64,000 nucleotides of DNA, from positions 1-64,000 of IMG/VR virus record IMGVR_UViG_3300020578_000017. One strand, given 5' to 3'. Made by a program: the position numbers and the translations under genes. This document shows, in pieces, positions 1 through 64,000 of this stretch. The DNA comes from a virus. Position 1 is the first letter of the stretch. Each line of letters starts with the position of its first letter. The notes under the pieces are model-generated. The model made no database searches. It worked only from the letters and a program-made list of their open reading frames with translations, and had not been told where the DNA came from.

Positions 1-3000
1 TAAATCTTACCGTAGCTGGATCATTTCCGTTTACTAATCCTGGAAAGACACCACCGGCTATAAAATCTAAGGTACCGTTAGATAAAATACGAGCAATACG
101 ATGATTTAATGTTACATAAAGCTCATCAGAAAAATTTGATATTCCATTAGCATTAAGAACGGCAGAGATAACCTGGCTATCTTCTGATATGACACCAAGA
201 GATGGACTTAGTAGATATACAGACCCATCATCAAATACTGTAAAACCTGATAAGTCCGTTATAGCTATACTACGAGATTCTGGGGGCAAGGCGCCTTTTA
301 TAGAAACTATTTTTGATCCTGCGACGGTTACATCCAAAACTAAAATTTCACTAGAGGAAAGATGAAAGTCAACTACGCTAGAAGGACTATCCCCTGATAC
401 TGTACCGTAGACAACATTTAGGTCACTATCAACAAGCTTAAATACCCTAAAAGCGTCACTTAAGTAAACATTTGAATCTAAAATTCTTATTTTCTTAAAT
501 GGATAGTCGTTTTCTGGTAAACTAATAACTTCCGAAAGGGCGCCATTTTCTGTATAAACGTGAATGACGTTATCTAGTAGGACATATAGGCTATTATCAT
601 AAGATACTGTCAAATCTTTAATCGTTTCAAACGTCTGCAAGCCAGAAAGCTCTAATTGGAACCCTTCATCAAAAACAGGCTCACTTGTTCCGTCTGTATA
701 GTAAAAACTTGCGGAAGCTGAAGCTATACCTTGCTCATCAATCTCATAGTAAGGGCTCAAAGAAACACTAGAAAGCTTATGTGTACCAGCTGGATATACT
801 TTTACCTGTAACGGAATTGAGCGGTAGCCACTGCTAGTAACCTGAGTCTCTAAAGCTACCAAACTGGCGGCAGCGGTAGCGTTTCCTGGTGTTACGTTAA
901 TGCCATCAAGATAGATAAGATTGTTTATCTGATGTGAGGATATGTAATTTTGGTTTTCAATAGTAATTATTAATTCAGCGTTTGAGTCGGTGTACCCATC
1001 TTCATAAGTAACTACAACCTCTAGTGGTACAGAACTTTCAGCATTAACTGAAACTGCTCCGTCATCCTCCAAGAAGTTTTTTAACTCAACAGAAGACACT
1101 CTTCTGTTTATCGCAATGTTTTTAACTGCATAAACGTTTTGGTTATTTCTGCTAACCACCTTTATCTCAGCAATACCGCCTTGCGTAAAGGTGACATTGG
1201 TATCTAATGACTTATTTCCATTAACATAAACATCAACATTAGAATGCTTATTACCAGAACTGTTATAAACATTAGCGGATACCTTTCTAGTATCCCCAAT
1301 GTAAATTAAATCAATATCTGGTATAGAAAAATCTAGGTAATAATCAATTCCTGTGCCACTTGGTAAAACTGTTATGGGCCTTACCGCTTGAGTTTGGGTA
1401 GAAAACCCTTCTGGTGTAAAAACTAAAGATGTGCTCGATACCGAAGTAGGTGTATACCGATAAACAGAAGTTTTTAAGACATCGCTAAAGTAAAAAGAGC
1501 TTCCAACACTTAAATTGTATAAATTTTCTGGGATACGCCCTATGTTTTTTTGATTTAAGTTAGAAACTAAATCATCCTGGTTTATAGAAAAATCTGGCGA
1601 TCCTATTGATGATCCGGAAAATATTTGAAGTGGTACAAAACCTGTAGCGTTATTATTGTCAACTAAGAATACTGAGCCGCTGATGTCCAGACAAGATAAC
1701 TTAAGACCTGACCTGCTTAACCTGTAAGGGTGCGAGATACCGCTTACTATCGTAGTGGCATAATCAAGTGTTACGCCCTCTTTTGGTTTTTTTGCATTTC
1801 TTCTTATGAAACCAATTTGCCTGCTGTTGCCAATCTGTCTAGTAAAGTAAACCCTTGACTTTAAGATACAAAGATCCGTTACGTTACCGGATAAAGTTCC
1901 CCAGTCAGAAAAATCCGTCTTCCCATCATTAATGAAAAGTCGAGTACTGTTACCATCGTTAAAAGCTATGACGCCAGCGTCTGGTCTTAACAAATCAAAC
2001 AAATAAGCTTTTTTATTCTTGTAGTCATAATACTTATTAATTTTAGAAGATAGGTTGCTATCAAAGTAGGTTAAATAGCCGTCTTCCTTAAGTACCGAAA
2101 GCGTTCCCTCGTCGCTCACACTAGACCATAAAATTGGAGCGGAAAGAGGCTCTGGCAAATACTTGGTAAACTTACCGCGAAGAGTGCCGGAGCAAGAGTT
2201 AGATACCTCAAATGGATTGCTAGATTTTATTACTAAGTCTGCTTCTGTAAATAAAGCTTCATTTGAATCGTAAATATTTCCAGTAACATAAGATAAAGTA
2301 GAGCCTGCGTCAACCTGGTAAAATGGTAGATTTGGTTCTATTCTTTCTGGACCAGCTACCTGAATAAAAACACTTGAAGTCAAGTCACCCACTGATATAT
2401 CTAATGTCGTTATATCGAAGCTATTTGGGTTTATGGCAAGAGTGCCTAAAGAGTTTTCAATAACTCTTATACTATTACCGCTGGTTGTAAAAGTCGCTAA
2501 GCTATTTCCATATACGAGTGTATTGTTTGCCCTTCTCACAAAGAAGTTTATTCTTTTCTGTGGGATACTATCAAACTTAATAAAATTATCATACTTAGTA
2601 ACGTAGCTAGGGAACTCTAAACGAACAGGAGTAGTATCTTGGCTCTCTAAAGCAGATAGAATAAATTCTCGTTGAACTGTAGGATCAGATTCAGAAATTG
2701 CAACAGCACGGCCTGCTGGATTAGGTCCAGAAAGTGGAGGAGTAAAATAAAAAGTAGAACCAGAGCATGAATAATTAGCGCTACCTGAAGTTACAACCCA
2801 GACTATCCCAGAGTTATAAGGTAAAGCAGTGCCGTCTGAATAAATGACTTGACCTGATATGGTAACAGGATAGCTAAAAGGTTCTGGATGTAGAAGGTCA
2901 ACAGGCCTATATGGTACTTTTAGAGTTCCGCCAATAATGTCTGGAATATCTATCCTATAAGGAGCAGCTAGTGGATTAACTTGAACAGTAATCGTACCTG

Positions 3001-5377
3001 ACAAAACTGGCGTTATGGGTTGGGGAGTTTCATAATTAATTATGTGAACACCAGAGGACAGACCAGATAATAAAATGAATGTCCCTGAAGTTTCATAGGA
3101 TACGATGTTATTACTGTCACTAGAAAACTTTAATGCCTTATCGTATTGCCTATTTCCAGATATAAAGATGTATGTTGGAATCTCTAAACTTGAACCCTCT
3201 TTAACTTTAATCAATGGACTAGGTGTAGAAATGTTTCCTATTCCGACTGATACAGGCCTGTGGTAAAAGTTAGCCTCAACAGATAACCCTAAAGCTGTAT
3301 TTCCTGAATATGTTAGGGAAAGAGTGCTTTTAATTTCATTCTCTTCTCTTGTGTACAAGTATCCGCCACTTATAAAAGTATTCGGCCCAGATAAAGAACT
3401 TACAGTCGAAACAAGAGTCCCATCACTTAGTACTGCCTGTACGGGTACAATATTATCGGTTGAAGTCGGTAAGTTTAAAGGACCTCCAGAATATTTTAGC
3501 GCATATGGGTGTTTCGTGTTGCTAGGATTGACTTTAAACTCAGCAGTTGAGTTGATAAATGGATCTTCTGTTGATGAGATTTTTATTTTACCAACAATCT
3601 CATTAGACAAGTCAAGTATACCGACATGATCGTTTATGAAATCAGTGCTTTCATTGAAGTATTGTGGCTCTATATCGATAGATAGCCCATGGTACGCTGG
3701 ATTTGAAGGTGGAGGATCTGCGTATGAGTCATCAGGCGGTAAATGTGTGAAGACTAGATGATGCCTGGATTCTACTAAATCTGCCTTGTGCAGGTAATCA
3801 GCCCCATTTGGTGTATCTAGTGTTCCATAGTCAACAAGGTTAGATGCTACAGGTGCATCTGTTACAGAAGTCTTACTAAACTCTAAATCTTGTCGGTACA
3901 ACTTTACCTCTGAACCATTTTTTTGATAGACCCATAAACGATGGATTTGTTTCTTAGCTGATTCTTGATAAAGCTCAGAGCTTATAGACTTAATACCAGA
4001 ATATCCGGTTATTAAGGGTGATAACGTTCCTAAAGTTAAGTTGTACCTGTATACAACACCTGAGCTATCTAAAAACGCAACCCAATCTTTAGCTAGAGGT
4101 ACTGCCTTTACTATAACTGGATCTATCCTTAATGCGTATTGTGCTATATCAGCATTTTCGTTAGAATGAGAAAAGTTATAAACATAAGTTAAATTATCTT
4201 TTCTTGTCGCTAATATGCACCTGTAAGATCCATCTTTAGCCTCTGATAGACAAAAAGCAGTGCCTTCCTGGGTTACTTTACCAACAGGCTGTAAGATAGG
4301 TCTATTGACATAAACACGGTATACTACCGACTTTGGTGGTTCTTTATCTTGCTTTTTTACGGAAATGTAAAAGTATAAAACTACATCCTGCAACGAAGAG
4401 AGTGAACGTATATTTATATTGTTATCTAATTGAAATAAAACTTCACCATACCCATACTGAGAGTCGTGAGTAAACTCATAAATCTTATTACGGGCAGATA
4501 CATAATTTTTATTTCTTGCTTTACAAAATGACCAAACTTTACTCTTGGTATTTGAATAACTAGGATAACTTATATCAGTAACTCTAATCGGGGTTACAGT
4601 ACCGTTACTATCAACAGAAATAACATCTGGAGTTAAGCTAGAGTAGGATACTAATGAGCTATCTGCTCTTCCATCATTATATGAAACAGTTGAGTTAATA
4701 TCCAGGGTAGTCCCTAAATCAATTTCAAATCCATTTGTGTTATAGTATGGTTCATAGTTTACTGCTACCGGGCCAGTAACTTTCAAATAGATATCCTGAG
4801 TTAAACTTCTTTCCCCCTCAGTAAAAATAACTCTTACGACAAAAGGCTCAGTCCTAGCATGAATGCCTAAAATCTTATATGCAAACCTACCCTGAGAGTT
4901 TTGTGAGGTTATTTTAATTTCTGGTACTAAAGTTTCAGATTCTAAAAGGTTATAAAATTCATTACCATCTCTTGACACTAAAATTGTGTAGTTAGATTTG
5001 GCAGCAGTTATCCTTGATGTATCAGAATAAACTACGGTAGGGTAAATAAATAGGTTATCACCTTGATCCAAAGTTTGTTCTTTATAGTATGGATCGAATC
5101 TAGCATTATCATCAATAATATGAGAGGACTTAGGAAGAATAGAGTTAATTATTTCAACTTTACAGGTACTAAGAACTTCATTAGCTAGAGTATAGTCAAT
5201 GAAAACCTGACCAACCCCATTTGGGGTGACAAGACCATCTACAGTTACTTCCGCAACATCTGCCATGGAGATATCTGAAAGCCTATAAACGGCGCCAGAT
5301 ATCTCTGGATATACACTTAACTGAAAAGTATCAGAAGTTACACCCAGAGTTAAGACAGGGGGGAATATTCGAGTCAC
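1..5377 (-). CDS. Giant Ig-like / beta-propeller tail protein (3' part outside window)
   Basis: One frame is open from a GTG at 5377-5375 down to base 1 without a stop, giving at least 1,791 residues; the C-terminus is missing. The GTG overlaps the TGA of the preceding small gene (GTGA), so translational coupling fixes this start; an in-frame TAA lies four codons upstream. The protein is almost all predicted beta. It has segments like bacterial Ig-like Big_2 domains, such as SVDSNGTVTP near 4.6 kb and VTYEDGYTDS near 1.0 kb, and propeller-like stretches. The last visible part, GTLDFIAGGVFPGLVNGND, resembles an NHL blade start. No membrane segment or enzyme motif is seen. Its place after the spike suggests a long tail fibre or adhesin contacting the host; this is inference. 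Confidence 0.85.
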   Translation of the reverse strand, partial: MTRIFPPVLTLGVTSDTFQLSVYPEISGAVYRLSDISMADVAEVTVDGLVTPNGVGQVFIDYTLANEVLSTCKVEIINSILPKSSHIIDDNARFDPYYKEQTLDQGDNLFIYPTVVYSDTSRITAAKSNYTILVSRDGNEFYNLLESETLVPEIKITSQNSQGRFAYKILGIHARTEPFVVRVIFTEGERSLTQDIYLKVTGPVAVNYEPYYNTNGFEIDLGTTLDINSTVSYNDGRADSSLVSYSSLTPDVISVDSNGTVTPIRVTDISYPSYSNTKSKVWSFCKARNKNYVSARNKIYEFTHDSQYGYGEVLFQLDNNINIRSLSSLQDVVLYFYISVKKQDKEPPKSVVYRVYVNRPILQPVGKVTQEGTAFCLSEAKDGSYRCILATRKDNLTYVYNFSHSNENADIAQYALRIDPVIVKAVPLAKDWVAFLDSSGVVYRYNLTLGTLSPLITGYSGIKSISSELYQESAKKQIHRLWVYQKNGSEVKLYRQDLEFSKTSVTDAPVASNLVDYGTLDTPNGADYLHKADLVESRHHLVFTHLPPDDSYADPPPSNPAYHGLSIDIEPQYFNESTDFINDHVGILDLSNEIVGKIKISSTEDPFINSTAEFKVNPSNTKHPYALKYSGGPLNLPTSTDNIVPVQAVLSDGTLVSTVSSLSGPNTFISGGYLYTREENEIKSTLSLTYSGNTALGLSVEANFYHRPVSVGIGNISTPSPLIKVKEGSSLEIPTYIFISGNRQYDKALKFSSDSNNIVSYETSGTFILLSGLSSGVHIINYETPQPITPVLSGTITVQVNPLAAPYRIDIPDIIGGTLKVPYRPVDLLHPEPFSYPVTISGQVIYSDGTALPYNSGIVWVVTSGSANYSCSGSTFYFTPPLSGPNPAGRAVAISESDPTVQREFILSALESQDTTPVRLEFPSYVTKYDNFIKFDSIPQKRINFFVRRANNTLVYGNSLATFTTSGNSIRVIENSLGTLAINPNSFDITTLDISVGDLTSSVFIQVAGPERIEPNLPFYQVDAGSTLSYVTGNIYDSNEALFTEADLVIKSSNPFEVSNSCSGTLRGKFTKYLPEPLSAPILWSSVSDEGTLSVLKEDGYLTYFDSNLSSKINKYYDYKNKKAYLFDLLRPDAGVIAFNDGNSTRLFINDGKTDFSDWGTLSGNVTDLCILKSRVYFTRQIGNSRQIGFIRRNAKKPKEGVTLDYATTIVSGISHPYRLSRSGLKLSCLDISGSVFLVDNNNATGFVPLQIFSGSSIGSPDFSINQDDLVSNLNQKNIGRIPENLYNLSVGSSFYFSDVLKTSVYRYTPTSVSSTSLVFTPEGFSTQTQAVRPITVLPSGTGIDYYLDFSIPDIDLIYIGDTRKVSANVYNSSGNKHSNVDVYVNGNKSLDTNVTFTQGGIAEIKVVSRNNQNVYAVKNIAINRRVSSVELKNFLEDDGAVSVNAESSVPLEVVVTYEDGYTDSNAELIITIENQNYISSHQINNLIYLDGINVTPGNATAAASLVALETQVTSSGYRSIPLQVKVYPAGTHKLSSVSLSPYYEIDEQGIASASASFYYTDGTSEPVFDEGFQLELSGLQTFETIKDLTVSYDNSLYVLLDNVIHVYTENGALSEVISLPENDYPFKKIRILDSNVYLSDAFRVFKLVDSDLNVVYGTVSGDSPSSVVDFHLSSSEILVLDVTVAGSKIVSIKGALPPESRSIAITDLSGFTVFDDGSVYLLSPSLGVISEDSQVISAVLNANGISNFSDELYVTLNHRIARILSNGTLDFIAGGVFPGLVNGNDPATVRF

Positions 5378-5553
5378 TTGTCTTGATTAGATTGATTCTG
5401 TAGCTCTAAAAGAACAAGGTCTAATAAATGTTGAACTTTCTTACTTTCGCTCTCAAGCTCTGAGCGCATATTATCTAAGTACGAAGAAAGCTCTTTGCCT
5501 AAATCGCCTAACTCAGTAGTAGGTAGTTTTACCTTGTTCCAGTCTGCGTGCAT
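5374..5553 (-). CDS. Small coiled-coil-like protein coupled to the giant gene
   Basis: A 59-residue frame starts at ATG 5553-5551 and ends in TGA at 5376-5374. It reads MHADWNKVKLPTTELGDLGK, followed by a charged helix rich in Glu, Lys, Leu and Ser and a Gln/Asn-rich tail. It fills the space between the spike gene (stop at 5570) and the giant gene, and its stop overlaps that gene's GTG start by four bases. The layout suggests a small baseplate or fibre-attachment factor made in step with the giant protein. No family is recognised. Confidence 0.7.
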   Translation of the reverse strand: MHADWNKVKLPTTELGDLGKELSSYLDNMRSELESESKKVQHLLDLVLLELQNQSNQDK

Positions 5554-5569
5554 ACATAATTATAGTTTA

Positions 5570-8500
5570 TCAAGAGGTTAGAGTAACAGTTGATAATATG
5601 CTCGGTGGTGGCGGAATAACTGGAGGGGTGCCTGGTGTACCGTGAACATGGGTCATAAGCCAGGTAAGCAAGACATCACCCTTGGGTACGGGGTGAACGG
5701 AAGTAGAACCGCCAAGCTGAATCAAAGAAGAATCAATTGTAGTTATTCTTGCTTTTATTACTGCAAGGGCCTCAGAGACAACTTCCGCAAGTATCTTGCT
5801 TTTTATGGCAGCTATACCAATTTCAGTAGCAATGGTTGCATTTCCTAGCTTTGTAGTAACATCTACGTTACCAGTTAACGTAGAAAGCTCTGCATTTCCA
5901 ACTTTAGTTGTGACTTTAGCGTTTCCTAAAATAGTAGAACCGTCAAAGTTTCCAGCTAAAGTAGACATAAGAACATTACCTGCTTTGGTGCTGAAGTCCA
6001 TGTTGCCGAGAAGAGTATTCATTAAAACATTACCTGCCTTGGTATCATGCTTAATATCACCAAGTAAAGTACCGTGCCTTAATGACCCAGCGGCTACTGC
6101 AACTTCAAAAGCCATCTGATTACCCAATGCTATGCCAGCGTTTCCGACATTCATCTTGTAACCACCTAAAGCAAAAGCATTGATATCGCCATTGACATTT
6201 AGGTTATGAGCGCCACCTACTCTAATATCCTGGTCTGCTTGAATATGCGTGACTACAGAACCTTCAATCGAAGCCTTCATTGAACCCTTATGAAGATTAG
6301 CCTTGAATCCTTCAGTAGTTAAACCATAGCCCTGCTTTTGCTCATGGGTCAAAGGATTAACTGATCCACCTTCATCTTCGTTTTTATGTGGGTTCGATGG
6401 AAGAATACGTAAATCTATATCCCCACGTAATATACCCTGTAATGCGTTGCCGGTGTCGCCAATTTTCCCAATATCTACTTCAATACCGCCGTCTAATAAG
6501 GCCTGTATGCTTCTTGAGTTGTGGCTATCTTTACCAATCGCGGCAACTAAAGCCCCTGCCATGTCCAAGACAAGACTCTTATTGTCTATCGGATCTGACC
6601 CAATTCTTAGCATGACATCACCGCATAAGTGTGCGTCTAATGAACCTGCCATTCGGTTAGGGTTGCTGATAATAGGCGTAGATGAAGCATTGACGTAACC
6701 TTGCTTGATCGACGGCATCATCATGTTATGGAACTGGTATGGAGCATCGCCCTCAAGGTAATAACTTTCTTTTTTATCTAGATTCTTTGAGGTCTTGTAT
6801 ACTTCTGGGTTCAGAGTCTTACCAGTTGGGTCGTAGCCATTATGACGGTGCCTGCGGGCCATATTCTGACTGTTTCTCCCGACTCGCATAATAATCCCGC
6901 CATCGGTTGTAAGATCTAAAGATATTCTTTCGCTTCTAGTATTACTTAAATCTTCTGAATCAAAAACACCTACGGATACTTCACGGTTATCTAAATAAGT
7001 TTTTGGCCTTATACCATAATCAACCCTGTCATCGCATCCTAAATTAATAAAAGATCGACCTATTGCCGTAAGCTCAATAGACTCTTCTTTATAATCTTTC
7101 TCTACGAGAAGCCTTACACTACCCCCGAAACTACCCTCGACACTTCTTCCGGCACCAACTGGATTAACTCCTACTGGGACTAGCTTTTCCCCCTCAGTAG
7201 ATGCATATACATGTTCTTTTTTAGCTCTAGTAGAACCAACGTGAAAACTTATATAGCCTTCTTTATTCACATAAAATCTGGTTTGTGAAACAGATGACGG
7301 CATCTTCCACATACTTGCAACTGACCAGGTCCTAGTCTTGGCAAAATCAGGAAAGGTGTCATCCGTAATTGCTAGCTCTTGTGAGCTAACTGACGTAGTA
7401 TTAGGGCTATTAAAAAGCTGATGCCTTAATACCTTACCGTAGTTCTCTGGCTTATCAAAAAAGTCATAACCAACTAAAGTACCCTGAACACTCTCAATCA
7501 GATTTTTAGACAAATAGACATCTTTAGGCACACTGGATATAGGTTTCTCAGAACCAGATAGCCTTGTATCTACATCTGTTAACAGAAATGGATATGACTG
7601 ATCAAGGATTCCGTCACCTAACTCTTTTATTGAAAACCTTGACTCAGTAAGTGGTAATGATCCATAAAGTATTTCCTGGCTTACTTTCTGACGAGTCTGT
7701 TCATTCATGCTGGACGGATACGCAACTAAGTAAGGATCGTCAATTGTAAGCTTACCGCTTAAAGTTCTTGTCCAATTATAACTTCCATCGTCTGACATGA
7801 TAAAGTTTTGTTCTAAGTCAGGGGTGATTAAACTTAGAGAAGGATCTATGCTTCCTGCTTTATTTAAAGAAAATCTTTTTGTCTTATCCGAAGAAGGGTC
7901 TAACCCAAAGTTTTCGTGAACCTTACTGTCTTTATCTAGAAGATTTCCCTCATGATCATAATGGCATTCCATATACCTATTGATCATGCCGTCTATCCTT
8001 ACCGAAGCATCAGTAGCTCGATAGTACTGCAAAGAATTAAGAACAATACTTTGATCAGAGCTTCTTATCTGAATTTCGTTCAGCTTTCTGTTTGATAAAA
8101 GAATGTCATCGTCTACCCTAAGATCGCTTCCTTGATCGCTTGAAAGGAAAATCTCACCTGGGTAAAGTCTTTGGTTTTTTACCCTTGCTTTTGCGGTAGT
8201 GCTTCTAAAGCCAGGAACTTGAGCATCAGGTGTAGACATTTTGTCATAGTTATAAGCATAAACTGGAAAGTAAGGTGGCAAGAATCCAGTAATGATCGGC
8301 GTATGATTAGTAGCTGTAGTTGGAATTAAAGATAAAACAACCTTAGCCCCAACCTCTGGCATGCCGCCCATGAAGCCACGACGAGTGACATAAGGGAAAC
8401 TAACAGGAACATCACGCATGAGGTCCTGACCGCCGTAGACATACTGAACATCGCAAGTCATTTTTTCATTATTGACCCGCATTACGATGCCAATTTTTAT

Positions 8501-8581
8501 CTGACTCTGAGTGTCACCAGCCCTACTATCTACTTGATAGGGGGATGGTTTATATGTAATCCAACTCCAAATGTTATTCAT
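5570..8581 (-). CDS. Baseplate central spike, gpV/gp5-like
   Basis: A 1,003-residue protein. The N-terminal ~100 residues (GIVMRVNNEKMTCDVQYV, then a segment ending GAKVVLSLI) look like the OB-fold of baseplate assembly protein V / T4 gp5. The middle carries a large insert of unknown fold. The last ~150 residues are short repeats built on GN, LGN and KAGN turns (KAGNVLMNTLLGNMD, KVGNAELSTLTGN), as in the trimeric beta-helix needle of contractile spikes. The end has THVHGTPGTPP; an HxH motif binds iron at the tip of P2-type spikes. It would cap the tube and pierce the outer layer of the host. It follows the hub gene, the usual order in contractile-tail clusters. Confidence 0.82.
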   Translation of the reverse strand: MNNIWSWITYKPSPYQVDSRAGDTQSQIKIGIVMRVNNEKMTCDVQYVYGGQDLMRDVPVSFPYVTRRGFMGGMPEVGAKVVLSLIPTTATNHTPIITGFLPPYFPVYAYNYDKMSTPDAQVPGFRSTTAKARVKNQRLYPGEIFLSSDQGSDLRVDDDILLSNRKLNEIQIRSSDQSIVLNSLQYYRATDASVRIDGMINRYMECHYDHEGNLLDKDSKVHENFGLDPSSDKTKRFSLNKAGSIDPSLSLITPDLEQNFIMSDDGSYNWTRTLSGKLTIDDPYLVAYPSSMNEQTRQKVSQEILYGSLPLTESRFSIKELGDGILDQSYPFLLTDVDTRLSGSEKPISSVPKDVYLSKNLIESVQGTLVGYDFFDKPENYGKVLRHQLFNSPNTTSVSSQELAITDDTFPDFAKTRTWSVASMWKMPSSVSQTRFYVNKEGYISFHVGSTRAKKEHVYASTEGEKLVPVGVNPVGAGRSVEGSFGGSVRLLVEKDYKEESIELTAIGRSFINLGCDDRVDYGIRPKTYLDNREVSVGVFDSEDLSNTRSERISLDLTTDGGIIMRVGRNSQNMARRHRHNGYDPTGKTLNPEVYKTSKNLDKKESYYLEGDAPYQFHNMMMPSIKQGYVNASSTPIISNPNRMAGSLDAHLCGDVMLRIGSDPIDNKSLVLDMAGALVAAIGKDSHNSRSIQALLDGGIEVDIGKIGDTGNALQGILRGDIDLRILPSNPHKNEDEGGSVNPLTHEQKQGYGLTTEGFKANLHKGSMKASIEGSVVTHIQADQDIRVGGAHNLNVNGDINAFALGGYKMNVGNAGIALGNQMAFEVAVAAGSLRHGTLLGDIKHDTKAGNVLMNTLLGNMDFSTKAGNVLMSTLAGNFDGSTILGNAKVTTKVGNAELSTLTGNVDVTTKLGNATIATEIGIAAIKSKILAEVVSEALAVIKARITTIDSSLIQLGGSTSVHPVPKGDVLLTWLMTHVHGTPGTPPVIPPPPSILSTVTLTS

Positions 8582-8608
8582 TGTAAAAATTACTTATTTT
8601 TCACAGTT

Positions 8609-10570
8609 TCATATACTATTTGTTGATATATTTTGTGCATTTTGTGAAACGGCTGAGTTTTCTAAGATAATAGCTTCAACTTTTGCTTCTATGTCAATTG
8701 AAGTTATATTATAACCATAAGCAAATCCTGGTACTAAGTCATACCCATTACTATCGCTAATCGTAAAATATGGATCACTAAGGTTTTTTGGCTTTTTATC
8801 ACTAATTATAGTGCTTACATTGAGATTTGCTGTGTCTATTATAGAATCAACCCTTGATAAAGTACTTTGAGCCGTATTTAACTCAGGTTTGTTTTCTTTG
8901 TTTTGTTTATCCCTTACAAACTTTATAAAATTATCTAAATCTTGTGAATTTTTAGCTAAATATTCCCTAAAAGTATTTTGCACTAATCCTTTTTGATTTT
9001 TATATTGAATAAAAAGAGCCTCTATACTAGATGTATCTGAACCAAGTACGTTTTGTATTTGGGAAACTATAGCTGTTTTCTTTTGATCTTTGTTTTCTGA
9101 AAAAACTAGATACCTTTCAGATGTGCTCACTTTCCTTCTTAAAGTATCTACGCCTAATGTTGTTGTAAAGCTCTGACCAAAGCTAAAATCATGAGATATG
9201 GTCCTAACATAACAGTAAACATCTTCTTCTTCTAGATATATTGGAATACCTAGCTTTAGCTCTGGCCTTCCTGCAATCTCAATATTTGCAGTGTATTCTT
9301 TAGTATTAAGACGATTTAACTCAGAAACTGCAAGATAGAATAAGTTCTGAACATCTCTTACATAGTTGTAAGAAACTTTATTCTGCTTTATTCCATATGT
9401 TTTTGCTTTTTCTGTGTCTATATAAAATATGCTTGGTTTTTTAACGGAATTTGAATCGTGCATAAAAGCACCTTCTATGTCTACACGGGTATAAATATTG
9501 TCTAGGTTATGAGTAATCGAGTATGATAATAAATCCAAACTTGATATTTTATACTCATTCAAACTTTTAGTGTTTAAGTTGTAATAGGGTGGCTTAAATG
9601 TTATTATTCCACCAGTATCCATGAAAAACTCAAAGTTAATTCTATTCTTTACTTCATTGGCTACCTCTAGAGGAGATCTTATGCCTAAATTGAACGGGTC
9701 TTGACCACCACTTATTTCTGCATATAAAGGCAAAGATTCTGATGGAGAACCAAAAGTGCCACCGCTTAGAGAAATAGGTGTAAAAGTTTTAGTCTTGAAA
9801 ATGACTTCGTTATCAACTTTGTTTTTTTCTATTGCGTTTTTTATCGCGGACTTTCTGCGATTATCAAGCCCTAGTATTTTCATGGACTGATCCGTAATTG
9901 AACCGAATCTGTTTCTCCAGTACTCCATAGCTGTAGCATAAGATTTGGCGTTAGTAGCTACTATTTTTCTTACTGTGTCAGTGTTTCCAATTAATGGCGC
10001 ATCAACCCCAACAAGGTCTTTAAACATGGCTAGAGATAGAGCATAAATAATCTCTGGGCCAGTCAAGTTTGAGTACACATTAGACAATGCTCGAAATGGA
10101 GAACCTACATTAAGACTATTAAGCGCCGAGTCTGAAGTTATAATCTTACTGATATCCCACCACTTCAACATATCCTCGCAAGAGACGTGCATGGAGTAGA
10201 AGCCATCAGAGTACGACTTCTCTATACTGGTTATTAGGCCCCAGAATACTAGATAGTACTGTGGCTGTCCTGAATCGTCTAAAAACCTACCCTTTATAAA
10301 GATCTGCACCTCAGACATAAGAGGTATGTTCAACTTGCCGTTTTCATAAACTTGTGAACTGTTATGCTTAGGTACAGCTAAATCAAATGAGGCAGTACCA
10401 GGATTACTCTCAAGCGATAGATTGACATTTAATCTGGTAATAAGATCAACAATAAGAGAGCTTGCCCCACAGTCCCTGCATACTGGCAAATCTATATTTT
10501 GATTAATCGTTACAAATGCATCTGGAGCTAAAAGTAGGACAGGCCTATTTTTTTGATATTGAAAGTTCAT
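8609..10570 (-). CDS. Baseplate hub-like protein (gp27/gpD type)
   Basis: A 653-residue soluble protein. The N-terminus has a CRDC pair and a beta-rich segment (EVQIFIKGRFLDDSG, then YYLVFWGLITSIEKSYSDG) like the first barrel of tail hub proteins, in which a ligand-like beta domain is followed by a 'GxItsi' strand. The middle is helical with a long insert. Around residues 360-480 a second barrel contains GIPIYLEEEDVYCYVRTISH. The order tape measure, small baseplate proteins, hub, spike matches gp27/gpD proteins, which join the tube to the spike. The start overlaps the stop of the preceding gene by four bases. The assignment rests on context plus weak fold-level signals. Confidence 0.6.
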   Translation of the reverse strand: MNFQYQKNRPVLLLAPDAFVTINQNIDLPVCRDCGASSLIVDLITRLNVNLSLESNPGTASFDLAVPKHNSSQVYENGKLNIPLMSEVQIFIKGRFLDDSGQPQYYLVFWGLITSIEKSYSDGFYSMHVSCEDMLKWWDISKIITSDSALNSLNVGSPFRALSNVYSNLTGPEIIYALSLAMFKDLVGVDAPLIGNTDTVRKIVATNAKSYATAMEYWRNRFGSITDQSMKILGLDNRRKSAIKNAIEKNKVDNEVIFKTKTFTPISLSGGTFGSPSESLPLYAEISGGQDPFNLGIRSPLEVANEVKNRINFEFFMDTGGIITFKPPYYNLNTKSLNEYKISSLDLLSYSITHNLDNIYTRVDIEGAFMHDSNSVKKPSIFYIDTEKAKTYGIKQNKVSYNYVRDVQNLFYLAVSELNRLNTKEYTANIEIAGRPELKLGIPIYLEEEDVYCYVRTISHDFSFGQSFTTTLGVDTLRRKVSTSERYLVFSENKDQKKTAIVSQIQNVLGSDTSSIEALFIQYKNQKGLVQNTFREYLAKNSQDLDNFIKFVRDKQNKENKPELNTAQSTLSRVDSIIDTANLNVSTIISDKKPKNLSDPYFTISDSNGYDLVPGFAYGYNITSIDIEAKVEAIILENSAVSQNAQNISTNSI

Positions 10571-11301
10571 GCGTTATCTATATGACCCTCAACTAAAGGA
10601 GGGCTATTATAGAATAATACTACAAATTCAAAAGTATAATCAAAGTTAAACGGATTTTCTGGACTTTGTGAGTAAGCAAAAGATTCAAAATTTCCATAAC
10701 ATAAAAGGTCTAAATACTTAAGCTCTACTAAATTTCTAGTGTCTATAGTTTTTCTTGTAGACGAAGCAAGTAAACTCTGATTACTTCCGGTGTTTTCTTG
10801 CTTTTTGTATGATTTTTTTATCTGAGATATAGAATTGTATTTTTCAGTTCTTTCTTCTTTTAATAAACTACTGTTTCTAAAATTAACACTATTATTTTTA
10901 TAAAGCAAAAGAAGATTCATAAAGTTTTTATAAGCAACAGTTTCATTTGCCTTTTGTCGGGTAAGTCCATCGTTTTTATGTAAAAATGCTGCAGATTTAC
11001 CTTGGGCGTTTATTATATCAAGTTCATCACCCCAGTATTGCGGTATGAACCCAGCTCTAGTATAGTTACTTGCATTTATTGCTTTTGACATAGAAATACC
11101 GAGATTGCTTGGATTTATATCTAAATAAATCTGAGAACCTGAAACATAAGATATAGTTTGATTTATAACTTTTACGCGACTAAACCTAAGAAGTTTATTT
11201 GTATCTACATAAGCTTGAGATAGCTTAAGACCAGATACGTCAAAGGCAGGTATCTTATCTACGCTAAAGTTTCCAGGAAGATCATCTTTAGAAAGTGACA
11301 T
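10567..11301 (-). CDS. Baseplate / tube-initiator-like protein, paralogue 2
   Basis: A 244-residue protein that overlaps its neighbours on both sides by 4 and 14 bases. Its central segment (LDINPSNLGISMSK, then GFIPQYWGDELDIINAQGK) aligns by eye with the preceding gene (FYVNPNSWNMNYKP, then GWIDELWGEELDSIGVEA). Both end in a strand-rich segment of the type FNFDYTFEFVV. Similar N-P-x ... WGdEld ... G proteins occur in baseplates of large phages, where they sit next to LysM-type and tube-initiator proteins. It probably joins the tape measure or tube end to the hub. No enzyme motif is seen. Confidence 0.55.
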   Translation of the reverse strand: MSLSKDDLPGNFSVDKIPAFDVSGLKLSQAYVDTNKLLRFSRVKVINQTISYVSGSQIYLDINPSNLGISMSKAINASNYTRAGFIPQYWGDELDIINAQGKSAAFLHKNDGLTRQKANETVAYKNFMNLLLLYKNNSVNFRNSSLLKEERTEKYNSISQIKKSYKKQENTGSNQSLLASSTRKTIDTRNLVELKYLDLLCYGNFESFAYSQSPENPFNFDYTFEFVVLFYNSPPLVEGHIDNA

Positions 11302-11818
11302 CTGTACCGAGTACCTTAAACGTAAAGCTAAAACTCAACATAAATGGTTTATCTACTGAGTCCTCTAAAGATAAGCTTTCAAAGAAACCGTAATAGATAA
11401 ACCGATCAAAATGTAGCTCTAATGGTATGAAATCTTTAGCAAAGTTATTGTCTATCGTTATACCGCCAGAACGATATGCTTGAACAATCTTCTCTAGTCT
11501 TGTAAATGCATCACTTGTTTTACTGTCAGAAAAGCTAGCAAACCCAGTACTTTCTGTTTGAAAGCCCCCTGAAACTGCCTCTACGCCGATTGAGTCGAGT
11601 TCCTCTCCCCATAACTCATCTATCCAACCCGCATGACTACGTCGTCTTGTAATTTTAGGCTTATAGTTCATGTTCCAAGAGTTTGGATTTACATAAAAAT
11701 AAACTTTTTCTCCATCAGGTGTTTTTATGTATACTAATGAACTTTCTTGAGTTGGGTAAAAGCGAACCAACTGATTTTTTGAATCATTTGGTGCCTTACC
11801 AAAAGTACCTTCGCTCAT
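11288..11818 (-). CDS. Baseplate / tube-initiator-like protein, paralogue 1
   Basis: A 176-residue protein whose ATG overlaps the TAA of the last tape-measure gene (TAATG). A beta segment VYFYVNPNSWNMNYKP is followed by a basic stretch and then GWIDELWGEELDSIGVEAVSG. The end, FMLSFSFTFKVLGTD, is a beta strand pair of the type found at the C-terminus of tube-like folds. The next gene is a shorter-motif paralogue of it. Their place between tape measure and hub suggests baseplate proteins that start tube assembly. The function is inferred from position and architecture. Confidence 0.58.
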   Translation of the reverse strand: MSEGTFGKAPNDSKNQLVRFYPTQESSLVYIKTPDGEKVYFYVNPNSWNMNYKPKITRRRSHAGWIDELWGEELDSIGVEAVSGGFQTESTGFASFSDSKTSDAFTRLEKIVQAYRSGGITIDNNFAKDFIPLELHFDRFIYYGFFESLSLEDSVDKPFMLSFSFTFKVLGTDVTF

Positions 11819-14800
11819 TAGCTATTCTGCCTTAAGTAATATGTAACAAAGTCATTCGTTTTGTTGACTGCTACCCTGCGAATTTCTTGCTCAATCTCTT
11901 TGGCATTCCTACTAACATCAAGAATAACCTGACTATTCGTATTAGGGTCTACTTTAGTATAGATCATCTGATCTATCTCAATGTCTGCTACCAGGAATTC
12001 ACCTGATGAAAATCCTGAACTTACTATGAGATCAACTATGTTTCCAAGGTCTCGGTCTGCTGTAGGGGCATCGTATAGTCCAATAACAAGGTCTTTGTAC
12101 CCATAAGAGGAAAGACTCGCTTGATTAGGTAAAAATCTTGTTGCTGGTCCAGTAATAGCGTTAACCGGATTTGGTAAGTTTACCGGGCTTGGCATAGAAA
12201 ATGAAGGCATATCTGGAGCTTTTGCTTCTGGAGAATCTGACTTTTCTTGACTTACCGGCCTGCCTAAGAGATTATAGTTTGATGTATATGTGTATACTTG
12301 CTTTCTCTTGCTTATGCTTGCTCTTAGAGAAGAACTCTCTGCTGCGGCAGAACGTGACTCTTCCCTGAATAGCCTTTCGAATTTATGAACAGACTCAACC
12401 TCTTGTCTAGTAAGATTTTTGCTAGATTGATCTACTAAATTTACTACTTCAGGAACTCTTGCAGCTGCTCTAAAGAACCCTCTGAGCAGGGCTTTCCTTA
12501 CTTCTGGGTCTGTTGATGAACTTACTATATCCACTAAAGGTTTCATTAATGCCGGATTTATTTGCATTTTCTGCATAATGTCTGCGCCGGATGTTTTATA
12601 GTAGCTATCCTTGAACCAACCGAATACATCAAGCTTCTGTCTTATACTTGACCGCTGTACGGAGTCAGCAGCTGACCAGGATTCAGTTAGGAAATCTTTT
12701 AATATTTTTTCAGCTTGTTCTGTATTTTTAGACCTACCTGAAGATATAAGTAAAGAAAACAGAAGCACAAACTGCTGGGAGCTTATCTTATCTTTTAGTA
12801 AACTAGGAATCCTGGAATAGGCATCTAAAGCGGCAGCTTTTACTATCTCAGGATTTTTATTTTTACCAGAAGATATGGCTTGATATGTCTTATCGGACAT
12901 AGTTTTAGCATAGTTTTCATAGTACCTGGATAGTTGATCTTCATTAAGGCCAGAAAGATCCTCTAAAGGTACTTCTTTATTGGTAATTTTAGGGGTTCGA
13001 GATTCAATTTCTGGCTTTAATGCAGCAAGTTTACTATCTTTTGATATTTTTTCAAATAATAATTTTCTGTACTCATCTAACTCTTTAATTTTATCTACTA
13101 ACTCCATCCTGTCTTCTTCGGTGCGACCTCCTGACAAATATTTCCTTTTTAGACCATCTACTTCTCGTGACAAAGACGTATACTTTATAAACTGCTGGGC
13201 AACTGGCAATCCTCCTGTAAATAGAGCAGATAACTTTCCTGAAATTGAGGTAAATATACTGTTTACATCGACAAATAAAAAGTCTAGGTAGTTTTTTATG
13301 TCAGAAAACATGTCGGCAAAGTGTTGCCTCTGACTAAAAAGTTGTATTTTTAAATCTTGTGCCTCAACTTTTGCAGCGGTAGACTCGTCTATCCTCGCAC
13401 CATTAATATCTCTGATTTTTTGAAACTCAGTCACTTTTTTTATGGTGTCTAAAGGCTTAGGGCTGCTTTTCTTCAGGTTAAGTAATATTCTTAACATATC
13501 CATGCCAAATTGACCAAACTGAACACCAGCAGCTGCCTCAATAGTTCTAAGATTCTTTGACATAAAGCTGGCTAGCTTCTCCGGAGAAGACTTGAGTATG
13601 TCAATTTGAGGTAGTAGCAATTTTCTAAGTTTGACAATCCCATAGGCAAATTGAGCACTTGGATCAGACTTAAGTAAGTTTTGTAACTCTAAAGCCGCAG
13701 ACTCAAAATTAGTGCCGCTATCTTTAGAAAGATTTTCTATTGCCCTGTCTGCTAAAGACTGATTGATCGCTTCTGCTCTTTCATTGCCAACAATTCCGCC
13801 ACGATTACTCTTGAAAATTTCTTCCAAATCATTTCTGGTCACAAGCTGATTTGAAATATCAACAAAAAGGGTATCAGTGCCAGAAGAGAAAGTCTGTAGT
13901 TGATTTAAAAAGTTATCTTCCCCTTTCTTGTTCATTATCCTGGCTTTTTGAATAGTAGAGATGAGATTAATTAAACTACTTACTCTGGTATTAAGCCCGG
14001 ACATCTTACCCTGAAGACCCCTGAATGACATAAAAAGTCGATATGAGTTTAATCCACCAGTCGCTGCTACCTTAGAGAGATAAGCTAATGCCTGAGATGA
14101 TTTTTCGAAAGTAAACTGTTGACCGTCAATCATTGAGTCAAAGGCTTCAACAACTTGACCAGATTCTACGCCAAGTCCTTTTTGAAAAGTAATAACCTCA
14201 TTAATAAGCTTCATTCTGGCTTGATTAACATCTATAGCTTTTCCTGACTCGTCTATAAGCCTTCTTAAATCTATGCTAGAAGACATGGAGTCAAGTTGTT
14301 GTATTTGATCTTTGGTTAGTTTATAAATATTTGTGGAATTTTGCTCTAAGGAAATATTCGTATCTCGTAGTAAACTTACATACTCATTTTGTGCCTTATT
14401 CAACTGAGCAGCAACTAAGTCTTCCCTGAGGCCTACATTTAAACTGTACTGTAGCTGGCGTGTTCCTCTTGTCTTAAGTATTTCCTGGTTAAAGTTATGA
14501 ACTGCAGCAATGGCCTTAATCGCAAAGGCTACTAAGCCAAAAACCCCAACGTTAAGAAACATTTGTATGGGCTGTATTAAAAACTCAAGACCCTTTATAA
14601 TGTTGCTAAAGACTTTTACTAGACCTAGATATACACTTGATGCCAACGACGGCGAAGCGCCAAAATTGGTCGATTGTTTTTTTATTTTTGATGCAGTATC
14701 GATTCTTAATCTCATTTGTGACAAGTGATGTTTAGCTTTTTTTATATTAAGCTCTCTTACAGCACTGAAAGCTTTTTTAAACTCACTTACTGCTTCATTT

Positions 14801-15420
14801 GCCTCTTTAAATATTTCCTGATTTACTGAACCAACATTCTGATAAACACTTTGAGCAGTTTTAGTAAGATTTTTTGCTTTATCCTGAAGTTTTTTTAACT
14901 CAACTATAGACTCATTCAAAGATTCTTGTGATTTTGATAGCTCTTCTAAGTCTATATCTTGTAAACTTCCTTGTTCAGCAAGAGTATTAGCTAACTTTTT
15001 AAGTAAAGCATATTGATTAGCTACTTTTATACTAATCAAACCTGAAACTGAAGCGAGCTTAGCTGTATCAGCTGGATTTAATAAATCTGAAGTTTTGGCA
15101 AGCTCAAAGAAATCTTCTCTGGCTTTTCTATTCCTTATTTCCGCTTCTTTAAGGTCTCTGATGAAGTCGCCAAACAAATCATATGAACCAAAGACTTCAT
15201 TCGATAAGACCGAAATATCACGAGCTGAAGACTCAAAAGACTTTCTGATAACTTCTACAGAATCATTCAATGACTCAAGGTTAGATAAGGCGTTTCCCTG
15301 GGCTTTATACTCTGGCGAAAGATCAAATGACTCTAATGTTGTATCAAAATTCTTTAGTGATTCAAAGTATTTTTTTTGTTTAGCAGTAAAATTTTTAAGA
15401 TCTTGTATGATACTAAACAA
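11818..15420 (-). CDS. Tape-measure-like protein D
   Basis: A 1,200-residue protein and the last of four consecutive genes of almost equal size. The first ~250 residues are charged helices with coiled-coil character. A hydrophobic segment (about residues 280-306, VGVFGLVAFAIKAIAAV) is followed by FNQEILKTRGTRQLQYS near 310. The other three proteins carry a matching motif at 322-336. The middle is mainly helical and the C-terminal ~180 residues become Pro/Ser-rich, then beta-rich. No peptidoglycan-cleaving domain is seen, unlike copies A and B. Tape-measure proteins line the tube lumen and set tail length; whether all four do so here is inference. Confidence 0.7.
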   Translation of the reverse strand: MFSIIQDLKNFTAKQKKYFESLKNFDTTLESFDLSPEYKAQGNALSNLESLNDSVEVIRKSFESSARDISVLSNEVFGSYDLFGDFIRDLKEAEIRNRKAREDFFELAKTSDLLNPADTAKLASVSGLISIKVANQYALLKKLANTLAEQGSLQDIDLEELSKSQESLNESIVELKKLQDKAKNLTKTAQSVYQNVGSVNQEIFKEANEAVSEFKKAFSAVRELNIKKAKHHLSQMRLRIDTASKIKKQSTNFGASPSLASSVYLGLVKVFSNIIKGLEFLIQPIQMFLNVGVFGLVAFAIKAIAAVHNFNQEILKTRGTRQLQYSLNVGLREDLVAAQLNKAQNEYVSLLRDTNISLEQNSTNIYKLTKDQIQQLDSMSSSIDLRRLIDESGKAIDVNQARMKLINEVITFQKGLGVESGQVVEAFDSMIDGQQFTFEKSSQALAYLSKVAATGGLNSYRLFMSFRGLQGKMSGLNTRVSSLINLISTIQKARIMNKKGEDNFLNQLQTFSSGTDTLFVDISNQLVTRNDLEEIFKSNRGGIVGNERAEAINQSLADRAIENLSKDSGTNFESAALELQNLLKSDPSAQFAYGIVKLRKLLLPQIDILKSSPEKLASFMSKNLRTIEAAAGVQFGQFGMDMLRILLNLKKSSPKPLDTIKKVTEFQKIRDINGARIDESTAAKVEAQDLKIQLFSQRQHFADMFSDIKNYLDFLFVDVNSIFTSISGKLSALFTGGLPVAQQFIKYTSLSREVDGLKRKYLSGGRTEEDRMELVDKIKELDEYRKLLFEKISKDSKLAALKPEIESRTPKITNKEVPLEDLSGLNEDQLSRYYENYAKTMSDKTYQAISSGKNKNPEIVKAAALDAYSRIPSLLKDKISSQQFVLLFSLLISSGRSKNTEQAEKILKDFLTESWSAADSVQRSSIRQKLDVFGWFKDSYYKTSGADIMQKMQINPALMKPLVDIVSSSTDPEVRKALLRGFFRAAARVPEVVNLVDQSSKNLTRQEVESVHKFERLFREESRSAAAESSSLRASISKRKQVYTYTSNYNLLGRPVSQEKSDSPEAKAPDMPSFSMPSPVNLPNPVNAITGPATRFLPNQASLSSYGYKDLVIGLYDAPTADRDLGNIVDLIVSSGFSSGEFLVADIEIDQMIYTKVDPNTNSQVILDVSRNAKEIEQEIRRVAVNKTNDFVTYYLRQNS

Positions 15421-15422
15421 TT

Positions 15423-18400
15423 TTAGCCCCTCTTAGTGATGTTGTAATACTGGCTAATCTCATTTAGTCTAATTGAGACAGCTTGATCTGCTATGCTTGC
15501 AACATCAGTAGTGGTTTCAATAACTTTAAGTTTGACGTTTCTTACTTTATAATCAATATCACCTGTGATTGGTGCTAGTCCTGGTCGAGGAAGTCTGCTC
15601 GTTATAGAAGGTAAAGCAGATGCCCTTCCCATAACTTTCCTTTTTTCTTGATCTTCCTCTCGTTTTATGTCCCTTCGCGCCTTATCCCCTAAAGAACCAG
15701 GTAGTATAGATGCAAAACCCCTAGTTAGCCTTGCGTACCATGGCATTTCTTCTGCTTCTTTTTCTAACTGGGTAGCAGCAGTCTTTGTGGTTTCTGAATC
15801 CTTAGCTTTCCTAATTTGACCCCGCTGTTCTGCTGTTGGCTCCTTTGGCTTAGCTTGGCTACTTGCTGACTGTCTAATTGCGTTGAAGCCTATATCTAAA
15901 GCTTTTTGAACAGACTGCCGATCTCTCTGATTATAAGATAGAATATTCCTTTGAATATTTGTTCTGTTATTGTCTATGGATGACAATACTTGGTGTAGCA
16001 ATCTTTCTGGGTTTTTTTCTGTAGCAGCTTTGTCTAAAAATTCTCTTAAGATAAAAGAGAAAAGAGGCGAACTGCCAAACTTAATCCTAAGAGCCTCAAG
16101 CAATAAGCTCTTAGGATCTGTCGGATTTTTTTCTAGTAACCGTAGTAACTCTTTTTGCTCGTTTGTTAAGTTTAATACGCTATCTGGAATTTTTACTGTA
16201 ACACCATCAGATGAAACACTTCTCCTGGAAGCGGCTTGCTTTAAGGCGGGTACATTGAGAGACGCACTTGGTAGTCTTACCGCCGTACCGATATTTGAGG
16301 TAGTGGCTACCGGCGCTTGGCTACTACCAACGATAAATGACTTAAAAGCTTCTTTCATTTCTTGGTCGAGTTTTGATTTTATATAAGCAGGAAAGTCACT
16401 CTGGCCTGTTACGGTGAAATAGTTGGTGAAGTTTAGAGACTGAGAAGCTAGTGATGCTTTAACTTGAGACGGTGAAGACTGTGCTAAATCTGCCAACCTG
16501 CTCGCAGCTTCATTAAAACGTTGAATAGCTTCGGCTCTTTGTGGTCCATTAGAAGACAGTATCTTAGCTTGTTGTTCTCTCATAGTTGCTAAAGTGTCGC
16601 CAAGCTGCTTAATAAAATCAGAACCAGATAATGATTCAGTAGGTGCCGCGATGCCAAGCTTACTTGCTATCCATTTTGCAAAGGATGACTCAAGTAAACC
16701 ATGCTGTATAAAGTCAATTATATTCTCTGCTAAGCCTTGAACTTTTATAAGTAATCCTTCAATGGCGTTGGTAACACCTCTAAGAGGGGGTACCAATTGA
16801 TCGGCATTATTTGCTAAGCCTGTCTCAAGTTTTTGATACGCAGACGCATCTGATTCTGCTTGATCGTTTATGTCACCAAGAAGCATAGAAAGCAAGTCGC
16901 CTAGAGTTTTCGTAGGGTTAGCTTTAGCTAATGCAAGTAAAGACTGTCTAATAGTAAATAATGCGTTCTCATCACCCGTTATGAGCTTTGACCTTGTAAA
17001 CTGCTCCATGGTCATTTGCATAGCTCTATCAAAGCCAGGGTCAGAAGCTTTCATACTTAAAGTATTCTTGTCATATAAAGCTTGAGCTAAGATAGCTTGT
17101 TTAGTCTGTGGCGGAACAAGCTTTAAGGCGTAAGCGATATCCCTAAGATCTGCTGCTGTTGGGTTTAGTTTTTTGCTTTGAATATCTTTCAGTTTTCTTA
17201 GTGCCTGTTCTACAAATCCCTTAGCCCTCTGCTGCCCTTCAGTTCCGGTAGGCATAGCTCGAACAGTGGTCTCTAAAATGTCAACTAGTTCGGATGGCTT
17301 TTGTGCTAAAAGGCTAGCAACCATTCTTTGAGTAGAGTCGTCGTCTTGGAATGCCTGGGAAACCGCTTCTATGTAGGAAGTAACATCACGTGTCCCTAGT
17401 ATCTTTGTATCGTATAATCTAGTGAATAGAGATGCTGTAGCTTTTAAGTTGTCACCAAAAATTGGGGACTGCATGGCTAATCCCTTTGTGGCACCAAGCA
17501 ATCTAGCTACATTAATATAACTACCTTTTGTTACCCTGTTAAGGCCACCGTATAAGGACTGAAGCTGCCTCTCGCCGTACCCATATTCATTCACTAACTC
17601 CATAGAGTTTTGAGCAACTTCATCTGTGCTGATTCCCCAAGTATAGCTCAAGGCTAAACCCATATTGACAAACTTATTCAGGTTAGAAATAACCCCGGCG
17701 CCTTGTTGCAGGTTTCCTTGCAGCCTCGGTAAGTTCAATCCGGCATATTTTGCCAATTCTTCCTTTGCTTGCTCAGGTGATAGTCTAAACTTATTCTGAG
17801 TAGCATCAGCTGTTGCGTATATACTAGTAAACTCATCTTTAAGTTTGTCAAATATTGAATCTACGGTTTTAAAATCTGCTTGAGCTCGAAGGTCTAAACC
17901 TAAGTCACCCAAACTTCTTCCAGATAAAAGAGTCTTATTAAGTTCTCTGGCTTTATCGCTTGCGCTAAGCACTAAACCTAGAACAGATACAATACCACCG
18001 GCTACGGATATTCCTACGGAAGCCCACCTAGCAAAAGATGATATCTTTCCCACGACAGAAGTAAACTTTGAAAGAGAACTTTCTATTACTTTCTGGGTTG
18101 CAGATAAAGAATTATCTATATTCGACTGATCTTTTCTATCTGACGAGACTTTAGCAAGGGCTTTCCCTAAGCCTTCAGCTTTTCTGAAATGTTTTTCTGC
18201 CTCAGCTGGGTTTAAAGAAAATGCTGCTCTAACGCCATCAATGAAACCCTTAGCCGCATCCTGGGCACCTTCAAAAAATCCTTCGAAGCCTTTTTCAAGA
18301 GTTTTCTTTGCTATCTCATCCAGGCCTTTTTGATACCCAACTAGAGAAGATGACTCTCGTTTTAGGGTATCTCTAGCTTGAGCAAGTTGTGTTGTTTTTT

Positions 18401-18932
18401 TGGCTACAGAATCTTGTAATGGTCTTAGTTTATTTGCGTATTCTACATCGCTATCGAATTGTTTTCTATCTATTCTTGCAATTTCTTGTAAAGACTTTTG
18501 CAGGGATTGCTGAATAAACTCAACTTCTTTTACATTCTTATCAAGATTAGACATATCCTGTGAGGAAATTAGTCCTTGATAATAAGCTCTTTTACCTATA
18601 TTTTGAATCCTTTGAGCGTAGCTTACTGTTTCTAAAATTTGCTCTCTGATGTTCGGAAAAACTTGTACTAAATTTTTTTCATTAGCGATCTCTTCCCAGG
18701 ATTTATCTAGTTCGTCTCTTTCCTGGCTAAGTGTATTTGCTGTTTCTCTAAGTTGCGCGAAAAGCTCAGGATCATAAGCATCCTCAACATTCTTAGCTGT
18801 GTCAAATAAAAGCTTGTTGAACGTTTTAGTTTTTTCAGTTATGCTTTTAAGAAACTCTGCTGAATTAGCAAAGCCAAGTTCTAACTTAAACGATAAGCTA
18901 GAACGATTTTTTGCTTTGTTATTAGGTGCCAC
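15423..18932 (-). CDS. Tape-measure-like protein C
   Basis: A 1,169-residue protein, third in the series. Residues 1-290 are mostly charged helix. A Gly/Val-rich hydrophobic segment (SVGISVAGGIVSVLGLVL) runs to about residue 323 and precedes LNKTLLSGRSLGDLGLD at 331, the counterpart of FNQSII and VNKSII in copies A and B. A second hydrophobic patch lies near residue 730 and a basic, Pro-rich zone follows near 1080-1120. The C-terminus is short and beta-like. It overlaps copy B by 11 bases and stops two bases before copy D. No enzyme domain is recognised. It is read as a tape-measure paralogue from size, order and the shared motif. Confidence 0.7.
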   Translation of the reverse strand: MAPNNKAKNRSSLSFKLELGFANSAEFLKSITEKTKTFNKLLFDTAKNVEDAYDPELFAQLRETANTLSQERDELDKSWEEIANEKNLVQVFPNIREQILETVSYAQRIQNIGKRAYYQGLISSQDMSNLDKNVKEVEFIQQSLQKSLQEIARIDRKQFDSDVEYANKLRPLQDSVAKKTTQLAQARDTLKRESSSLVGYQKGLDEIAKKTLEKGFEGFFEGAQDAAKGFIDGVRAAFSLNPAEAEKHFRKAEGLGKALAKVSSDRKDQSNIDNSLSATQKVIESSLSKFTSVVGKISSFARWASVGISVAGGIVSVLGLVLSASDKARELNKTLLSGRSLGDLGLDLRAQADFKTVDSIFDKLKDEFTSIYATADATQNKFRLSPEQAKEELAKYAGLNLPRLQGNLQQGAGVISNLNKFVNMGLALSYTWGISTDEVAQNSMELVNEYGYGERQLQSLYGGLNRVTKGSYINVARLLGATKGLAMQSPIFGDNLKATASLFTRLYDTKILGTRDVTSYIEAVSQAFQDDDSTQRMVASLLAQKPSELVDILETTVRAMPTGTEGQQRAKGFVEQALRKLKDIQSKKLNPTAADLRDIAYALKLVPPQTKQAILAQALYDKNTLSMKASDPGFDRAMQMTMEQFTRSKLITGDENALFTIRQSLLALAKANPTKTLGDLLSMLLGDINDQAESDASAYQKLETGLANNADQLVPPLRGVTNAIEGLLIKVQGLAENIIDFIQHGLLESSFAKWIASKLGIAAPTESLSGSDFIKQLGDTLATMREQQAKILSSNGPQRAEAIQRFNEAASRLADLAQSSPSQVKASLASQSLNFTNYFTVTGQSDFPAYIKSKLDQEMKEAFKSFIVGSSQAPVATTSNIGTAVRLPSASLNVPALKQAASRRSVSSDGVTVKIPDSVLNLTNEQKELLRLLEKNPTDPKSLLLEALRIKFGSSPLFSFILREFLDKAATEKNPERLLHQVLSSIDNNRTNIQRNILSYNQRDRQSVQKALDIGFNAIRQSASSQAKPKEPTAEQRGQIRKAKDSETTKTAATQLEKEAEEMPWYARLTRGFASILPGSLGDKARRDIKREEDQEKRKVMGRASALPSITSRLPRPGLAPITGDIDYKVRNVKLKVIETTTDVASIADQAVSIRLNEISQYYNITKRG

Positions 18933-21900
18933 TATTTCCTACGAGACGTTCCCAGACCCGGATTAAATTATTGGCGTCATTCAGGTACAAGGTCTCATAT
19001 AGAACATTCTTATAAAAGACCTGATTACTAGGTGGCGTTACATCTTGTTTAGGTGTTACAATATACCTAAACTTTCTGCCGTCCCTAGTATCTGGCAATT
19101 GCTCAAGAATAAATTGAGGAACTGAAACATCGTCTTTCTTGCCAAACGATGAATCCGTAATTCTTCCGGTTCCTACTTCAATACGAGGAGCTAATCTAGG
19201 TAACCGGGAAGACTTTACTTTTTGAGTGGAAACACGATATGTAGCTGGATTTCCTGCGGTAAACTGACTATCTAGTCTCGGAAGATTTAGTTTTCCTGTA
19301 GGAAGATTGGCCTGCCTAACTAATCCATCACTAATATTATCTGCAGTTCTTGGAATATTTGATCCAGTTCCGGAAATCTCTGATAGCCCTAATCCTACAG
19401 CTATTTTATCCTTTACTTGATCGTATGGGGTTTTTTCTCCCATGGATATGCCGTATAAAACATGCATAGCGCGGTCTATCTGATTAGTTACTTTATCTGC
19501 TGAAGACCCTTCAGGAAGATTTGGCGAAAAAGATATGTCTCTATTTCCTGCTCTATACCTACCTGAACGATTTCTAAGCACGTCTTCAACTAAATCTGGC
19601 GCAAGATGCATGGCAGCAGCTAACGATAATATATCGCCTTCACCCAAATTTAGATTTCTTTCCTTGCTAATTCTGACAATCTTTTGTATGTTACTGGCTG
19701 CTCTTTCTGCCACAAGTCTTGCTGAAGAAATAATATCCATGCATTGTTCTTTCCTAGCTTTCCACTGTTCAGGTATAAGCTGAAATACTCCCTTTGGTAA
19801 ATGTCTGGCATTTTTATCTGAGTTTGCTCGTACATTTGTGCCAGTGGCTTGTATTTTTAACGCGAAAAGTAATGCAGGGCTTATATTATACTCCGCTGCC
19901 ACGGCCATTAGTGGCCCATAAATACGTTGATCAGATGCAGTATCTAATAAAAGTTTCTTAGCTAGCTTGGTTTCTTCGCTAGACTGGTTTAATGACATCT
20001 TTGATCTATATAGAGAAGCAGAGTCTAATGGGGCTTGGCTGATGTTAAGCATTCTATCGATACCAAGTCCAGCAGAACCACCAGCTAAAAGCCCTGCTCC
20101 AGCTGCCAAAGCAATTGGACCTATTCCTAAAGTAGTAAGACCAAATATAGCACCACCTGCAATCGCTGCTCCTGCAATGGCGCCAGCGATTACAGGAGTT
20201 TGTCCTCTTGATATGGCGGATATAACACTTTGTATCCAAGAAGTTGCCTTTGACAGCAAAGACTGAGCTCTTCTGAACAAACTGCCAATCCCGGCAAATA
20301 TAGAGTTCTTTGCCTGATTAAGTGTCTTGACACCAGATGTTGTATGCTTAGCCATTCTTGCAGCAATATCAGTCATATTTTTTCTATGATCCTGGGCTTG
20401 AGGCAGCGAACTTTCTAGTTTAAATAATCCGCGATCATCAAGCTTCCTTATACCATTAGGGTCAAATCTGGCCGCTAATAGTAAATCTTTAAATTGTTCT
20501 GGTATATTTATCTGCTTGCTAGCTAAGTCTAACGCTGATCTATAGCTTAGGGCATTGATCATTACTCTATCAGCTTCAATTCCATATATTAGTTTAATTT
20601 GCCCATCTATAGCTTGCTGAAAAACTGGTAAAACAACCTGAGGAAATACCTTTGCGGACTCTAAAAGAGTAAGCATGATATCTGGATTACTTAACTGAGC
20701 CTCATAGAATCCAAGAGAGCTTAACTGTATTTGTACTTGAAGGTACTCATTTGATTGAGTGCCTAGACGATTACCTATATCTATTCTTTGTGCTTCTAAA
20801 GACTTCCTAACTGCTAGATAGCCTTCTCTCATTCTTTGTCTAAGTAATGACAAATCTGTGCTACTATCTAAATCGTAGCCTGCTAATGTAATAAGTGTAC
20901 CCATATCTTCGAATCTTTGACTTTTTACGTTATCTAAAACTGAAGATACAAAATCAGCCGCTTGACTTTCATTCAATTTTGTACTATTGGCTATTTTAGT
21001 TAAAATAGAACTATTGATCGTAAATGTGTTAATGACCCCACCAAACTTTTGAGATATTTCAATGAGGCTATTTAAAGCTAAAGAAGTATTTGTTCTTGAC
21101 TTATATGCACCAACCCTGGCCTCTTCAAAAACTTGTTCAACCTGACTCGTGGTTAACTGAGAAGAAAAAGTCAAATTGCCTACTTTAGACATTACCTCCT
21201 CAAAACTCATACCGAGCAGATGACCGTACTTCGCAGAAAGCGCTATAGGGCTGAATATATTTCTTGTATTTTCTGGATCACCGAAATCCTTAGCTGAACT
21301 AATCTCAAGATTCTTAGTTGAGCCGCCAGCCTCTCTGTAGGCTAAAATGCCCTTAACCCTATCGGTATAGTCAAGTAAAAATTCGTCTTGAACTGAGTTA
21401 AGTTGCTTGTTTAGTGAATCTATTCTCTTGAATAAGTTTTCTGAGTTTGGCTCGATTCCATATAATAACTCTTGTGTGCCAAATAGTTCTATTATGGATT
21501 TGTTTACTTCAGCGGTATAATTCATCCCTTTCAGCATAAGGTCAAGTATGAAGCTCAAATAACCAACGCTTTTACCGATGGAATTGATGCTTTTTACCAT
21601 ACTCTTAAATCCACTGGTCATAGCAGATCCTATTTTACTTAATCTATTGTCAAGCTCAAAAGCATTTTTCGCTTCTTTTTCCGGGTCTACAGATACCTTA
21701 CTTTGTAGTAGCCTTCTTCTTTCTATGGAAACAGCAGCAGAAGTAAGTGCCCGAGAAGCAATCCCCCAAATAGTACCTATTGCACTATTTAGGCCATCTC
21801 CACTATCCTGAATTGAAGTAAAACTATTTTTAACATCATTAAAGGCACTAACTGTGCTTCTAAGTGAGTAAAAGGTTCCTCTTTGTTTAAAAAGTTGCTC

Positions 21901-22497
21901 AACCGCTTCTTTGTAAACTCTATCGGTTTTAATGACCTCAACTGCTAAAGATTCAATTTTATTTGCCTCTTTAAAAAGTAATCTTACAATATTATCGTCA
22001 AGACTTGCTACAGATATAGAATCTAAATCTTCTAAAGTCTTTACGCCTAATCCTGCAAGCATACCTCTGACGACTTCAACTTGCTTTAATTGGGATTCGC
22101 AGTCAGGTATACTTGCTGGTGATAACCTGGATCTCTCGAATAGAATCTCTTCTAGTTTGTTTACAGCATAAAAAACTTGCTCAATCCGTTCTTTTACTGG
22201 TTCAAAGTTTGCATCTGGCCTTCTCTTAAAAGTAAGTAGAAGATCTTTTATAATGTACTCAATTTCAGACTTGACTTTAGATGAACTGTTTTTAAGCTTG
22301 TCTAGTAGCTTAATAAGCTGTTCTTTTTTCTTGTCGGTTGAAGAAAAATCATTTATAGCTTTTTCGGCACTTTCTATAAAAGTATCCCAGTCTTCAGTTT
22401 GTAAGTTTAGCCTTATATCAATATCTTCAACGGATAAAGACTTACCTAGAGATCTAAAGCTTTTTATGAAAGCCTCTAATTCTTCTGAGCTAGCCAC
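18922..22497 (-). CDS. Tape-measure-like protein B with degenerate transglycosylase domain
   Basis: A 1,191-residue protein. It has helical coils to residue 300, then a hydrophobic segment and VNKSIIELFGTQELLYG near 331. A strongly hydrophobic Gly/Ala patch lies near residue 755 (GAIAGAAIAGGAIFGLTTLG). About residues 855-985 look like an SLT lytic transglycosylase domain: MAVAAEYNISPALLFALKI, then GVFQLIPEQWK at 903. The usual catalytic site Q-E-S-G reads Q-A-T-G here (Ala884, codon at 19846-19848), so cleavage activity is doubtful. The domain may still bind peptidoglycan. The next copy upstream (A) carries an amidase, so the pair may divide the work on the wall. Confidence 0.72.
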   Translation of the reverse strand: MASSEELEAFIKSFRSLGKSLSVEDIDIRLNLQTEDWDTFIESAEKAINDFSSTDKKKEQLIKLLDKLKNSSSKVKSEIEYIIKDLLLTFKRRPDANFEPVKERIEQVFYAVNKLEEILFERSRLSPASIPDCESQLKQVEVVRGMLAGLGVKTLEDLDSISVASLDDNIVRLLFKEANKIESLAVEVIKTDRVYKEAVEQLFKQRGTFYSLRSTVSAFNDVKNSFTSIQDSGDGLNSAIGTIWGIASRALTSAAVSIERRRLLQSKVSVDPEKEAKNAFELDNRLSKIGSAMTSGFKSMVKSINSIGKSVGYLSFILDLMLKGMNYTAEVNKSIIELFGTQELLYGIEPNSENLFKRIDSLNKQLNSVQDEFLLDYTDRVKGILAYREAGGSTKNLEISSAKDFGDPENTRNIFSPIALSAKYGHLLGMSFEEVMSKVGNLTFSSQLTTSQVEQVFEEARVGAYKSRTNTSLALNSLIEISQKFGGVINTFTINSSILTKIANSTKLNESQAADFVSSVLDNVKSQRFEDMGTLITLAGYDLDSSTDLSLLRQRMREGYLAVRKSLEAQRIDIGNRLGTQSNEYLQVQIQLSSLGFYEAQLSNPDIMLTLLESAKVFPQVVLPVFQQAIDGQIKLIYGIEADRVMINALSYRSALDLASKQINIPEQFKDLLLAARFDPNGIRKLDDRGLFKLESSLPQAQDHRKNMTDIAARMAKHTTSGVKTLNQAKNSIFAGIGSLFRRAQSLLSKATSWIQSVISAISRGQTPVIAGAIAGAAIAGGAIFGLTTLGIGPIALAAGAGLLAGGSAGLGIDRMLNISQAPLDSASLYRSKMSLNQSSEETKLAKKLLLDTASDQRIYGPLMAVAAEYNISPALLFALKIQATGTNVRANSDKNARHLPKGVFQLIPEQWKARKEQCMDIISSARLVAERAASNIQKIVRISKERNLNLGEGDILSLAAAMHLAPDLVEDVLRNRSGRYRAGNRDISFSPNLPEGSSADKVTNQIDRAMHVLYGISMGEKTPYDQVKDKIAVGLGLSEISGTGSNIPRTADNISDGLVRQANLPTGKLNLPRLDSQFTAGNPATYRVSTQKVKSSRLPRLAPRIEVGTGRITDSSFGKKDDVSVPQFILEQLPDTRDGRKFRYIVTPKQDVTPPSNQVFYKNVLYETLYLNDANNLIRVWERLVGNSGT

Positions 22498-25400
22498 TGC
22501 TTACGCCTTTTTCTACAGTTGGCCTATAATTCATCATTATGTAGTCAATAAACTTAGAAGAATCCTTAATGTATACGTCCATATTGTACTGTTCTATAAG
22601 AATAGATTTTCCATCGGAAAGTTGGCTTAAATGCTGGGCAAACTTTTCTCTAAAACTCTCATCAAGTCCTACTACGCTCTCATGCCGAATGGATTCTCGT
22701 TGAGAGTGCTGAAGCCTTTTCGCAATTAAAGAAAACTGCTTTACCTGTTCTTTTAGCTTTTGTCTATGGGCCATCTGTTTCAGGTATTGTTCTTTTGACT
22801 CAACTCTTCTGATTTGACCCCTGACAACATCGAGTATTACTTCGGGGTTAACTTCAATCTTAAAGTCTCTAAAAAAATTAAGAATGAGTGCGGTTCTTTC
22901 TTTGCCGTTACTTTGAATTATTCGCTTTAGCTGAGGAAGGTCATATCTCTCAAGAAAGTTTTCCGACTTTTTAACGAAATCCCCATAAGACATATTGGTA
23001 TTTATAGCTGTTTCCGTGGCATAAGCTTTTTCAAACAACCTTTGAGAATAAGTATCTTCCTGTATTGTATTTTGGTAAGCTCTTACGGCAGCTCTTTTAT
23101 TTCCCTCTGGGGCCTTAGCAGACTCTACTCCAGTTTTCATAGTTCTCACTAAAGAACGTAGTCTACTCCAGTCAAACCCTACAGGGTCAGTTCTTACTTC
23201 GCCTAGTCTTTTACCGGAAGGAAGAACTACCCTTTCTCTTCCCCTTGCAACTTCTTCATGCGAAATAACATCCTCTAAGCTAAGACCATATCGGGTCATA
23301 AGTGAAGAAACTAATCGAGCAACAGCCATATACTGAACTTCAGTGTAGTCACTTTTTCCATATCTCTCGATTTCAATGCCTAACGCTGCAGGATTTATTG
23401 ACTCACCCATTTTAAATCCCTCAGAAAGTAAACTGCTTCCTGGACCTATTGCACCGCCGTGAGAGGCTATCTTTTTTTCATCGACCATGTAATAAATTTT
23501 ACCGTCACGACCAACTATATAATGAGCTGATGTTTTTCCTGGTCCACCAGTAAACTCACTTATAGCGGAAGAAGCTGTTCCCTCAGTAGAGTGGAGGACA
23601 ATCTTACGCAAACGCTGTATTTCGCCTTTATTGCTTTTCCCTAACTTGTAAGCAGGAACCTTTCCACGATAATCAACAACTTGACCAGGAGATATGCTAG
23701 TTAAGCTAGGAGAAGTTCCGGTACTTTCTAAAGCGGGTGCTGGAACTTTTTTTGCGTTGGTTATAAAGTTCCATAAAGTCTGACCTACACTGTAAAGTTG
23801 CATAAATGTACTATGTATCTTAGAACCAATAAACCTTAGTGACTTATCTAAGGACTCAGCAACAGTTATAGTCTTTAAGTTCATACTCAAAGCGGACTTC
23901 ATAACCAACTGCTGAATATTTTCTGCCGTTAATTGCGGAGGACTTGGCCTTCCTTTATACTTAGATGTATATCTTTTTGCTGTAATAAGCTCAGAAATAC
24001 TTGAACCAAGACCAAGCGTGGTTGTTGCTTCTTCAATAAGTGTTCTTTTTGATAAGCTTGGGGGCCTGTCCCCCATTCTTTCGTTATATATTACTCTATA
24101 TCTTGCAGCTACTGCATCATCTAAAAGATCAAAACTTAAATCCGGAAACATTCTTATCAAATTCGTAGCAAAGCTAGATATTTGAGTAAGATTACTTCTG
24201 TCAGAACCTACTAGTTTCCTTTGTCTCGTAGCATAATCTAACATGTACTGAAGCTCGGTAACTTTAGCTAAAGCAGCGTCTTTGTCAGCTTTATTGATTA
24301 CAAACTTAGCCTTTCTGCTTTCTTCTTTTATTTGCTCACGGAGCGTAGATGCAGCTTTTGTTAAAAACTTAGAAACTGCTCTTGGGTTTTCTGAAAAAAG
24401 AGGGCCAAGTACACCCATAATTTGTGAAGTGCTATACCCCATAACTTCTTGTAACACATTACTTAATAAATCACGACCTTGATCTGCGCTCAGTGCTCTT
24501 TTTCTAACTAAACTGTTTAAGATCGTACCAAACTGCCTTGACCTGTTCGTAAAGTAAGAAAATGAGTCTGATAGAGAAATAACATTTGCTAAAAATGCTT
24601 TTGGACTTACTGGGCTGCTTGATACAATATTTGCTAGATTCCTGAAAGAATCTGTGGTTGTGCTAAATAAATCACCGAAGCTAAACCGCCAGTCCCCAAT
24701 AGCCCTACCTAGCTCTGATGGGTCAGACTGAAATACCTGAGATATTGCATAGTAATCTTCTAGGGGTCCTTTAAGATTTGCAATTTGCCCTGTTCTTATG
24801 TTGGCAATCATATTTGGCTTCAGGTTTACTCTACCAAACTCGGCTTCCAAATCACGTATGGTTAAACCTGATTTGATTAAAGGGTCAAGTAAGCTTATAT
24901 ATTTTTCTGGATCCAGGTTTAGCTGTATGGAAAAACTATCTTGATTAACAACTGAGCCATCTGGTCGTGTTATTGTATATGAAAAAGATTTATCGTTAAG
25001 GTAATCGTACAAAGTCTGGTAAAATGAGCTTAATGCTGCCTCTTTATTGGGAGCTTTAGGGTCTACCATACTCAACTGATTGATCGTGCCAAACAGGTTA
25101 ATTATACTCTGATTGAAGCTTATCTGCTGCTGCCTACCGGCAATTATATATTGAGCAGCTTTTGCCAGGACCATAAGTAAAAACCCATAAGGACCGACTA
25201 TTTTACCCATTGAGTGAATAATGCTGGTAGATACCTGAGAAACTGAATTAAAATCTTTGTTAGCATTGAACTCTTTAGCTAGAACATTTTTTGAGCTTTT
25301 TGCAAAAAACTGACCAGAATACTTACCAGACCTTATATCTTGGGCTCTTTTTTTTAAAATAGAATCAAATAATCTATTTGAGCCTTGAAGTATTGTGTTA

Positions 25401-26080
25401 ACGACACTCGGTAGCCCATTTCCGGTTGAAAAAAAGTTAAACATTCCGGTTCCAGATTTTTTTAAATCCATAAAAGCAGATTCTAATGGAGTTAAAAATG
25501 CATCATACCCATCTAGTGATTTCTCTTTAAACAAAGTAGAGTTGTAGGTCGCTTGAGCAATCGCTAACATTTTAGGGTCTAAACCTTTGGTGAAGTTAGT
25601 AGACTCTTTCCTAAGTAAAGAAAGTAAGTTTTTTAAGTTATTGATCTCTTCTTTTGTGAAATCACTTTCTTCTTTACTTGATTTTATTGCTTGAATCTGA
25701 CGAGATATATTTTTTATCGAGATACGTCTATCATTTATTTCTTTTACTACAGAAGGTGGAACTTTATTTGGTGCTAAAAGACTAAAGCTGTTTACTGATT
25801 TCCAAACTAAATTTGGTATCTCAGTAAGCTTCCTTACCTCAGTATCTATTTGTTTTTTTTGTGAGTAAGTTTGTATTTCAGGTTGCGATAACACATAGCC
25901 ACCGCCTAACTTGAACCTCTCTGTCTTAGAACTCACATTAGGAAACTTTTGCTTTACTAAAGTGTCAAGGCTTCTCTCGAAGTTGGCTACCTGTTTTAGG
26001 CTTCTATCCGATCCTAGGCCATCCCAGTCTATTTTAAGCTCTCGCTCAAGGAAAGCGTAGTCGTCGCCAAATTCTATCAT
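22490..26080 (-). CDS. Tape-measure-like protein A with amidase_2 domain
   Basis: A 1,196-residue protein, first of the four. Helical coils are followed by a hydrophobic segment (GPYGFLLMVLAKAAQYII, from about 296) and FNQSIINLFGTINQLSM at 322. Residues ~820-980 form an N-acetylmuramoyl-L-alanine amidase (amidase_2/PGRP) domain: IVLHSTEGTAS with His830, ALGIEIERYG, ISHEEVARG with His941, and RTDPVGFDW with Asp965. These are plausible zinc ligands and the Glu seen in AmpD-type enzymes. The domain would cut the stem peptide from muramic acid as the tail enters the wall. The start overlaps the stop of the preceding gene by four bases. Internal wall-degrading domains are known in other tape measures. 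Confidence 0.82.
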   Translation of the reverse strand: MIEFGDDYAFLERELKIDWDGLGSDRSLKQVANFERSLDTLVKQKFPNVSSKTERFKLGGGYVLSQPEIQTYSQKKQIDTEVRKLTEIPNLVWKSVNSFSLLAPNKVPPSVVKEINDRRISIKNISRQIQAIKSSKEESDFTKEEINNLKNLLSLLRKESTNFTKGLDPKMLAIAQATYNSTLFKEKSLDGYDAFLTPLESAFMDLKKSGTGMFNFFSTGNGLPSVVNTILQGSNRLFDSILKKRAQDIRSGKYSGQFFAKSSKNVLAKEFNANKDFNSVSQVSTSIIHSMGKIVGPYGFLLMVLAKAAQYIIAGRQQQISFNQSIINLFGTINQLSMVDPKAPNKEAALSSFYQTLYDYLNDKSFSYTITRPDGSVVNQDSFSIQLNLDPEKYISLLDPLIKSGLTIRDLEAEFGRVNLKPNMIANIRTGQIANLKGPLEDYYAISQVFQSDPSELGRAIGDWRFSFGDLFSTTTDSFRNLANIVSSSPVSPKAFLANVISLSDSFSYFTNRSRQFGTILNSLVRKRALSADQGRDLLSNVLQEVMGYSTSQIMGVLGPLFSENPRAVSKFLTKAASTLREQIKEESRKAKFVINKADKDAALAKVTELQYMLDYATRQRKLVGSDRSNLTQISSFATNLIRMFPDLSFDLLDDAVAARYRVIYNERMGDRPPSLSKRTLIEEATTTLGLGSSISELITAKRYTSKYKGRPSPPQLTAENIQQLVMKSALSMNLKTITVAESLDKSLRFIGSKIHSTFMQLYSVGQTLWNFITNAKKVPAPALESTGTSPSLTSISPGQVVDYRGKVPAYKLGKSNKGEIQRLRKIVLHSTEGTASSAISEFTGGPGKTSAHYIVGRDGKIYYMVDEKKIASHGGAIGPGSSLLSEGFKMGESINPAALGIEIERYGKSDYTEVQYMAVARLVSSLMTRYGLSLEDVISHEEVARGRERVVLPSGKRLGEVRTDPVGFDWSRLRSLVRTMKTGVESAKAPEGNKRAAVRAYQNTIQEDTYSQRLFEKAYATETAINTNMSYGDFVKKSENFLERYDLPQLKRIIQSNGKERTALILNFFRDFKIEVNPEVILDVVRGQIRRVESKEQYLKQMAHRQKLKEQVKQFSLIAKRLQHSQRESIRHESVVGLDESFREKFAQHLSQLSDGKSILIEQYNMDVYIKDSSKFIDYIMMNYRPTVEKGVSSG

Positions 26081-27258
26081 TTAGGACGATTCCTGGGATT
26101 GTTTACAGGTAAGCCTCCGCGCTTTATCTCCCCTGAGAAATTGCCAGGATTTACATTTACTGGAAGTATTGTTGATCTTGAGGTGTTTGAAACTGGTAGT
26201 ATTGATGAATATAAATCTTTAGGAACTTCATACTCTTTATCTATTTGGTCAAGCTCATCTTTAGTGACGCCAAGAACTGTAATGATCAACTCTCTTCTTT
26301 GATCAAAATCAGTGATGTCTTGCATCTTATTTTCATCAAAAATAGTAAATGGTTCAGCAACGGAAGATTTTTCTAGCTCTGAAGCTTTAGCTTTTATAGC
26401 TTCTATCTTACGTTCTCTTTCTTCTCGCTTAAACGTTCTATACCCTTCTAATGCGTTATCTCTGGCGCTATCCATTGCCAATTCGTGAGCATCTTTTTTA
26501 TTGTTAACAACAACATCTAAATCATATAAAAGCTTTTTGTACTCATCTTCTCTAGAAGAGTTGGATAATGGATTGACCAAGGAGTCTGAACTGGTGGAAA
26601 TACCTTTTGCCCGGTCCATGACTTCTTTTCTATAGTCATCTTCTTTTGACCGTTGGTCAGTGACTTCTTTGTCAATCTTTTCAACAGCTTTTCCGTTTAA
26701 AAAAGCACCCATCCAACGGACATAACTCCATTGAACATCAAAACCTTGTCTGTCATCTTCAGCCCGGTTGTAGCTTATCCACTGAACCTGCATCGAGTTA
26801 AGAGGTAGCTGGTCAGTTCCTTGCAATCCAGTAACTGTGGTGGAGTTTAGAGTAGTATTTAAATATGCTTTCCAATAAACCCTGGACTGAGGCTCATAGC
26901 AGTATGCCTCTAGCTTACCAAAGGCATCTGTAATCCTACGATTAAAGGTCAAACACTTATGTATTAATCTACTTATTGCTTTTGATGGCCATTTTCGTAA
27001 GGAGTTAAATAACTTTAAAGCGCTATCATCTCTATCTTTTAAGAATAAAACGCCATCGATTTGAAGTACTGAATAAGCCAAGTACCAGCAATCGTAAATT
27101 ATCTCTTTAGCGGGGTGTTTGCTGGGTGTTCGATCTTTTATTCGCTGAAACTCTAAATCGTTAAGTGATTTAAGAACAAAGTCAAAACCATTGAAGTGTA
27201 AGCTCTCAGTAAGAAAACCCTTAAAAAGAAGCTGCTCTACGTCCTCGTAATGGTTCAA
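26077..27258 (-). CDS. Tail assembly chaperone-like protein, second frame
   Basis: A 393-residue protein lying directly between the first chaperone-like gene and the tape measures, where the second (frameshifted) chaperone usually sits. The N-terminal half is globular, with clustered Trp/Tyr. Residues ~190-310 are highly charged helix. The end is Pro/Asn-rich. A TTG start at 27258 has AGGA just upstream. The frame stays open further upstream as far as the preceding stop codon (LRQKKAQWQDI), so production by frameshift cannot be excluded. A role in loading or shielding the tape measures is inferred from position only. Confidence 0.5.
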   Translation of the reverse strand: MNHYEDVEQLLFKGFLTESLHFNGFDFVLKSLNDLEFQRIKDRTPSKHPAKEIIYDCWYLAYSVLQIDGVLFLKDRDDSALKLFNSLRKWPSKAISRLIHKCLTFNRRITDAFGKLEAYCYEPQSRVYWKAYLNTTLNSTTVTGLQGTDQLPLNSMQVQWISYNRAEDDRQGFDVQWSYVRWMGAFLNGKAVEKIDKEVTDQRSKEDDYRKEVMDRAKGISTSSDSLVNPLSNSSREDEYKKLLYDLDVVVNNKKDAHELAMDSARDNALEGYRTFKREERERKIEAIKAKASELEKSSVAEPFTIFDENKMQDITDFDQRRELIITVLGVTKDELDQIDKEYEVPKDLYSSILPVSNTSRSTILPVNVNPGNFSGEIKRGGLPVNNPRNRPK

Positions 27259-27286
27259 AATGTCCTGCCATTGTGCTTTTTTCTGC

Positions 27287-27772
27287 CTAAGCTGTTTGTT
27301 GCTGCTCGTCTACAGACTGAGCAAGTTGAACTTGAGCAATAAGCTCTTGAACAATCTCTTGTTCTGTCTTATCTGGATTAATGTCCCTCTCAAGCTCTGA
27401 AACCAACTCGGCATAGGCAAAGAATATTCTATCTATGACAGCCTGGCCCCATTTACCAACCAAGTCACGGAGGTACTTTAGACGCTCAACCTTTACAGCT
27501 ACACCATCAATTTGTTCGCCAGTTTCAAAAAACTCTACGTTATCAATTCTGTAACCATCAATAGCCTTTATGGACCTGCATACAGTCTCAAGCTTCATTT
27601 TAAAAATGAAAGCCATCTTAACTTCAGAAGAAAGATAGTCTTGAATATCACTTTCTTCTTCCGCACCGAGTATGCCAATCGTGACTTTTAGTTTACCGAT
27701 CTGTACGTCTGTCTCACGGTAGAAGTCACGACTGGCCTCTTCGATTTTAGATAAAACTGTATTTAGGTCCAT
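27287..27772 (-). CDS. Tail assembly chaperone-like protein, first frame
   Basis: A 161-residue acidic, helical protein (MDLNTVLSKIEEASRDFYRE...). The middle part has GKLKVTIGILGAEEESDIQD, like the small chaperones encoded between the tail tube and tape-measure genes in many myoviruses, and the size fits that class. The C-terminus is Gln-rich. It stops at 27287 and the next frame begins 28 bases on. Such proteins coat the tape measure before the tube polymerises around it. The identification is from order, size and composition. Confidence 0.5.
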   Translation of the reverse strand: MDLNTVLSKIEEASRDFYRETDVQIGKLKVTIGILGAEEESDIQDYLSSEVKMAFIFKMKLETVCRSIKAIDGYRIDNVEFFETGEQIDGVAVKVERLKYLRDLVGKWGQAVIDRIFFAYAELVSELERDINPDKTEQEIVQELIAQVQLAQSVDEQQQTA

Positions 27773-27811
27773 GATGTATCTTTATTGATTGGTTAAGTTA
27801 GCTGATTTACT

Positions 27812-27835
27812 ATAGACTAAAACTACGTAGTCTAT
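27812..27835 (-). terminator. Weak hairpin after tail tube gene
   Basis: ATAGACTA and TAGTCTAT form an 8-bp inverted repeat with an 8-base loop at the tube gene stop. There is no T-run after it, so it is more likely a transcript-stabilising or attenuating hairpin than a full terminator. A CTATAGTA motif starts within its distal arm (27808-27815). Confidence 0.35.
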
Positions 27836-28488
27836 TAAGCAGGTGTATTAGAACCTGGGTAAATCTGGCTATTTGCCTTTGAACCTGCGTCAGTTGAAGG
27901 GACGGTATTAACTTTATTGGTTCCGTTCCATGCGAAGATATCAGTTACCGTTAGAGTGACATCTTCTGCTACTAGAGCAGTATCAACATTGAAAGTAGAG
28001 CCGTATTGGGTGATCCAGCAGCCCGCATACAAGGTAGCGATAACCCGAGGAGCGTCTATTCCTGCCTCTGGACCAGTACCACCTACTGCCTCGCCGATAC
28101 CTCCCCCAGTTAACGTATCTACTTCAGATATTACAACTTCTTGCCTGAGGTCAAATGGCCAACGATGATGCTTAAGCGCTCTTACTACGCCATCTATTCC
28201 GCCCTTATAGCCTAGGGCTTGGAAAATATTCATATGATATAATGCAGTACGGTTTAAGGTAATGCTGATAGGATCAGACATGCCAGGAACTAGTTCTGCA
28301 ATTTGGTCACCGAAACCAATACCTCTTACTGCTTCAGTGTTTCTGGCGTCAGATGGAGCAAAGCTGCTTACAACACCTAAAGCAACTTGTACCGCATCTG
28401 ACTGTGAGGATACGGCGAAAAGTCTATTCCTGGAACTTGAAATAGACTTTGTTTGAGGACTCAAGCCTTTTCTATAAATGTCACTCAT
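27835..28488 (-). CDS. Tail tube protein
   Basis: A 217-residue protein directly downstream of the sheath gene, the usual position of the inner tube subunit (T4 gp19 class). It is beta-rich, with GMSDPISITLNRTALYHM, RVIATLYAGCWITQYGSTFN and EDVTLTVTDIFAW. Strands of this kind form the tube beta-sandwich, and the 'D/E..t.TvtdI.' ending is typical. Its own long leader after the sheath terminator and the separate hairpin behind it fit an abundant protein made from its own transcript. No odd features are seen. Confidence 0.75.
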   Translation of the reverse strand: MSDIYRKGLSPQTKSISSSRNRLFAVSSQSDAVQVALGVVSSFAPSDARNTEAVRGIGFGDQIAELVPGMSDPISITLNRTALYHMNIFQALGYKGGIDGVVRALKHHRWPFDLRQEVVISEVDTLTGGGIGEAVGGTGPEAGIDAPRVIATLYAGCWITQYGSTFNVDTALVAEDVTLTVTDIFAWNGTNKVNTVPSTDAGSKANSQIYPGSNTPA

Positions 28489-28552
28489 GTAACAACCTCT
28501 AAAAATTAGTCAGCTAACTAATGAAATAAAATAATAAACTTCAAGAAACAAA

Positions 28553-28578
28553 GCGTGGGCCTATAAATAGACCCACGC
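28553..28578 (-). terminator. Terminator after tail sheath gene
   Basis: GCGTGGG(T)CTAT pairs with ATAG(G)CCCACGC through a tight loop, 15 bases after the sheath stop codon. On the minus strand it is followed by TTTGTTTC. It separates the two most abundant tail proteins, sheath and tube. The plus-strand side also has a T-run, so it could act in both directions. Confidence 0.75.
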
Positions 28579-28593
28579 CCCATTTTTAATCAA

Positions 28594-31512
28594 CTATGCC
28601 TTAATGTTAAGGGTTACTCTTACCCAAGCGACGCTGAACACAGGCTTGTAGAAAGCCTCAGCAAGAATGATGGTTGGATCAAGCGGACTAACTTGAACAT
28701 CAACATTCTTGAACTCTGAGACAAGTTGTGCGGAAACTAGAGACTGTAAAGAACCAGCTAGATTTGATCTCATTGAAGCTAGAAGAGAAGGTAGGTTCTT
28801 CTGGCCAATAAAGACCTCTAGTGAAGCTCTGCAGTCTTTCTGTACCTTGTCGATAACCTGAGTCACGTAAGGAGTACGGGTAAGCACTGAAGACATATCA
28901 GTAGTAAACCACTGACGAACACGAATGTTAGGACGGAAGTCTTCAAGTACAGTAACGCCAGCTACTGCAGTTTGATTTGCCTCAACGCTATCTAGGATTC
29001 TGGATAGACGCTTGAAACCAACTAATTCCTTGCGGGTCATATCGGTAGCTTCATCATACTGAGGGCTTACAACCTTACCAGCAAGAGCTGCTGCTAACAT
29101 TGCGCCGTCAACTAGATACTCATTCTCAACGCCAGCTTCATCAACAATACCTAGAACAACGCCATCTGGGTAAAGTAAGACGATTCTTGAGCCAACTAAG
29201 CCCTTGGCTAGAGACTGAGCCTTTGAAGGTGTTGTGCCTAAAGGACAGCCAAGGAACGTCATTCTCTCGCCCTGGAATCTCTCAGAAGACATCTTGTCTA
29301 CGTGAGCCTTGGCAAAGCCTTGGACCTCGCTAAGCGTAGTTAAAGGAACAACGATATCTGCATTGTAGATACCTTCAATCTTCTTTTCAAGATCTGTGAT
29401 ACCTGCAATATAAGCAGCTGCAGAAGCATCTGCCTTGCCGGGAGTCTTAAGAACTTGCTTAAAGCCAACAGCAGTTGCACCATTTAAGAATGCTAGGTAT
29501 GCAGCTAATGATAACTTGTTGTCAATATTGATGTTGCCGTACTCAGCTTCAATGTTCTTAATCTTGGTAAATACCTTGGAGCTGAAATCTTCCTTTCGGT
29601 ACTTATAAGAAACATAATAGAAGTCACCGATGGATGGCTCAGGACCACTCTTATCAAAGGTCTTGATAATGGCAGTATCACCGTCACCGCAGTCTAATGT
29701 GTTTAGAACTTGTAACTTGATACCAGGTACGTCAAGAACAAAATCATTACTTGCAGTTAGTGTGGGGTCAACAGTAACATCAATAATTAGGTAGTCATCG
29801 GCATCATAAAGACCTGAGTCCTTAATAGTGAATCTAACGCCTGTGCTTGGATCGTAGAAGGTTCTTCCTACGACACCAGAACCAGAAGTGCCAGATGCAT
29901 TATTTGAAGATACGACAAACTGAGTAGGGCTACCGAATAAAATGGTAATTATCTCGTCTACTGCCTTCTTAGGGACAGTCTGTAAGTCGGATCCAGTCTC
30001 TAGCCATACCTCTGAAGCACTCCAGTCACCGTCATCAACATCACTATCATCGGCATTTAGCTCTGCGTGAGCTAGTGAACCGCTGCTCTGTGAGGAGATA
30101 GAGTAGGTGCCAGCTCCAGCAGCGCCTGCAGACTCAACTGTAACAGTATAAACTTCATCACGTAACTGGTTATACCAGTAAGTAGCGAGTACAACTGAAT
30201 CATCCGCAATAGCTTCAGAAAGAATAACCTTATTGCCGCTAAGAGCAACTGGAGTACCACCATCTACAGAAACCTTGGTTAAGTCACGGGTTTCTCTGCC
30301 TAATCCGGAACCATCTACTGGAGTGAAAGTCATTTGCCAAACTGCAGTAGCGCCATCTACGACATCAACTGGAGATAGCACATCATTGACAAACTTGCTG
30401 TCAACTAGAGTTACCTTGACCTGGGTGTCATCGAAATACTCTTTCTTTGGAGTATGAACAGCGCCAGAAACTAAAGCAGAGGAACCCCAGTTTAGTTGAT
30501 CGCCTTCATTGACGAAACTTGCACCCTCTGCATAATCGCTGCTGCGGTTAGGGCTTGATCCGACGCCACCGCCAATGATCTCAACAACCTGCTTGTTTGG
30601 TAACGGATCAGAAGTATCTTGATAGGTATTTGTCCAATAAGATACCTTCAAGCTGCTGACTACTTCACCTAAAGTGACGCTCGCACCAGTAATAACAACA
30701 AGACCACTAACAGTACCGTAAACGCCAGCAGTACCGGTAGGGATTAAGGAGCTTAATGGAAGCTGGATGACACCATTTTGACCATCAATAACAACTGAAG
30801 TTTCTAGTACAGTCTCATCGTCGCCAGCAGTAAAAACGAGTACTGGATTTAGGTTAGGACTACCAGGTTCAATAATACCAACGCCACTGGATACAGATAA
30901 TGAACCAGCTAATGCTGAACCATTACCAGTAGAATCTACAATTGGGCTATAGAAAGTGTTAATGCTAACTAAAGCATCATGACGAGTGCCAGTTGCAACT
31001 GGAGAGCTTAAAAGATCGCTGTGAACTTCTAATTCAACTAGAAGGTCACCACGATGCCAGTAATAAGTAACGTCAACAACGTCATCTTCGAGTACGACTT
31101 GAGCTAGGTAAACCTCACCTAGTAAACCATTAACTCTGGCAACACCTGCAGCTTCACCATTAATTCTTACGGCAACCTGAGAAGGAGCTGTGGCTAAAGT
31201 GCCTGTGCCATCACCTGAAGTAATAGGAACGTTACGAACACGAACAACAGACTTCTCGCCGTCTGCATTTCCTAATAGATTTGTGTCAGGATCTACGAAA
31301 CGACCTGTCATATCTTCACGGTTAGAAATAACATCTACTGAAGCTGATGAACCGCGAACAACTTCTAAGTTACGGACTGTGTAGGTTTCTTCGCCAACAC
31401 CAACGAAAACTGGAATTCTTAAACCAGCTGAACCAACTGCGCCTTCTGTAGATACGATTGTGTTCGTATAGACTCCAGGCGGAACATAAGTAGTAAATGG
31501 ACCAATACCCAT
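28594..31512 (-). CDS. Tail sheath protein, enlarged
   Basis: A 972-residue protein; common sheaths are about 400-700. The N-terminus GPFTTYVPPGVYTNTIVST is the classic sheath start. The C-terminal ~330 residues carry the conserved sheath core: NGATAVGFKQVL, a helical GITDLEKKIEGIYNADIVVP segment, LGCPLGTTPSKA, RVRQWFTTDMSSVLTRTPYV and the end FKPVFSVAWVRVTLNIKA-type strand. Residues ~40-640 are a long beta-rich insert with repeated units ending in VTYYWHR, KVSYWTNTY, LATYWYNQ and YVSYKYRK, the same kind of unit seen in two other proteins of this cassette. The insert probably projects from the outer surface. The gene has its own promoter-like region and terminator. Confidence 0.9.
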   Translation of the reverse strand: MGIGPFTTYVPPGVYTNTIVSTEGAVGSAGLRIPVFVGVGEETYTVRNLEVVRGSSASVDVISNREDMTGRFVDPDTNLLGNADGEKSVVRVRNVPITSGDGTGTLATAPSQVAVRINGEAAGVARVNGLLGEVYLAQVVLEDDVVDVTYYWHRGDLLVELEVHSDLLSSPVATGTRHDALVSINTFYSPIVDSTGNGSALAGSLSVSSGVGIIEPGSPNLNPVLVFTAGDDETVLETSVVIDGQNGVIQLPLSSLIPTGTAGVYGTVSGLVVITGASVTLGEVVSSLKVSYWTNTYQDTSDPLPNKQVVEIIGGGVGSSPNRSSDYAEGASFVNEGDQLNWGSSALVSGAVHTPKKEYFDDTQVKVTLVDSKFVNDVLSPVDVVDGATAVWQMTFTPVDGSGLGRETRDLTKVSVDGGTPVALSGNKVILSEAIADDSVVLATYWYNQLRDEVYTVTVESAGAAGAGTYSISSQSSGSLAHAELNADDSDVDDGDWSASEVWLETGSDLQTVPKKAVDEIITILFGSPTQFVVSSNNASGTSGSGVVGRTFYDPSTGVRFTIKDSGLYDADDYLIIDVTVDPTLTASNDFVLDVPGIKLQVLNTLDCGDGDTAIIKTFDKSGPEPSIGDFYYVSYKYRKEDFSSKVFTKIKNIEAEYGNINIDNKLSLAAYLAFLNGATAVGFKQVLKTPGKADASAAAYIAGITDLEKKIEGIYNADIVVPLTTLSEVQGFAKAHVDKMSSERFQGERMTFLGCPLGTTPSKAQSLAKGLVGSRIVLLYPDGVVLGIVDEAGVENEYLVDGAMLAAALAGKVVSPQYDEATDMTRKELVGFKRLSRILDSVEANQTAVAGVTVLEDFRPNIRVRQWFTTDMSSVLTRTPYVTQVIDKVQKDCRASLEVFIGQKNLPSLLASMRSNLAGSLQSLVSAQLVSEFKNVDVQVSPLDPTIILAEAFYKPVFSVAWVRVTLNIKA

Positions 31513-31554
31513 ATTTATCTCCCTAAAAGTAGTAGTTACAATATAAATTTCTAT

Positions 31555-31562
31555 CTATATAG
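31555..31562 (-). promoter_or_regulatory. CTATATAG promoter-like motif before sheath gene
   Basis: CTATATAG follows the T-run of the preceding terminator by a few bases and lies about 45 bases before the sheath start; a GGGAGA ribosome site follows. The same kind of CTATA motif follows other terminators in the window. No separate -35 box is evident because the hairpin occupies that place. Confidence 0.4.
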
Positions 31563-31597
31563 AAAAAAGCCAATATAAATTTAAATCCCATATAGGG

Positions 31598-31627
31598 AGT
31601 AGGCCTCCATTAATATGAAGGCCTACT
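31598..31627 (-). terminator. Nested terminator hairpins
   Basis: An inner hairpin (AGTAGGCCT... with a TAAT loop) pairs 12 of 13 positions. It sits inside an outer inverted repeat: AAAAAGCCAATA at 31564-31575 and TATTGGCTTTTT at 31637-31648. The outer repeat ends in T-runs on either strand, so termination is possible both ways. The outer arm overlaps the stop codon of the acidic-protein gene. Confidence 0.75.
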
Positions 31628-31646
31628 AGAAAAATTTATTGGCTTT

Positions 31647-32195
31647 TTAGAAACCGTAGTTATGTGCACCATCTTTAATGTCGTAAGGTTCACCTAGAAC
31701 TGGTTCTTTATTGTTTTCTTTTAAAAACCCATCGTGTTCATCATCGCTATCCGATGATTCAAATGGATTAGAAGAGGAAAGCTGATCTTCGTCTGATAGT
31801 GACATTTCTTCGCCATCGGAAGATGATGAACTCATGTCTTCAGAATCACGTAGGTCTGAAGATAGATAGTCTTCAAAATCCGCATCACTGCTTTCCCAAT
31901 TTGATGAAGAACTCTCTAGTACATCCGAAGACAAATAATCTTCCCAGGATAACTCACTTAGATCGAATTCTTCGGATATCATATCATGTATACCGCTCTC
32001 TACTTCGTCTAAGTCACCAGAAAGGCCCTCTACAAGGTCATCTAACTCTTCAAGTTCATCGGATAGTTTTTCTACTTCTGAAGACTCTAAATCATCAGTA
32101 TTAGATTCAAACTTATCCTGCCATTCACTAAACTTATCCCAAAGTAGATCTAAGTCACTAGCTAGCTCATTAAGCTTCTGCGATATTTTTTCCAC
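31647..32195 (-). CDS. Very acidic Ser/Asp/Glu-rich protein
   Basis: A 182-residue protein with a GTG start and a good AGGAGA ribosome site. Residues 1-75 look like a coiled coil (KLNELASDLDLLWDKFSEWQ). The rest is low complexity: repeated SSD, ESS and EDYLSSD units, with almost no Lys or Arg. The last ~25 residues regain ordinary composition. It lies between a zinc-ribbon gene and the sheath. Such acidity could serve as a DNA mimic, a charge shield or an assembly chaperone, but no family is recognised. The repeats EDYLSSDV and EDYLSSDL suggest local duplication. Confidence 0.7.
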   Translation of the reverse strand: MEKISQKLNELASDLDLLWDKFSEWQDKFESNTDDLESSEVEKLSDELEELDDLVEGLSGDLDEVESGIHDMISEEFDLSELSWEDYLSSDVLESSSSNWESSDADFEDYLSSDLRDSEDMSSSSSDGEEMSLSDEDQLSSSNPFESSDSDDEHDGFLKENNKEPVLGEPYDIKDGAHNYGF

Positions 32196-32222
32196 GTTAT
32201 TAGACTCTCCTAAGATATAAAT

Positions 32223-32594
32223 TTATTGATTATTAATGACGATATCAGCAACTTCTTTTCTTGACTGTTTTGTCTCATTTGAAGCTGCTTTTAAACTACC
32301 GGAGTCAGTTAGTTCAACTAAATGACTGTTTGTTTCTCTTCTGATGCTATTAGCGGTTTGATGTAAGGAATTAATCTTTTCCCATTTCTTTTCCGCATCA
32401 GAGCCAACTATTTGATCGATAGTTGCTGTTGGTGGCATACCTGCTTGATAAGTGATGCCGACAGTATGAGGCTTGAACTGACGAGGAGACATAGACTTGC
32501 AAGACTTACACTCTGCCTCGGAAACCTGACTATCTTGTACTATCTTGTCAAATAATAAACCACATTCTTTACAAAAGAAATCAAACTTTGGCAT
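32223..32594 (-). CDS. FmdB-like zinc-ribbon protein
   Basis: A 123-residue protein starting MPKFDFFCKECGLLFDKIV, with a second pair CKSCKS about 20 residues on. CxxC...CxxC binds one zinc in FmdB-type ribbons, which are common in large phage genomes. The rest is helical and charged. A second ribbon of the same start (MPKYTLYCKECDTYC) lies at 46.5-46.8 kb, so the two are probably paralogues. The role (regulation or a structural zinc site) is unknown. Confidence 0.72.
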   Translation of the reverse strand: MPKFDFFCKECGLLFDKIVQDSQVSEAECKSCKSMSPRQFKPHTVGITYQAGMPPTATIDQIVGSDAEKKWEKINSLHQTANSIRRETNSHLVELTDSGSLKAASNETKQSRKEVADIVINNQ

Positions 32595-32596
32595 TT

Positions 32597-34477
32597 TTAC
32601 GTAACCCTCTCAGACTTTAGTATAGGGCTTTCTATGATTGGAAAAAGCGTAGGCTCTTGAAATACAGGAACATCTTTAATGTCTGAATACGCATAGCTGA
32701 TAAACTTCAAATGTACATCCCGTATTTTTATTGGAATTGGCTTTCTAATATGCCAGTCCGTTAAGAAAACAACACTTACACTTGCCATGTAGTACTGATC
32801 TGTTGTATTTTCATCATAAGGTTCTTCTGCTTCGCCTTGTATAGAAATCTCATCTAGGATTATTCCCTCGGAATCAAATCTTTCTTTTAGGGACAGAAGA
32901 TACATGGCGGTTAAATCAGTAATTTCTTCCTGCTGAATTGGGTCTAAAGCAACTATATCTAGGGTAAAAGAAACTCTAAATTTACCCCCATACTCATGGG
33001 AAGTTGGCTCAGGATCACCCGAAATAAAAACTAGCTGCCTCCCACCTACCTGAGCTTGTTTTGCGAAACTTAAAACGCAACCTTCTATTGCTTCATTATT
33101 TGCACCATACGCAGAGAATTCGTAAGGACCCTGTGAGTCTAATGCATAATAATAGCTTACCTTTACTTCACCTTCAGGAATAGCTTCATTGAATATCAGA
33201 TCATTTGTGTCAGAGTCAAATGTGAAAACTTCATGGGATATAATATCTTTCTTTACCCATACATCAACGCTTTTTGCTACAATGCCAGCATCTGGAAGCA
33301 TTATTCTCCAAGAATCATCAAACACTTCGGCTATAGGAACTGTAAGACCGGGGGATTCGCTGAGATAATAGTAGCTAGCGGTTACCCTTAATCCTGGTGG
33401 TAGCTTTTTTGAAAAAGTTACCTTGTAGCCATCTACTAGAGAAAATGTTATCTTATCTTTGCTATAAACGTCTGTATTTTCGTCTGTGTAGTTAAAAAGC
33501 TTTTCTTCATCTAACCAAACTTCTAAGGTACCTGCTACTGTTTTTGAAAACTCTAAGTCAAGTATACTTTCTGTACCGGTAGTTTTTCTCTTTAGAAGTT
33601 CGTTTGAAACTCTTTTTATTACAAAGTAATCAAAGCCAGATTGTAATGTCTCGTCGGTACTGGCCTGTACGATACTTAAGTTAATACCTGACTGCTTTTC
33701 TTTAAAGGTAATAGTACGTAAAGATTCATCTATCTCATACTTACTGCTATCTACATCAACATCATCTACTCTAACAGTTAAGTCTGTAAAAATATCAGAT
33801 CCAAGTTCTTCGTTAAAATATATCTTTGCTCTTCTAAAGTTTGAAGTACTAATAGGAAAAGGTGCCCTGTATAACAACGGGTCTACCATAAAAGTAGTGT
33901 CAGATACAATCTCTACCCCGTAAGCACCGACATGAGCCAAGTGTAAAGAGTAGTAAGCTATTTTAACTAAAGATCCAGAAGGCGGGGCTGTCCTAAGCTG
34001 CACTAAACCTTCTGTTGGGAAAATCTGAAAAGGAGTTACAGACTGCCCATCAACGTAAACGCTTATGGAGCCAACGTCATCTTTATTTAAGGATACGATC
34101 TCTTTTTCAAACTTACTAAGACCTACCAATTGCTGATTAGATAACTCAAATAAAACATTGTCACCATCTACCTGGTCTGATACATCATCTACATGATACT
34201 GTACAAGATTTTGAGTGTCTTCTCTTACCCATTCTACAGCAGAGCCAGAAATATTAACTAAGCCTACGCGAGAAAGAACTTGACCAAGATAGTTGTCTGG
34301 AGATAGCTTTATCTGCTCTGCACTACTATTTTTAACGATAATACCATACTTGCTTTTTTCATCAAGTTGGTATTTGTTTGTTACAGTAATTTTGTCGTAA
34401 ATAGGATGAGTACGAAAAGCTCCTTGAAGCTCCCGTATTAATCTACGCTTTACGGCGTTAGTTAATTGATAATAAAT
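32597..34477 (-). CDS. Neck / tail-completion-like structural protein with ATT start
   Basis: The frame runs well upstream of the first ATG/GTG/TTG-type start (TTG at 34129). The extra 116 codons are coding-like (YYQLTNAVKRRLIRELQGAF and on). The only fit for a start is ATT at 34477-34475, seven bases after AGGTGA that overlaps the previous stop; an in-frame TGA lies three codons upstream. The protein would be 626 residues. It holds several copies of a beta unit ending PPSGSLVKIAYYS, PPGLRVTASYYYL and IPEGEVKVSYYYA, and begins a motif with DGQSVTPF. The sheath and the 38993-40213 protein share the unit. Position between connector and sheath suggests a neck or tail-completion role. Confidence 0.7.
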   Translation of the reverse strand: MYYQLTNAVKRRLIRELQGAFRTHPIYDKITVTNKYQLDEKSKYGIIVKNSSAEQIKLSPDNYLGQVLSRVGLVNISGSAVEWVREDTQNLVQYHVDDVSDQVDGDNVLFELSNQQLVGLSKFEKEIVSLNKDDVGSISVYVDGQSVTPFQIFPTEGLVQLRTAPPSGSLVKIAYYSLHLAHVGAYGVEIVSDTTFMVDPLLYRAPFPISTSNFRRAKIYFNEELGSDIFTDLTVRVDDVDVDSSKYEIDESLRTITFKEKQSGINLSIVQASTDETLQSGFDYFVIKRVSNELLKRKTTGTESILDLEFSKTVAGTLEVWLDEEKLFNYTDENTDVYSKDKITFSLVDGYKVTFSKKLPPGLRVTASYYYLSESPGLTVPIAEVFDDSWRIMLPDAGIVAKSVDVWVKKDIISHEVFTFDSDTNDLIFNEAIPEGEVKVSYYYALDSQGPYEFSAYGANNEAIEGCVLSFAKQAQVGGRQLVFISGDPEPTSHEYGGKFRVSFTLDIVALDPIQQEEITDLTAMYLLSLKERFDSEGIILDEISIQGEAEEPYDENTTDQYYMASVSVVFLTDWHIRKPIPIKIRDVHLKFISYAYSDIKDVPVFQEPTLFPIIESPILKSERVT

Positions 34478-34487
34478 GACGTATCAC

Positions 34488-34745
34488 CTAATATTTTATA
34501 GTCTCGTCGGGTAGCTCATTTATGACTTTTTTCTTTTTAAGCTTATCTAAAGCTTGACCAAGGCTATCCAAATTTTGCTTTGGTAGTTTTTTTAAGCCAG
34601 GGTCACTTACAAACTTATCTAAAGCTTTTGTCAAATTAGTCTTTGACGTTTGCCCGCCACTACTTGTACTAAGTTCTTTTTTGTTTAGTAGGCCAACTTG
34701 CTTAGCATAAGAAATGGAGTCCTTGAACTTTTTCAAAGACCCCAT
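34488..34745 (-). CDS. Small Lys-rich protein, probably the -1 frame extension of the preceding gene
   Basis: 85 residues from ATG 34745, Lys/Leu-rich and helical (ALDKFVSDPGLKKLPKQNLD). No clear ribosome site precedes this ATG. The same frame is open back to 34823, into the end of the preceding gene, with coding-like residues (NAVVDKNVTKALNYLE). An A-heptamer and stem-loop lie at that junction. It is therefore likely made mainly as the C-terminal 111 residues of a -1 frameshift fusion of about 341 residues. No family is recognised. Confidence 0.6.
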   Translation of the reverse strand: MGSLKKFKDSISYAKQVGLLNKKELSTSSGGQTSKTNLTKALDKFVSDPGLKKLPKQNLDSLGQALDKLKKKKVINELPDETIKY

Positions 34746-34781
34746 CCCGAATGACTTATCGGACTCAGCTACGTTCTCTAA

Positions 34782-34829
34782 GTAGTTTAACGCCTTAGTG
34801 ACGTTTTTATCAACTACCGCGTTTTTTTT
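34782..34829 (-). promoter_or_regulatory. Putative programmed -1 frameshift signal
   Basis: On the minus strand, TCA AAA AAA ACG CGG TAG ends the 232-residue gene. The heptamer A AAA AAA (34829-34823) allows both tRNAs to slip back one base. A five-base spacer follows, then a stem of GTAGTT (34817-34812) with AACTAC (34787-34782) and an inner AACG/CGTT stem. Slipping joins the frame at 34488-34823. Layout and spacing match known -1 signals. A miscount in the eight-A run is the main alternative. Confidence 0.6.
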
Positions 34830-35512
34830 GAGAGTTTAACGAAACTGGCTTTCTTTTTGGTGACAGGAGAATCAGCAGAAGCCTTTACAGGCATTGCGCC
34901 CTCAAAGCCTCCTAAATCATCAGCCTGAGCAAAAGGAGCATGGCCTAATGAAGTTACTTCTGGAAGAGCCTCGTGACGGAAAACAGCCTTGACAGAAGAT
35001 AGGCTCTTATTAGAATCAATCCTGTCCTGAACTGCGGGGCCTTCATTTCTGGCGGTGCCGATAGAACTTGCGTCAAAGTTGGCGAACTTGGCTAGTTCCT
35101 TAGCAATTCCCATTACTAAGTTGTACTCTTCTGCATAGAGGCTAGCAACTTTAGATGCCTTCCTCTTAGAAGCAACTACTGGAGAATGGCCCATCAGCAT
35201 ATCGCTGATGGCATCTAAGCCCTTGGGGTAAAAGTCAGAGTTATGAGCCTGATCGCCATAAACAGCTTGCGCTCTAGCCTGGACTTCAGCTAATGAAGGT
35301 GGGTTCCAATCTTCCTGGGGAAGAACAGCGGATAAAGGCATATCCTTGACATGCTTCATGCCTGAAAAGTTATGATTATGAATTTCTACATTGCGACCAC
35401 TGTTGTCATGAACCTGAAAAGAATCATCAACACCAATTTCGTCTTCAGCGCCAGGAACCATTAAACTAGCTAACTTGGCTAGCTCGCGGGCAATTTCTTG
35501 ATCTCTTGACAT
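34814..35512 (-). CDS. Unknown protein, frameshift donor
   Basis: A 232-residue protein, fairly hydrophilic, with paired Lys/Ala motifs (ELAKLASLM, ELAKFANFD) near each end and a His-rich patch VEIHNHNFSGMKHVKD near residue 45. The C-terminus KKKASFVKLSKKTR is basic and ends at the A-run. Lys-Ala-Ser stretches of this kind are also seen in the scaffold-like and cysteine-module proteins here. The gene has a 74-base leader without a neighbour, with AAGGACTCCCTTTAA before the ATG. Function is unknown; frameshift production of a longer form is likely. Confidence 0.65.
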   Translation of the reverse strand: MSRDQEIARELAKLASLMVPGAEDEIGVDDSFQVHDNSGRNVEIHNHNFSGMKHVKDMPLSAVLPQEDWNPPSLAEVQARAQAVYGDQAHNSDFYPKGLDAISDMLMGHSPVVASKRKASKVASLYAEEYNLVMGIAKELAKFANFDASSIGTARNEGPAVQDRIDSNKSLSSVKAVFRHEALPEVTSLGHAPFAQADDLGGFEGAMPVKASADSPVTKKKASFVKLSKKTR

Positions 35513-35586
35513 TTAAAGGGAGTCCTTCTAACGATAAGTCCTACAAAAAGTATCTAAGCAAAGAATAAAAAACAAACTAAAACAAC

Positions 35587-36555
35587 TTAATCGCCAAATA
35601 GGGATTTTACTTTTTTCTGCCTATTCAAACGATTTTTATCTCTAAGAGACTTAGCCTCTTCTATGTCTTCATCTTCCTCTACATCTAAATGCTTTGGTGT
35701 GATGTCGAACTCTGGTTTCTGTGAAGGAGGGATATTTTCGGGTTCTTCTGGAGCAGCCTCTTCTTCTGCCTCAAACTCTTCAAAAGGCTCTTGTTTTGGC
35801 CTGAATGCCGAGAACTCACCCTCTTGCTCTTCCCTTTTAAAAAGCTTAGGGACTCCCTTTACTGCAGGAATAACATCCTCTTCCATTTCTTCTACCGCCT
35901 TAGTATCAATGTCCTTAGGTAGCAACGTGGTTGGGACAGTCTGTATTTCTGAAACAGCTCTGTTTTTAAATAATGGCTTTACGCCTTTTTCTGGAGCTTT
36001 TTTCTCAGAAAAAGGTGAGGAGGGTAATGCTGATACTTCTTCCTCTTCTGGTTTCTGTAATTCTTGAGGCTTAATTGGCATATCAAGTTTAAACTTATCT
36101 AAAAGTTTTCTTACTGAAGCGAATATATGCTTACAGCCATAATTTACCCTTACAGGATCTCTTACTTTAGGAGGAACAAGCTTTCCTCTTGAGTTTCCTA
36201 GTAACGCATCTTTTTGAGATAAGTTATACTGACCGCCTTGGTATAGAAAAGCTGGACAGTCGCAGTTTACTTTTATGTTTAGATCTTTTTTGTCTTCTAC
36301 CTGGGTAGGATCATCTAAAATCTGAATACTTACCTTATGACCATCTTTTTTTGAATCTTTCTCTGAGCACACTACTTTGTATACATAGATGCTATCTTTT
36401 TCAGAGTAGTTCAGTAATCCAGTTGAACAGTTTAGCGAATTTCTATTTAGTTTTGACTTAGAAGACACAATCTCATCAAGAGATATAGCTGCTATTTTGA
36501 CACGACCAGAAATAATGTTTCTGATCGTTCCAACTAACACTAGGATAGGGATCAC
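35587..36555 (-). CDS. SWIM zinc-finger protein
   Basis: A 322-residue protein. Residues ~50-145 hold a SWIM-like finger, NCDCPAF (Cys98, Cys100) and YGCKH (Cys141, His143): CxC-x40-CxH, with a longer spacer than usual. SWIM fingers bind DNA or protein. The remainder (150-322) is disordered, very rich in Glu and Pro, with a basic end. It overlaps the actin-like gene by four bases, which points to a joint role with that ATPase, perhaps DNA or capsid contact. Partner and function are inferred. Confidence 0.68.
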   Translation of the reverse strand: MIPILVLVGTIRNIISGRVKIAAISLDEIVSSKSKLNRNSLNCSTGLLNYSEKDSIYVYKVVCSEKDSKKDGHKVSIQILDDPTQVEDKKDLNIKVNCDCPAFLYQGGQYNLSQKDALLGNSRGKLVPPKVRDPVRVNYGCKHIFASVRKLLDKFKLDMPIKPQELQKPEEEEVSALPSSPFSEKKAPEKGVKPLFKNRAVSEIQTVPTTLLPKDIDTKAVEEMEEDVIPAVKGVPKLFKREEQEGEFSAFRPKQEPFEEFEAEEEAAPEEPENIPPSQKPEFDITPKHLDVEEDEDIEEAKSLRDKNRLNRQKKVKSLFGD

Positions 36556-37574
36556 TCACTGTCCTCAAGCTGTGCGGCAACCATAAGACCCCTAGCTACG
36601 GCAGTAAGTGGATCAGATGCATGTCTAATTTCTCTTACCTCAAAGGGGAAGTTACTCTTATGCTTTTCAAATACCTTTTTAAACATATCAACGAAACCGC
36701 CTGCAAGAGAAGTACCGCCTGCGATTACGATAGGAATAGCATCAGAAAGCTCTACCTTAGCGTTTTTCATCTCTTTGACTACAAATGAAACGGCTCTTTC
36801 GATTAGAGTCTGGTAGTAGAATGCAATAGCTTCTTCTTCCTTTGAACTAAAATCATCGGCCATAATATTAACGCCTTTTTCCTTGATGATCTGAATGCGG
36901 GAAGCTGTGGTGCTTAAGGCTCTAGCCACGCTTGCGTCAATCTGATCGCCGGAACCTTGAATTGAGAACTGAAGAATAGGCATAGTCATGTAGCTAAAAC
37001 AAACGTTGACCATACCGCCACCGAAAGACATGGATAAACCTGTAAAATTGCTATCCTGGCACTCAGCATAAATGATTGCCATAGCTTCATTGATTGGTAC
37101 AGGTCTAAATCCCAGGCTAGATACTAGCCTCTCAAGAACCTTTGTATGGTAGATATTGTTTACGCCTTTGTTATCTACTGGATCTGCGGGAATAGAATAG
37201 CAAACAACCTCACCTTCCTTTGCAGGCTCACCAAGTAGGCTCTTAATAATAGCGGCTAGAATATCCCCAGAAATCGCTAGCTCTTCTGGGGATATTAAAC
37301 CATCCTTTAATGGCCTTCTTGCTTCTCTCTTAAGTAGATTTGCAAAGTTTACTGACTCATCGCCAATAATATAGAAGTTGCCACCTAGCTCAAGTAGCTT
37401 GGCACCGGACATCTTGATAGTATTTTTAATGAAGGGCTCATCAGGTACATCTATAAAAGAGTCTCTAATCTTTGTAAGAACTACTTCTCCTGAAGCATTT
37501 TTAACTGCCGAAACAAAGAAACATGTACCAGCGTCAAGTCCCCTACCTGGGTTAATATCAGTTTTCTTAGCCAT
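36552..37574 (-). CDS. Actin/Hsp70-fold ATPase
   Basis: A 340-residue protein with the three nucleotide-binding motifs of the actin superfamily: GLDAGTCFF (phosphate 1, residues 13-21), MSFGGGMVNVCF (phosphate 2, about 182-193) and IVIAGGTSLAGG (adenosine, about 282-293). Length fits ParM, MreB-like and Alp filament proteins. It overlaps both neighbours, a coiled-coil protein upstream and the SWIM-finger protein downstream, so the three probably act together. Phage actin homologues can move or segregate phage DNA. Placement inside a virion cassette is unusual, and a role in the particle or in assembly is possible. Polymerisation cannot be judged from sequence alone. Confidence 0.8.
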   Translation of the reverse strand: MAKKTDINPGRGLDAGTCFFVSAVKNASGEVVLTKIRDSFIDVPDEPFIKNTIKMSGAKLLELGGNFYIIGDESVNFANLLKREARRPLKDGLISPEELAISGDILAAIIKSLLGEPAKEGEVVCYSIPADPVDNKGVNNIYHTKVLERLVSSLGFRPVPINEAMAIIYAECQDSNFTGLSMSFGGGMVNVCFSYMTMPILQFSIQGSGDQIDASVARALSTTASRIQIIKEKGVNIMADDFSSKEEEAIAFYYQTLIERAVSFVVKEMKNAKVELSDAIPIVIAGGTSLAGGFVDMFKKVFEKHKSNFPFEVREIRHASDPLTAVARGLMVAAQLEDSE

Positions 37575-38157
37575 CGGTATTACTCTTCTTTTTCCTTAAC
37601 TTTTTAAGCTCCTCAAGAGCTTTATCTGCGATTTCATCTGCAACAACTGCAGAATCAGCTTTTAGGGAAACATCATCTTTAACTTTGAATGTCGGTATAA
37701 AAAGCTCTTCTGCAACACTGTCTGGTATCGCAGCAATAACAGGCTTGGCATGATTATAATCAGAAACAGGTGCCTGTTGAACTGGAATTCCTTTTGCTAA
37801 CAAGTCAACTATAGAATGAATTGAACCCGCTAAACTTTGAATATCTGAGTTTAGCTTTGCGATATCTTTTTTAATGGCATCCATATTGGCATCAGCTTTG
37901 CTGACTGCCATAGGCTTAACGACGTTATTCGACTGAGGAACGGGGGGCCTAGGACCAACGTTTTTTCTGCTGTCCATAGAGGCATAACGAACTTCTGCAT
38001 CTGATACAGAAATAATCCATCTCTTATGAATTGCTTGAACTACAGATGGAGAAGCTTGCTGTTCTTCAGTCAAGTAATAAATATCGCCATAGTTTTTCCA
38101 GGTGCAACCTACTTCTAGGTCCATTACACCATGAACTGCTGACATAAATGCTTGCAT
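37567..38157 (-). CDS. Coiled-coil protein with N-terminal 'AI..W' domain
   Basis: A 196-residue protein. The N-terminal ~55 residues form a small beta domain (EVGCTWKNYGDIYYLTEEQ, then PSVVQAIHKRWIISVSD). A similar motif (PGLSGAIRRGWLLATDD) begins the 46829-47800 protein, so the two may share a small attachment domain. Residues ~95-125 are a heptad-like coil (DAIKKDIAKLNSDIQSLAGS). The C-terminus is Lys-rich. It overlaps the actin-like gene by eight bases, consistent with a filament adaptor or anchoring partner. Function is not known. Confidence 0.6.
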   Translation of the reverse strand: MQAFMSAVHGVMDLEVGCTWKNYGDIYYLTEEQQASPSVVQAIHKRWIISVSDAEVRYASMDSRKNVGPRPPVPQSNNVVKPMAVSKADANMDAIKKDIAKLNSDIQSLAGSIHSIVDLLAKGIPVQQAPVSDYNHAKPVIAAIPDSVAEELFIPTFKVKDDVSLKADSAVVADEIADKALEELKKLRKKKSNTDG

Positions 38158-38167
38158 TTAATTTTAC

Positions 38168-38992
38168 CTACTCTAATTGAGATATTAGAGACTTAGCGAG
38201 TTTTTTAGTATAGAGACGAAGCGTAGACATAATGAAATTTTCACCATGTAGGGACCTTATGAAGTTTTTGTACTTCAAAATGGCTTCATCGTCATTTACA
38301 ACTTTTTTGACTCGCTTCTCTCTTTCTGTTCCCCAAGTTTCATTCGTATCTTGATCTAAGACTTTACTGGCAGTTCCCCACCTTACATTTCGTCTTAAGT
38401 TCTTATAGCCAAACTTGGTTCCCCAGCTTAAAAATTTACGGTCATCCTTAACTGTTCTTCCTTTACTTCCCCAGGTTTTTGCTGTTTTTGTGCTATCGAA
38501 AGAACGACCACCAGTTCCCCACCGACTAGCCTTTTCTCTAACATTAAAATTTGTCTTTTTAGGGGATTTTTTACCTCGCTCTATGGCTCTCTGCCTAAGA
38601 GTAGCGAGGTAGGAGTCTTGTCTTTTTGTGGCAGCTGGAGTTTTTACATCTCTTTTTTTTGGCACTAAGTATCTTAACTCAACACCACCTACTTTAGCAC
38701 TTAGTTTCTTAGAGTATAAAAGTTTTTTAGTTTTTCTCTCTCTTACAGTTTCTTTTTCTTCAATTACAAGTAACTGTTTTACAACAACAATGACTTTAAT
38801 TCTATTGTTGTTTACTACTTTTATAAGAAATTGAACTTGGTTTCTGTATTCAGGATAAGTTCTATATGTCTGGGATTGCTGCCAACTTCTTTTCAGGTCT
38901 CTGGAAAAAGTAATAAAAATTCTTCTAAACTGAGACACCGTAGGACCTTTAATTCGTGATAGTTTTTTAAGTCCTTGAGAAAACTTGAACAT
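38168..38992 (-). CDS. Basic WG[T/S]-repeat protein
   Basis: A 274-residue, strongly basic protein of unknown family. Residues 1-115 include a beta stretch VKVIVVVKQLLVIEEKE. From 158 to 222 five Trp-Gly-Thr/Ser units occur at W158, W174, W190, W205 and W220, spaced 15-16 residues apart and separated by Lys/Arg-rich loops (RWGTGGRSF, TWGSKGRTV, SWGTKFGY, RWGTASKV, TWGTERE). The even spacing suggests a small solenoid or a set of nucleic-acid-binding turns. It lies between connector-like genes and the actin gene cluster. Confidence 0.62.
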   Translation of the reverse strand: MFKFSQGLKKLSRIKGPTVSQFRRIFITFSRDLKRSWQQSQTYRTYPEYRNQVQFLIKVVNNNRIKVIVVVKQLLVIEEKETVRERKTKKLLYSKKLSAKVGGVELRYLVPKKRDVKTPAATKRQDSYLATLRQRAIERGKKSPKKTNFNVREKASRWGTGGRSFDSTKTAKTWGSKGRTVKDDRKFLSWGTKFGYKNLRRNVRWGTASKVLDQDTNETWGTEREKRVKKVVNDDEAILKYKNFIRSLHGENFIMSTLRLYTKKLAKSLISQLE

Positions 38993-40213
38993 CTAGAATA
39001 AATCTTCCCAGACTTTTTTCCTTGCCTTTATGACTTCTGGCGTTACGGTAATGTCTGGGTCTTTATTTGGAGCTTGGACAAGGCTGGCTTTTAGCGGAAC
39101 AGAATACCTAATGTCACGAGAACCTATTAATGATAAGTTGAACCTTTGTTGTAATGGAGCTCCACTAACGGTTGTAAGATTTACAGCACCAATAGAAAAT
39201 CTATCACCATTCTTCCTGACAATAAAATCTCGCTGTGAAATTAAAGGTGTTGCACCAGTCCAGGCTTCAAAGGTAAAAGTCGGCTTTAATCCCTCTGGGG
39301 TAGCCTCAAGACTCTTAGACTCATCTGGAGGCGCAATCAATATATCGTAAGGTCCTGTGTACCCGCCAATATACCCCGTACCAAAACATATTGTGCAATC
39401 ATTCAGCGTTGACTTATGAGTTGGGCTATTATTATGGCATTCAGAACCAGACCATTTACGTAAAAATAACTTTACTCTCTCGCCACCCTGCTCAAGAATA
39501 AAATTGTTCCTATTCATGGCCTCCTTCCAATAAGGCTCTGCTTCAGTCATTTCTTCAAGTCTGACCATAACTGCTGCCGCCAAGGGAGTTTCTTTAATCT
39601 CTGATGTTGCAGTGTCTTCACCTACTGTAGTGAGCTTATAATAAAGCCTTCTATTGAGATTTGTCTGAACAAAGTTGGTGACCGAATAGTAAGAGCAAGT
39701 AACTTGACTTCCTGTTTGCGGTAATATGGCTGGAATTGATATATGCGAGACTGGATCGTATACTTTTTTTGTGTTAAGCCAAACTAATGATTTTGCACCA
39801 TCGGCTTTAAATGGTGCTATACTCTGTCCGTCTATATTAACTGTAATCTCTTGACCTTCACTGTACTGTAGATATATCTGGTCATTGAGCACAGGCTTGC
39901 CTGATGTCCTAAAAATCCACTCTTTCTTTGGATTAGTACCACGAGTTGTAAAAGAGTCGGAAACATTTTCTGTGACTAGCTCTATTTTATGGGCGTCCCT
40001 AAAATATCCAACATCAATTGGATCTGTATTTACTTTTGTGTATACACCATTCGGGTCATCATAGGCTCTATAAATATTGACCCCAACAATATTGAAGCCA
40101 TAGTTTGATGCATCAAGCTTTGGGTCACCGAATGCAATATCGATAGCAAACTGAACCCCTGGGTTATATATGCTTGCCTCAGGGGGGCTTTTAGGGAATC
40201 CATATCCGCTCAT
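38993..40213 (-). CDS. Connector/neck-like structural protein with zinc-type cysteines
   Basis: A 406-residue, beta-rich protein. DGQSIAPF near residue 128 and a strand pair ending GSQVTCSYYSV match the unit in the 32597-34477 protein (DGQSVTPF, VKIAYYS). Around residues 255-280, C-x16-CTICFGTGY contains C, CxxC and a GxG turn, probably binding zinc. The C-terminal third is beta-rich (RDFIVRKNGDRFSIGAVNL). It sits one base from the next basic gene and two bases from a small coil gene. A head-tail joining role is inferred from the company it keeps. No enzyme motif is seen. Confidence 0.58.
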   Translation of the reverse strand: MSGYGFPKSPPEASIYNPGVQFAIDIAFGDPKLDASNYGFNIVGVNIYRAYDDPNGVYTKVNTDPIDVGYFRDAHKIELVTENVSDSFTTRGTNPKKEWIFRTSGKPVLNDQIYLQYSEGQEITVNIDGQSIAPFKADGAKSLVWLNTKKVYDPVSHISIPAILPQTGSQVTCSYYSVTNFVQTNLNRRLYYKLTTVGEDTATSEIKETPLAAAVMVRLEEMTEAEPYWKEAMNRNNFILEQGGERVKLFLRKWSGSECHNNSPTHKSTLNDCTICFGTGYIGGYTGPYDILIAPPDESKSLEATPEGLKPTFTFEAWTGATPLISQRDFIVRKNGDRFSIGAVNLTTVSGAPLQQRFNLSLIGSRDIRYSVPLKASLVQAPNKDPDITVTPEVIKARKKVWEDLF

Positions 40214-40216
40214 AAA

Positions 40217-40591
40217 TTAGACTTCGCTATCTAAGCTTTCTAAATCAAAAGCTACAGCTCCTGTTTCTCGATTAATCTTAAACGGATGATTGGCAGGAAT
40301 ACCGTACTTAAGCATGACTTCTTGAAGTAGGTTGTTTTTTAAGTTTCTAGCAGAAGCCAATTGCTCAATAAAATATGCCTTACGCTCCTCAAGCATACCA
40401 ATCTCATAAAGAAAGTTTTTAATCTGAACATCGGCGCTATTCAAAGCACCGAGGTCAGAAGACTCTACTACTGGAGATTTCGTAGGGGCTTGAAGTCTAC
40501 CTGCTCGGTAGTCCTCAAGTAGCTTAAGCTCTTCAGCTGAAAGCTGATCATTTTCTGATTGCTGCAACGTTTTCTTACCTCTAGATGACAC
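40217..40591 (-). CDS. Small coil protein, paralogue of 41828-42154
   Basis: A 124-residue protein. A helix (EIGMLEERKAYFIEQLASAR) leads to the end motif VMLKYGIPANHPFKINRETG. The gene at 41828-42154 ends the same way (AVKYEIPGNRDWQINLSTG). It follows the larger of two Ig-like genes and overlaps it by 11 bases. Homologous small proteins of this 'KYgIP...i...TG' form are often seen in tail or connector clusters, but the role is unknown. Confidence 0.62.
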   Translation of the reverse strand: MSSRGKKTLQQSENDQLSAEELKLLEDYRAGRLQAPTKSPVVESSDLGALNSADVQIKNFLYEIGMLEERKAYFIEQLASARNLKNNLLQEVMLKYGIPANHPFKINRETGAVAFDLESLDSEV

Positions 40592-41492
40592 CGAAACCTC
40601 TACTTACCAAGTTGCGAATAGACATGACGCCGGGTGCAGAACCAGGACCAAGATACCCGCTCTGGTATCCTGTGGTGAACCTGGCTTGACGAAGACCCTT
40701 AGTATATTTTAGTGTAGCCTTGGCTTGTTCAATCATAGTATTTAACTGCTGCTCTAATGCGTCTCTCATAGCTTGGTATTTTGATGATTTTTCTAAGTCA
40801 AGCTGAACACCGCCAATCGAGTAACCGAACTCATCAGCAATCCAGTTAAGAGCTACTGCCTCAATAGCTAGAACAGCAGCACCAATAATAACCATAATAC
40901 GCCAAGATCGTTGTTTTCCGCCATCAAGATTATCTAACTTGAGGTTAGTTGCGGGTGGGTATAGGTTTATCCAATCTATCGCTAGATGGAGAAAGTCTAT
41001 AAGCTCTTCATCCTCCCAGATGAATCCAAACTGTGTGGTATAGTTTTTTACGCGATTCTTTTTTTGAGGCGGCATAAAGTGATAATTTCTTTCAGGATTA
41101 TTATCTCTTAAAACATGCCTAAGTTTTCTCAGTAAATCTTTTTCAAAATCAGTGTATTCTGGTTGGTCAACTTGAACACAAAAATCTTCAACAGAAAATC
41201 TCTCTTCTCTGTACTGTGGATCGTTTCCTGCGTACTCTATGATCTTCCAGGATATAAAGTGTTCGCCTGTCTCCCAATCTTCTCCTACTGTGAAGTTGGC
41301 ATAGTATTCACCTACTTTAACTCTAGTGGCATCGAAATCTTCAATAATTACCGTGCTGGCCCCACCTATAGTCGTTCTGTAAATAGTAAAAGTTAAACTG
41401 TAAACGTCAGTATAAATGCCTTTTATAGTTCGAATGTTAATGTTTAAATCTGTTGGCCCCAAAGACTGACCACGGTTAAAAGCAATTCTCAC
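40581..41492 (-). CDS. Ig-like plus helical connector protein
   Basis: A 303-residue protein. Residues 1-110 form an Ig-like beta domain beginning FNRGQSLGPTDLNINIRTIK, homologous to the whole of the next gene upstream (SYERGQELGSKDLFVIIRDG). Residues ~115-255 are helical with YHFMPPQKKNRVKNYTTQFG, IDWINLYPPATNLKL, then LDLEKSSKYQAMRDALEQQL. The C-terminus is Gly-rich. Such proteins occur near connector and fibre genes of large phages. A junction role is inferred. Confidence 0.58.
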   Translation of the reverse strand: MRIAFNRGQSLGPTDLNINIRTIKGIYTDVYSLTFTIYRTTIGGASTVIIEDFDATRVKVGEYYANFTVGEDWETGEHFISWKIIEYAGNDPQYREERFSVEDFCVQVDQPEYTDFEKDLLRKLRHVLRDNNPERNYHFMPPQKKNRVKNYTTQFGFIWEDEELIDFLHLAIDWINLYPPATNLKLDNLDGGKQRSWRIMVIIGAAVLAIEAVALNWIADEFGYSIGGVQLDLEKSSKYQAMRDALEQQLNTMIEQAKATLKYTKGLRQARFTTGYQSGYLGPGSAPGVMSIRNLVSRGFGVI

Positions 41493-41495
41493 TTT

Positions 41496-41822
41496 TTAGC
41501 ACCTTTTAAGCTTTTTAACATTAAACTTATTTTCTATAGCATATCTATTCGTTAAGTTGTCTTTTTTAATATTCCATCGAATAGTATAAGTGCCAATGGG
41601 AGCGTCAACCGGTACCTTTACTGGAGCATAGTATTGACCAACACCAAACCTAACAGCATCCTGTGTCTCCATTGAGGCCATGGGCTGCTGTTCGCAATCA
41701 TTATTGTAAAAAATCTCATATTCGATTTCAAGAACATCAGTATACACACCTAATCCGTCTCTAATGATGACGAATAAGTCTTTTGAACCTAGCTCCTGAC
41801 CTCTCTCGTATGAGATTGCCAC
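41496..41822 (-). CDS. Ig-like domain protein, stand-alone paralogue
   Basis: A 108-residue single beta-sandwich domain. The start SYERGQELGSKDLFVIIRD and the strand YTIRWNIKKDNL match the N-terminal domain of the 40581-41492 protein, so one arose by duplication of the other. The stop lies three bases before the start of that gene. It ends in a basic KVKKLKRC-type tail. Ig-like domains of this size often attach to capsid or tail surfaces. The exact place is unknown. Confidence 0.62.
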   Translation of the reverse strand: MAISYERGQELGSKDLFVIIRDGLGVYTDVLEIEYEIFYNNDCEQQPMASMETQDAVRFGVGQYYAPVKVPVDAPIGTYTIRWNIKKDNLTNRYAIENKFNVKKLKRC

Positions 41823-41827
41823 TTTTA

Positions 41828-42154
41828 TTACCCGCGCTCAGGTGTTATAACGATCTTACCTGTTGAAAGATTGATCTGCCAATCCCTGTTTCCAGGAATT
41901 TCATACTTGACTGCCATTCTTCTGACAGAAGCTTGACGCGCCTCTTCTGCATTTTCTAGCTCCTCAAGAGCTAGCTTCTGTAGCTTTGCCGCAGTAGCAA
42001 CAGCATTTGTGGCACGGGTAACCGCTGTCTCTGAATCTTTAATGTCCTCAAGATCATGTTCTTCAATCGTAATCTCTATGGTAGAGAAAACCTCATCAGC
42101 ATCAACGACAATAATTTCCTCGTCGTCAATAATTTCTACATTATGTTCGTCCAT
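41828..42154 (-). CDS. Small acidic coil protein, paralogue of 40217-40591
   Basis: A 108-residue protein. The first 45 residues are very acidic (Glu/Asp/Ile/Val), then a helix runs to AVKYEIPGNRDWQINLSTGK near the end, matching KYGIPANHPFKINRETG in its paralogue. It stands just upstream of the stand-alone Ig-like gene, so the pair (coil plus Ig-like) repeats the pair at 40217-41492 in a different gene order. Function is unknown. Confidence 0.6.
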   Translation of the reverse strand: MDEHNVEIIDDEEIIVVDADEVFSTIEITIEEHDLEDIKDSETAVTRATNAVATAAKLQKLALEELENAEEARQASVRRMAVKYEIPGNRDWQINLSTGKIVITPERG

Positions 42155-42168
42155 TTTTTTGACCTTTC

Positions 42169-42513
42169 TTATAACTTATAGATAATAACGACAATAATCT
42201 CTTCGGGACTTGGAGGAGGCAAAATCTCTGAGAATGTGAAATAAGTAGCCCCTGACCCACGTACTGGAGATTCAAAAAAATCTAAACCAGCGACTTGATA
42301 CTGACCATTTCTGTAAATATCAATCCAGTGGCCTTCACCAGTGACCCCTGAACTTCTTACTCCATAGTTTGAAAAATAACTAGATACCGGAACTAATAAC
42401 TCTAGTAAATTAATAGTGTGAGAGTTGGTCCCGTAACCATATCCTTCGGCAAGAGATAGCGGAGTGCCGCCACCTCCCCCTAAGGTTGGTTTTCTGATAA
42501 TCCCAATTGGCAT
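42169..42513 (-). CDS. Small Gly-rich structural protein
   Basis: A 114-residue protein with a Gly run (PTLGGGGGTPL) near residue 12 and Tyr/Gly turns (EGYGYGTNSHT), then a hydrophobic strand LLELLVPVSSYFSN. The end has PPPSPEEIIVVIIYKL. It resembles short tail-fibre or adaptor proteins by composition only. It is tightly packed between similar small genes. Confidence 0.52.
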   Translation of the reverse strand: MPIGIIRKPTLGGGGGTPLSLAEGYGYGTNSHTINLLELLVPVSSYFSNYGVRSSGVTGEGHWIDIYRNGQYQVAGLDFFESPVRGSGATYFTFSEILPPPSPEEIIVVIIYKL

Positions 42514-42518
42514 TACTT

Positions 42519-42863
42519 TTACCGAACAGTTGATATGTTTAGCCCGTCTAGGCTAGTTGGGAATACAACCTGAAAACTATCTTCAATAAAAGCGTCTTCC
42601 AGGTCTCTTAAGTCTGTAGCTTTATATATTACTAAATAATCTTTACTTACATCAAAAACCGTAGAGTCCATAAGAAGAGGATATCTGTAAATTCCCTTAC
42701 CTATTCTATTCATCGGAACATCTTGAAGATCGAACACCTTTACATCGCTTTCAAAATGAATGATCGTGACAGTTGGATTACTGACCTCAAGCAAATTTCT
42801 ATCACCATCTAGCCAAATGGCTGAAAAGTTATGAATAGTATTTGCGTATATAATAAATGCCAA
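42519..42863 (-). CDS. Small beta-sandwich protein
   Basis: A 114-residue beta-rich protein (NTIHNFSAIWLDGDRNLLE, then IGKGIYRYPLLMDSTVF and KDYLVIYKATD). The order of strands, with 'G.Y.y' near the centre, recalls the Ig-like proteins at 40581-41822, but sequence identity is low. The neighbourhood suggests an attachment or connector protein. A 62-base gap precedes it with no recognisable signal. Confidence 0.52.
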   Translation of the reverse strand: MAFIIYANTIHNFSAIWLDGDRNLLEVSNPTVTIIHFESDVKVFDLQDVPMNRIGKGIYRYPLLMDSTVFDVSKDYLVIYKATDLRDLEDAFIEDSFQVVFPTSLDGLNISTVR

Positions 42864-42925
42864 AGCTTAAGCCCTATCAATAATGAATGATATGGAAATT
42901 CTCATAAGATATGAGATATTAATCA

Positions 42926-44014
42926 TCAACCAAAGATGCTAAGCTCATGCTCTGGGCTATATAGATTGTCTGATAGTGCTTTTGATCTCGTAGTACCTAA
43001 GAGGTGAACCTGAGTACCCCTCTTAGCAGATAGGCTAAAATCTGTTGATACTTTACGCATACTACAATCTTCTAGCATTGCAATAGCACCTGAATCAATG
43101 TCAATATCTACTTTTTTATTATTAACTAAGTCAACGTTATGTAAGTCAATCTTTGCGGACTTAAGTCCTAAAAACCCAAGAGTATTATTAGACACAAGAG
43201 AACTCTTAACTTCATTTCTGCTAGAAATGGTAGCTAGCTCAACCCTGGCTACACTATCATTTTCAGTTACAACTGAGCTTGTGAAATCAATAATACTATT
43301 ATTCTTGGACTCAAATGCCAAATTATTTGATGATACTTTAGCACTTACTAATGACACATTCGATAACGAATCTGCACTAACCGCTACATTATTTGCCTCA
43401 AAGAAACTCTCTCTGATATCAGCGGTAGATGTATTTACTGCCCTTACGCCAATTTTATTGTTTAAGAAAATACAGCTATTTAATGTGTAAGTAGACGCTT
43501 GATTAGATAAAGAAAGAGCAATATAGTTATCTCTTAGAACACATTTGTTCATATCAATCTTTGCTGAGTTTATAACTTTTACAGCTTCTCCGCGATAACC
43601 TTGGATCGTAATGTCCCTGATGCATACTCCTTGAGCAAAATCAACAATTACGCAGTGCTCTAGGCTATTGTCCCCAGAAAGAACTACAGTAGCGCTGTCC
43701 TGTGGCTTAATGATGATAAACCCATTAGCGCCTAATACATGTTGATTGAATTTAACTGTCTCTGTATATATGCCCTTAGCTAACCTTATCTCTACTGGAT
43801 GATTGATGAAAATAGGTAGGCTATCAACAGCTGCTTGGATAGACTTTTTAGGTGCTAACTTGTCTCCTAAAAACATATCATCACCATTTACAAGATCAAC
43901 ATAAACAGAATAATCTGAAGTAGTGGTGGTTGCTTTACCCTTTAATTCAACAGTTAGGCCCTCTACGTGGTCCTGGGTGATTGCGAGTATCTGATTAGCT
44001 CTAATCCTAGCCAT
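42926..44014 (-). CDS. Right-handed beta-helix fibre / tailspike-like protein
   Basis: A 362-residue protein. YVDLVNGDDMF and KKSIQAAVDSLP at residues ~40-65 are the usual entry to pectate-lyase-like beta-helix proteins. A ladder of strands with Asn and Ser turns follows (CVIVDFAQGVCIRDITIQGY, ALSLSNQASTYTLNSCIFL, GVRAVNTSTADIRESFFEA). About ten rungs are visible. The C-terminus is short. Such proteins bind or cut cell-surface glycans; no catalytic Asp/Glu set can be assigned. The gene follows a terminator and has its own promoter-like motif. Confidence 0.72.
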   Translation of the reverse strand: MARIRANQILAITQDHVEGLTVELKGKATTTTSDYSVYVDLVNGDDMFLGDKLAPKKSIQAAVDSLPIFINHPVEIRLAKGIYTETVKFNQHVLGANGFIIIKPQDSATVVLSGDNSLEHCVIVDFAQGVCIRDITIQGYRGEAVKVINSAKIDMNKCVLRDNYIALSLSNQASTYTLNSCIFLNNKIGVRAVNTSTADIRESFFEANNVAVSADSLSNVSLVSAKVSSNNLAFESKNNSIIDFTSSVVTENDSVARVELATISSRNEVKSSLVSNNTLGFLGLKSAKIDLHNVDLVNNKKVDIDIDSGAIAMLEDCSMRKVSTDFSLSAKRGTQVHLLGTTRSKALSDNLYSPEHELSIFG

Positions 44015-44050
44015 ATTTATATTTATACCGTTTTGAGTAGGTTACTAGAG

Positions 44051-44058
44051 TATTATAG
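44051..44058 (-). promoter_or_regulatory. CTATAATA promoter-like motif before beta-helix gene
   Basis: CTATAATA lies a few bases after the T-run of the terminator at 44071-44098 and about 37 bases before the ATG. The -35 place is filled by the hairpin. Nearer the start, GGTATAAATATAAATATG also holds TATAAATA, the T4 late consensus, but at a position too close to the ATG for a normal leader. Confidence 0.4.
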
Positions 44059-44070
44059 TTAAAAAGCCCG

Positions 44071-44098
44071 AGGGGGGCAAGAAAAATCTTGCCCCCCT
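44071..44098 (-). terminator. Strong terminator after repeat fibre gene
   Basis: AGGGGGGCAAGA pairs perfectly with TCTTGCCCCCCT around a four-base loop, about 35 bases after the fibre gene stop. On the minus strand CGGGCTTTTT follows shortly. It closes the transcript of the fibre gene. Confidence 0.85.
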
Positions 44099-44131
44099 CC
44101 TACCACTTAAGATAGTAAGGTTTTATATTCG

Positions 44132-46174
44132 TTAGATGTTGGTAGACTTGGCGAAGTAACGAATATAGATATGGTCGCCGACGATAGAACCGTAAACCTT
44201 AACGACGCGGCTCTCACGAGTAAAGGTGAACTGGGGCATTTCTGCACCAGAGTTGCCTTCTTCGATTAGCTGACCGTTTAGGTATACTTCTAGGTCGGAA
44301 TCAGAAGCAGCGCCTGCGGAAGGAACAGCGAAATTCGCTTGGTTGTAGTAGTAGCCAGAAGCTAATACGACTTCATCGTTAGAATCATCAGCAATAACTG
44401 CCTTAGCCTTAGGCTCCTTGATACCTAGAGAGCCTAGGGCGTGGCTGTGTAGTGCGTCTGCACCAGAGATGACAGAATCGTTGACTAGCTTAGCTAGGTC
44501 GGAACCTAGGGCTGTGTCACCAGCGAAGGAGAAGCTGGCATCTGCATCAACGCTGAAGCTGGCGCCAGCTTGCATAGAAATGCTTGCACCAGACTCAACT
44601 ACCATTGAACCATGACCTTTTTGAACATTGCTCTTTAGGATTAGGTCGCCACCCTCGTCGATGGTTAGGTTTGCACCGGAAACCATGGTGACAGAAGACT
44701 TTAGGCTGCTGTTGCCATCGAAACCTAGTGCAACGGTGTTACCTAGAACGTAAATGTTCTGACCAGCCTGTAGGGTACCTGCACCGGAGAACTGGACGAA
44801 GTTTAGGTCATCGCCAGCGTCAGCAATGGCTAATGCAGAGATTGAGGAATTTAGTACCCAAGAAGTGTTGGACTGATCGGTACCATTCTTAACAAAGCAG
44901 TAAGTACCACGGGGTAGCTCACCGACAATGTTAGCATCCTCATCACGCTCAAGAACCCAGGCGGAAGAAACGCTACCCTTATCGATAACGATATAGATGC
45001 CGTTGAACTTGGCAAGAGCCTCGTCCTTGATTAGGACGCGATCACCATTATCAACAGAGTAACCATCAAGTACTAAAGCGCCGTTGTTCTCAGCGGTTAG
45101 CTTGGTGTGCTTGATTCCATGGCTGTTGTTAGAAGCGCTCTCAGAAGCATTGTTGGCAGGTAGAGCAACCTTAGAAGCAGCCCAGACCATCTCCTTAACG
45201 GTTAGACCCTGAGCAACGTGGTCAACATACTGCTTGGTGGCAGCTTGTAGAGCAGAAGCAGGATCTTGAGCTAAGGTTACGGTTGATTGGAAGGTAGCTG
45301 CACCCTTCTGTAGCATAGTGCTTTCCATGGTGATAGCACCGGTTACCTGGACTGCGCCAGCGAACTGAGCTAAACCACCAACGTTTAGAGTGCTCTTTAG
45401 AGCAGAAGCGCCAGTGACAACGACAGAGCTAGCAAACTGAGCCGCACCAGCAACGTCTAAGGTGCTCTCTAGAACAGAAGCGCCAGTGATCTGAACGTTA
45501 TTAGCGAACTGAGCTAAACCAGCAACGTCTAGAGTGCTCTTTAGAATAGAAGCACCAGTGATCTGAACGTTATTAGCGAACTGAGCTAAACCAGCAACGT
45601 CTAAGGTGCTCTTTAGCATAGAAGCGCCAGTGACGCTAACGGAGCTAGCAAGCTGAGCCGCGCCAGCAACGTCTAGAGTGCTCTGTAGAATAGAAGCACC
45701 AGTGATCTGAACGTTATTAGCGAACTGAGCTAAACCGACAACGTCTAAGGTGCTCTTTAGAGCAGAAGCGCCAGTGACAACGACAGAGCTAGCAAACTGA
45801 GCCGCACCAGCAACGTCTAAGAGGCTCTCTAGAATAGAAGCGCCGGTAACGGTTAAAGCGCCACCAACTTGTAGGGCGGCCTTCATCTGAGCGTTGCCGC
45901 TTGCGATTAAGGTGCCACCGATTAGAGCATTGCCAGTGATGCTGGCTTCTTGACCAACATATAAACCACTAGCAATATGAACATTGGCTAAGAAATCAGC
46001 GCCAGAACGTACACTTAAAGTACCTGATAAAGTAGCGCCGCTAGAGACGGTTAAAGAACCGCTTAGCGCAGTGCCACTTGCGACAGAGAAGGTGCCTCTG
46101 ATCGCAATGTTGTTCTCTAAGTGACGTGAAGCAATTGCTCCACTGGCGATTTGGAAACCCCTAAATTGTCCCAT
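44132..46174 (-). CDS. Tail-fibre-like protein with 24-residue repeats
   Basis: A 680-residue protein. Residues 28-105 are short beta turns of the form VASGTALSGS. Residues 108-300 hold eight 24-residue repeats (TGASILKSTLDVAGLAQF type), probably a trimeric beta-helical shaft. Near 310-330 LAQDPASALQAATKQYVDHV is the 'AaTKqYVD' motif found before the head domain of many fibres and tailspikes. A beta segment with DGYSVDNGDRVLIKD follows. Near the end VYLNGQLIEEGN and VVKVYGSIVGDHIYIRYFAK form a terminal unit. A strong GAGGGTGA ribosome site precedes it. It uses GC-richer codons than neighbouring genes, like the capsid gene. Confidence 0.82.
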   Translation of the reverse strand: MGQFRGFQIASGAIASRHLENNIAIRGTFSVASGTALSGSLTVSSGATLSGTLSVRSGADFLANVHIASGLYVGQEASITGNALIGGTLIASGNAQMKAALQVGGALTVTGASILESLLDVAGAAQFASSVVVTGASALKSTLDVVGLAQFANNVQITGASILQSTLDVAGAAQLASSVSVTGASMLKSTLDVAGLAQFANNVQITGASILKSTLDVAGLAQFANNVQITGASVLESTLDVAGAAQFASSVVVTGASALKSTLNVGGLAQFAGAVQVTGAITMESTMLQKGAATFQSTVTLAQDPASALQAATKQYVDHVAQGLTVKEMVWAASKVALPANNASESASNNSHGIKHTKLTAENNGALVLDGYSVDNGDRVLIKDEALAKFNGIYIVIDKGSVSSAWVLERDEDANIVGELPRGTYCFVKNGTDQSNTSWVLNSSISALAIADAGDDLNFVQFSGAGTLQAGQNIYVLGNTVALGFDGNSSLKSSVTMVSGANLTIDEGGDLILKSNVQKGHGSMVVESGASISMQAGASFSVDADASFSFAGDTALGSDLAKLVNDSVISGADALHSHALGSLGIKEPKAKAVIADDSNDEVVLASGYYYNQANFAVPSAGAASDSDLEVYLNGQLIEEGNSGAEMPQFTFTRESRVVKVYGSIVGDHIYIRYFAKSTNI
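45275..45853 (-). repeat. Eight tandem 72-bp coding repeats
   Basis: The fibre gene contains eight adjacent units of 72 bp (24 codons). They alternate LAQFANNVQITGAS and AAQFASSVVVTGAS endings. Several units are nearly identical at DNA level, so unequal recombination could change shaft length. The last unit is diverged. Confidence 0.85.
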
Positions 46175-46232
46175 TTAATCACCCTCACTAAGTAATGCCG
46201 ACATTTAATCTGCGTCTAAAATATACAAACGA

Positions 46233-46478
46233 TTAACTATGTAAAAGAGACTTTAAGCTTTGGACTCTATCTGCATAGCTTAAAGCATCAACTTTTGACC
46301 TTCGTCCAAAATATTCATTTCTTAGCTGACTTATTCCGCCTAAATCATGAAATACAAAAAAGAACCTTGACTTATCTTTCCTGGTTTTTACCATGTCGCA
46401 TCCTGCACACTGAAGAAATGCAGCAAAGTACAAATCGCAGGTTTCGTATTCTTTTTCTTGAAGACTTGGGGCTTCCAT
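46233..46478 (-). CDS. DUF5659-like small protein
   Basis: An 81-residue protein starting MEAPSLQEKEYETCDLYFAA; AAAGGATAATAGT before ATG 46478 supports this start over an ATG 24 bases upstream inside the previous gene. The pattern 'yeT.DLYfAAfL...G', then SRFFFVFHD and a helix ending SLKSLLHS matches the DUF5659 family of phage and plasmid proteins. The family has no assigned function. CAGC near residue 25 may bind metal. Confidence 0.68.
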   Translation of the reverse strand: MEAPSLQEKEYETCDLYFAAFLQCAGCDMVKTRKDKSRFFFVFHDLGGISQLRNEYFGRRSKVDALSYADRVQSLKSLLHS

Positions 46479-46482
46479 ACTA

Positions 46483-46836
46483 TTATCCTTTAAATTTATC
46501 ATAAGAAGCTGTATTATACCCTCTTTCTTTTGCTAGCTTCTTCGCATCGGACCAAGAAGATACAATCTCACCATTGACATTAGGTAAAACTTTATCTGAC
46601 TTGTGCTCTACTCTTTGCTTTCTATCTAGCAATAAAGAGTTTTTTGTTCTTAACTCTTTTTCCTTCAGTAACTTACCTGTCCAGTTATCTCCCTTAAGAT
46701 GGATATTTGGATTACCTATTAATTTCTGTAAGAAGTTTGAGCAACTATCGCAAGAAAATACTGGTCTTTCTTTTATTGAGTGCGATACCTCACAGTAAGT
46801 ATCGCACTCCTTGCAATATAAAGTATATTTAGGCAT
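46483..46836 (-). CDS. FmdB-like zinc-ribbon protein, second copy
   Basis: A 117-residue protein beginning MPKYTLYCKECDTYCEVSHS, with CDSC about 20 residues on, so a CxxC...CxxC zinc ribbon. The start matches the 32223-32594 gene. The C-terminal ~80 residues are charged and helical, with SSWSDAKKLAKERGYNTAS near the end. It overlaps its upstream gene by eight bases. The role may be regulatory or structural. Confidence 0.7.
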   Translation of the reverse strand: MPKYTLYCKECDTYCEVSHSIKERPVFSCDSCSNFLQKLIGNPNIHLKGDNWTGKLLKEKELRTKNSLLLDRKQRVEHKSDKVLPNVNGEIVSSWSDAKKLAKERGYNTASYDKFKG

Positions 46837-47800
46837 TGTTTGACAACATGTCTAGTTTAGATGTTATAAACTTCTTTACAGCACCCTTTTCTAGAAGAAG
46901 CAAAGCTCTTAAAGTAGCAATATCATTAGTATTTTCAACAAACTCTTTCCTTTCACGGAAAGAAAGATCTTTCCAGTTATAAGGAATGTCCTTAACTGTG
47001 TTATTCTTTACATCTGGCTTTGCATCTAAAGAAGTTGCTAGTTCAGTATACTCTTTTGCTTCCTCTACTTTATTTGGCTGAGACTTAGCAGTCTTTGCTT
47101 TTTTTTCTGCCTTTACAGGGGTCGCCTCTTTTTTAGGTACAGAAAGAACCTCAATACCTTGTTGCTGGACAGTAGATAGAGCCTCTGTATCTAACTCGCT
47201 TCCGCCAAAAACTCTCTTATGGCTAGGAGGTTCTATGGTAGGAACGCTATTTTTTGTGTTAACTAAAGGCACGGTGTCAAGGAACTTTTTCGCCGTTATC
47301 TTGGGTGACCTATTAAGTTGAGTAGCTTCACCGCCATCTGACAAAACTTCTAGACTAGGAATGCTCTTAAGATCATTGTTGTCTTGTAGCGACTTTCTGG
47401 CAGCTTTTTTCGCCTTTAATGAAGGTAATGCTTCATCAAGTGGTACATTATCATCATCTTCATCAGATATTACTTTCGAGCTGAAATCAATAACTGGCTG
47501 AGGTTTCTTTCTTGGTAACTCTGAGTCTGACTGCTCTGCAGACCTAACCTTATACTTGTCTAAAAGAGCCTGTGAGTTAAGTTTCGGGTTAACTGCTGGC
47601 GTATTCTGTACTTCTACGTCAACTGAATCATCTGTAGCTAATAACCACCCTCTCCTAATAGCACCAGAAAGCCCAGGCGCTGTGAACTTTTGCTCTCCCA
47701 GTAGTAAAGTGGTCCCATCAAAGCCAACTACCTGGGAAGATCTTAGAGTTTTGTTTATTTCACCGATAGTAAAGTTTTTAATTACAACATATTGCTGCAT
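46829..47800 (-). CDS. Unknown protein with N-terminal 'AI..GWL' domain
   Basis: A 323-residue protein. Residues ~1-60 form a small beta domain ending PGLSGAIRRGWLLATDD, similar to PSVVQAIHKRWIISVSD in the 37567-38157 protein. A long hydrophilic linker follows, rich in Lys, Ser, Glu and Pro. The C-terminal ~55 residues form a helical domain (DIPYNWKDLSFRERKEFVEN). Small end domains with a flexible linker suggest a tether or capsid-vertex attachment protein. It is first in its transcript, after the capsid gene terminator. Function is unknown. Confidence 0.58.
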   Translation of the reverse strand: MQQYVVIKNFTIGEINKTLRSSQVVGFDGTTLLLGEQKFTAPGLSGAIRRGWLLATDDSVDVEVQNTPAVNPKLNSQALLDKYKVRSAEQSDSELPRKKPQPVIDFSSKVISDEDDDNVPLDEALPSLKAKKAARKSLQDNNDLKSIPSLEVLSDGGEATQLNRSPKITAKKFLDTVPLVNTKNSVPTIEPPSHKRVFGGSELDTEALSTVQQQGIEVLSVPKKEATPVKAEKKAKTAKSQPNKVEEAKEYTELATSLDAKPDVKNNTVKDIPYNWKDLSFRERKEFVENTNDIATLRALLLLEKGAVKKFITSKLDMLSNNA

Positions 47801-47825
47801 ATAAATTAAATCTCCGAATATATTA

Positions 47826-47833
47826 TATTATAG
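47826..47833 (-). promoter_or_regulatory. CTATAATA promoter-like motif after capsid terminator
   Basis: CTATAATA sits eight bases beyond the terminator arm and about 26 bases before the ATG of the 46829-47800 gene; CGGAGA is its ribosome site. The same motif class follows other terminators in the window. Confidence 0.42.
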
Positions 47834-47840
47834 ATAAGGA

Positions 47841-47868
47841 AAGAGGCGGGTGTTTCCACCCGCCTCTT
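47841..47868 (-). terminator. Terminator after major capsid gene
   Basis: AAGAGGCGGGTG pairs perfectly over 12 bp with CACCCGCCTCTT around a four-base loop, about 20 bases after the capsid stop. The T-run on the minus strand is short (TTTCCTT). It separates the capsid transcript from the fibre genes. Confidence 0.82.
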
Positions 47869-47887
47869 AAAATTAGGCTCTTATATC

Positions 47888-48751
47888 CTATCGAGCAATC
47901 GATAGAGACTGGAGGCCTAGTGGGTTGTGAATACCGATACCGACGTTCTCGAATACGGAGAAGCCGATTAGGCGGTTCTTTGGATCATCAGCGGAAAGAA
48001 CGGTTAGTTCTGTACGAACTGGCATTCTGCCGAAGAACTCAGGCTCGGCGCAGACGTATACGGTTCCGGGAGGAACGATACGAGAAACGATGATCTGAGC
48101 GCCCCAGATGTAAGCCATTAGACCGGTCTTTAGTAAGACGGCCTGAGTCTCGATATCTAGGATATCGCGACCAAACTTACGGATATCGGTGTAGTCCTTA
48201 GCATTCATGAAGATGCGGGAAACACGAAGGTCCCAACGCTCAATGTCAGCAAAGGCATCAGCTAGAGCGGAGGGGGTTAGGGGAGCGGTGATACCGATCT
48301 GCTGGTTAGGGGAGTTTGCAGCGCCGATAACAGCGTTCATTACTGCAAAGCTCTTGGTATCTTCTTGAGCCTGGATTTCAGCCTTGGCTAGATCCTGTGC
48401 ACGCTCAATTAGGTCGAAGCGGCGCTCCTTGACCTGAGTTAGAGGAATCTCAGGGTTGGAAGCGATTTCGAATAGGGGGAATAGAACACGAAGGCTCTTG
48501 GAAACAGAGATGATGTTCTCACCCTCTTCGCCCATTACAAATGCGGTGACATCGGGGTCACGGTCATAGATGGGTAGAGCGCCATCAGGTAGTTGCTCGA
48601 CGAGGTAAGCCTTACGGGCAACGGAAGAATAGTCGCGACGGCGACGTAGGGGCTGGACCATAGAAGCAGCTAGCTTAGCGCGACCACCAGCGGTCTTGAC
48701 TAAGTCGGAGATAATCCGTTGCTTGGTCTCGTTAGAAATGTGATCAGACAT
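47888..48751 (-). CDS. Major capsid protein
   Basis: A 287-residue protein. The basic N-terminal segment is followed by the E-loop/P-domain type pattern GALPIYDRDPDVTAFVMGEE and FEIASNPEIPLTQVKERRF, a long helix rich in Glu and Ala (ERAQDLAKAEIQAQEDTKSF), and GAQIIVSRIVPPGTVYVCAE near 215-235, where the 'sr.vp.g.vy....' strand of HK97-type capsids lies. It ends NVGIGIHNPLGLQSL. It is short for this fold, but order (protease, scaffold, decoration, capsid) agrees. It has its own strong terminator and GC-richer codons, as expected for the most abundant protein. Confidence 0.8.
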   Translation of the reverse strand: MSDHISNETKQRIISDLVKTAGGRAKLAASMVQPLRRRRDYSSVARKAYLVEQLPDGALPIYDRDPDVTAFVMGEEGENIISVSKSLRVLFPLFEIASNPEIPLTQVKERRFDLIERAQDLAKAEIQAQEDTKSFAVMNAVIGAANSPNQQIGITAPLTPSALADAFADIERWDLRVSRIFMNAKDYTDIRKFGRDILDIETQAVLLKTGLMAYIWGAQIIVSRIVPPGTVYVCAEPEFFGRMPVRTELTVLSADDPKNRLIGFSVFENVGIGIHNPLGLQSLSIAR

Positions 48752-48771
48752 TGTATCTTATCTCCTTACTC

Positions 48772-49272
48772 TTAAACTAGAAGTAGTAATCCGAGCCAGG
48801 GGTCGGAAGCGGTGGGAGCCTTGACAACAACGCCGACTTCAACGGTAGAAGCGCCCTTTTCCTTGGTTAGAAGACCATTGGCGGAGGAATATAGAAGGTC
48901 GCCAGCGGCATAAGCAGCTAGAGCGGCGCCATCGCCGTCGTTAGTATGAGTCTCATAAACGTCAACCTGGCAAGCGCCTAGGCAATGGACGAAGGGACCC
49001 TTTTCTGAAGCTACTGCGGGGGTATTCTCGAAAGGATTACCGGCAGCGTTGTTGATGAATAGACCTAGGGGACGATCAGAGCGGTCACAGGCGCCGACTA
49101 AAAGATCATCCTTTAGACCAGCAACGGAACCACCTAGGACGCCATTAGGCATGCTTGCACTAAGAGTGTCATTGGTGTAATCACCACCTAGTGAATTAAC
49201 CTTTGTGAAAGCATCTTCCTCTAATGAGAATAGAGAGTTACGATGCCCCACATATTGAATGCGTAGAGCCAT
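48772..49272 (-). CDS. Head decoration / stabilisation-like protein
   Basis: A 166-residue protein directly upstream of the capsid gene. Beta-rich, with GPFVHCLGACQVDVYETH, then YAAGDLLYSSANGLLTKEKG and VEVGVVVKAPTASDPWLGLL. The 'y..GdlLY.s.nG.lt......vG.v...P...dp.lg' pattern is found in capsid-surface proteins that cement the lattice. It has a good GGAGAAAGG ribosome site. Use of GC-richer codons matches the capsid gene. Confidence 0.68.
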   Translation of the reverse strand: MALRIQYVGHRNSLFSLEEDAFTKVNSLGGDYTNDTLSASMPNGVLGGSVAGLKDDLLVGACDRSDRPLGLFINNAAGNPFENTPAVASEKGPFVHCLGACQVDVYETHTNDGDGAALAAYAAGDLLYSSANGLLTKEKGASTVEVGVVVKAPTASDPWLGLLLLV

Positions 49273-49311
49273 TTTTTTTTACCTTTCTCCTACAATCAGG
49301 AAAAACATTTT

Positions 49312-50304
49312 TTAGTAGTTGAAGTGCTCGCTGACATCAGGGTCAGACTTCCATAGACGGCTTAGGTTCTCAACATCCATCGTAGAACCGTTGGCGCGAG
49401 GGGCAGAAGCAATCTTCTTTACGCCACGCTTTTCAGCTGCACGATTGACATTACGAGAAGCGGTCTTGCTAAGGGAGTCCTTGATAGCAGCTTCCATCTT
49501 CATCGCCTTATCTGAATCATCTAAATCCATATCATCTGCGGCATCCTCAGAGACTGCAGAACCGAGACCATCCATCTCGTCATCGCCTTCACCCGCCATA
49601 TCTAGATCGAGGTCTAGATCGTCACCAGCTTCATCAGCCTCAACTTCTTCTGCTTCAGGAGCCTCTAGATCCATTGCTGGAACTTCTGCCATTGCCTCTG
49701 GCATATTTGCAGGGGGACCAAAGTCAGCAGGAGCTTCACCAGGCTCGCCGCCCTTTTGCCACTCTTCTTGGCCCATAACTGGAGCCATGGGTGCAGCCAT
49801 CTCAGGGGCCATAGCCTCAGGCATCCCTTCGGCTTCTGGAGCTTCTTCCTCACTATCAAGCTCGTCCATCTCAACAACTTCTGCAGCATACTTATTGATG
49901 CGGGCAACAGTGTCGATAAGGGAGCGTAGGGGTAGATCCATAAGGTCAGTGGCTTGCTTCTCGATGAACTCATCAGTACCATCTGGGAATAGAGCAGAGG
50001 CAACCTTAATAGCTAAAGAAGACTTCTTAGCTAGGGTCTGGGCTGTACGTAGTAAAGCAAGATTTGCTTGCTTTGAACCAGGCATTGCTACGTTAAGAGT
50101 GGGATGGCGCATATCCTTGTCCATCTTCCAATCATCACGCATGTCAGGTCTTTCATGGTTCTCGTTTGCTTCTGGGTCCCAAGTCATATACTGTTCTGCA
50201 TCGGGTACGGGACGTACACGATTTAGAGAGTTTGGATCGGCGTTTTCAACGTCGGAAGCGCGACGAGAAAATCCATCCTTGGTTAGGCGCTTTCTGTTAG
50301 CCAT
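49312..50304 (-). CDS. Probable scaffolding protein
   Basis: A 330-residue protein, very acidic in residues 140-265 (Glu, Asp, Ala, Met, Pro), with a Lys-rich helix near 80-135 and a final helix (MEAAIKDSLSKTASRNVN) ending in a basic zone and short acidic tail. Position between prohead protease and capsid, composition and predicted disorder fit a scaffold cleaved and expelled during maturation. No sequence family is recognised. The opposite strand is open for the same length but this follows from the codon composition. Confidence 0.55.
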   Translation of the reverse strand: MANRKRLTKDGFSRRASDVENADPNSLNRVRPVPDAEQYMTWDPEANENHERPDMRDDWKMDKDMRHPTLNVAMPGSKQANLALLRTAQTLAKKSSLAIKVASALFPDGTDEFIEKQATDLMDLPLRSLIDTVARINKYAAEVVEMDELDSEEEAPEAEGMPEAMAPEMAAPMAPVMGQEEWQKGGEPGEAPADFGPPANMPEAMAEVPAMDLEAPEAEEVEADEAGDDLDLDLDMAGEGDDEMDGLGSAVSEDAADDMDLDDSDKAMKMEAAIKDSLSKTASRNVNRAAEKRGVKKIASAPRANGSTMDVENLSRLWKSDPDVSEHFNY

Positions 50305-50326
50305 AGTAGTTTAAATAACCTCCAAG

Positions 50327-50686
50327 TTACTTAGCATTCTGTCTGCGTTGTAGAAGTCTCGCAACGCGCTTTTCGATTTCGTTGCTTACGGCATCAATCC
50401 GAGCAGCGAGTCGAGGGTTTTGATTCTCAACCTGAGTTGCAACATCATCAAGTTGATCAACGATAAAACTTGCCTTCTTTACTAAGGCAGAAAAAGAGCC
50501 ATTATTCTCGGAAGATGAAACAGAAGCCCCTTTCTCTACTACTGCTTCAACTGCAGCAGAAACAGCTTCTTCTTCATCATGAGCAAGTTCAACGTCTACA
50601 ACGATATCCCTGCCGCACTCACACTTGCCTAAAGTGAGCTGTTTTGCTACTTTGAACAGGCCTTCATAAGTTTGTTCACTAGCCAT
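50327..50686 (-). CDS. Small helical prohead-region protein
   Basis: A 119-residue protein. CECG near residue 22 is an isolated cysteine pair. The rest is helical: AHDEEEAVSAAVEAVVEKGA and a C-terminal amphipathic helix (NEIEKRVARLLQRRQNAK). It lies between the protease and the scaffold-like gene, as small core proteins do in other large phages. It has its own 68-base leader containing a terminator and possible promoter. Function is unknown. Confidence 0.58.
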   Translation of the reverse strand: MASEQTYEGLFKVAKQLTLGKCECGRDIVVDVELAHDEEEAVSAAVEAVVEKGASVSSSENNGSFSALVKKASFIVDQLDDVATQVENQNPRLAARIDAVSNEIEKRVARLLQRRQNAK

Positions 50687-50704
50687 GTTAGTTACCTTTA
50701 AAAA

Positions 50705-50723
50705 ATAGAGTTTGGTTCTCTAT
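50705..50723 (-). terminator. Short terminator after protease gene
   Basis: ATAGAG and CTCTAT pair around a seven-base loop and run straight into TTTTTT on the minus strand. The stem is short, so partial read-through is likely. Two TTTTATAAA-type repeats lie just before it. Confidence 0.55.
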
Positions 50724-50754
50724 GTAAGATTTTTTATAAAAGGTTTATAAAAAC

Positions 50755-51780
50755 TTAGTCTCTTACGATTAGATCATTCTCTTGTGTAGTGGACTGGGAA
50801 GCTGCTAAATTGCCATCCATATCCCTTTGGTTTTCTTCTTCGCCTTCTTCATCTGATGGAACATCTTCTTTTTCGGCTTCTACATCGCCACCAAAAAGGC
50901 TATCCAAAGTTTTCTGTAGGTTTTCATCTTCCTGCTCTGGACTTAGCTCTTTATTGTCATTTTCCTCATCATCTGTGTCCTCTGCCATCAAAGGCTTAGA
51001 GACTGCTGCGGATTTGACTAGACCTGAGAATAGACTTAAAGAATTTGCAGACTTACTCAAGAATGCAGTATCTAAATTTACGACATTTCTTAAAACTGCT
51101 CCACTAAATGCAGGAACTTCAACCCAGGAAGCTTCAATAAATCTTACCGACTCAGGATCGTTTTCATGCCCGCAGAGTTCTGCAATCGTCCTTAAGTTAC
51201 CTTTTTTATCCATGAACCTGGAGCCTTTTTCTCTTGTGACATGATCACAAAGCTCTTGTTCATTCCTGGCTTTTTTCCCACACTTTGTACAAAATGTATA
51301 AGCAGCAATGCAGCCCATCGACATAGCTTTCATCGAACCCGTTTTGATTCTATGAACTAAGTCCTCATGCTTTCTATGAGTAGCAACAAGAATATCGCAA
51401 TATAAAGTTTCACCTTTAATATCCCTAAGCACAGCATCTACAATAGTACCTTTCGAAAGCTCTGGAACCTGAACATGCTCAACGTAGTTTGGGGCGCCAA
51501 CAAATGTTCGATAGGTTTGCTTAAGTGTTCCTCTTGTCCAGCTATCGTAATTTTGATTGATGTACTTCTCTGAAGAAAGCTTGATGTGATGATCGCAATC
51601 TTCTTCTGTATCAACTGATGCAATGATGGTACAATGCGAAAATAAATATTCTTTTGGACTGTAAGCTTTAATGTCGAAACTAGAAGTCAAGCCAACGCTT
51701 GCATTCTTAGAAAAACCTTTTCGATAAGGATTAAAATCTGTATCGACAAAAAGAGCATTAGCAAATATCTTAAACGCCAT
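50755..51780 (-). CDS. Prohead maturation protease-like protein
   Basis: 341 residues if begun at ATG 51780 (MAFKIFANALFVDTDFNP); an in-frame start 38 codons upstream would give a poor N-terminus and overlap the previous gene by more. About residues 70-150 hold YRTFVGAPNYVEHVQVPEL (candidate His), then ILVATHRKHEDLVHRIKTGS and MKAMSMGC (candidate Ser), the order found in herpes/HK97-type prohead proteases. CTKCGK and a CDH/CGH pair around 165-200 may form a zinc site. The C-terminal ~100 residues are acidic and probably cleaved. Location between portal and capsid supports the call. Confidence 0.72.
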   Translation of the reverse strand: MAFKIFANALFVDTDFNPYRKGFSKNASVGLTSSFDIKAYSPKEYLFSHCTIIASVDTEEDCDHHIKLSSEKYINQNYDSWTRGTLKQTYRTFVGAPNYVEHVQVPELSKGTIVDAVLRDIKGETLYCDILVATHRKHEDLVHRIKTGSMKAMSMGCIAAYTFCTKCGKKARNEQELCDHVTREKGSRFMDKKGNLRTIAELCGHENDPESVRFIEASWVEVPAFSGAVLRNVVNLDTAFLSKSANSLSLFSGLVKSAAVSKPLMAEDTDDEENDNKELSPEQEDENLQKTLDSLFGGDVEAEKEDVPSDEEGEEENQRDMDGNLAASQSTTQENDLIVRD

Positions 51781-52003
51781 TTTTTTTCTTCTTTCTCTTC
51801 TTACTCTTTTTACGCTCAATAAGATCGTTTTGCAAGCGAGTGAAATCCATTCCAGTAGATGTGTTTGAATAGCTACCATGTGGTAGTGTTTCAATATAAT
51901 ACAAAGAAGGAGCTATACCACCATCTACAAAACCAGGAGCAGAATCTGCTAGATTGGATTTTTTTTGCAGATAAAGATGGATAACACTAAAACTATCCAT
52001 CAA
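51770..52003 (-). CDS. Small basic-tailed protein
   Basis: A 77-residue protein overlapping both neighbours by 11 bases. The first 60 residues are neutral (GIAPSLYYIETLPHGSYS), and the end is a Lys/Arg cluster (RKKSKKRKKKKNGV) whose codons also form the ribosome site of the protease gene. The size and overlaps suggest a real, translationally coupled gene. A basic tail might contact DNA or an acidic core protein. No family is recognised. Confidence 0.5.
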   Translation of the reverse strand: MMDSFSVIHLYLQKKSNLADSAPGFVDGGIAPSLYYIETLPHGSYSNTSTGMDFTRLQNDLIERKKSKKRKKKKNGV

Positions 52004-52535
52004 TCAGATCATGAATGACTGTTAAATAAACAGCATTTTGAAAAGCAACATCTCTATTGAAAAGACTTGAAACTACTAGACGAATATCTTCATCAGCTAA
52101 GTTGTCGCCAAACATGCTACTTACTTTAGTAAAGGTACTTAGCTCTGTATCGCCTTCGTTTTTAAGAAGTCTTGCTTCTTTCATTACACTAGCTAGTTTT
52201 TTAAGGTGAGATACGACTACACCAACCTGAGCGGCAGAGGGAACACCACCAACGGCGCCGATAACTTTTGGATCGTCTTTTGATGGCACCATTAGATCAA
52301 CTACAGTAGGCCTTACTCCCAAAGCATCTGATACAGGTAAAAGATCTTCTGGAGAATGCCTTCCGATTTGGTGAGGCCACTGCACATCAACCTTGTCAAT
52401 GCTTGGATGTAAAGCTAAAATGGTCCCGACAAATGAAGACCCATAGTGGCTTGTAATCATAAGCTGCACAGTTTGTCCAACTTTAAAGTCAGAGGTTTTA
52501 GCTGCAAATGGATATAAGGCAAACTTTTTAAACAT
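51993..52535 (-). CDS. Unknown protein with SH3-like N-terminal barrel
   Basis: A 180-residue protein. Residues ~18-70 are beta (FKVGQTVQLMITSHYGSSFV, then KVDVQWPHQIGRHSPEDLLP), in the form of an SH3/KOW-like barrel. A Gly/Val-rich link (GAVGGVPSAAQVG) follows, then helices. Its stop overlaps the next gene. The block between portal and protease usually holds head-assembly factors. Function is unknown. Confidence 0.58.
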   Translation of the reverse strand: MFKKFALYPFAAKTSDFKVGQTVQLMITSHYGSSFVGTILALHPSIDKVDVQWPHQIGRHSPEDLLPVSDALGVRPTVVDLMVPSKDDPKVIGAVGGVPSAAQVGVVVSHLKKLASVMKEARLLKNEGDTELSTFTKVSSMFGDNLADEDIRLVVSSLFNRDVAFQNAVYLTVIHDLIDG

Positions 52536-53078
52536 CTAATTTTCCTCTCGTGGAAGAACATTTTCTAACTCATCCACGCGCTTACTTAATATTTCTGAAT
52601 AACGCTTTATTGCCTCAAGATAGTTTGGCTGGCTATCTTGTTTTAACTCAACACTTTCCTCTTTAAGCTCTTGTAGAGCCTGATGCCATAGCTCAATAAA
52701 CTCTACTGGAATAAAGTTAGGCTTTGCATATCCTGAAGAGTTTTTTCTAAACCAGAAGTATGGAGAGTTTGCTTCAGTTTGAGTGTAAATATAAGTCGGA
52801 CTAAAAAGCTGAGCTACAAAAGGCTCATCTAATCTACCTAACATTTTTCCATAATAAAAAACTTTATTTACAAAGTCATCCTCTGGGTTTGGATCGTTTT
52901 TAAATAAAATAGCTATGTTATGAGCATTAGAAGTGTCGTAAAAGTTTGATATTAGCACACCACGAACTTGATTATATAAAATCTTCTCTTTTTCGTTGAA
53001 GTTATCAATGCTAGCCTCAAATAAAGCATACTTATCTAAGTAAGCTTTTAAAATGCGGCTATTTTTATCTTGCATCAA
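52536..53078 (-). CDS. Unknown helical protein of the head cluster
   Basis: A 180-residue protein with an N-terminal helix (KNSRILKAYLDKYALFEAS), central aromatic segment (SPYFWFRKNSSGYAKPNF) and C-terminal coil (YSEILSKRVDELENVLPREE). It overlaps the next upstream gene by four bases and ends directly before the following start. No motif or family is recognised. Position suggests a head-assembly role. Confidence 0.55.
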   Translation of the reverse strand: MMQDKNSRILKAYLDKYALFEASIDNFNEKEKILYNQVRGVLISNFYDTSNAHNIAILFKNDPNPEDDFVNKVFYYGKMLGRLDEPFVAQLFSPTYIYTQTEANSPYFWFRKNSSGYAKPNFIPVEFIELWHQALQELKEESVELKQDSQPNYLEAIKRYSEILSKRVDELENVLPREEN

Positions 53079-53356
53079 TCTTTTTTCAAATCTGCAGTTA
53101 GATCTGGATCGCTGGTATCTCTTGTGCCTAAACTAGTGTCTGACCTATCTCTGCGTTTATGATGAACGCCTACACCATTTCTTCTTTTGTTCTGTCTCTT
53201 ACGATCTGACTTACGGCGATCCCTGGTTCTTTGTTCCTTGATGGTATCTTTATCTTTTACTCTTTTTGCTAGTTTTATTGGATCGCTTGATAAAACTGCT
53301 GATAAATTATAAGATTTTGCAATCTTAATTAGTTCTAAGTAAAGATCATCCATCAT
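53075..53356 (-). CDS. Small, very basic protein
   Basis: A 93-residue protein. The first 35 residues are an amphipathic helix (DDLYLELIKIAKSYNLSAVL). The next 40 are Arg/Lys-rich (RTRDRRKSDRKRQNKRRNG), then an Asp/Thr-rich end. It sits between portal and head-assembly genes. It may bind DNA or the inner capsid, as packaged basic proteins do, but this is inference. The four-base overlap with the following gene supports translation. Confidence 0.52.
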   Translation of the reverse strand: MMDDLYLELIKIAKSYNLSAVLSSDPIKLAKRVKDKDTIKEQRTRDRRKSDRKRQNKRRNGVGVHHKRRDRSDTSLGTRDTSDPDLTADLKKD

Positions 53357-53379
53357 ACTAATTATTTTTTACTAACGCT

Positions 53380-55098
53380 CTAAGCGGGAGTACCTTCTAT
53401 TTCAGTTTGAGTTTCAGGAGCAGGAGTCTCTTCTGTTGGGGCTTCTTCACCCCCAGATAAATCTGGAGCCCCTTCTTCACCTAAGTTAAGGTCACCACCT
53501 AATTGACCCAGGGTACCTCCACCAAATCCTCCCATATCGACCTCATTACCGGAATCGCCTTCTTGATACTCTAGCTTAAGGTATTTAGCGAACCTTTCAG
53601 TAATATTAGACTTACCTACTAGATCCTGAGCTACATTTTGATAAATGCCACGAAGTAGATCATTGAAGGCAGAATCGTTGACGGTGCCCATATCGGCTTC
53701 TAGCCTTTCGCGAGTTGCAATAGGATCGATATTCAACAAGTCAAGTATGGTTGCTATGTCTATTGATCCCTTTTGATACAAGCTATAGAGAGCTTCAAAA
53801 GTATCATTACTATCTCTTAGAGCTAATCTTCTGAAGGATAGTCTAGGGTAAATTAACTTTTCGTTACCGTCTTCATCTTTTTCTACAAAGCCATTTGCTT
53901 TTGCAACTGGTTTAAATAGAACCTCTTCAACAAAGTTTTGCATAACTTCCCTAAAAAGGAGATATCTGGTGTTCAGCACTTCAAGCGTAATCTTTGCACC
54001 GGCATAAGTCGCCTCACCTGACAAAAGCTCTGCTGTGACTCCTAATCCTGACATCAGTCGCGTTGCGATTCTACCATACTCGGAATCTAGAACAAGAAGT
54101 CGATCATTTGAGCCAATTTCTTGCCAGTTTAACTCATAGTTGGTGATAATGCTGTAATCTGGATCAATCATTGAAGCTTCTACCTGCTCACGGAGACCTT
54201 CAACATCATCTTCAGATAATCCTTCAGCAGAAACAATTCTTTTCGGGGTCATGTTCCTGCTTGCAATTTGCGTTTGTGTCTGACGAAGCTTTTCGAACTC
54301 AAGAAGGTCTCGTAAAACTCTATCTAATATGCTAGTGCCTTGATCCTCATAATCACTCATCTTTCTCGCTAGATGAAAAACATGACTACCAGAATAAGGG
54401 TCTGTATCTAATGGAATATTCTGCCCACGTTTAACATAATCAACAATATCTGGTGGCATTGTCTTTAATGCCTTTAGAGCAGATTGATCGCCGTGATTAG
54501 CTCTCTCTACTAATTCTCTAGTTGCTGGGTCTGGTACAAGAGATACTTCAACATAATCTGTAAATGGGTACTTCTTAGTTTCTACTGTGTCTGGATCTAA
54601 TACCTTAAGTGCTGACCAAGATTTTATCTCCTCATCCCACTCAGAGAAAATATACACATCGCCAATAAGGTTATACTCATGTGCGATAGAGAGAAGCTTT
54701 TGGAATAAGTTGATTCTTTCAACCATAGCCTCATAGAATCTTAGAATCTTCTGAGCGGTTTTATAGTCCTTAGCCTTAGGAATAGTCAGTGTTACTTTAG
54801 AAAGTGGAATCTCTGAGTGTAAGTCGATAGCAGGACCGACTATAGGGTCATTTTTATAGAAGTGACGGTACCATCTTCTCTTCTCTCTATTAGTTCTTGG
54901 GAGTTCGAGCATGTCCGTAGAAAGATACGGACTGAAAAACGGAGCTTCCTGTGTTTGAAGGATATCGCTTCCGGTTTTAAAAATGGAATCTAAACTGCTA
55001 TTTCTATTAGCGGTTCTAGGTGCCCCCATTGCAGTAGTTGCATAGGGTTTCTTTGAATTTGCTGTTTTTGAGCTAGCAGTAGTTCGTCTTGTTGGCAC
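53380..55098 (-). CDS. Portal protein
   Basis: A 572-residue protein. After a disordered N-terminus, NREKRRWYRHFYKNDPIVG and AIDLHSEIPLSKV are the usual portal entry; then EYNLIGDVYIFSEWDEE, LKVLDPDTVE and GSHVFHLARKMS. The stem helices follow (DLLEFEKLRQTQTQIASRN) and NWQEIGSNDRLLVLDSEYGR. The final third includes LGVTAELLSGEATYAGAKI and a Gly/Glu/Pro-rich acidic tail (from ~500). Length and motif order are normal. It forms the ring through which DNA passes and docks terminase; the large terminase gene is two genes upstream. Confidence 0.86.
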   Translation of the reverse strand: MPTRRTTASSKTANSKKPYATTAMGAPRTANRNSSLDSIFKTGSDILQTQEAPFFSPYLSTDMLELPRTNREKRRWYRHFYKNDPIVGPAIDLHSEIPLSKVTLTIPKAKDYKTAQKILRFYEAMVERINLFQKLLSIAHEYNLIGDVYIFSEWDEEIKSWSALKVLDPDTVETKKYPFTDYVEVSLVPDPATRELVERANHGDQSALKALKTMPPDIVDYVKRGQNIPLDTDPYSGSHVFHLARKMSDYEDQGTSILDRVLRDLLEFEKLRQTQTQIASRNMTPKRIVSAEGLSEDDVEGLREQVEASMIDPDYSIITNYELNWQEIGSNDRLLVLDSEYGRIATRLMSGLGVTAELLSGEATYAGAKITLEVLNTRYLLFREVMQNFVEEVLFKPVAKANGFVEKDEDGNEKLIYPRLSFRRLALRDSNDTFEALYSLYQKGSIDIATILDLLNIDPIATRERLEADMGTVNDSAFNDLLRGIYQNVAQDLVGKSNITERFAKYLKLEYQEGDSGNEVDMGGFGGGTLGQLGGDLNLGEEGAPDLSGGEEAPTEETPAPETQTEIEGTPA

Positions 55099-55103
55099 TT
55101 ACA

Positions 55104-55421
55104 TCACCTGGTGTACTTCTTTATCGGAAGCTTATTTAAATTGACCGTAGTGTAATTATAGCGTTGATTACTTACGCTATCGCCACCGTCTTTTACTAAC
55201 TGCTTGTGTTCATCAGCTGATTTTACAAAATCTTTTCTTGCTTCGTCTGCCCAGCGAATGATTCCTTGTAGTTTTCCTAAAGATCTTAAGTAACCACGAG
55301 AAGAACCTGCTCTTTTTGCAGACTGATGCATGCTTTGTAACTTATTTTCTAATGATGCAGCATCTTTCAGTAGCTTTTTTAATTCAGATTCAATTTTTTC
55401 TAAGTCACCATCATTGAACAC
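55104..55421 (-). CDS. Small coiled-coil protein between terminase and portal
   Basis: A 105-residue protein, helical in its first 75 residues (LEKIESELKKLLKDAASLEN type) and ending in a Lys-rich tail. Its start overlaps the last base of the terminase stop and its stop lies five bases before the portal start. It could bridge terminase and portal, but no family is recognised. Confidence 0.58.
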   Translation of the reverse strand: MFNDGDLEKIESELKKLLKDAASLENKLQSMHQSAKRAGSSRGYLRSLGKLQGIIRWADEARKDFVKSADEHKQLVKDGGDSVSNQRYNYTTVNLNKLPIKKYTR

Positions 55422-57241
55422 TACTTTGGTTTCCTATTAGTTCGATAAGTATTCGTACCGTGTAGCTTTGAACGTTTTGTATGAAACGCGGTATAAGAAG
55501 ATGCAGTTTTTCCTGCAGCCTCTCTAGCACTATAGGTGGGATATGTTTTTTTTCCAAAGCTGCTTTTGAATTTAGTCGCACAATAAGCCATTCTAGCTAA
55601 AGAGTCTGATTGATCATCGTGCATACCTTCAACTGGAGGGGCTTCTACTGTTATGACGTATTTTGAATGTTGGCTTTCTTCTAAGTTAAAAAGCTCTTTT
55701 ATGAAAGGCTCTGACTCCGGAAATGCTAAATTATCCTTGAAATATTCATGGGGAACTGGTAGTTGAATATTGTTTTCCGCAACTAATAAACCTAATGAAG
55801 AGTAAATTTCTGAGTTTAAGGTACGAGTTACTGTTAGCATCTCAAGGTGCCTAACGCCAGCCTCTTTAAGATGCTCTAGGAAAGGTAAACCACCGTATTG
55901 GTCAAAGTAACCTTTGACAATATAAAATCGCTTACAAATCTCCGCGACTTCACGCGAAATACTCCTTAATGACTGTGGAGTTTCTACAGGTAAACGTGAA
56001 AAGTCATATCTATCGGGTAATCCATAGTTGGTGTGATGTCCGTAATAAACCCTAGAGTAATCAACAATTAAGCGGTCATCTTCCCAATGTCCTAAAGTTA
56101 TAGCGGTTCCGTCATTAATAGAACCAACGTCCATCCCTAAAAAGTAAGGCTGCCCTAACTCACCTTTTAGCTTATAGTTTCCAGGTATAATGCACTTAGA
56201 CTTAAAGGTATCTTTGTCCTTCAGCCACGATCTCTTACTGTCACCAAATTCTGCACCGTACTCTACCATGAAAACGGAAGAGTCTCGCTTGAATCTTGAT
56301 TTCAAGAACTCTGATTCAAGATTAGGGTTAATCTCCCAAGAAGGCATTTGAAGAATTAGTAGACCTGACTTTTTACCTTCAGACAAACCTTGTGTGTATA
56401 GTTTCCATAACTGCCCGGATCTGTTTAAAGGCGATGACAAAGAAATAATCTTACCTTCTTGCTTGCCATTCTTGTTGACAAATGAAGATACTGAAGGGGT
56501 TAGTGCGTCATAAACTTTTTCTGAGCTAGCAACACCGCCGTTATCGATAAAGTGGGCTAACTCGTCCAGTACGACAACGATAGAGGAGCTACCACGCATT
56601 GTCCTTGAAAGTGAACCACCAGACTGTCCTACAATCGCTCCGTCTGCATTAGGTTCGTTTTCAATTTCCCATTGTGTCCTGAATCTAACCTCTTGCTTTG
56701 TTATGTTAGATTTGAACCTATCCAAAATTGGAACTGTAGAGACAATATTTTTTACAGTATTGAAGATATTCTGTGCTGGCTTTTGTCCGTTAGCGATATT
56801 AATAATCTTAATTTCACCGCCACGCATTAGAGAGTAATACTCAAATGGATCTGGTATATGTAAAATCTTATAATACTCATAAGCGGTAATCAAAGAAGTT
56901 ACTGTAGATTTAGTTCCTCTTCTTCCGATGACCATCGCCATTTCATTAAATTGATGACCGTCTTCATTTACATTACAACGGCCCTGGTTATATAAGTATT
57001 GCAGGTATTCGTATTCTGTAAGTTCAAATAACTGAGTTTCCCTGAACTTATCAAACAATTTGATTGTCTTGTTCTGTCTGTCTAAAGGCATGCCGTAGAA
57101 CATCTTTAAAACAAATCTTTGAATAGGGAATAGATTTACTTTAGCTCCCCAGTCACTTTCACAAAAAGAAACGACATCAGCAAGAGTTCTATCAGAGTTT
57201 CCTAAGAACTCACGATTGATAATGTCGTTAATGATTCCCAT
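55421..57241 (-). CDS. terL: Terminase large subunit
   Basis: A 606-residue DNA-packaging motor. The ATPase half has Walker A GRRGTKST (residues 106-113) and Walker B VVVLDE (222-227). KIISLSSPLNRSGQLWK is the coupling 'S-S-P' motif. The nuclease half has FLGMDVGSINDGTA (Asp371), GYFDQYGGLPFLEHL and HDDQSDSLARMAYC with the last Asp near 560, the RNase H-like metal set. It acts at the portal to translocate and cut concatemers. Length and motif order are typical. The C-terminus is Lys/Ser-rich. Confidence 0.92.
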   Translation of the reverse strand: MGIINDIINREFLGNSDRTLADVVSFCESDWGAKVNLFPIQRFVLKMFYGMPLDRQNKTIKLFDKFRETQLFELTEYEYLQYLYNQGRCNVNEDGHQFNEMAMVIGRRGTKSTVTSLITAYEYYKILHIPDPFEYYSLMRGGEIKIINIANGQKPAQNIFNTVKNIVSTVPILDRFKSNITKQEVRFRTQWEIENEPNADGAIVGQSGGSLSRTMRGSSSIVVVLDELAHFIDNGGVASSEKVYDALTPSVSSFVNKNGKQEGKIISLSSPLNRSGQLWKLYTQGLSEGKKSGLLILQMPSWEINPNLESEFLKSRFKRDSSVFMVEYGAEFGDSKRSWLKDKDTFKSKCIIPGNYKLKGELGQPYFLGMDVGSINDGTAITLGHWEDDRLIVDYSRVYYGHHTNYGLPDRYDFSRLPVETPQSLRSISREVAEICKRFYIVKGYFDQYGGLPFLEHLKEAGVRHLEMLTVTRTLNSEIYSSLGLLVAENNIQLPVPHEYFKDNLAFPESEPFIKELFNLEESQHSKYVITVEAPPVEGMHDDQSDSLARMAYCATKFKSSFGKKTYPTYSAREAAGKTASSYTAFHTKRSKLHGTNTYRTNRKPK

Positions 57242-57243
57242 AA

Positions 57244-57708
57244 CTACTTAATGTTGTCGATATTTCTCTTGACTCTATCTTCTATGTCTATTAGCCTTTG
57301 GTTTATCTTATGAAAGAATACTTCTCTTTCATTGTCATTAACTTTTAGGTCACTAAGAACATCGTTTACAGAAGATAACATGGAGCGAATCAGTTCTACT
57401 ACGTAAGGATTATGGAACGAGAATGTACTATCTGTCGCTGCTTTCTTTTGCTCTGTCGCAATGTCTGCTAATATTTTATATGCTCTTACAATTTTATCGC
57501 TAATATAAGAAGCATCGCCCTTAGCTCGTTCTATTTTTCTTCTTGCAATTCTCATACTATCAATCTCCTCTGCTAATCCAGAAAGGATTATTGAGAAGAA
57601 GTCTGAACTGCCGGAAAAAGCTCGCTCTATCTTATCCTGGACTCTATCTTCAGGCCTAAGAAACTCACCCTCTGGCTCTCTCCGAGAAGGGGTGTTACTG
57701 GAGCTCAT
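57244..57708 (-). CDS. Candidate small terminase subunit
   Basis: A 154-residue helical protein whose stop lies three bases before the large terminase start. The first 20 residues are disordered; then helices SDFFSIILSGLAEEIDSMR, RAYKILADIATEQ and a final coil (FHKINQRLIDIEDRVKR). Position and helical make-up fit a small terminase, which forms a ring and recognises phage DNA. No HTH is clear, so it could also be another packaging cofactor. Its start overlaps the cysteine-module gene by four bases. Confidence 0.5.
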   Translation of the reverse strand: MSSSNTPSRREPEGEFLRPEDRVQDKIERAFSGSSDFFSIILSGLAEEIDSMRIARRKIERAKGDASYISDKIVRAYKILADIATEQKKAATDSTFSFHNPYVVELIRSMLSSVNDVLSDLKVNDNEREVFFHKINQRLIDIEDRVKRNIDNIK

Positions 57709-59369
57709 AGATTAAACTGATTGAGTCCTTCAACCTCAATAGTTTCAATGCTCTTAGGATTGTCTACAGAAACCATTCTATCTAAAGTAAGATCCTTATA
57801 GAAGGAGCCATAAAGATGATTGTCCTTCAGGGATTCTTTATCGAAGATGGCTTCTTGGACAAATGCCTTTTTAAGTAATGAACAGCCTGCGCCTGCGTTG
57901 TAAGAACAACCACCGCAACGGTTTCCAACCTTAATACTGGATACTAAAGCAAAAGACGAGTTATCACAAGAATCAAACTGATCAGGTGAAGCTGTCTTTA
58001 CTTGTAGTATCGCTAAGTCTAAGGCTTTCTTCGCCTGATTAGTCCCAGAAATCTTAGAAGCAGCTTTAAGAACTCTGTTATAGGAATTACCATTTTTTAG
58101 TGCCTTGGCTGTCTTATTGATTAAATCTTCAGACATTACTGAAACCATGGGTAGTTCAGCAAATGCTGCAGAGATTTGCCTCGGAGCAGATTTTCTCTCT
58201 TGACTAAAAGCAGTTTTACTTACACCACAATGTGAAGACATGTCGTAAACGCAACCCTGGCACTTAGCAGTTCTACTTAAAGATGAGGCATTTTTAAGTA
58301 ACTCTGAATCGCAGCGAGCTACATCTGTTGGCACTGCAGAAAGCGAAGAAGCTGCCTTCGTGAAAACTTGATCTAAATAGTTATGTGGTACTTTTTCTGC
58401 GAACTTAACTTTAAGCTCTTCTACTGAGTATCCCTTTTGTAAATATTTAGCAGCTACCTTGACATAAGAATCTTCATTAAATGATTTCTTATTTTGAGCT
58501 AATGGAAGCTTTGCCTTTACACCAGCGACTCTTTGCTTAACTTCTTTCCTGGCAAGAAAAGCTTGTTGAAGCTTTTCTTTGTTTGCCAAAGAAGCATGCT
58601 TGCTTAAAAAGCTATCGTCTACTCTTTTAACTGAAAATAGGTAATCTAAGTATTGCTGCGTATTGTTATCAGTAAAAATTTCTTGTTTTGTGGCAATCTT
58701 CTTTGACACTAAAGCACATCGCCCAAAGTTATTAAAAGAACACCCACCGCAAGCGGAGGTTTTTAAAACAAACTTTGCTAACTTATTGTACTTATCGGTA
58801 ACTTCTTTTGCCTTGTGACAGCTATCAAAGGCAGTAACATCAACATAAACGTTTCCAAGTAAACCTTCTTCAGAAGCTAAAAGATTTCTGTTTGAAGCTG
58901 CTTTCTTCCACTCTTCTTGAGGCATATACTTACGTGCTTCAAGATTTAAATTCTCGCCAGTATACCCTCTGTGCATTAGTCTTCTTAAGAACTTATGACT
59001 GTTTGTGGGTGAACCAGATGATGCAACTCTAGACACTGAGTTTGGTGCATACTTATAAAGATTATCTGCTGTTTCTTCTGAATGATCCCAAAGGCTCTTC
59101 TTTTTAATCTGTTCTCTGATTGGTGGATTACCCTTTACTAGCTTGAAAGCCCCGTAAAGTGAATCTGTAGTGTCGCCCCAGGTATACTCAAGCTCAGAGT
59201 TCGCAGGCTCAATAGAGTTAGAATGCTTAAAGCTGATAGGCTCACTAAGCCAAGATAGGTCTACTATTGAAGCATCTTTGATTAGGTCAGTAATATCTCC
59301 TAAATCAACTTGCGGACCCTCACCGAATACGGAATCTAAGGACGGATTAGTTAGTTCATCTTCACGCAT
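57705..59369 (-). CDS. Protein with three C4 cysteine modules
   Basis: A 554-residue protein of unknown family. It has three modules of identical pattern, C-x16/22-C-x2-C-x7-C: Cys184/207/210/218, Cys353/370/373/381 and Cys468/485/488/496. Each reads like SACGGCSFNNFGRCALVSKK, AKCQGCVYDMSSHCGVSKTA, NRCGGCSYNAGAGCSLLKKA. They could bind zinc or an Fe-S cluster. Between them lie helical, Lys/Ala-rich segments (KVAAKYLQKGYSVEELKVKF). The first 160 residues have no cysteine motif. It lies just before the terminase genes. Metal type and function cannot be told from sequence. Confidence 0.68.
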   Translation of the reverse strand: MREDELTNPSLDSVFGEGPQVDLGDITDLIKDASIVDLSWLSEPISFKHSNSIEPANSELEYTWGDTTDSLYGAFKLVKGNPPIREQIKKKSLWDHSEETADNLYKYAPNSVSRVASSGSPTNSHKFLRRLMHRGYTGENLNLEARKYMPQEEWKKAASNRNLLASEEGLLGNVYVDVTAFDSCHKAKEVTDKYNKLAKFVLKTSACGGCSFNNFGRCALVSKKIATKQEIFTDNNTQQYLDYLFSVKRVDDSFLSKHASLANKEKLQQAFLARKEVKQRVAGVKAKLPLAQNKKSFNEDSYVKVAAKYLQKGYSVEELKVKFAEKVPHNYLDQVFTKAASSLSAVPTDVARCDSELLKNASSLSRTAKCQGCVYDMSSHCGVSKTAFSQERKSAPRQISAAFAELPMVSVMSEDLINKTAKALKNGNSYNRVLKAASKISGTNQAKKALDLAILQVKTASPDQFDSCDNSSFALVSSIKVGNRCGGCSYNAGAGCSLLKKAFVQEAIFDKESLKDNHLYGSFYKDLTLDRMVSVDNPKSIETIEVEGLNQFNL

Positions 59370-59374
59370 AAAAG

Positions 59375-59566
59375 TTAATCCTTAATTGGACCTTGCTCAT
59401 CATTGACAAGCTTTACGACATGTGTGCCGTCATCAGAAAGTTGCCAGAAATCAAGCGTTGATTTGTGGATTAGAAGATTACTTGAACCAACTTTACTAAA
59501 GCCCTGAAGGTCTCTTAGTGAAGAAATCTTTAGAACTTTAAGATTATGCTCATTATCTTCTTGCAT
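59375..59566 (-). CDS. Small unknown protein
   Basis: 63 residues from ATG 59566 (MQEDNEHNLKVLKISSLRDL); an upstream TTG three codons earlier is possible. It is hydrophilic with a short beta end (VVKLVNDEQGP). It stands alone between the sigma-like gene and the cysteine-module gene. No family is recognised. Confidence 0.45.
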   Translation of the reverse strand: MQEDNEHNLKVLKISSLRDLQGFSKVGSSNLLIHKSTLDFWQLSDDGTHVVKLVNDEQGPIKD

Positions 59567-59613
59567 ATACACCAATACTTGTAAAGTAACTATTAAAATA
59601 ATATAACTATATG

Positions 59614-60309
59614 TTACAAAGAAGGCTCTTCGCCGACATACTTTTCTAAAGTAGCTATGAACTCTTCTTCAGTTACCCAAAAGCTTGAAATATCCATATT
59701 TCTTACGATGTTTGGATTTTTTCTAATTAGCTCAAATGCACTGAAGTAAACCCTATAAAGAGGGTCATTCTTGCTAAAGGCTTCAAGTATCTCCAATGAT
59801 CTTAATAGACGATATCTAATTTGTCCCTGGGAAAATCCTAGCCTTCTTGCTACTCCTGACTGAGAAGAAGTCTCATACATCAAGATTAAAATCTCAACGT
59901 GAAGAGGATCTAGCATAATCCTGTCTAAATCTCTAATTAGTTTCTCTTTGCATAGCCTAGGGAGGACTGTTAAAAATTTAAGTCTCTCTACGGCTGTTTT
60001 GCATCTATAACTAACAGCGCCTTGAGTTATTCCGAAAATCTGGGCAATGTCATTCTGATCTTTATTGAGTTCAAAATACATATGAATGTAATCTCTCTCA
60101 ATAGGATCTAAGTACTGTACTAGCTCAGATACCTGCGCTAACTGCTCTCTGAATATACGTCGTAATTCTGTTTCTTTAGCTTCTGCTTCCATATCTAAAA
60201 CAATCTGCTCTTCTTCAGAATCTGGATCATAAGCTAAGTTAGAGTCTGCACCAAAACGAGCTTCAAGCTCGCTGGGCTCCATAGAAAAAACAAACCAGTT
60301 AGAGCCCAT
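59614..60309 (-). CDS. Sigma-factor-like protein with two HTH motifs
   Basis: A 231-residue protein. About residues 65-120 look like sigma region 4: LDPIERDYIHMYFELNKDQ, then IAQIFGITQGAVSYRCKTAV, a helix-turn-helix. A second HTH follows near 145-175 (GVARRLGFSQGQIRYRLLRS). Regions 1-2 of a host-type sigma factor are not recognised, so it is either a minimal phage sigma, a co-activator or a DNA-binding regulator. It lies four bases after the NusG-like gene, which suggests joint control of late transcription. Several CTATA motifs after terminators are candidate targets. Confidence 0.7.
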   Translation of the reverse strand: MGSNWFVFSMEPSELEARFGADSNLAYDPDSEEEQIVLDMEAEAKETELRRIFREQLAQVSELVQYLDPIERDYIHMYFELNKDQNDIAQIFGITQGAVSYRCKTAVERLKFLTVLPRLCKEKLIRDLDRIMLDPLHVEILILMYETSSQSGVARRLGFSQGQIRYRLLRSLEILEAFSKNDPLYRVYFSAFELIRKNPNIVRNMDISSFWVTEEEFIATLEKYVGEEPSL

Positions 60310-60313
60310 TAAT

Positions 60314-60844
60314 CTAAACCCCTGTCAAGCAAACTTGAGGAACTTCTACTTCTAAAGTCTTTGAAGCTAGCTCAATCTTTACAATAGCGTTGCTGCTATC
60401 TAGTAGTTTTACAACTTTACCTTGAAGACTGCTGTAAAGGCCCTTAGTTATAACAACATTTTGACCTTTTTGTAGATTAGCAAACATCATGTTATGAAGT
60501 TTATGCCTTAAAGAATTGATATAAGAGTCAGAGACCAGTTTTGCTCTTCTCTCTTTTCTGTTTTTTGTTATGGTGACAATATGATCAAAGAATCTGTTAT
60601 TCTCTAGAAGATAAGGATTCTTCCTGATTGTATTAGTTTTTATAAAAATATAACCAGGCATTATGCTTTTGATTATTTTCTCGTTATCAATCTTCTCTGA
60701 AGAAGATGGAAAAAATATCTCACACTCACCTATGACATCAAAAACTTCTTGTTTAAGTACTTCCTCTGGTTGCTGTTCGCCAACATAACTTACGTTGACA
60801 ATTATCCAGCCTGGATCTTCCTCTGTAAAAAACCTACTCATCAA
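60314..60844 (-). CDS. NusG-like transcription factor
   Basis: A 176-residue protein. The N-terminal ~110 residues fit the NGN domain: GWIIVNVSYVGEQQPEEV, then IMPGYIFIKTN, the 'pGYvfv' strand that contacts RNA polymerase. The C-terminal ~50 residues are a KOW domain: LQKGQNVVITKGLYSSLQGK, then VVKL and IVKIELASK. NusG/Spt5 proteins raise processivity or prevent termination; RfaH-type specialised ones act on chosen operons. It overlaps the clamp-loader gene by 11 bases and precedes the sigma-like gene. It would suit read-through of the long head and tail transcripts. Confidence 0.8.
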   Translation of the reverse strand: MMSRFFTEEDPGWIIVNVSYVGEQQPEEVLKQEVFDVIGECEIFFPSSSEKIDNEKIIKSIMPGYIFIKTNTIRKNPYLLENNRFFDHIVTITKNRKERRAKLVSDSYINSLRHKLHNMMFANLQKGQNVVITKGLYSSLQGKVVKLLDSSNAIVKIELASKTLEVEVPQVCLTGV

Positions 60845-62090
60845 TTAACCTGCCACCTAAAAGATTTGCTAGTTGCTCTGTAGAGCCCATATTTACGCCG
60901 CTTTGACTATGTGCGCTATTTCTATTGCGCTTTGGGTTTCTGGCTAGCTCTACAAGTGGCATAGCTTCAGACTTTCCATTTTTTATTGAGTTTACGAAAG
61001 TAGAAAGACTAGGCTGGCTGCTTAGTAAACTGTAAAGAGGGTTACCAATTCTATTTCTAGCCTCAATTAATAATACGTCAGCTATTAGTGCTTCTTTAGT
61101 AAGACCAAAGTGAGGGCTTCCGAAAAACTTTGCAATAACTAAAAGCTCTTCGCCAAAAAGATCATAGGCATTTCTGGCTAATGCTTTATTAAAGAAGTCA
61201 ACCTCTTTTAGTCCCTTTGCCTCGCTATAGGCATCGATAGAAGCCTTGGCTAAACCAAGACTGACATCTCTAGGTGACTTCTTTGTAAGCATTGTTTCTA
61301 GTATTTTAAGCGATTCAATGATATTGTTTGGAACATTAAGTATAACTTTGATAAAATCTTCTCTTATTTGAAGAGAAAAATGTTCTTTAACTAAGTTTTC
61401 AGTTATGCTTCCAAAGATACTAATCTTATCTAATAACATTATAGCATCGCGCATGTAGTTTTTTGAAAGTTGAGCTAACTGTAATAAAGCTTTTGTTTCA
61501 AAAATAAACCCTTCTTGCTCACTTATTAGTGCAAGGCGCTTGCAAATATCATCAAGACTGACGTTTACTAACTCTAAATCAAAGCACCTTCCAGACAACT
61601 CCGGGGCAATTTTATTTGAGTCTGTGGTAACTAAAATAAGTATAATTTTATCTGCAAGATCATCAATTACTTGCTTTAGAAGTATCTGACCTGACATTGA
61701 AATAGTATGAGCTTCATCAATAACAATAATCTTTCTTGAAGAAAACTGAGAAATCTTTTCTTTAAGAATTTTAATGTCATTTACGCTTGAAATACTACCG
61801 CCGTCTAACTCGATATAATCTTTGTGTGATTTTGCATAAAAATCTTTACAAGACGGACACACAAGACACGGCTCTTGTTCTGCAGTTCTATTGTTGCATA
61901 AAATAGAGCTGCTAAATATTCTTGAAAGCGTTGTCTTTCCATTACCATGCGATCCCTCAAGTATGTAAGCAGCCTTAAAGGCGTTTCTAGCTAAAACAGC
62001 CTTTAATAACTTCACAGCACGAGTTTGCCCGACCACATCTTTGAATAGATGTGGTCGGTACTTATTCGCGAGAGATACCGAAGTTTGCAC
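60834..62090 (-). CDS. dnaX: DnaX-like clamp-loader ATPase
   Basis: A 418-residue AAA+ protein. NKYRPHLFKDVVGQ is the usual DnaX start; Walker A is GSHGNGKTT (46-54); four cysteines C65, C75, C78 and C81 form the DnaX zinc module; the Walker B/DExx box is VIDEAH (123-128); ELSGRCFDLELV holds the arginine-finger SRC-like site. The C-terminal ~150 residues are a helical collar without a long tau tail. It would load a sliding clamp for the phage replisome. Its nearest partners here are the primase and DUF932 genes. Confidence 0.88.
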   Translation of the reverse strand: MQTSVSLANKYRPHLFKDVVGQTRAVKLLKAVLARNAFKAAYILEGSHGNGKTTLSRIFSSSILCNNRTAEQEPCLVCPSCKDFYAKSHKDYIELDGGSISSVNDIKILKEKISQFSSRKIIVIDEAHTISMSGQILLKQVIDDLADKIILILVTTDSNKIAPELSGRCFDLELVNVSLDDICKRLALISEQEGFIFETKALLQLAQLSKNYMRDAIMLLDKISIFGSITENLVKEHFSLQIREDFIKVILNVPNNIIESLKILETMLTKKSPRDVSLGLAKASIDAYSEAKGLKEVDFFNKALARNAYDLFGEELLVIAKFFGSPHFGLTKEALIADVLLIEARNRIGNPLYSLLSSQPSLSTFVNSIKNGKSEAMPLVELARNPKRNRNSAHSQSGVNMGSTEQLANLLGGRLIDE

Positions 62091-62095
62091 TGAAA

Positions 62096-63139
62096 TTACG
62101 CCAGTTTTGGTAAGTCTAGGTTTAAAAGCGAACCAGCTAGTGACTCATACCGTAGTCGGTGGTTGTCGTTCAAGTCCTGGGCTGATCTAGTGATAGTATT
62201 AGTAACCTGCCAGAAATTAGAAATATTAGGGTCTAATGCCTGGCCCTCAACTGACTCAACAAAGTTTTTGTTAAGCCCTCTGCGGTTTTTAAGAGATGTA
62301 AAAAGATCTCTAACTTGATCATTTGATACCTTATGGTCAAGAGATAGACGAATTCTTGCCATCATCTCAATCAAATCTTCTTGCATTCTATCTACACAGT
62401 TAGTTAGTATAGCAGATAAATCATCAGCCATTATATCTCTAAACTTAGAAGAAAAGTAAGAAGAGTTACCATACGTTACAATAGCTCCATTGCTACAGAT
62501 TTTACGAAATAGTAACGCATCAAGCGTAAGTGCTCCCATACACAGTTCTGAAGACCTAAGATGGAAACCTAAACTACACTCTAGGCCGTCGCCTGGATCA
62601 AATGTATGATTTGTGAAAAATCTAGCATGAAAGTCCTCATCTTCCATACCTGCACCAGAAGCAAAATCTAAGTTGATATTACCAGAGCCAAAGGATGCCG
62701 TAACAATATCAACAAGGTCTTTATTGTCTACAGGTACAATATCTTCGTCAATAATGGCCCTTACGTGCTTTGGTCCGTCTGTTGTCTCATAATAACGAAT
62801 AATTTTATTGCTTGATAGTTTTGACTTCTTTGAACCTGAATCATCACCAGATAAAGCCCTATCAATCCAGAAATTCATAATACCGTCATTTAAGAAGTTT
62901 GGATTTTTAACGACAAATGCATGTGGTACTTTAATCATTCTACAAAGCTGCTTCAACGCAGTTTTTGTTTGAAGTACAAAATCTTCTTGCGTATTCCTAT
63001 CATGCATGATATGTAATCCCGTCTCAGGGTCATGGCGATAGTCCATACTACTCAAATCAATATATTGATTTTTTGTAACGTTTTTTGTGGCCCTTACTTC
63101 AGCGTCAAGGACTTCTAATTCACTAATACGATCTGACAC
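62096..63139 (-). CDS. DUF932-type protein
   Basis: A 347-residue protein. About residues 190-230 contain LGFHLRSSELCMGALTLDAL and RKICSNGAIVTYGNSS, the 'R..CsNG.v' signature of DUF932 / phage-plasmid-like proteins. Helices follow (RMQEDLIEMMARIRLSLDH) and the end has NFWQVTNTITRSAQDLNDNH. Members are common in phage and plasmid replication regions and have no settled function. It lies between the primase and clamp-loader genes, which supports a DNA-metabolism role. Confidence 0.72.
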   Translation of the reverse strand: MSDRISELEVLDAEVRATKNVTKNQYIDLSSMDYRHDPETGLHIMHDRNTQEDFVLQTKTALKQLCRMIKVPHAFVVKNPNFLNDGIMNFWIDRALSGDDSGSKKSKLSSNKIIRYYETTDGPKHVRAIIDEDIVPVDNKDLVDIVTASFGSGNINLDFASGAGMEDEDFHARFFTNHTFDPGDGLECSLGFHLRSSELCMGALTLDALLFRKICSNGAIVTYGNSSYFSSKFRDIMADDLSAILTNCVDRMQEDLIEMMARIRLSLDHKVSNDQVRDLFTSLKNRRGLNKNFVESVEGQALDPNISNFWQVTNTITRSAQDLNDNHRLRYESLAGSLLNLDLPKLA

Positions 63140-63157
63140 GACGCCCTCCTGTATCGA

Positions 63158-63835
63158 TTATAGAGACAGCTTCTGGATCATATTTCTCGGATCAGACACC
63201 CACCACTCATTCAAATCCTTGTAGGGGTACTCCAGAATGCTGGCAGACTTTCCTACTTTCTGGAATCTGTCTTCCCAATACTCACATCCCTTTCTTCCTG
63301 GCTCATCCATATCGAAAGCTAGAATAAACTTGTCTGCATATCTGATAATCCTCCTAAATTGTCCTTCAGTGAGTGTCCTTGTCAATGAACAAACCGAGTT
63401 TGGTTTTACGTGAGCAATAGAAAGTAAGTCAAATATACCTTCAGTTATGAAAACAGTCCTACTTTCCCATATATGCGGTAAGGCTTGTTTCCATCCCCAA
63501 AAGTTACCTTTAAATGAGGCATACTCTGGTATGAAATGTGAATAGTATTTAGACGACAATGATCTTGTTGAAAATGAAATAACACTGTTATTGTCATCAT
63601 GATGTGGAAAGATAAGTCTATTTGTGGTAGGAAACTTACCTGAACAAAAAGTTTGATTCCACTGACTTGCTTCTATAGAGCTTCCTTGAAGTTGATAAAA
63701 CTTCTTTATAAATCCTATTGAAAACTTATCTACTAATGAGCTTGTAATGTTTCTGGATTTTAAATAATCTAAAGCACTAGTTTCTTTCTTAAGTCTTTCA
63801 TGGGCTTCGGTAGACCAGGCAGTAAGATTCAACAT
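63158..63835 (-). CDS. TOPRIM primase-like protein
   Basis: A 225-residue protein. After an N-terminal helical domain and NRLIFPHHDDNNSVISFSTR, the TOPRIM motifs are clear: VFITEGIFDLLSIAH with the catalytic Glu (about 130) and LAFDMDEPGRKG (about 173), the DxDxxG metal site. There is no N-terminal CHC2-type zinc finger and no helicase domain, so it resembles the catalytic part of DnaG only. A partner may supply template recognition. It starts 22 bases after a terminator with almost no leader and no clear ribosome site. Confidence 0.82.
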   Translation of the reverse strand: MLNLTAWSTEAHERLKKETSALDYLKSRNITSSLVDKFSIGFIKKFYQLQGSSIEASQWNQTFCSGKFPTTNRLIFPHHDDNNSVISFSTRSLSSKYYSHFIPEYASFKGNFWGWKQALPHIWESRTVFITEGIFDLLSIAHVKPNSVCSLTRTLTEGQFRRIIRYADKFILAFDMDEPGRKGCEYWEDRFQKVGKSASILEYPYKDLNEWWVSDPRNMIQKLSL

Positions 63836-63843
63836 AGGGTAAA

Positions 63844-63852
63844 TACTTATAG
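63844..63852 (-). promoter_or_regulatory. CTATAAGTA promoter-like motif before primase gene
   Basis: CTATAAGTA directly follows the T-run of the terminator at 63858-63887 and lies nine bases before the primase ATG. If it is a -10 element, the transcript would start at or near the ATG (leaderless). The -35 place is occupied by the hairpin, as with the other CTATA motifs here. Confidence 0.4.
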
Positions 63853-63857
63853 AAAAA

Positions 63858-63887
63858 GGGCCTGTTAGGTATTTACCTAACAGGCCC
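63858..63887 (-). terminator. Strong terminator of the upstream gene
   Basis: GGGCCTGTTAGGT pairs perfectly over 13 bp with ACCTAACAGGCCC around a four-base loop, and on the minus strand TTTTT follows. It lies 15 bases after the stop of the partial gene at the right end. Confidence 0.9.
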
Positions 63888-63902
63888 CAGTCTCTGTGTT
63901 TA

Positions 63903-64000
63903 CTAGGGAACGACTACCGTGTCAGTAGCGAATCTGGGTGAACCAGCTACCCTTACGTGAATGTAAGCAGTACCGCCGCCAGCAAATGCTGCTAGGTTTA
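63903..64000 (-). CDS. C-terminus of an unknown gene (5' part outside window)
   Basis: Only the last 32 residues are visible, a beta-like end with LAAFAGGGTAYIHVRVAG, then SPRFATDTVVVP and a TAG stop at 63905-63903. The frame is open to the window edge. A strong terminator follows, which suits an abundant product. The ending looks like that of a virion surface protein, but no family can be assigned from so little. Confidence 0.6.
   Translation of the reverse strand, partial: NLAAFAGGGTAYIHVRVAGSPRFATDTVVVP

Follow-up and report, generated by a model that had tools for sequence, protein, structure and literature searches.

A row of four long genes in the tail module

The window is a stretch of 64,000 nucleotides from the 116,449-bp record of a contractile-tailed phage (IMGVR_UViG_3300020578_000017). 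Four consecutive and closely coupled minus-strand genes, hereafter W1–W4, are located between the tail tube genes and baseplate-type genes, in the order sheath, tube, presumed chaperone, 393-aa gene, W1–W4, baseplate-type genes (Table 1). The lengths and order of the four open reading frames had been given in an earlier sequence-only reading, and both were exactly reproduced. W1 overlaps W2 and W2 overlaps W3, the gap between W3 and W4 is 2 bases, and W4 overlaps the next gene by 1 base. Each start used is either the sole or the best candidate. W2 and W3 each offer just one in-frame start close to the 5' end, and the TTG of W4 is preceded by a ribosome-binding-like GAGGGG.

The position of W1–W4 matches that of the single family members in most relatives, which follow the tube, a chaperone-like gene and a gene of ~400 aa, similar in size and place to the 393-aa gene of the window. 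In complete loci with a single tape measure protein (TMP), a gene of 200–320 aa directly follows the TMP gene, and then a larger gene.

Table 1 Features of the tail module in the window, in gene order; residue numbers refer to the respective protein
Feature	Position	Strand	Basis
Tail sheath protein, 972 aa	28594..31512	-	PHROG 279 tail sheath, E 3e-14; relatives
Tail tube protein	27835..28488	-	43% identity to Tunturi_5 gp329 (annotated virion structural protein); adjoins sheath
Presumed tail assembly chaperone, 161 aa	27287..27772	-	Position only; no Pfam/PHROG match
393-aa gene, between presumed chaperone gene and W1	26077..27258	-	Position
W1, tape-measure paralogue 1, with amidase	22490..26080	-	1196 aa; domain profile; orthologue of R1 in tree
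W1, conserved tape-measure domain	24410..25474	-	Profile A8 (W1 is one of its rows), E 4.9e-70
W1, N-acetylmuramoyl-L-alanine amidase domain, residues 823-948	23237..23614	-	Pfam Amidase_2, E 3e-23
W2, tape-measure paralogue 2	18922..22497	-	1191 aa; domain profile; AF2 and Foldseek to tape measures; orthologue of R2
W2, conserved tape-measure domain	20854..21864	-	Profile A8 (W2 is one of its rows), E 8.8e-67
W2, two hydrophobic segments, residues 767-813	20059..20199	-	Kyte-Doolittle
W2, small helical domain, residues 841-975, possibly a decayed transglycosylase	19573..19977	-	Pfam SLT, E 0.15 only; AF2; unconfirmed
W2, predicted C-terminal helix, residues 1162-1187, candidate baseplate dock	18937..19014	-	AF2
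W3, tape-measure paralogue 3	15423..18932	-	1169 aa; domain profile; AF2 and Foldseek to tape measures
W3, conserved tape-measure domain	17271..18344	-	Profile A8 (W3 is one of its rows), E 1.0e-82
W3, hydrophobic segment directly before motif	17955..18035	-	Kyte-Doolittle
W3, predicted C-terminal helix, residues 1143-1168, candidate baseplate dock	15429..15506	-	AF2; sequence homology not significant
W4, tape-measure paralogue 4	11818..15420	-	1200 aa; domain profile
W4, conserved tape-measure domain	13819..14880	-	Profile A8 (W4 is one of its rows), E 5.2e-74
W4, hydrophobic segment directly before motif	14491..14583	-	Kyte-Doolittle
Small protein after W4, possible tube initiator	11288..11818	-	Weak Pfam Phage_tail_tube_init, E 0.08; position
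Second small baseplate/tube protein	10567..11301	-	Position; by eye, sequence resembles the 11288..11818 product
Presumed baseplate hub (gp27/gpD-like) protein	8609..10570	-	Position and sequence only; no Pfam match

Tape-measure paralogues and their duplication

W1–W4 share a domain of ~350 residues that defines the TMP family and surrounds a motif pointed out in the sequence-only reading. The positions of this motif were confirmed (FNQSI at residue 322 of W1, VNKSI at 331 of W2, LNKTL at 331 of W3 and FNQEI at 310 of W4), and its recurrence goes beyond chance, as 30-odd single tape measures read K-x-F-N-K-x-x-L-x-x-x-G at the equivalent position. The nearest relative, G001 (IMGVR_UViG_3300020198_001494), has a sheath 58% identical to that of the window phage and also encodes four copies, R1–R4 (1450, 1179, 1207 and 1237 aa). 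The domain was significant by BLASTP, iterated HMM and profile-profile comparison. BLASTP between the window and G001 proteins, in a small database, gave the pairs W1–R1, W2–R2, W3–R3 and W4–R4, and R3 matched R4 with an E value of 1e-41 over 600 residues in a database likewise small. The iterated HMM detected a ~360-column domain in all eight copies and in one gene in each of ~45 related viral contigs. The kinship claimed for the four proteins was also recovered when profiles of the 1/2 group and the 3/4 group were compared (probability 97.8, E 9e-13, 222 columns). Detectable homology among W1–W4 is confined to about residues 190–600; their C-terminal halves had no alignable homology, with scores below those of decoys.

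That W1–W4 are TMPs is a strong inference. The family HMM found gp257 of Tunturi_5, an annotated tape measure of 1106 aa (E 7e-13); the measured tail of this phage is 167.0 nm (PMC11924767), i.e., 1.51 Å per residue of gp257. AF2 models, made for W2 and W3 and of modest confidence (mean pLDDT 52.5 and 58.5, respectively), were nearly all-helical; they showed long N-terminal helices, an ordered domain where the sequence is conserved, and a helix at the C-terminal end. Nearly all named Foldseek matches of these models among viral models were tape measure or minor tail proteins, at low TM-scores (14 matches for W2 and 55 for W3 at E up to 1e-3), and a PDB fold search with W3 returned no match.

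Domain-profile searches of whole records detected four copies in the window record and four in G001. Among 34 other related records searched whole, exactly one copy was found in 30 and no match in four; those with a single copy include ten of 300–536 kb and the isolate Tunturi_5. Scans of IMG/VR with sheath and tube gave no further four-copy relative, in a collection whose records may be fragments and in which several top tube matches end before the region. No close relatives were found there via W3 or terminase alone. Against annotated phages, tblastn gave no match for W3 or R4 and only amidases for W1.

In a maximum-likelihood tree, the eight copies formed one clade (support 96/91) with the groups (W1,R1), (W2,R2) and (W4,(W3,(R3,R4))). 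Trees forcing the four copies of either phage together were rejected (AU p 0.0019 and 0.0005), holding W3 with R3 was weakly rejected (p 0.038), and holding W4 with R4 was not rejected (p 0.09). The sheaths of the window phage and G001 were sisters in the sheath tree (100/95). The tree with a single clade was built from a local-pair alignment to which R1 had been added and from which some long or redundant rows had been removed; the single clade is alignment-dependent, because the 1/2 and 3/4 groups were apart in a first tree from the default alignment, and long branches may mislead. The single clade, the single copy in relatives and the fold matches for one member of each sub-group show that the tape-measure gene was quadruplicated, as the sequence-only reading had proposed. 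Taken together, the eight-copy clade, the rejection of within-phage clades and the sister sheaths make duplication before the split of the two phages the simplest history, stepwise from one to two to four copies, with only a tentative pairing of W3 with R3 and of W4 with R4.

Length agreement and division of the enzymes

The lengths of W1–W4 differ by ≤31 aa at 11–20% identity, and sit near the family mode. The single members of the family have lengths of 732–1541 aa (median 1146, SD 128, upper quartile 1180), and pairs of them at 15–20% identity have a median length difference of 128 aa. Quadruples of single members with all pairs at ≤25% identity numbered 15,958, of which 3 (0.02%) fell within 31 aa, and 3 of 7,091 matched as closely when length outliers were left out; these quadruples are not independent and were drawn from phages with different tails. 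The part lengths of W1–W4 also tend to offset one another (a value as low in 13 of 576 permutations).

In G001, R2–R4 are within 58 aa of each other. The longer R1 has a strand-plus-helix stretch (residues 1193–1226), then its M15 domain, and this stretch resembles the C-terminal end of single TMPs. Cut at this candidate dock (1226), which was recognised by eye and had no significant score, R1 falls in line with the other chains (1226, 1179, 1207 and 1237 aa, all within 58 aa). A C-terminal dock profile built from single TMPs had no significant match to the W or R chains. The claim that selection keeps the lengths equal is supported statistically for the window phage, and for G001 only with the peptidase of R1 set aside at a dock chosen by eye. 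The four-copy arrangement was found in two phages only, too few to trace a joint change of the lengths. In W1, ~125 residues belong to an enzyme domain, which W3 and W4 lack, so if enzymes do not contribute to the ruler, equality of total length is not equality of ruler length.

The enzymes are divided among the chains, as had been suspected: in addition to the amidase of W1, an M23 (under the Pfam cut-off) and an M15 peptidase were found in R1 and a glucosaminidase in R2, and no recognised enzyme domain was found in W3, W4, R3 and R4. A transglycosylase in W2 was not confirmed beyond the weak Pfam match. A recognised peptidoglycan hydrolase was present in three of the eight duplicated and one of the 33 single TMPs (Fisher p 0.019, relatedness ignored). 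The hydrophobic segment described near residues 280–325 of each chain is strong in W3 and W4 (280–326) and weaker in W1 (peak Kyte-Doolittle 1.47); in W2, the strongest hydrophobicity is at 767–813.

Proposed assembly and comparison with known tapes

Near-equal lengths despite near-complete sequence divergence suggest that one tube holds the four chains next to each other. Duplicated ruler subunits may assemble in parallel into a hetero-oligomeric tape and share the enzymes between them, a reading for which we put the chances marginally above even. W1–W4 would be co-produced from their coupled gene row and lie parallel in the tube lumen, N-terminal ends towards the head and C-terminal ends at the baseplate hub. 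This hetero-oligomer would take the place of the homotrimer or homohexamer that other phages have. As every chain would span the same tube, each would be held at ~1190 residues and the remaining sequence would be free; the expected tail length is then ~180 nm. Upon contraction, all chains would exit the tube at once, with the envelope as their target. Peptidoglycan hydrolases would come from paralogue 1 of each phage and from paralogue 2 of G001 (W2 being ambiguous), and paralogues 3 and 4 would contribute hydrophobic segments and no recognised enzyme. Parallel co-assembly, the stoichiometry and the order of action are what we infer from the genes. A single four-chain tape is the most economical reading, and its fuller form, i.e., four length-matched chains in one contractile tail, each with its own enzyme or membrane segment, and tail length held by co-selection of four genes, is in our judgement evenly poised. 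Four chain types do not map simply onto the three- or sixfold symmetry of tails, an awkward fit that counts against a hetero-oligomer.

Serial rulers, or copies freed from measuring, need no equal length, and the parallel hetero-oligomer is therefore favoured, at about an even chance. If one paralogue were the ruler, as a homotrimer or hexamer, the other three could be derived ejection proteins that are packed into the tail tube or the head and, on injection, breach the envelope. The differing hydrolases and hydrophobic segments among the copies would suit such a role, and ejection boluses of several proteins occur in other phages, for example SPN3US. Free ejection proteins need not keep a ruler's length, however, yet the W chains agree within 31 and three R chains within 58 aa, and the predictions for both W2 and W3 include long helices at the N-terminus, the tape-measure domain and a helix at the C-terminus, so that we regard this as unlikely. 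Equality of length could also be meaningless, if tape measures had been duplicated at the family's usual length and kept for enzyme dosage; a family median of 1146 and upper quartile of 1180 aa, and an R1 of 1450 aa, would agree with such a coincidence, but the rarity of equally diverged quadruples that match as well, with or without the length outliers, makes it quite improbable.

Equal lengths would likewise be preserved, and the different enzymes accounted for, if each gene formed its own homo-oligomer and virions with different tapes, equal tails and alternative enzyme loads coexisted. We find this slightly harder still to credit: no sign of separate expression was seen in the one overlapping gene row, and the arrangement has no known precedent. 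In end-to-end stacking, four genes would give four lengths (4756 aa in sum) and a tail about four times as long (~720 nm), and very long tails do occur in other phages (P74-26). Stacking, though, would constrain only the sum and not the individual chains, chains of this size also occur in relatives with a single TMP, and both modelled chains end in a C-terminal helix, the baseplate-docking part of known tape measures; we consider it the least probable of these alternatives.

If the hetero-oligomeric tape is real, tail length need not be read from one gene, and a homo-oligomeric ruler can turn into a hetero-oligomer and bring several cell-wall enzymes through a single tube. It would also offer a natural test of whether the chain length of every ruler subunit is under selection. 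With four genes, the number of chains per tail and whether each chain measures become directly testable. In the literature that was searched, no phage with more than one tape measure and no hetero-oligomeric tape was found.

The single TMPs of the same family, such as Tunturi_5 gp257 and a 1127-aa ORF of the huge phage LR745208, have the same domain and a similar length and, in most relatives, likewise follow the tube module, whereas they occur as one copy per record, with a hydrolase in one of the 33 scanned. Known tapes are oligomers: those of diffocin, JBD30, T5 and 80alpha are trimers and that of Pam3 is sixfold (PMC10996793, PMC11445458), each with one gene for all chains where the window phage has four family genes; T4 gp29 is listed with three copies. 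In diffocin, helical chains span the tube from collar to baseplate with their C-terminal helices anchored at the hub, and ejection on contraction has been proposed (PMC10996793), as we suggest for W1–W4; its three chains are identical and come from one gene, in contrast to the four different genes here, with their proposed assembly. Enzymes on the ruler itself have been described for phiCbK gp95 (CHAP; PMC3556154) and for the TM4 tape measure, which has a peptidoglycan hydrolase motif (PMC1796659). Both of these phages have one ruler gene, whereas in the window phage and G001 different enzymes are found on different paralogues.

Sheath length and neighbouring virion genes

Across the wider family (related loci L020-L099), sheath length spreads widely, from about 900 to 2040 aa, and the final ~430 residues can be aligned despite this spread. 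The window sheath is one of the shorter members in this comparison, and its gene adjoins that of the 182-aa protein, which has a very high content of Ser, Asp and Glu. The Volactin-matching gene sits within the virion gene cluster of the window and has a counterpart in the nearest relative, IMGVR_UViG_3300020198_001494 (L002:2847-3857). It is adjoined by the CxC...CxH gene, whose product had no match in a Pfam search.

Features of the window and comparison loci
Feature	Location	Strand	Basis or context
Giant protein, at least 1792 aa	window 1-5377	-	after spike gene
Giant protein, 3380 aa	L015:1550-11692	-	after spike gene
182-aa protein	window 31647-32195	-	composition
322-aa protein, CxC...CxH (SWIM-like) zinc-binding pattern	window 35587-36555	-	sequence pattern
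340-aa protein matching Volactin (actin superfamily)	window 36552-37574	-	Pfam PF25216, E 1e-68
680-aa repeat protein	window 44132-46174	-	repeated units such as TGASxLxSTLDVAGxAQFA
Tunturi_5 gp91, 511 aa	PP885688.1 70005-71540 (L262)		annotation: tape measure

Repeat-containing and giant proteins

The 680-aa protein has repeated units and is likely a fibre. In both the window phage and its relative, the spike gene is followed by that of a giant protein; the one at L015 contains repeated stretches that appeared BIG_2-like by eye.

Tape-measure annotations in Tunturi_5

Two products of this Tunturiibacter phage are annotated as tape measure: gp91 had no match to the HMM of the W1-W4 tape-measure family, whereas gp257 matches it.

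Follow-up and report, generated by a model that had tools for sequence, protein, structure and literature searches.

Two open reading frames of an uncultured large tailed phage meet at a run of eight adenines, in different frames, which raises the question of whether they are two genes or one and, if one, how the change of frame came about. The locus lies in the 64,000-nucleotide window analysed here, which is part of a 116,449-base IMG/VR viral record. By capsid and sheath, the phage is one of a large group with affinity to LR745208 (485 kb), Tunturiibacter phage Tunturi_5, and Bacillus phage G. A sequence-only reading had proposed a programmed -1 frameshift that joins two genes outside the tail chaperone position. 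The whole feature (the A8 run, the stem, and both ORFs) is on the minus strand:

34814..35512, minus strand: ORF A, very probably the upstream part of a single gene; 232 codons, ending TCA AAA AAA ACG CGG TAG
34822..34829, minus strand: A8 run (TC A AAA AAA ACG), the sole slip-prone sequence where the frame must change
34829-34823, minus strand: heptamer A AAA AAA, followed by the five-nucleotide spacer ACGCG
34782..34817, minus strand: candidate stem, outer GTAGTT (34817-34812)/AACTAC (34787-34782), inner AACG (34805-34802)/CGTT (34792-34789)
34488..34835, minus strand: open frame B, very probably the lysine-rich C-terminal part of the gene; 115 codons, without a start of its own that has a Shine-Dalgarno sequence
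34746..34823, minus strand: -1 frame between the slip and the first ATG of B; 26 codons, coding-like, with the predicted first helix of the B domain

The donor end, the heptamer, the five-base spacer, and the paired segments of the stem are all present as the sequence-only reading had described them, and the heptamer sits, as X_XXY_YYZ, in the frame of ORF A. The frame change is confined to about 20 nucleotides, from a TAA in the B frame (34838-34836) to the TAG in the A frame (34816-34814). When a codon model was trained on 29 long genes of the contig, it assigned a probability close to 1 to frame A up to the A8 run and to frame B from the run onward. The first ATG of B (34745) lies 26 codons past the slip point, across a 68-nucleotide gap from the stop of A. 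In this model, the codons that precede it score as coding, 11 nats above the best of the other phases on that strand. A stricter six-frame test, including the four codons before the slip, leaves them a margin of 4.6, and only about 7% of off-frame stretches of this length are free of stops. The claim that the -1 frame is open and coding-like ahead of the ATG was therefore upheld. An AlphaFold model of frame B from its single sequence (mean pLDDT 72, pTM 0.57) has two helical hairpins, and its predicted first helix (residues 10-25) is wholly before the ATG. The B part is basic and, by prediction, helical. Foldseek returned no meaningful matches with it, and a sequence repeat within B, likely by eye, was not significant when tested.

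Because the codon frame switches at the A8 run, the stretch before the ATG codes, and the first predicted helix precedes that ATG, we are confident that A and B are one gene. Their joining into one product, of 341 residues against the approximately 341 expected, is thus the part of the earlier proposal that stands. If B were instead an independent gene, ribosomes would start on it at ATG 34745 or reinitiate beyond the stop of A. The ATG is there, the genes are tightly packed, and coupling is common, but no Shine-Dalgarno sequence precedes this ATG, as the sequence-only reading had noted, and the gap from the stop of A is long. Moreover, the 26 codons ahead of it are coding and hold the first predicted helix, and a relative described below has a single ORF. 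We regard an independent B as very improbable.

The product of ORF A alone would have 232 amino acids and a C-terminus reading ...KKTR. It contains two copies of an ELAKLAS...DxxNK module, whose fuller form, ELAKLAS..PG.ED.IG..NSG..VQDN.D.NK, is clearest in the homologue of this relative. Neither A nor B has a family match in profile libraries. The place of the gene in the genome is given by the following neighbours:

36552..37574, minus strand: Volactin-family actin-like protein (PF25216, E 1e-68)
35587..36555, minus strand: SWIM-like zinc protein, the upstream neighbour, matched by Pfam SWIM only below the cut-off
32597..34477, minus strand: tail-terminator-like protein, the downstream neighbour, with ATT (34477-34475) as start
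27772-26077, minus strand: tail-assembly-chaperone-like pair, about seven kb from the A/B pair, which lies before the terminator-like gene

The A/B pair is not between the tail tube and the tape measure, and the position of the tail assembly chaperone is taken by the 27772-26077 pair. The location assigned by the sequence-only reading, outside the chaperone position and between SWIM/actin genes and a neck-like gene, was hence correct. Because the gene adjoins neck and tail genes, its place suggests that the A/B protein may be an accessory protein of the virion or of its assembly. It resembles the frameshifted tail assembly chaperones (phage G gp181/gp182, and the pair in the window) in having a second frame without its own start. 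It differs from them in its locus and, relative to the chaperone of the window, in the direction of the shift, since the second frame of that chaperone is +1 and that of A/B is -1. In the chaperone-like pair, TTG 27258 is the earliest start available to the second ORF, whose frame, +1 to the first, suggests a +1 (or -2) frameshift rather than one of the -1 type.

Some neighbouring features are of separate interest. The place of Volactin-family genes beside the neck and tail genes is conserved in many large phages (36552-37574 in the window, and about 100 IMG/VR loci). The Volactin gene is interrupted, perhaps by an intein, inside an open frame of about 710 codons in two of the records (L126/L129 and L127/L128). 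The terminator-like gene (34477-32597, minus strand) has no ATG, GTG, or TTG start. Alignment with relatives, over the motif M-Y-Y/F-x-L, places its start at the ATT at 34477-34475, which is preceded by a Shine-Dalgarno sequence (AGGTGAT). Three codons before the ATT its frame is closed by a stop, and the first canonical start after it comes 116 codons later. The homologous codon is ATT in L148 (as L228), L166, L167, and L204, ATC in L008 and L015, and ATG, GTG, or TTG in 37 other relatives, mostly with a good Shine-Dalgarno sequence upstream. From these alignments, this looks like repeated AUU/AUC initiation in one tail gene of related phages, and it may be relevant to start-codon biology more generally. 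Apparent homing-endonuclease-like genes are inserted beside the terminator-like gene elsewhere (L012:6770-7657, L010:15370-16065), and the one in L012 carries a copy of the opening codons of the terminator-like gene (MYFHLTEA). A longer poly-A run in the window, the A9 at 49272-49280, lies directly between the ribosome site and the ATG of the gene at 49272-48772, upstream of the major capsid gene; a cousin at 80% identity (L025) has almost this arrangement.

We then considered how the frame might be crossed. Under programmed -1 ribosomal frameshifting, the tRNA-Lys pairs would slip on A_AAA_AAA, aided by the stem, and would set the ratio of A to the A-B fusion. The exact X_XXY_YYZ heptamer, the five-nucleotide spacer, the stem at the usual place, and the clearly coding fused frame all fit this mechanism. 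With a stimulator, V_VV.A_AA.R motifs belong to the efficient classes in Escherichia coli (PMC4066793), and phages are known to use -1 shifts outside the chaperone, as T3 and Lactobacillus phage A2 do in capsid genes, for example (PMC5009743). At the density observed in the contig (14 in about 19,100 codons), an in-frame A_AAA_AAA would fall in a seven-codon window by chance in about 0.5% of cases. However, these 14 in-frame sites, in 57 kb of other intact genes, compare with 8 expected under codon or synonymous shuffling. The motif is tolerated, not avoided, in the intact genes of this contig, and so common there that by itself it does not single out the A/B site. In E. coli, AAAAAAA is under-represented in all frames (PMC4066793).

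The possible stimulators also count against this mechanism. The stem folds at -9.7 kcal/mol with a z score of -2.1 in a 43-nucleotide cut, shows no excess over shuffles in longer cuts (0.0 in 63 nucleotides, -0.25 in 93 nucleotides), and competes with an alternative fold. It is marginal. No Shine-Dalgarno-like stimulator is visible upstream of the A8 run, and the best V_VV.A_AA.G motifs give about 0.3% without a stimulator (PMC4066793).

An informative comparison comes from L148 (IMGVR_UViG_3300020198_001494), a 95-kb IMG/VR contig and the sole relative found to carry the A/B gene. It shares the gene order of the window, with 58% identity in Volactin and 41% in the SWIM-like protein. Residues 6-211 of ORF A are 36% identical to its homologue (E 2e-24), which is the start of one 412-codon ORF (L148:6505-7743; 412 aa). 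This ORF continues through a lysine-rich C-terminal part, in the place of B, and is followed by an HNH-like gene and then by the terminator-like gene. The L148 gene has no A run longer than six and no in-frame A_AAA_AAA anywhere. The heptamer, for whose conservation in related phages the sequence-only reading had proposed to look, thus has no counterpart in the single informative relative. The C-terminal part of L148 resembles B in place, charge, and some motifs. Their sequence comparison gives shuffle p values from 0.08 to 0.01 depending on the gap cost and a BLASTP E of 0.94, so that homology between them is only suggestive. The AlphaFold model of the L148 part (mean pLDDT 64, pTM 0.21) is too poor for comparison.

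A scan with a two-sequence profile of A revealed no further relatives in IMG/VR. There was no match to A or B in phages by tblastn to an E of 10, none to either as a single protein in IMG/VR, and none in 84,980 genomes; A had no match in 50 related records. A pattern with the exact flanks of the run and any run length found no other record. The relatives retrieved through their neck and capsid genes do not have A/B, owing to the variability of the slot that separates Volactin from the terminator-like gene. In most of them, Volactin leads directly to the terminator-like gene or does so after unrelated small genes.

Since the intact relative has its gene in one frame, a one-base slip in the DNA or in its sequence is likelier than a built-in frameshift signal. 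The analysis lends no support to the notion of programming, even though it does support the single product and the coding stretch before the ATG. In L148 the frame is single and the heptamer missing, intact genes do not avoid this motif, the structure is weak, and base rates favour an indel or an error. We judge programmed -1 frameshifting improbable.

Transcriptional slippage on the A8 run would place both parts in one frame in a share of the mRNAs, with no ribosomal signal. Homopolymers of at least eight are the usual substrate of transcriptional realignment (PMC3711429), a length that the A8 run reaches, and indel rescue of this kind is known in A+T-rich endosymbionts (PMC5009743). The mechanism does not need a conserved stem. 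The locus is similar to the poly-A slippage sites of dnaX, the Shigella mxiE/spa genes, and Buchnera in that its frame changes at a run of eight or more. It differs in that eight is at the low end of the length, the dnaX case using nine. Furthermore, A8 runs occur in intact genes without visible avoidance, and the run is not conserved in L148. This mechanism seems to us quite improbable. Taken together, the view that the A8 run is a newly arisen, lineage-specific recoding signal, ribosomal (-1) or of the RNA polymerase, is a tentative one that we consider unlikely. From such a signal, an accessory protein encoded next to the neck and tail genes of a large phage-G-like phage would be made in two forms, A alone and the complete A-B.

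We consider it probable that a one-nucleotide change in the length of the poly-A tract, a real indel or a consensus error, splits a lineage-specific gene. For orphan frame transitions confined to a single genome, a survey of 1106 genomes expected gene overlaps to account for about one third and sequencing errors or indels for the remainder (PMC3711429). By this analogy, base rates would favour an indel or an error. The locus is like the singleton 'fs-genes' of Antonov et al. (2013): the frame changes exactly at a poly-A, the gene is an orphan, and an intact homologue exists elsewhere. It is unlike the 'fs-genes' split by homopolymer indels in that its downstream frame is not decayed and most other genes of the contig are intact. 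In T7/T3 gene 10 and in the capsid and tail genes of Lactobacillus phage A2, -1 frameshifting also uses a heptamer, a spacer, and a stem, and a coding -1 frame adds a C-terminal domain. Unlike in these genes, the A/B signal is not conserved, the stem is weak, and the gene is lineage-specific rather than a major virion protein family.

Some observations weigh against a split gene. First, the consensus is not generally error-prone at poly-A: elsewhere in the 116-kb contig, the A8 runs seen within genes leave their ORFs open, and in a scan for missing starts only the A/B junction and the AUU-start gene stood out strongly. Given these open genes, widespread errors at poly-A in the contig were rejected as an explanation. 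Second, B is not decayed, which is expected only if the indel is recent, if it is an error, or if the full-length protein continues to be made. With B intact, ribosomal or polymerase slippage may still yield some of that protein. The account of a split gene also depends on one informative relative, L148, whose C-terminal part is only suggestively homologous to B.

If the gene is indeed split in this way, A and B would form one accessory gene of the phage lineage, encoding a basic, mostly helical protein of about 341 residues in the variable slot between the Volactin and terminator-like genes. Its frame would have been broken by a one-nucleotide change in the junction poly-A tract, either through an indel that truly arose by slippage among the phages of the population or through an error in the metagenomic consensus. 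The unbroken frame would be the ancestral state, no dedicated recoding signal would be at work, and the 232-residue A product would be a truncation, not a regulated second product. Rescue at a low level by -1 frameshifting or transcriptional slippage may occur. If the cause is only an indel or a consensus error, A and B should be annotated as one split gene, and neither as two proteins nor as a proven frameshift. If recoding is true, the locus would represent the recent gain of a frameshift site by a gene that is single-frame in a relative, and the states before and after this gain could be compared.
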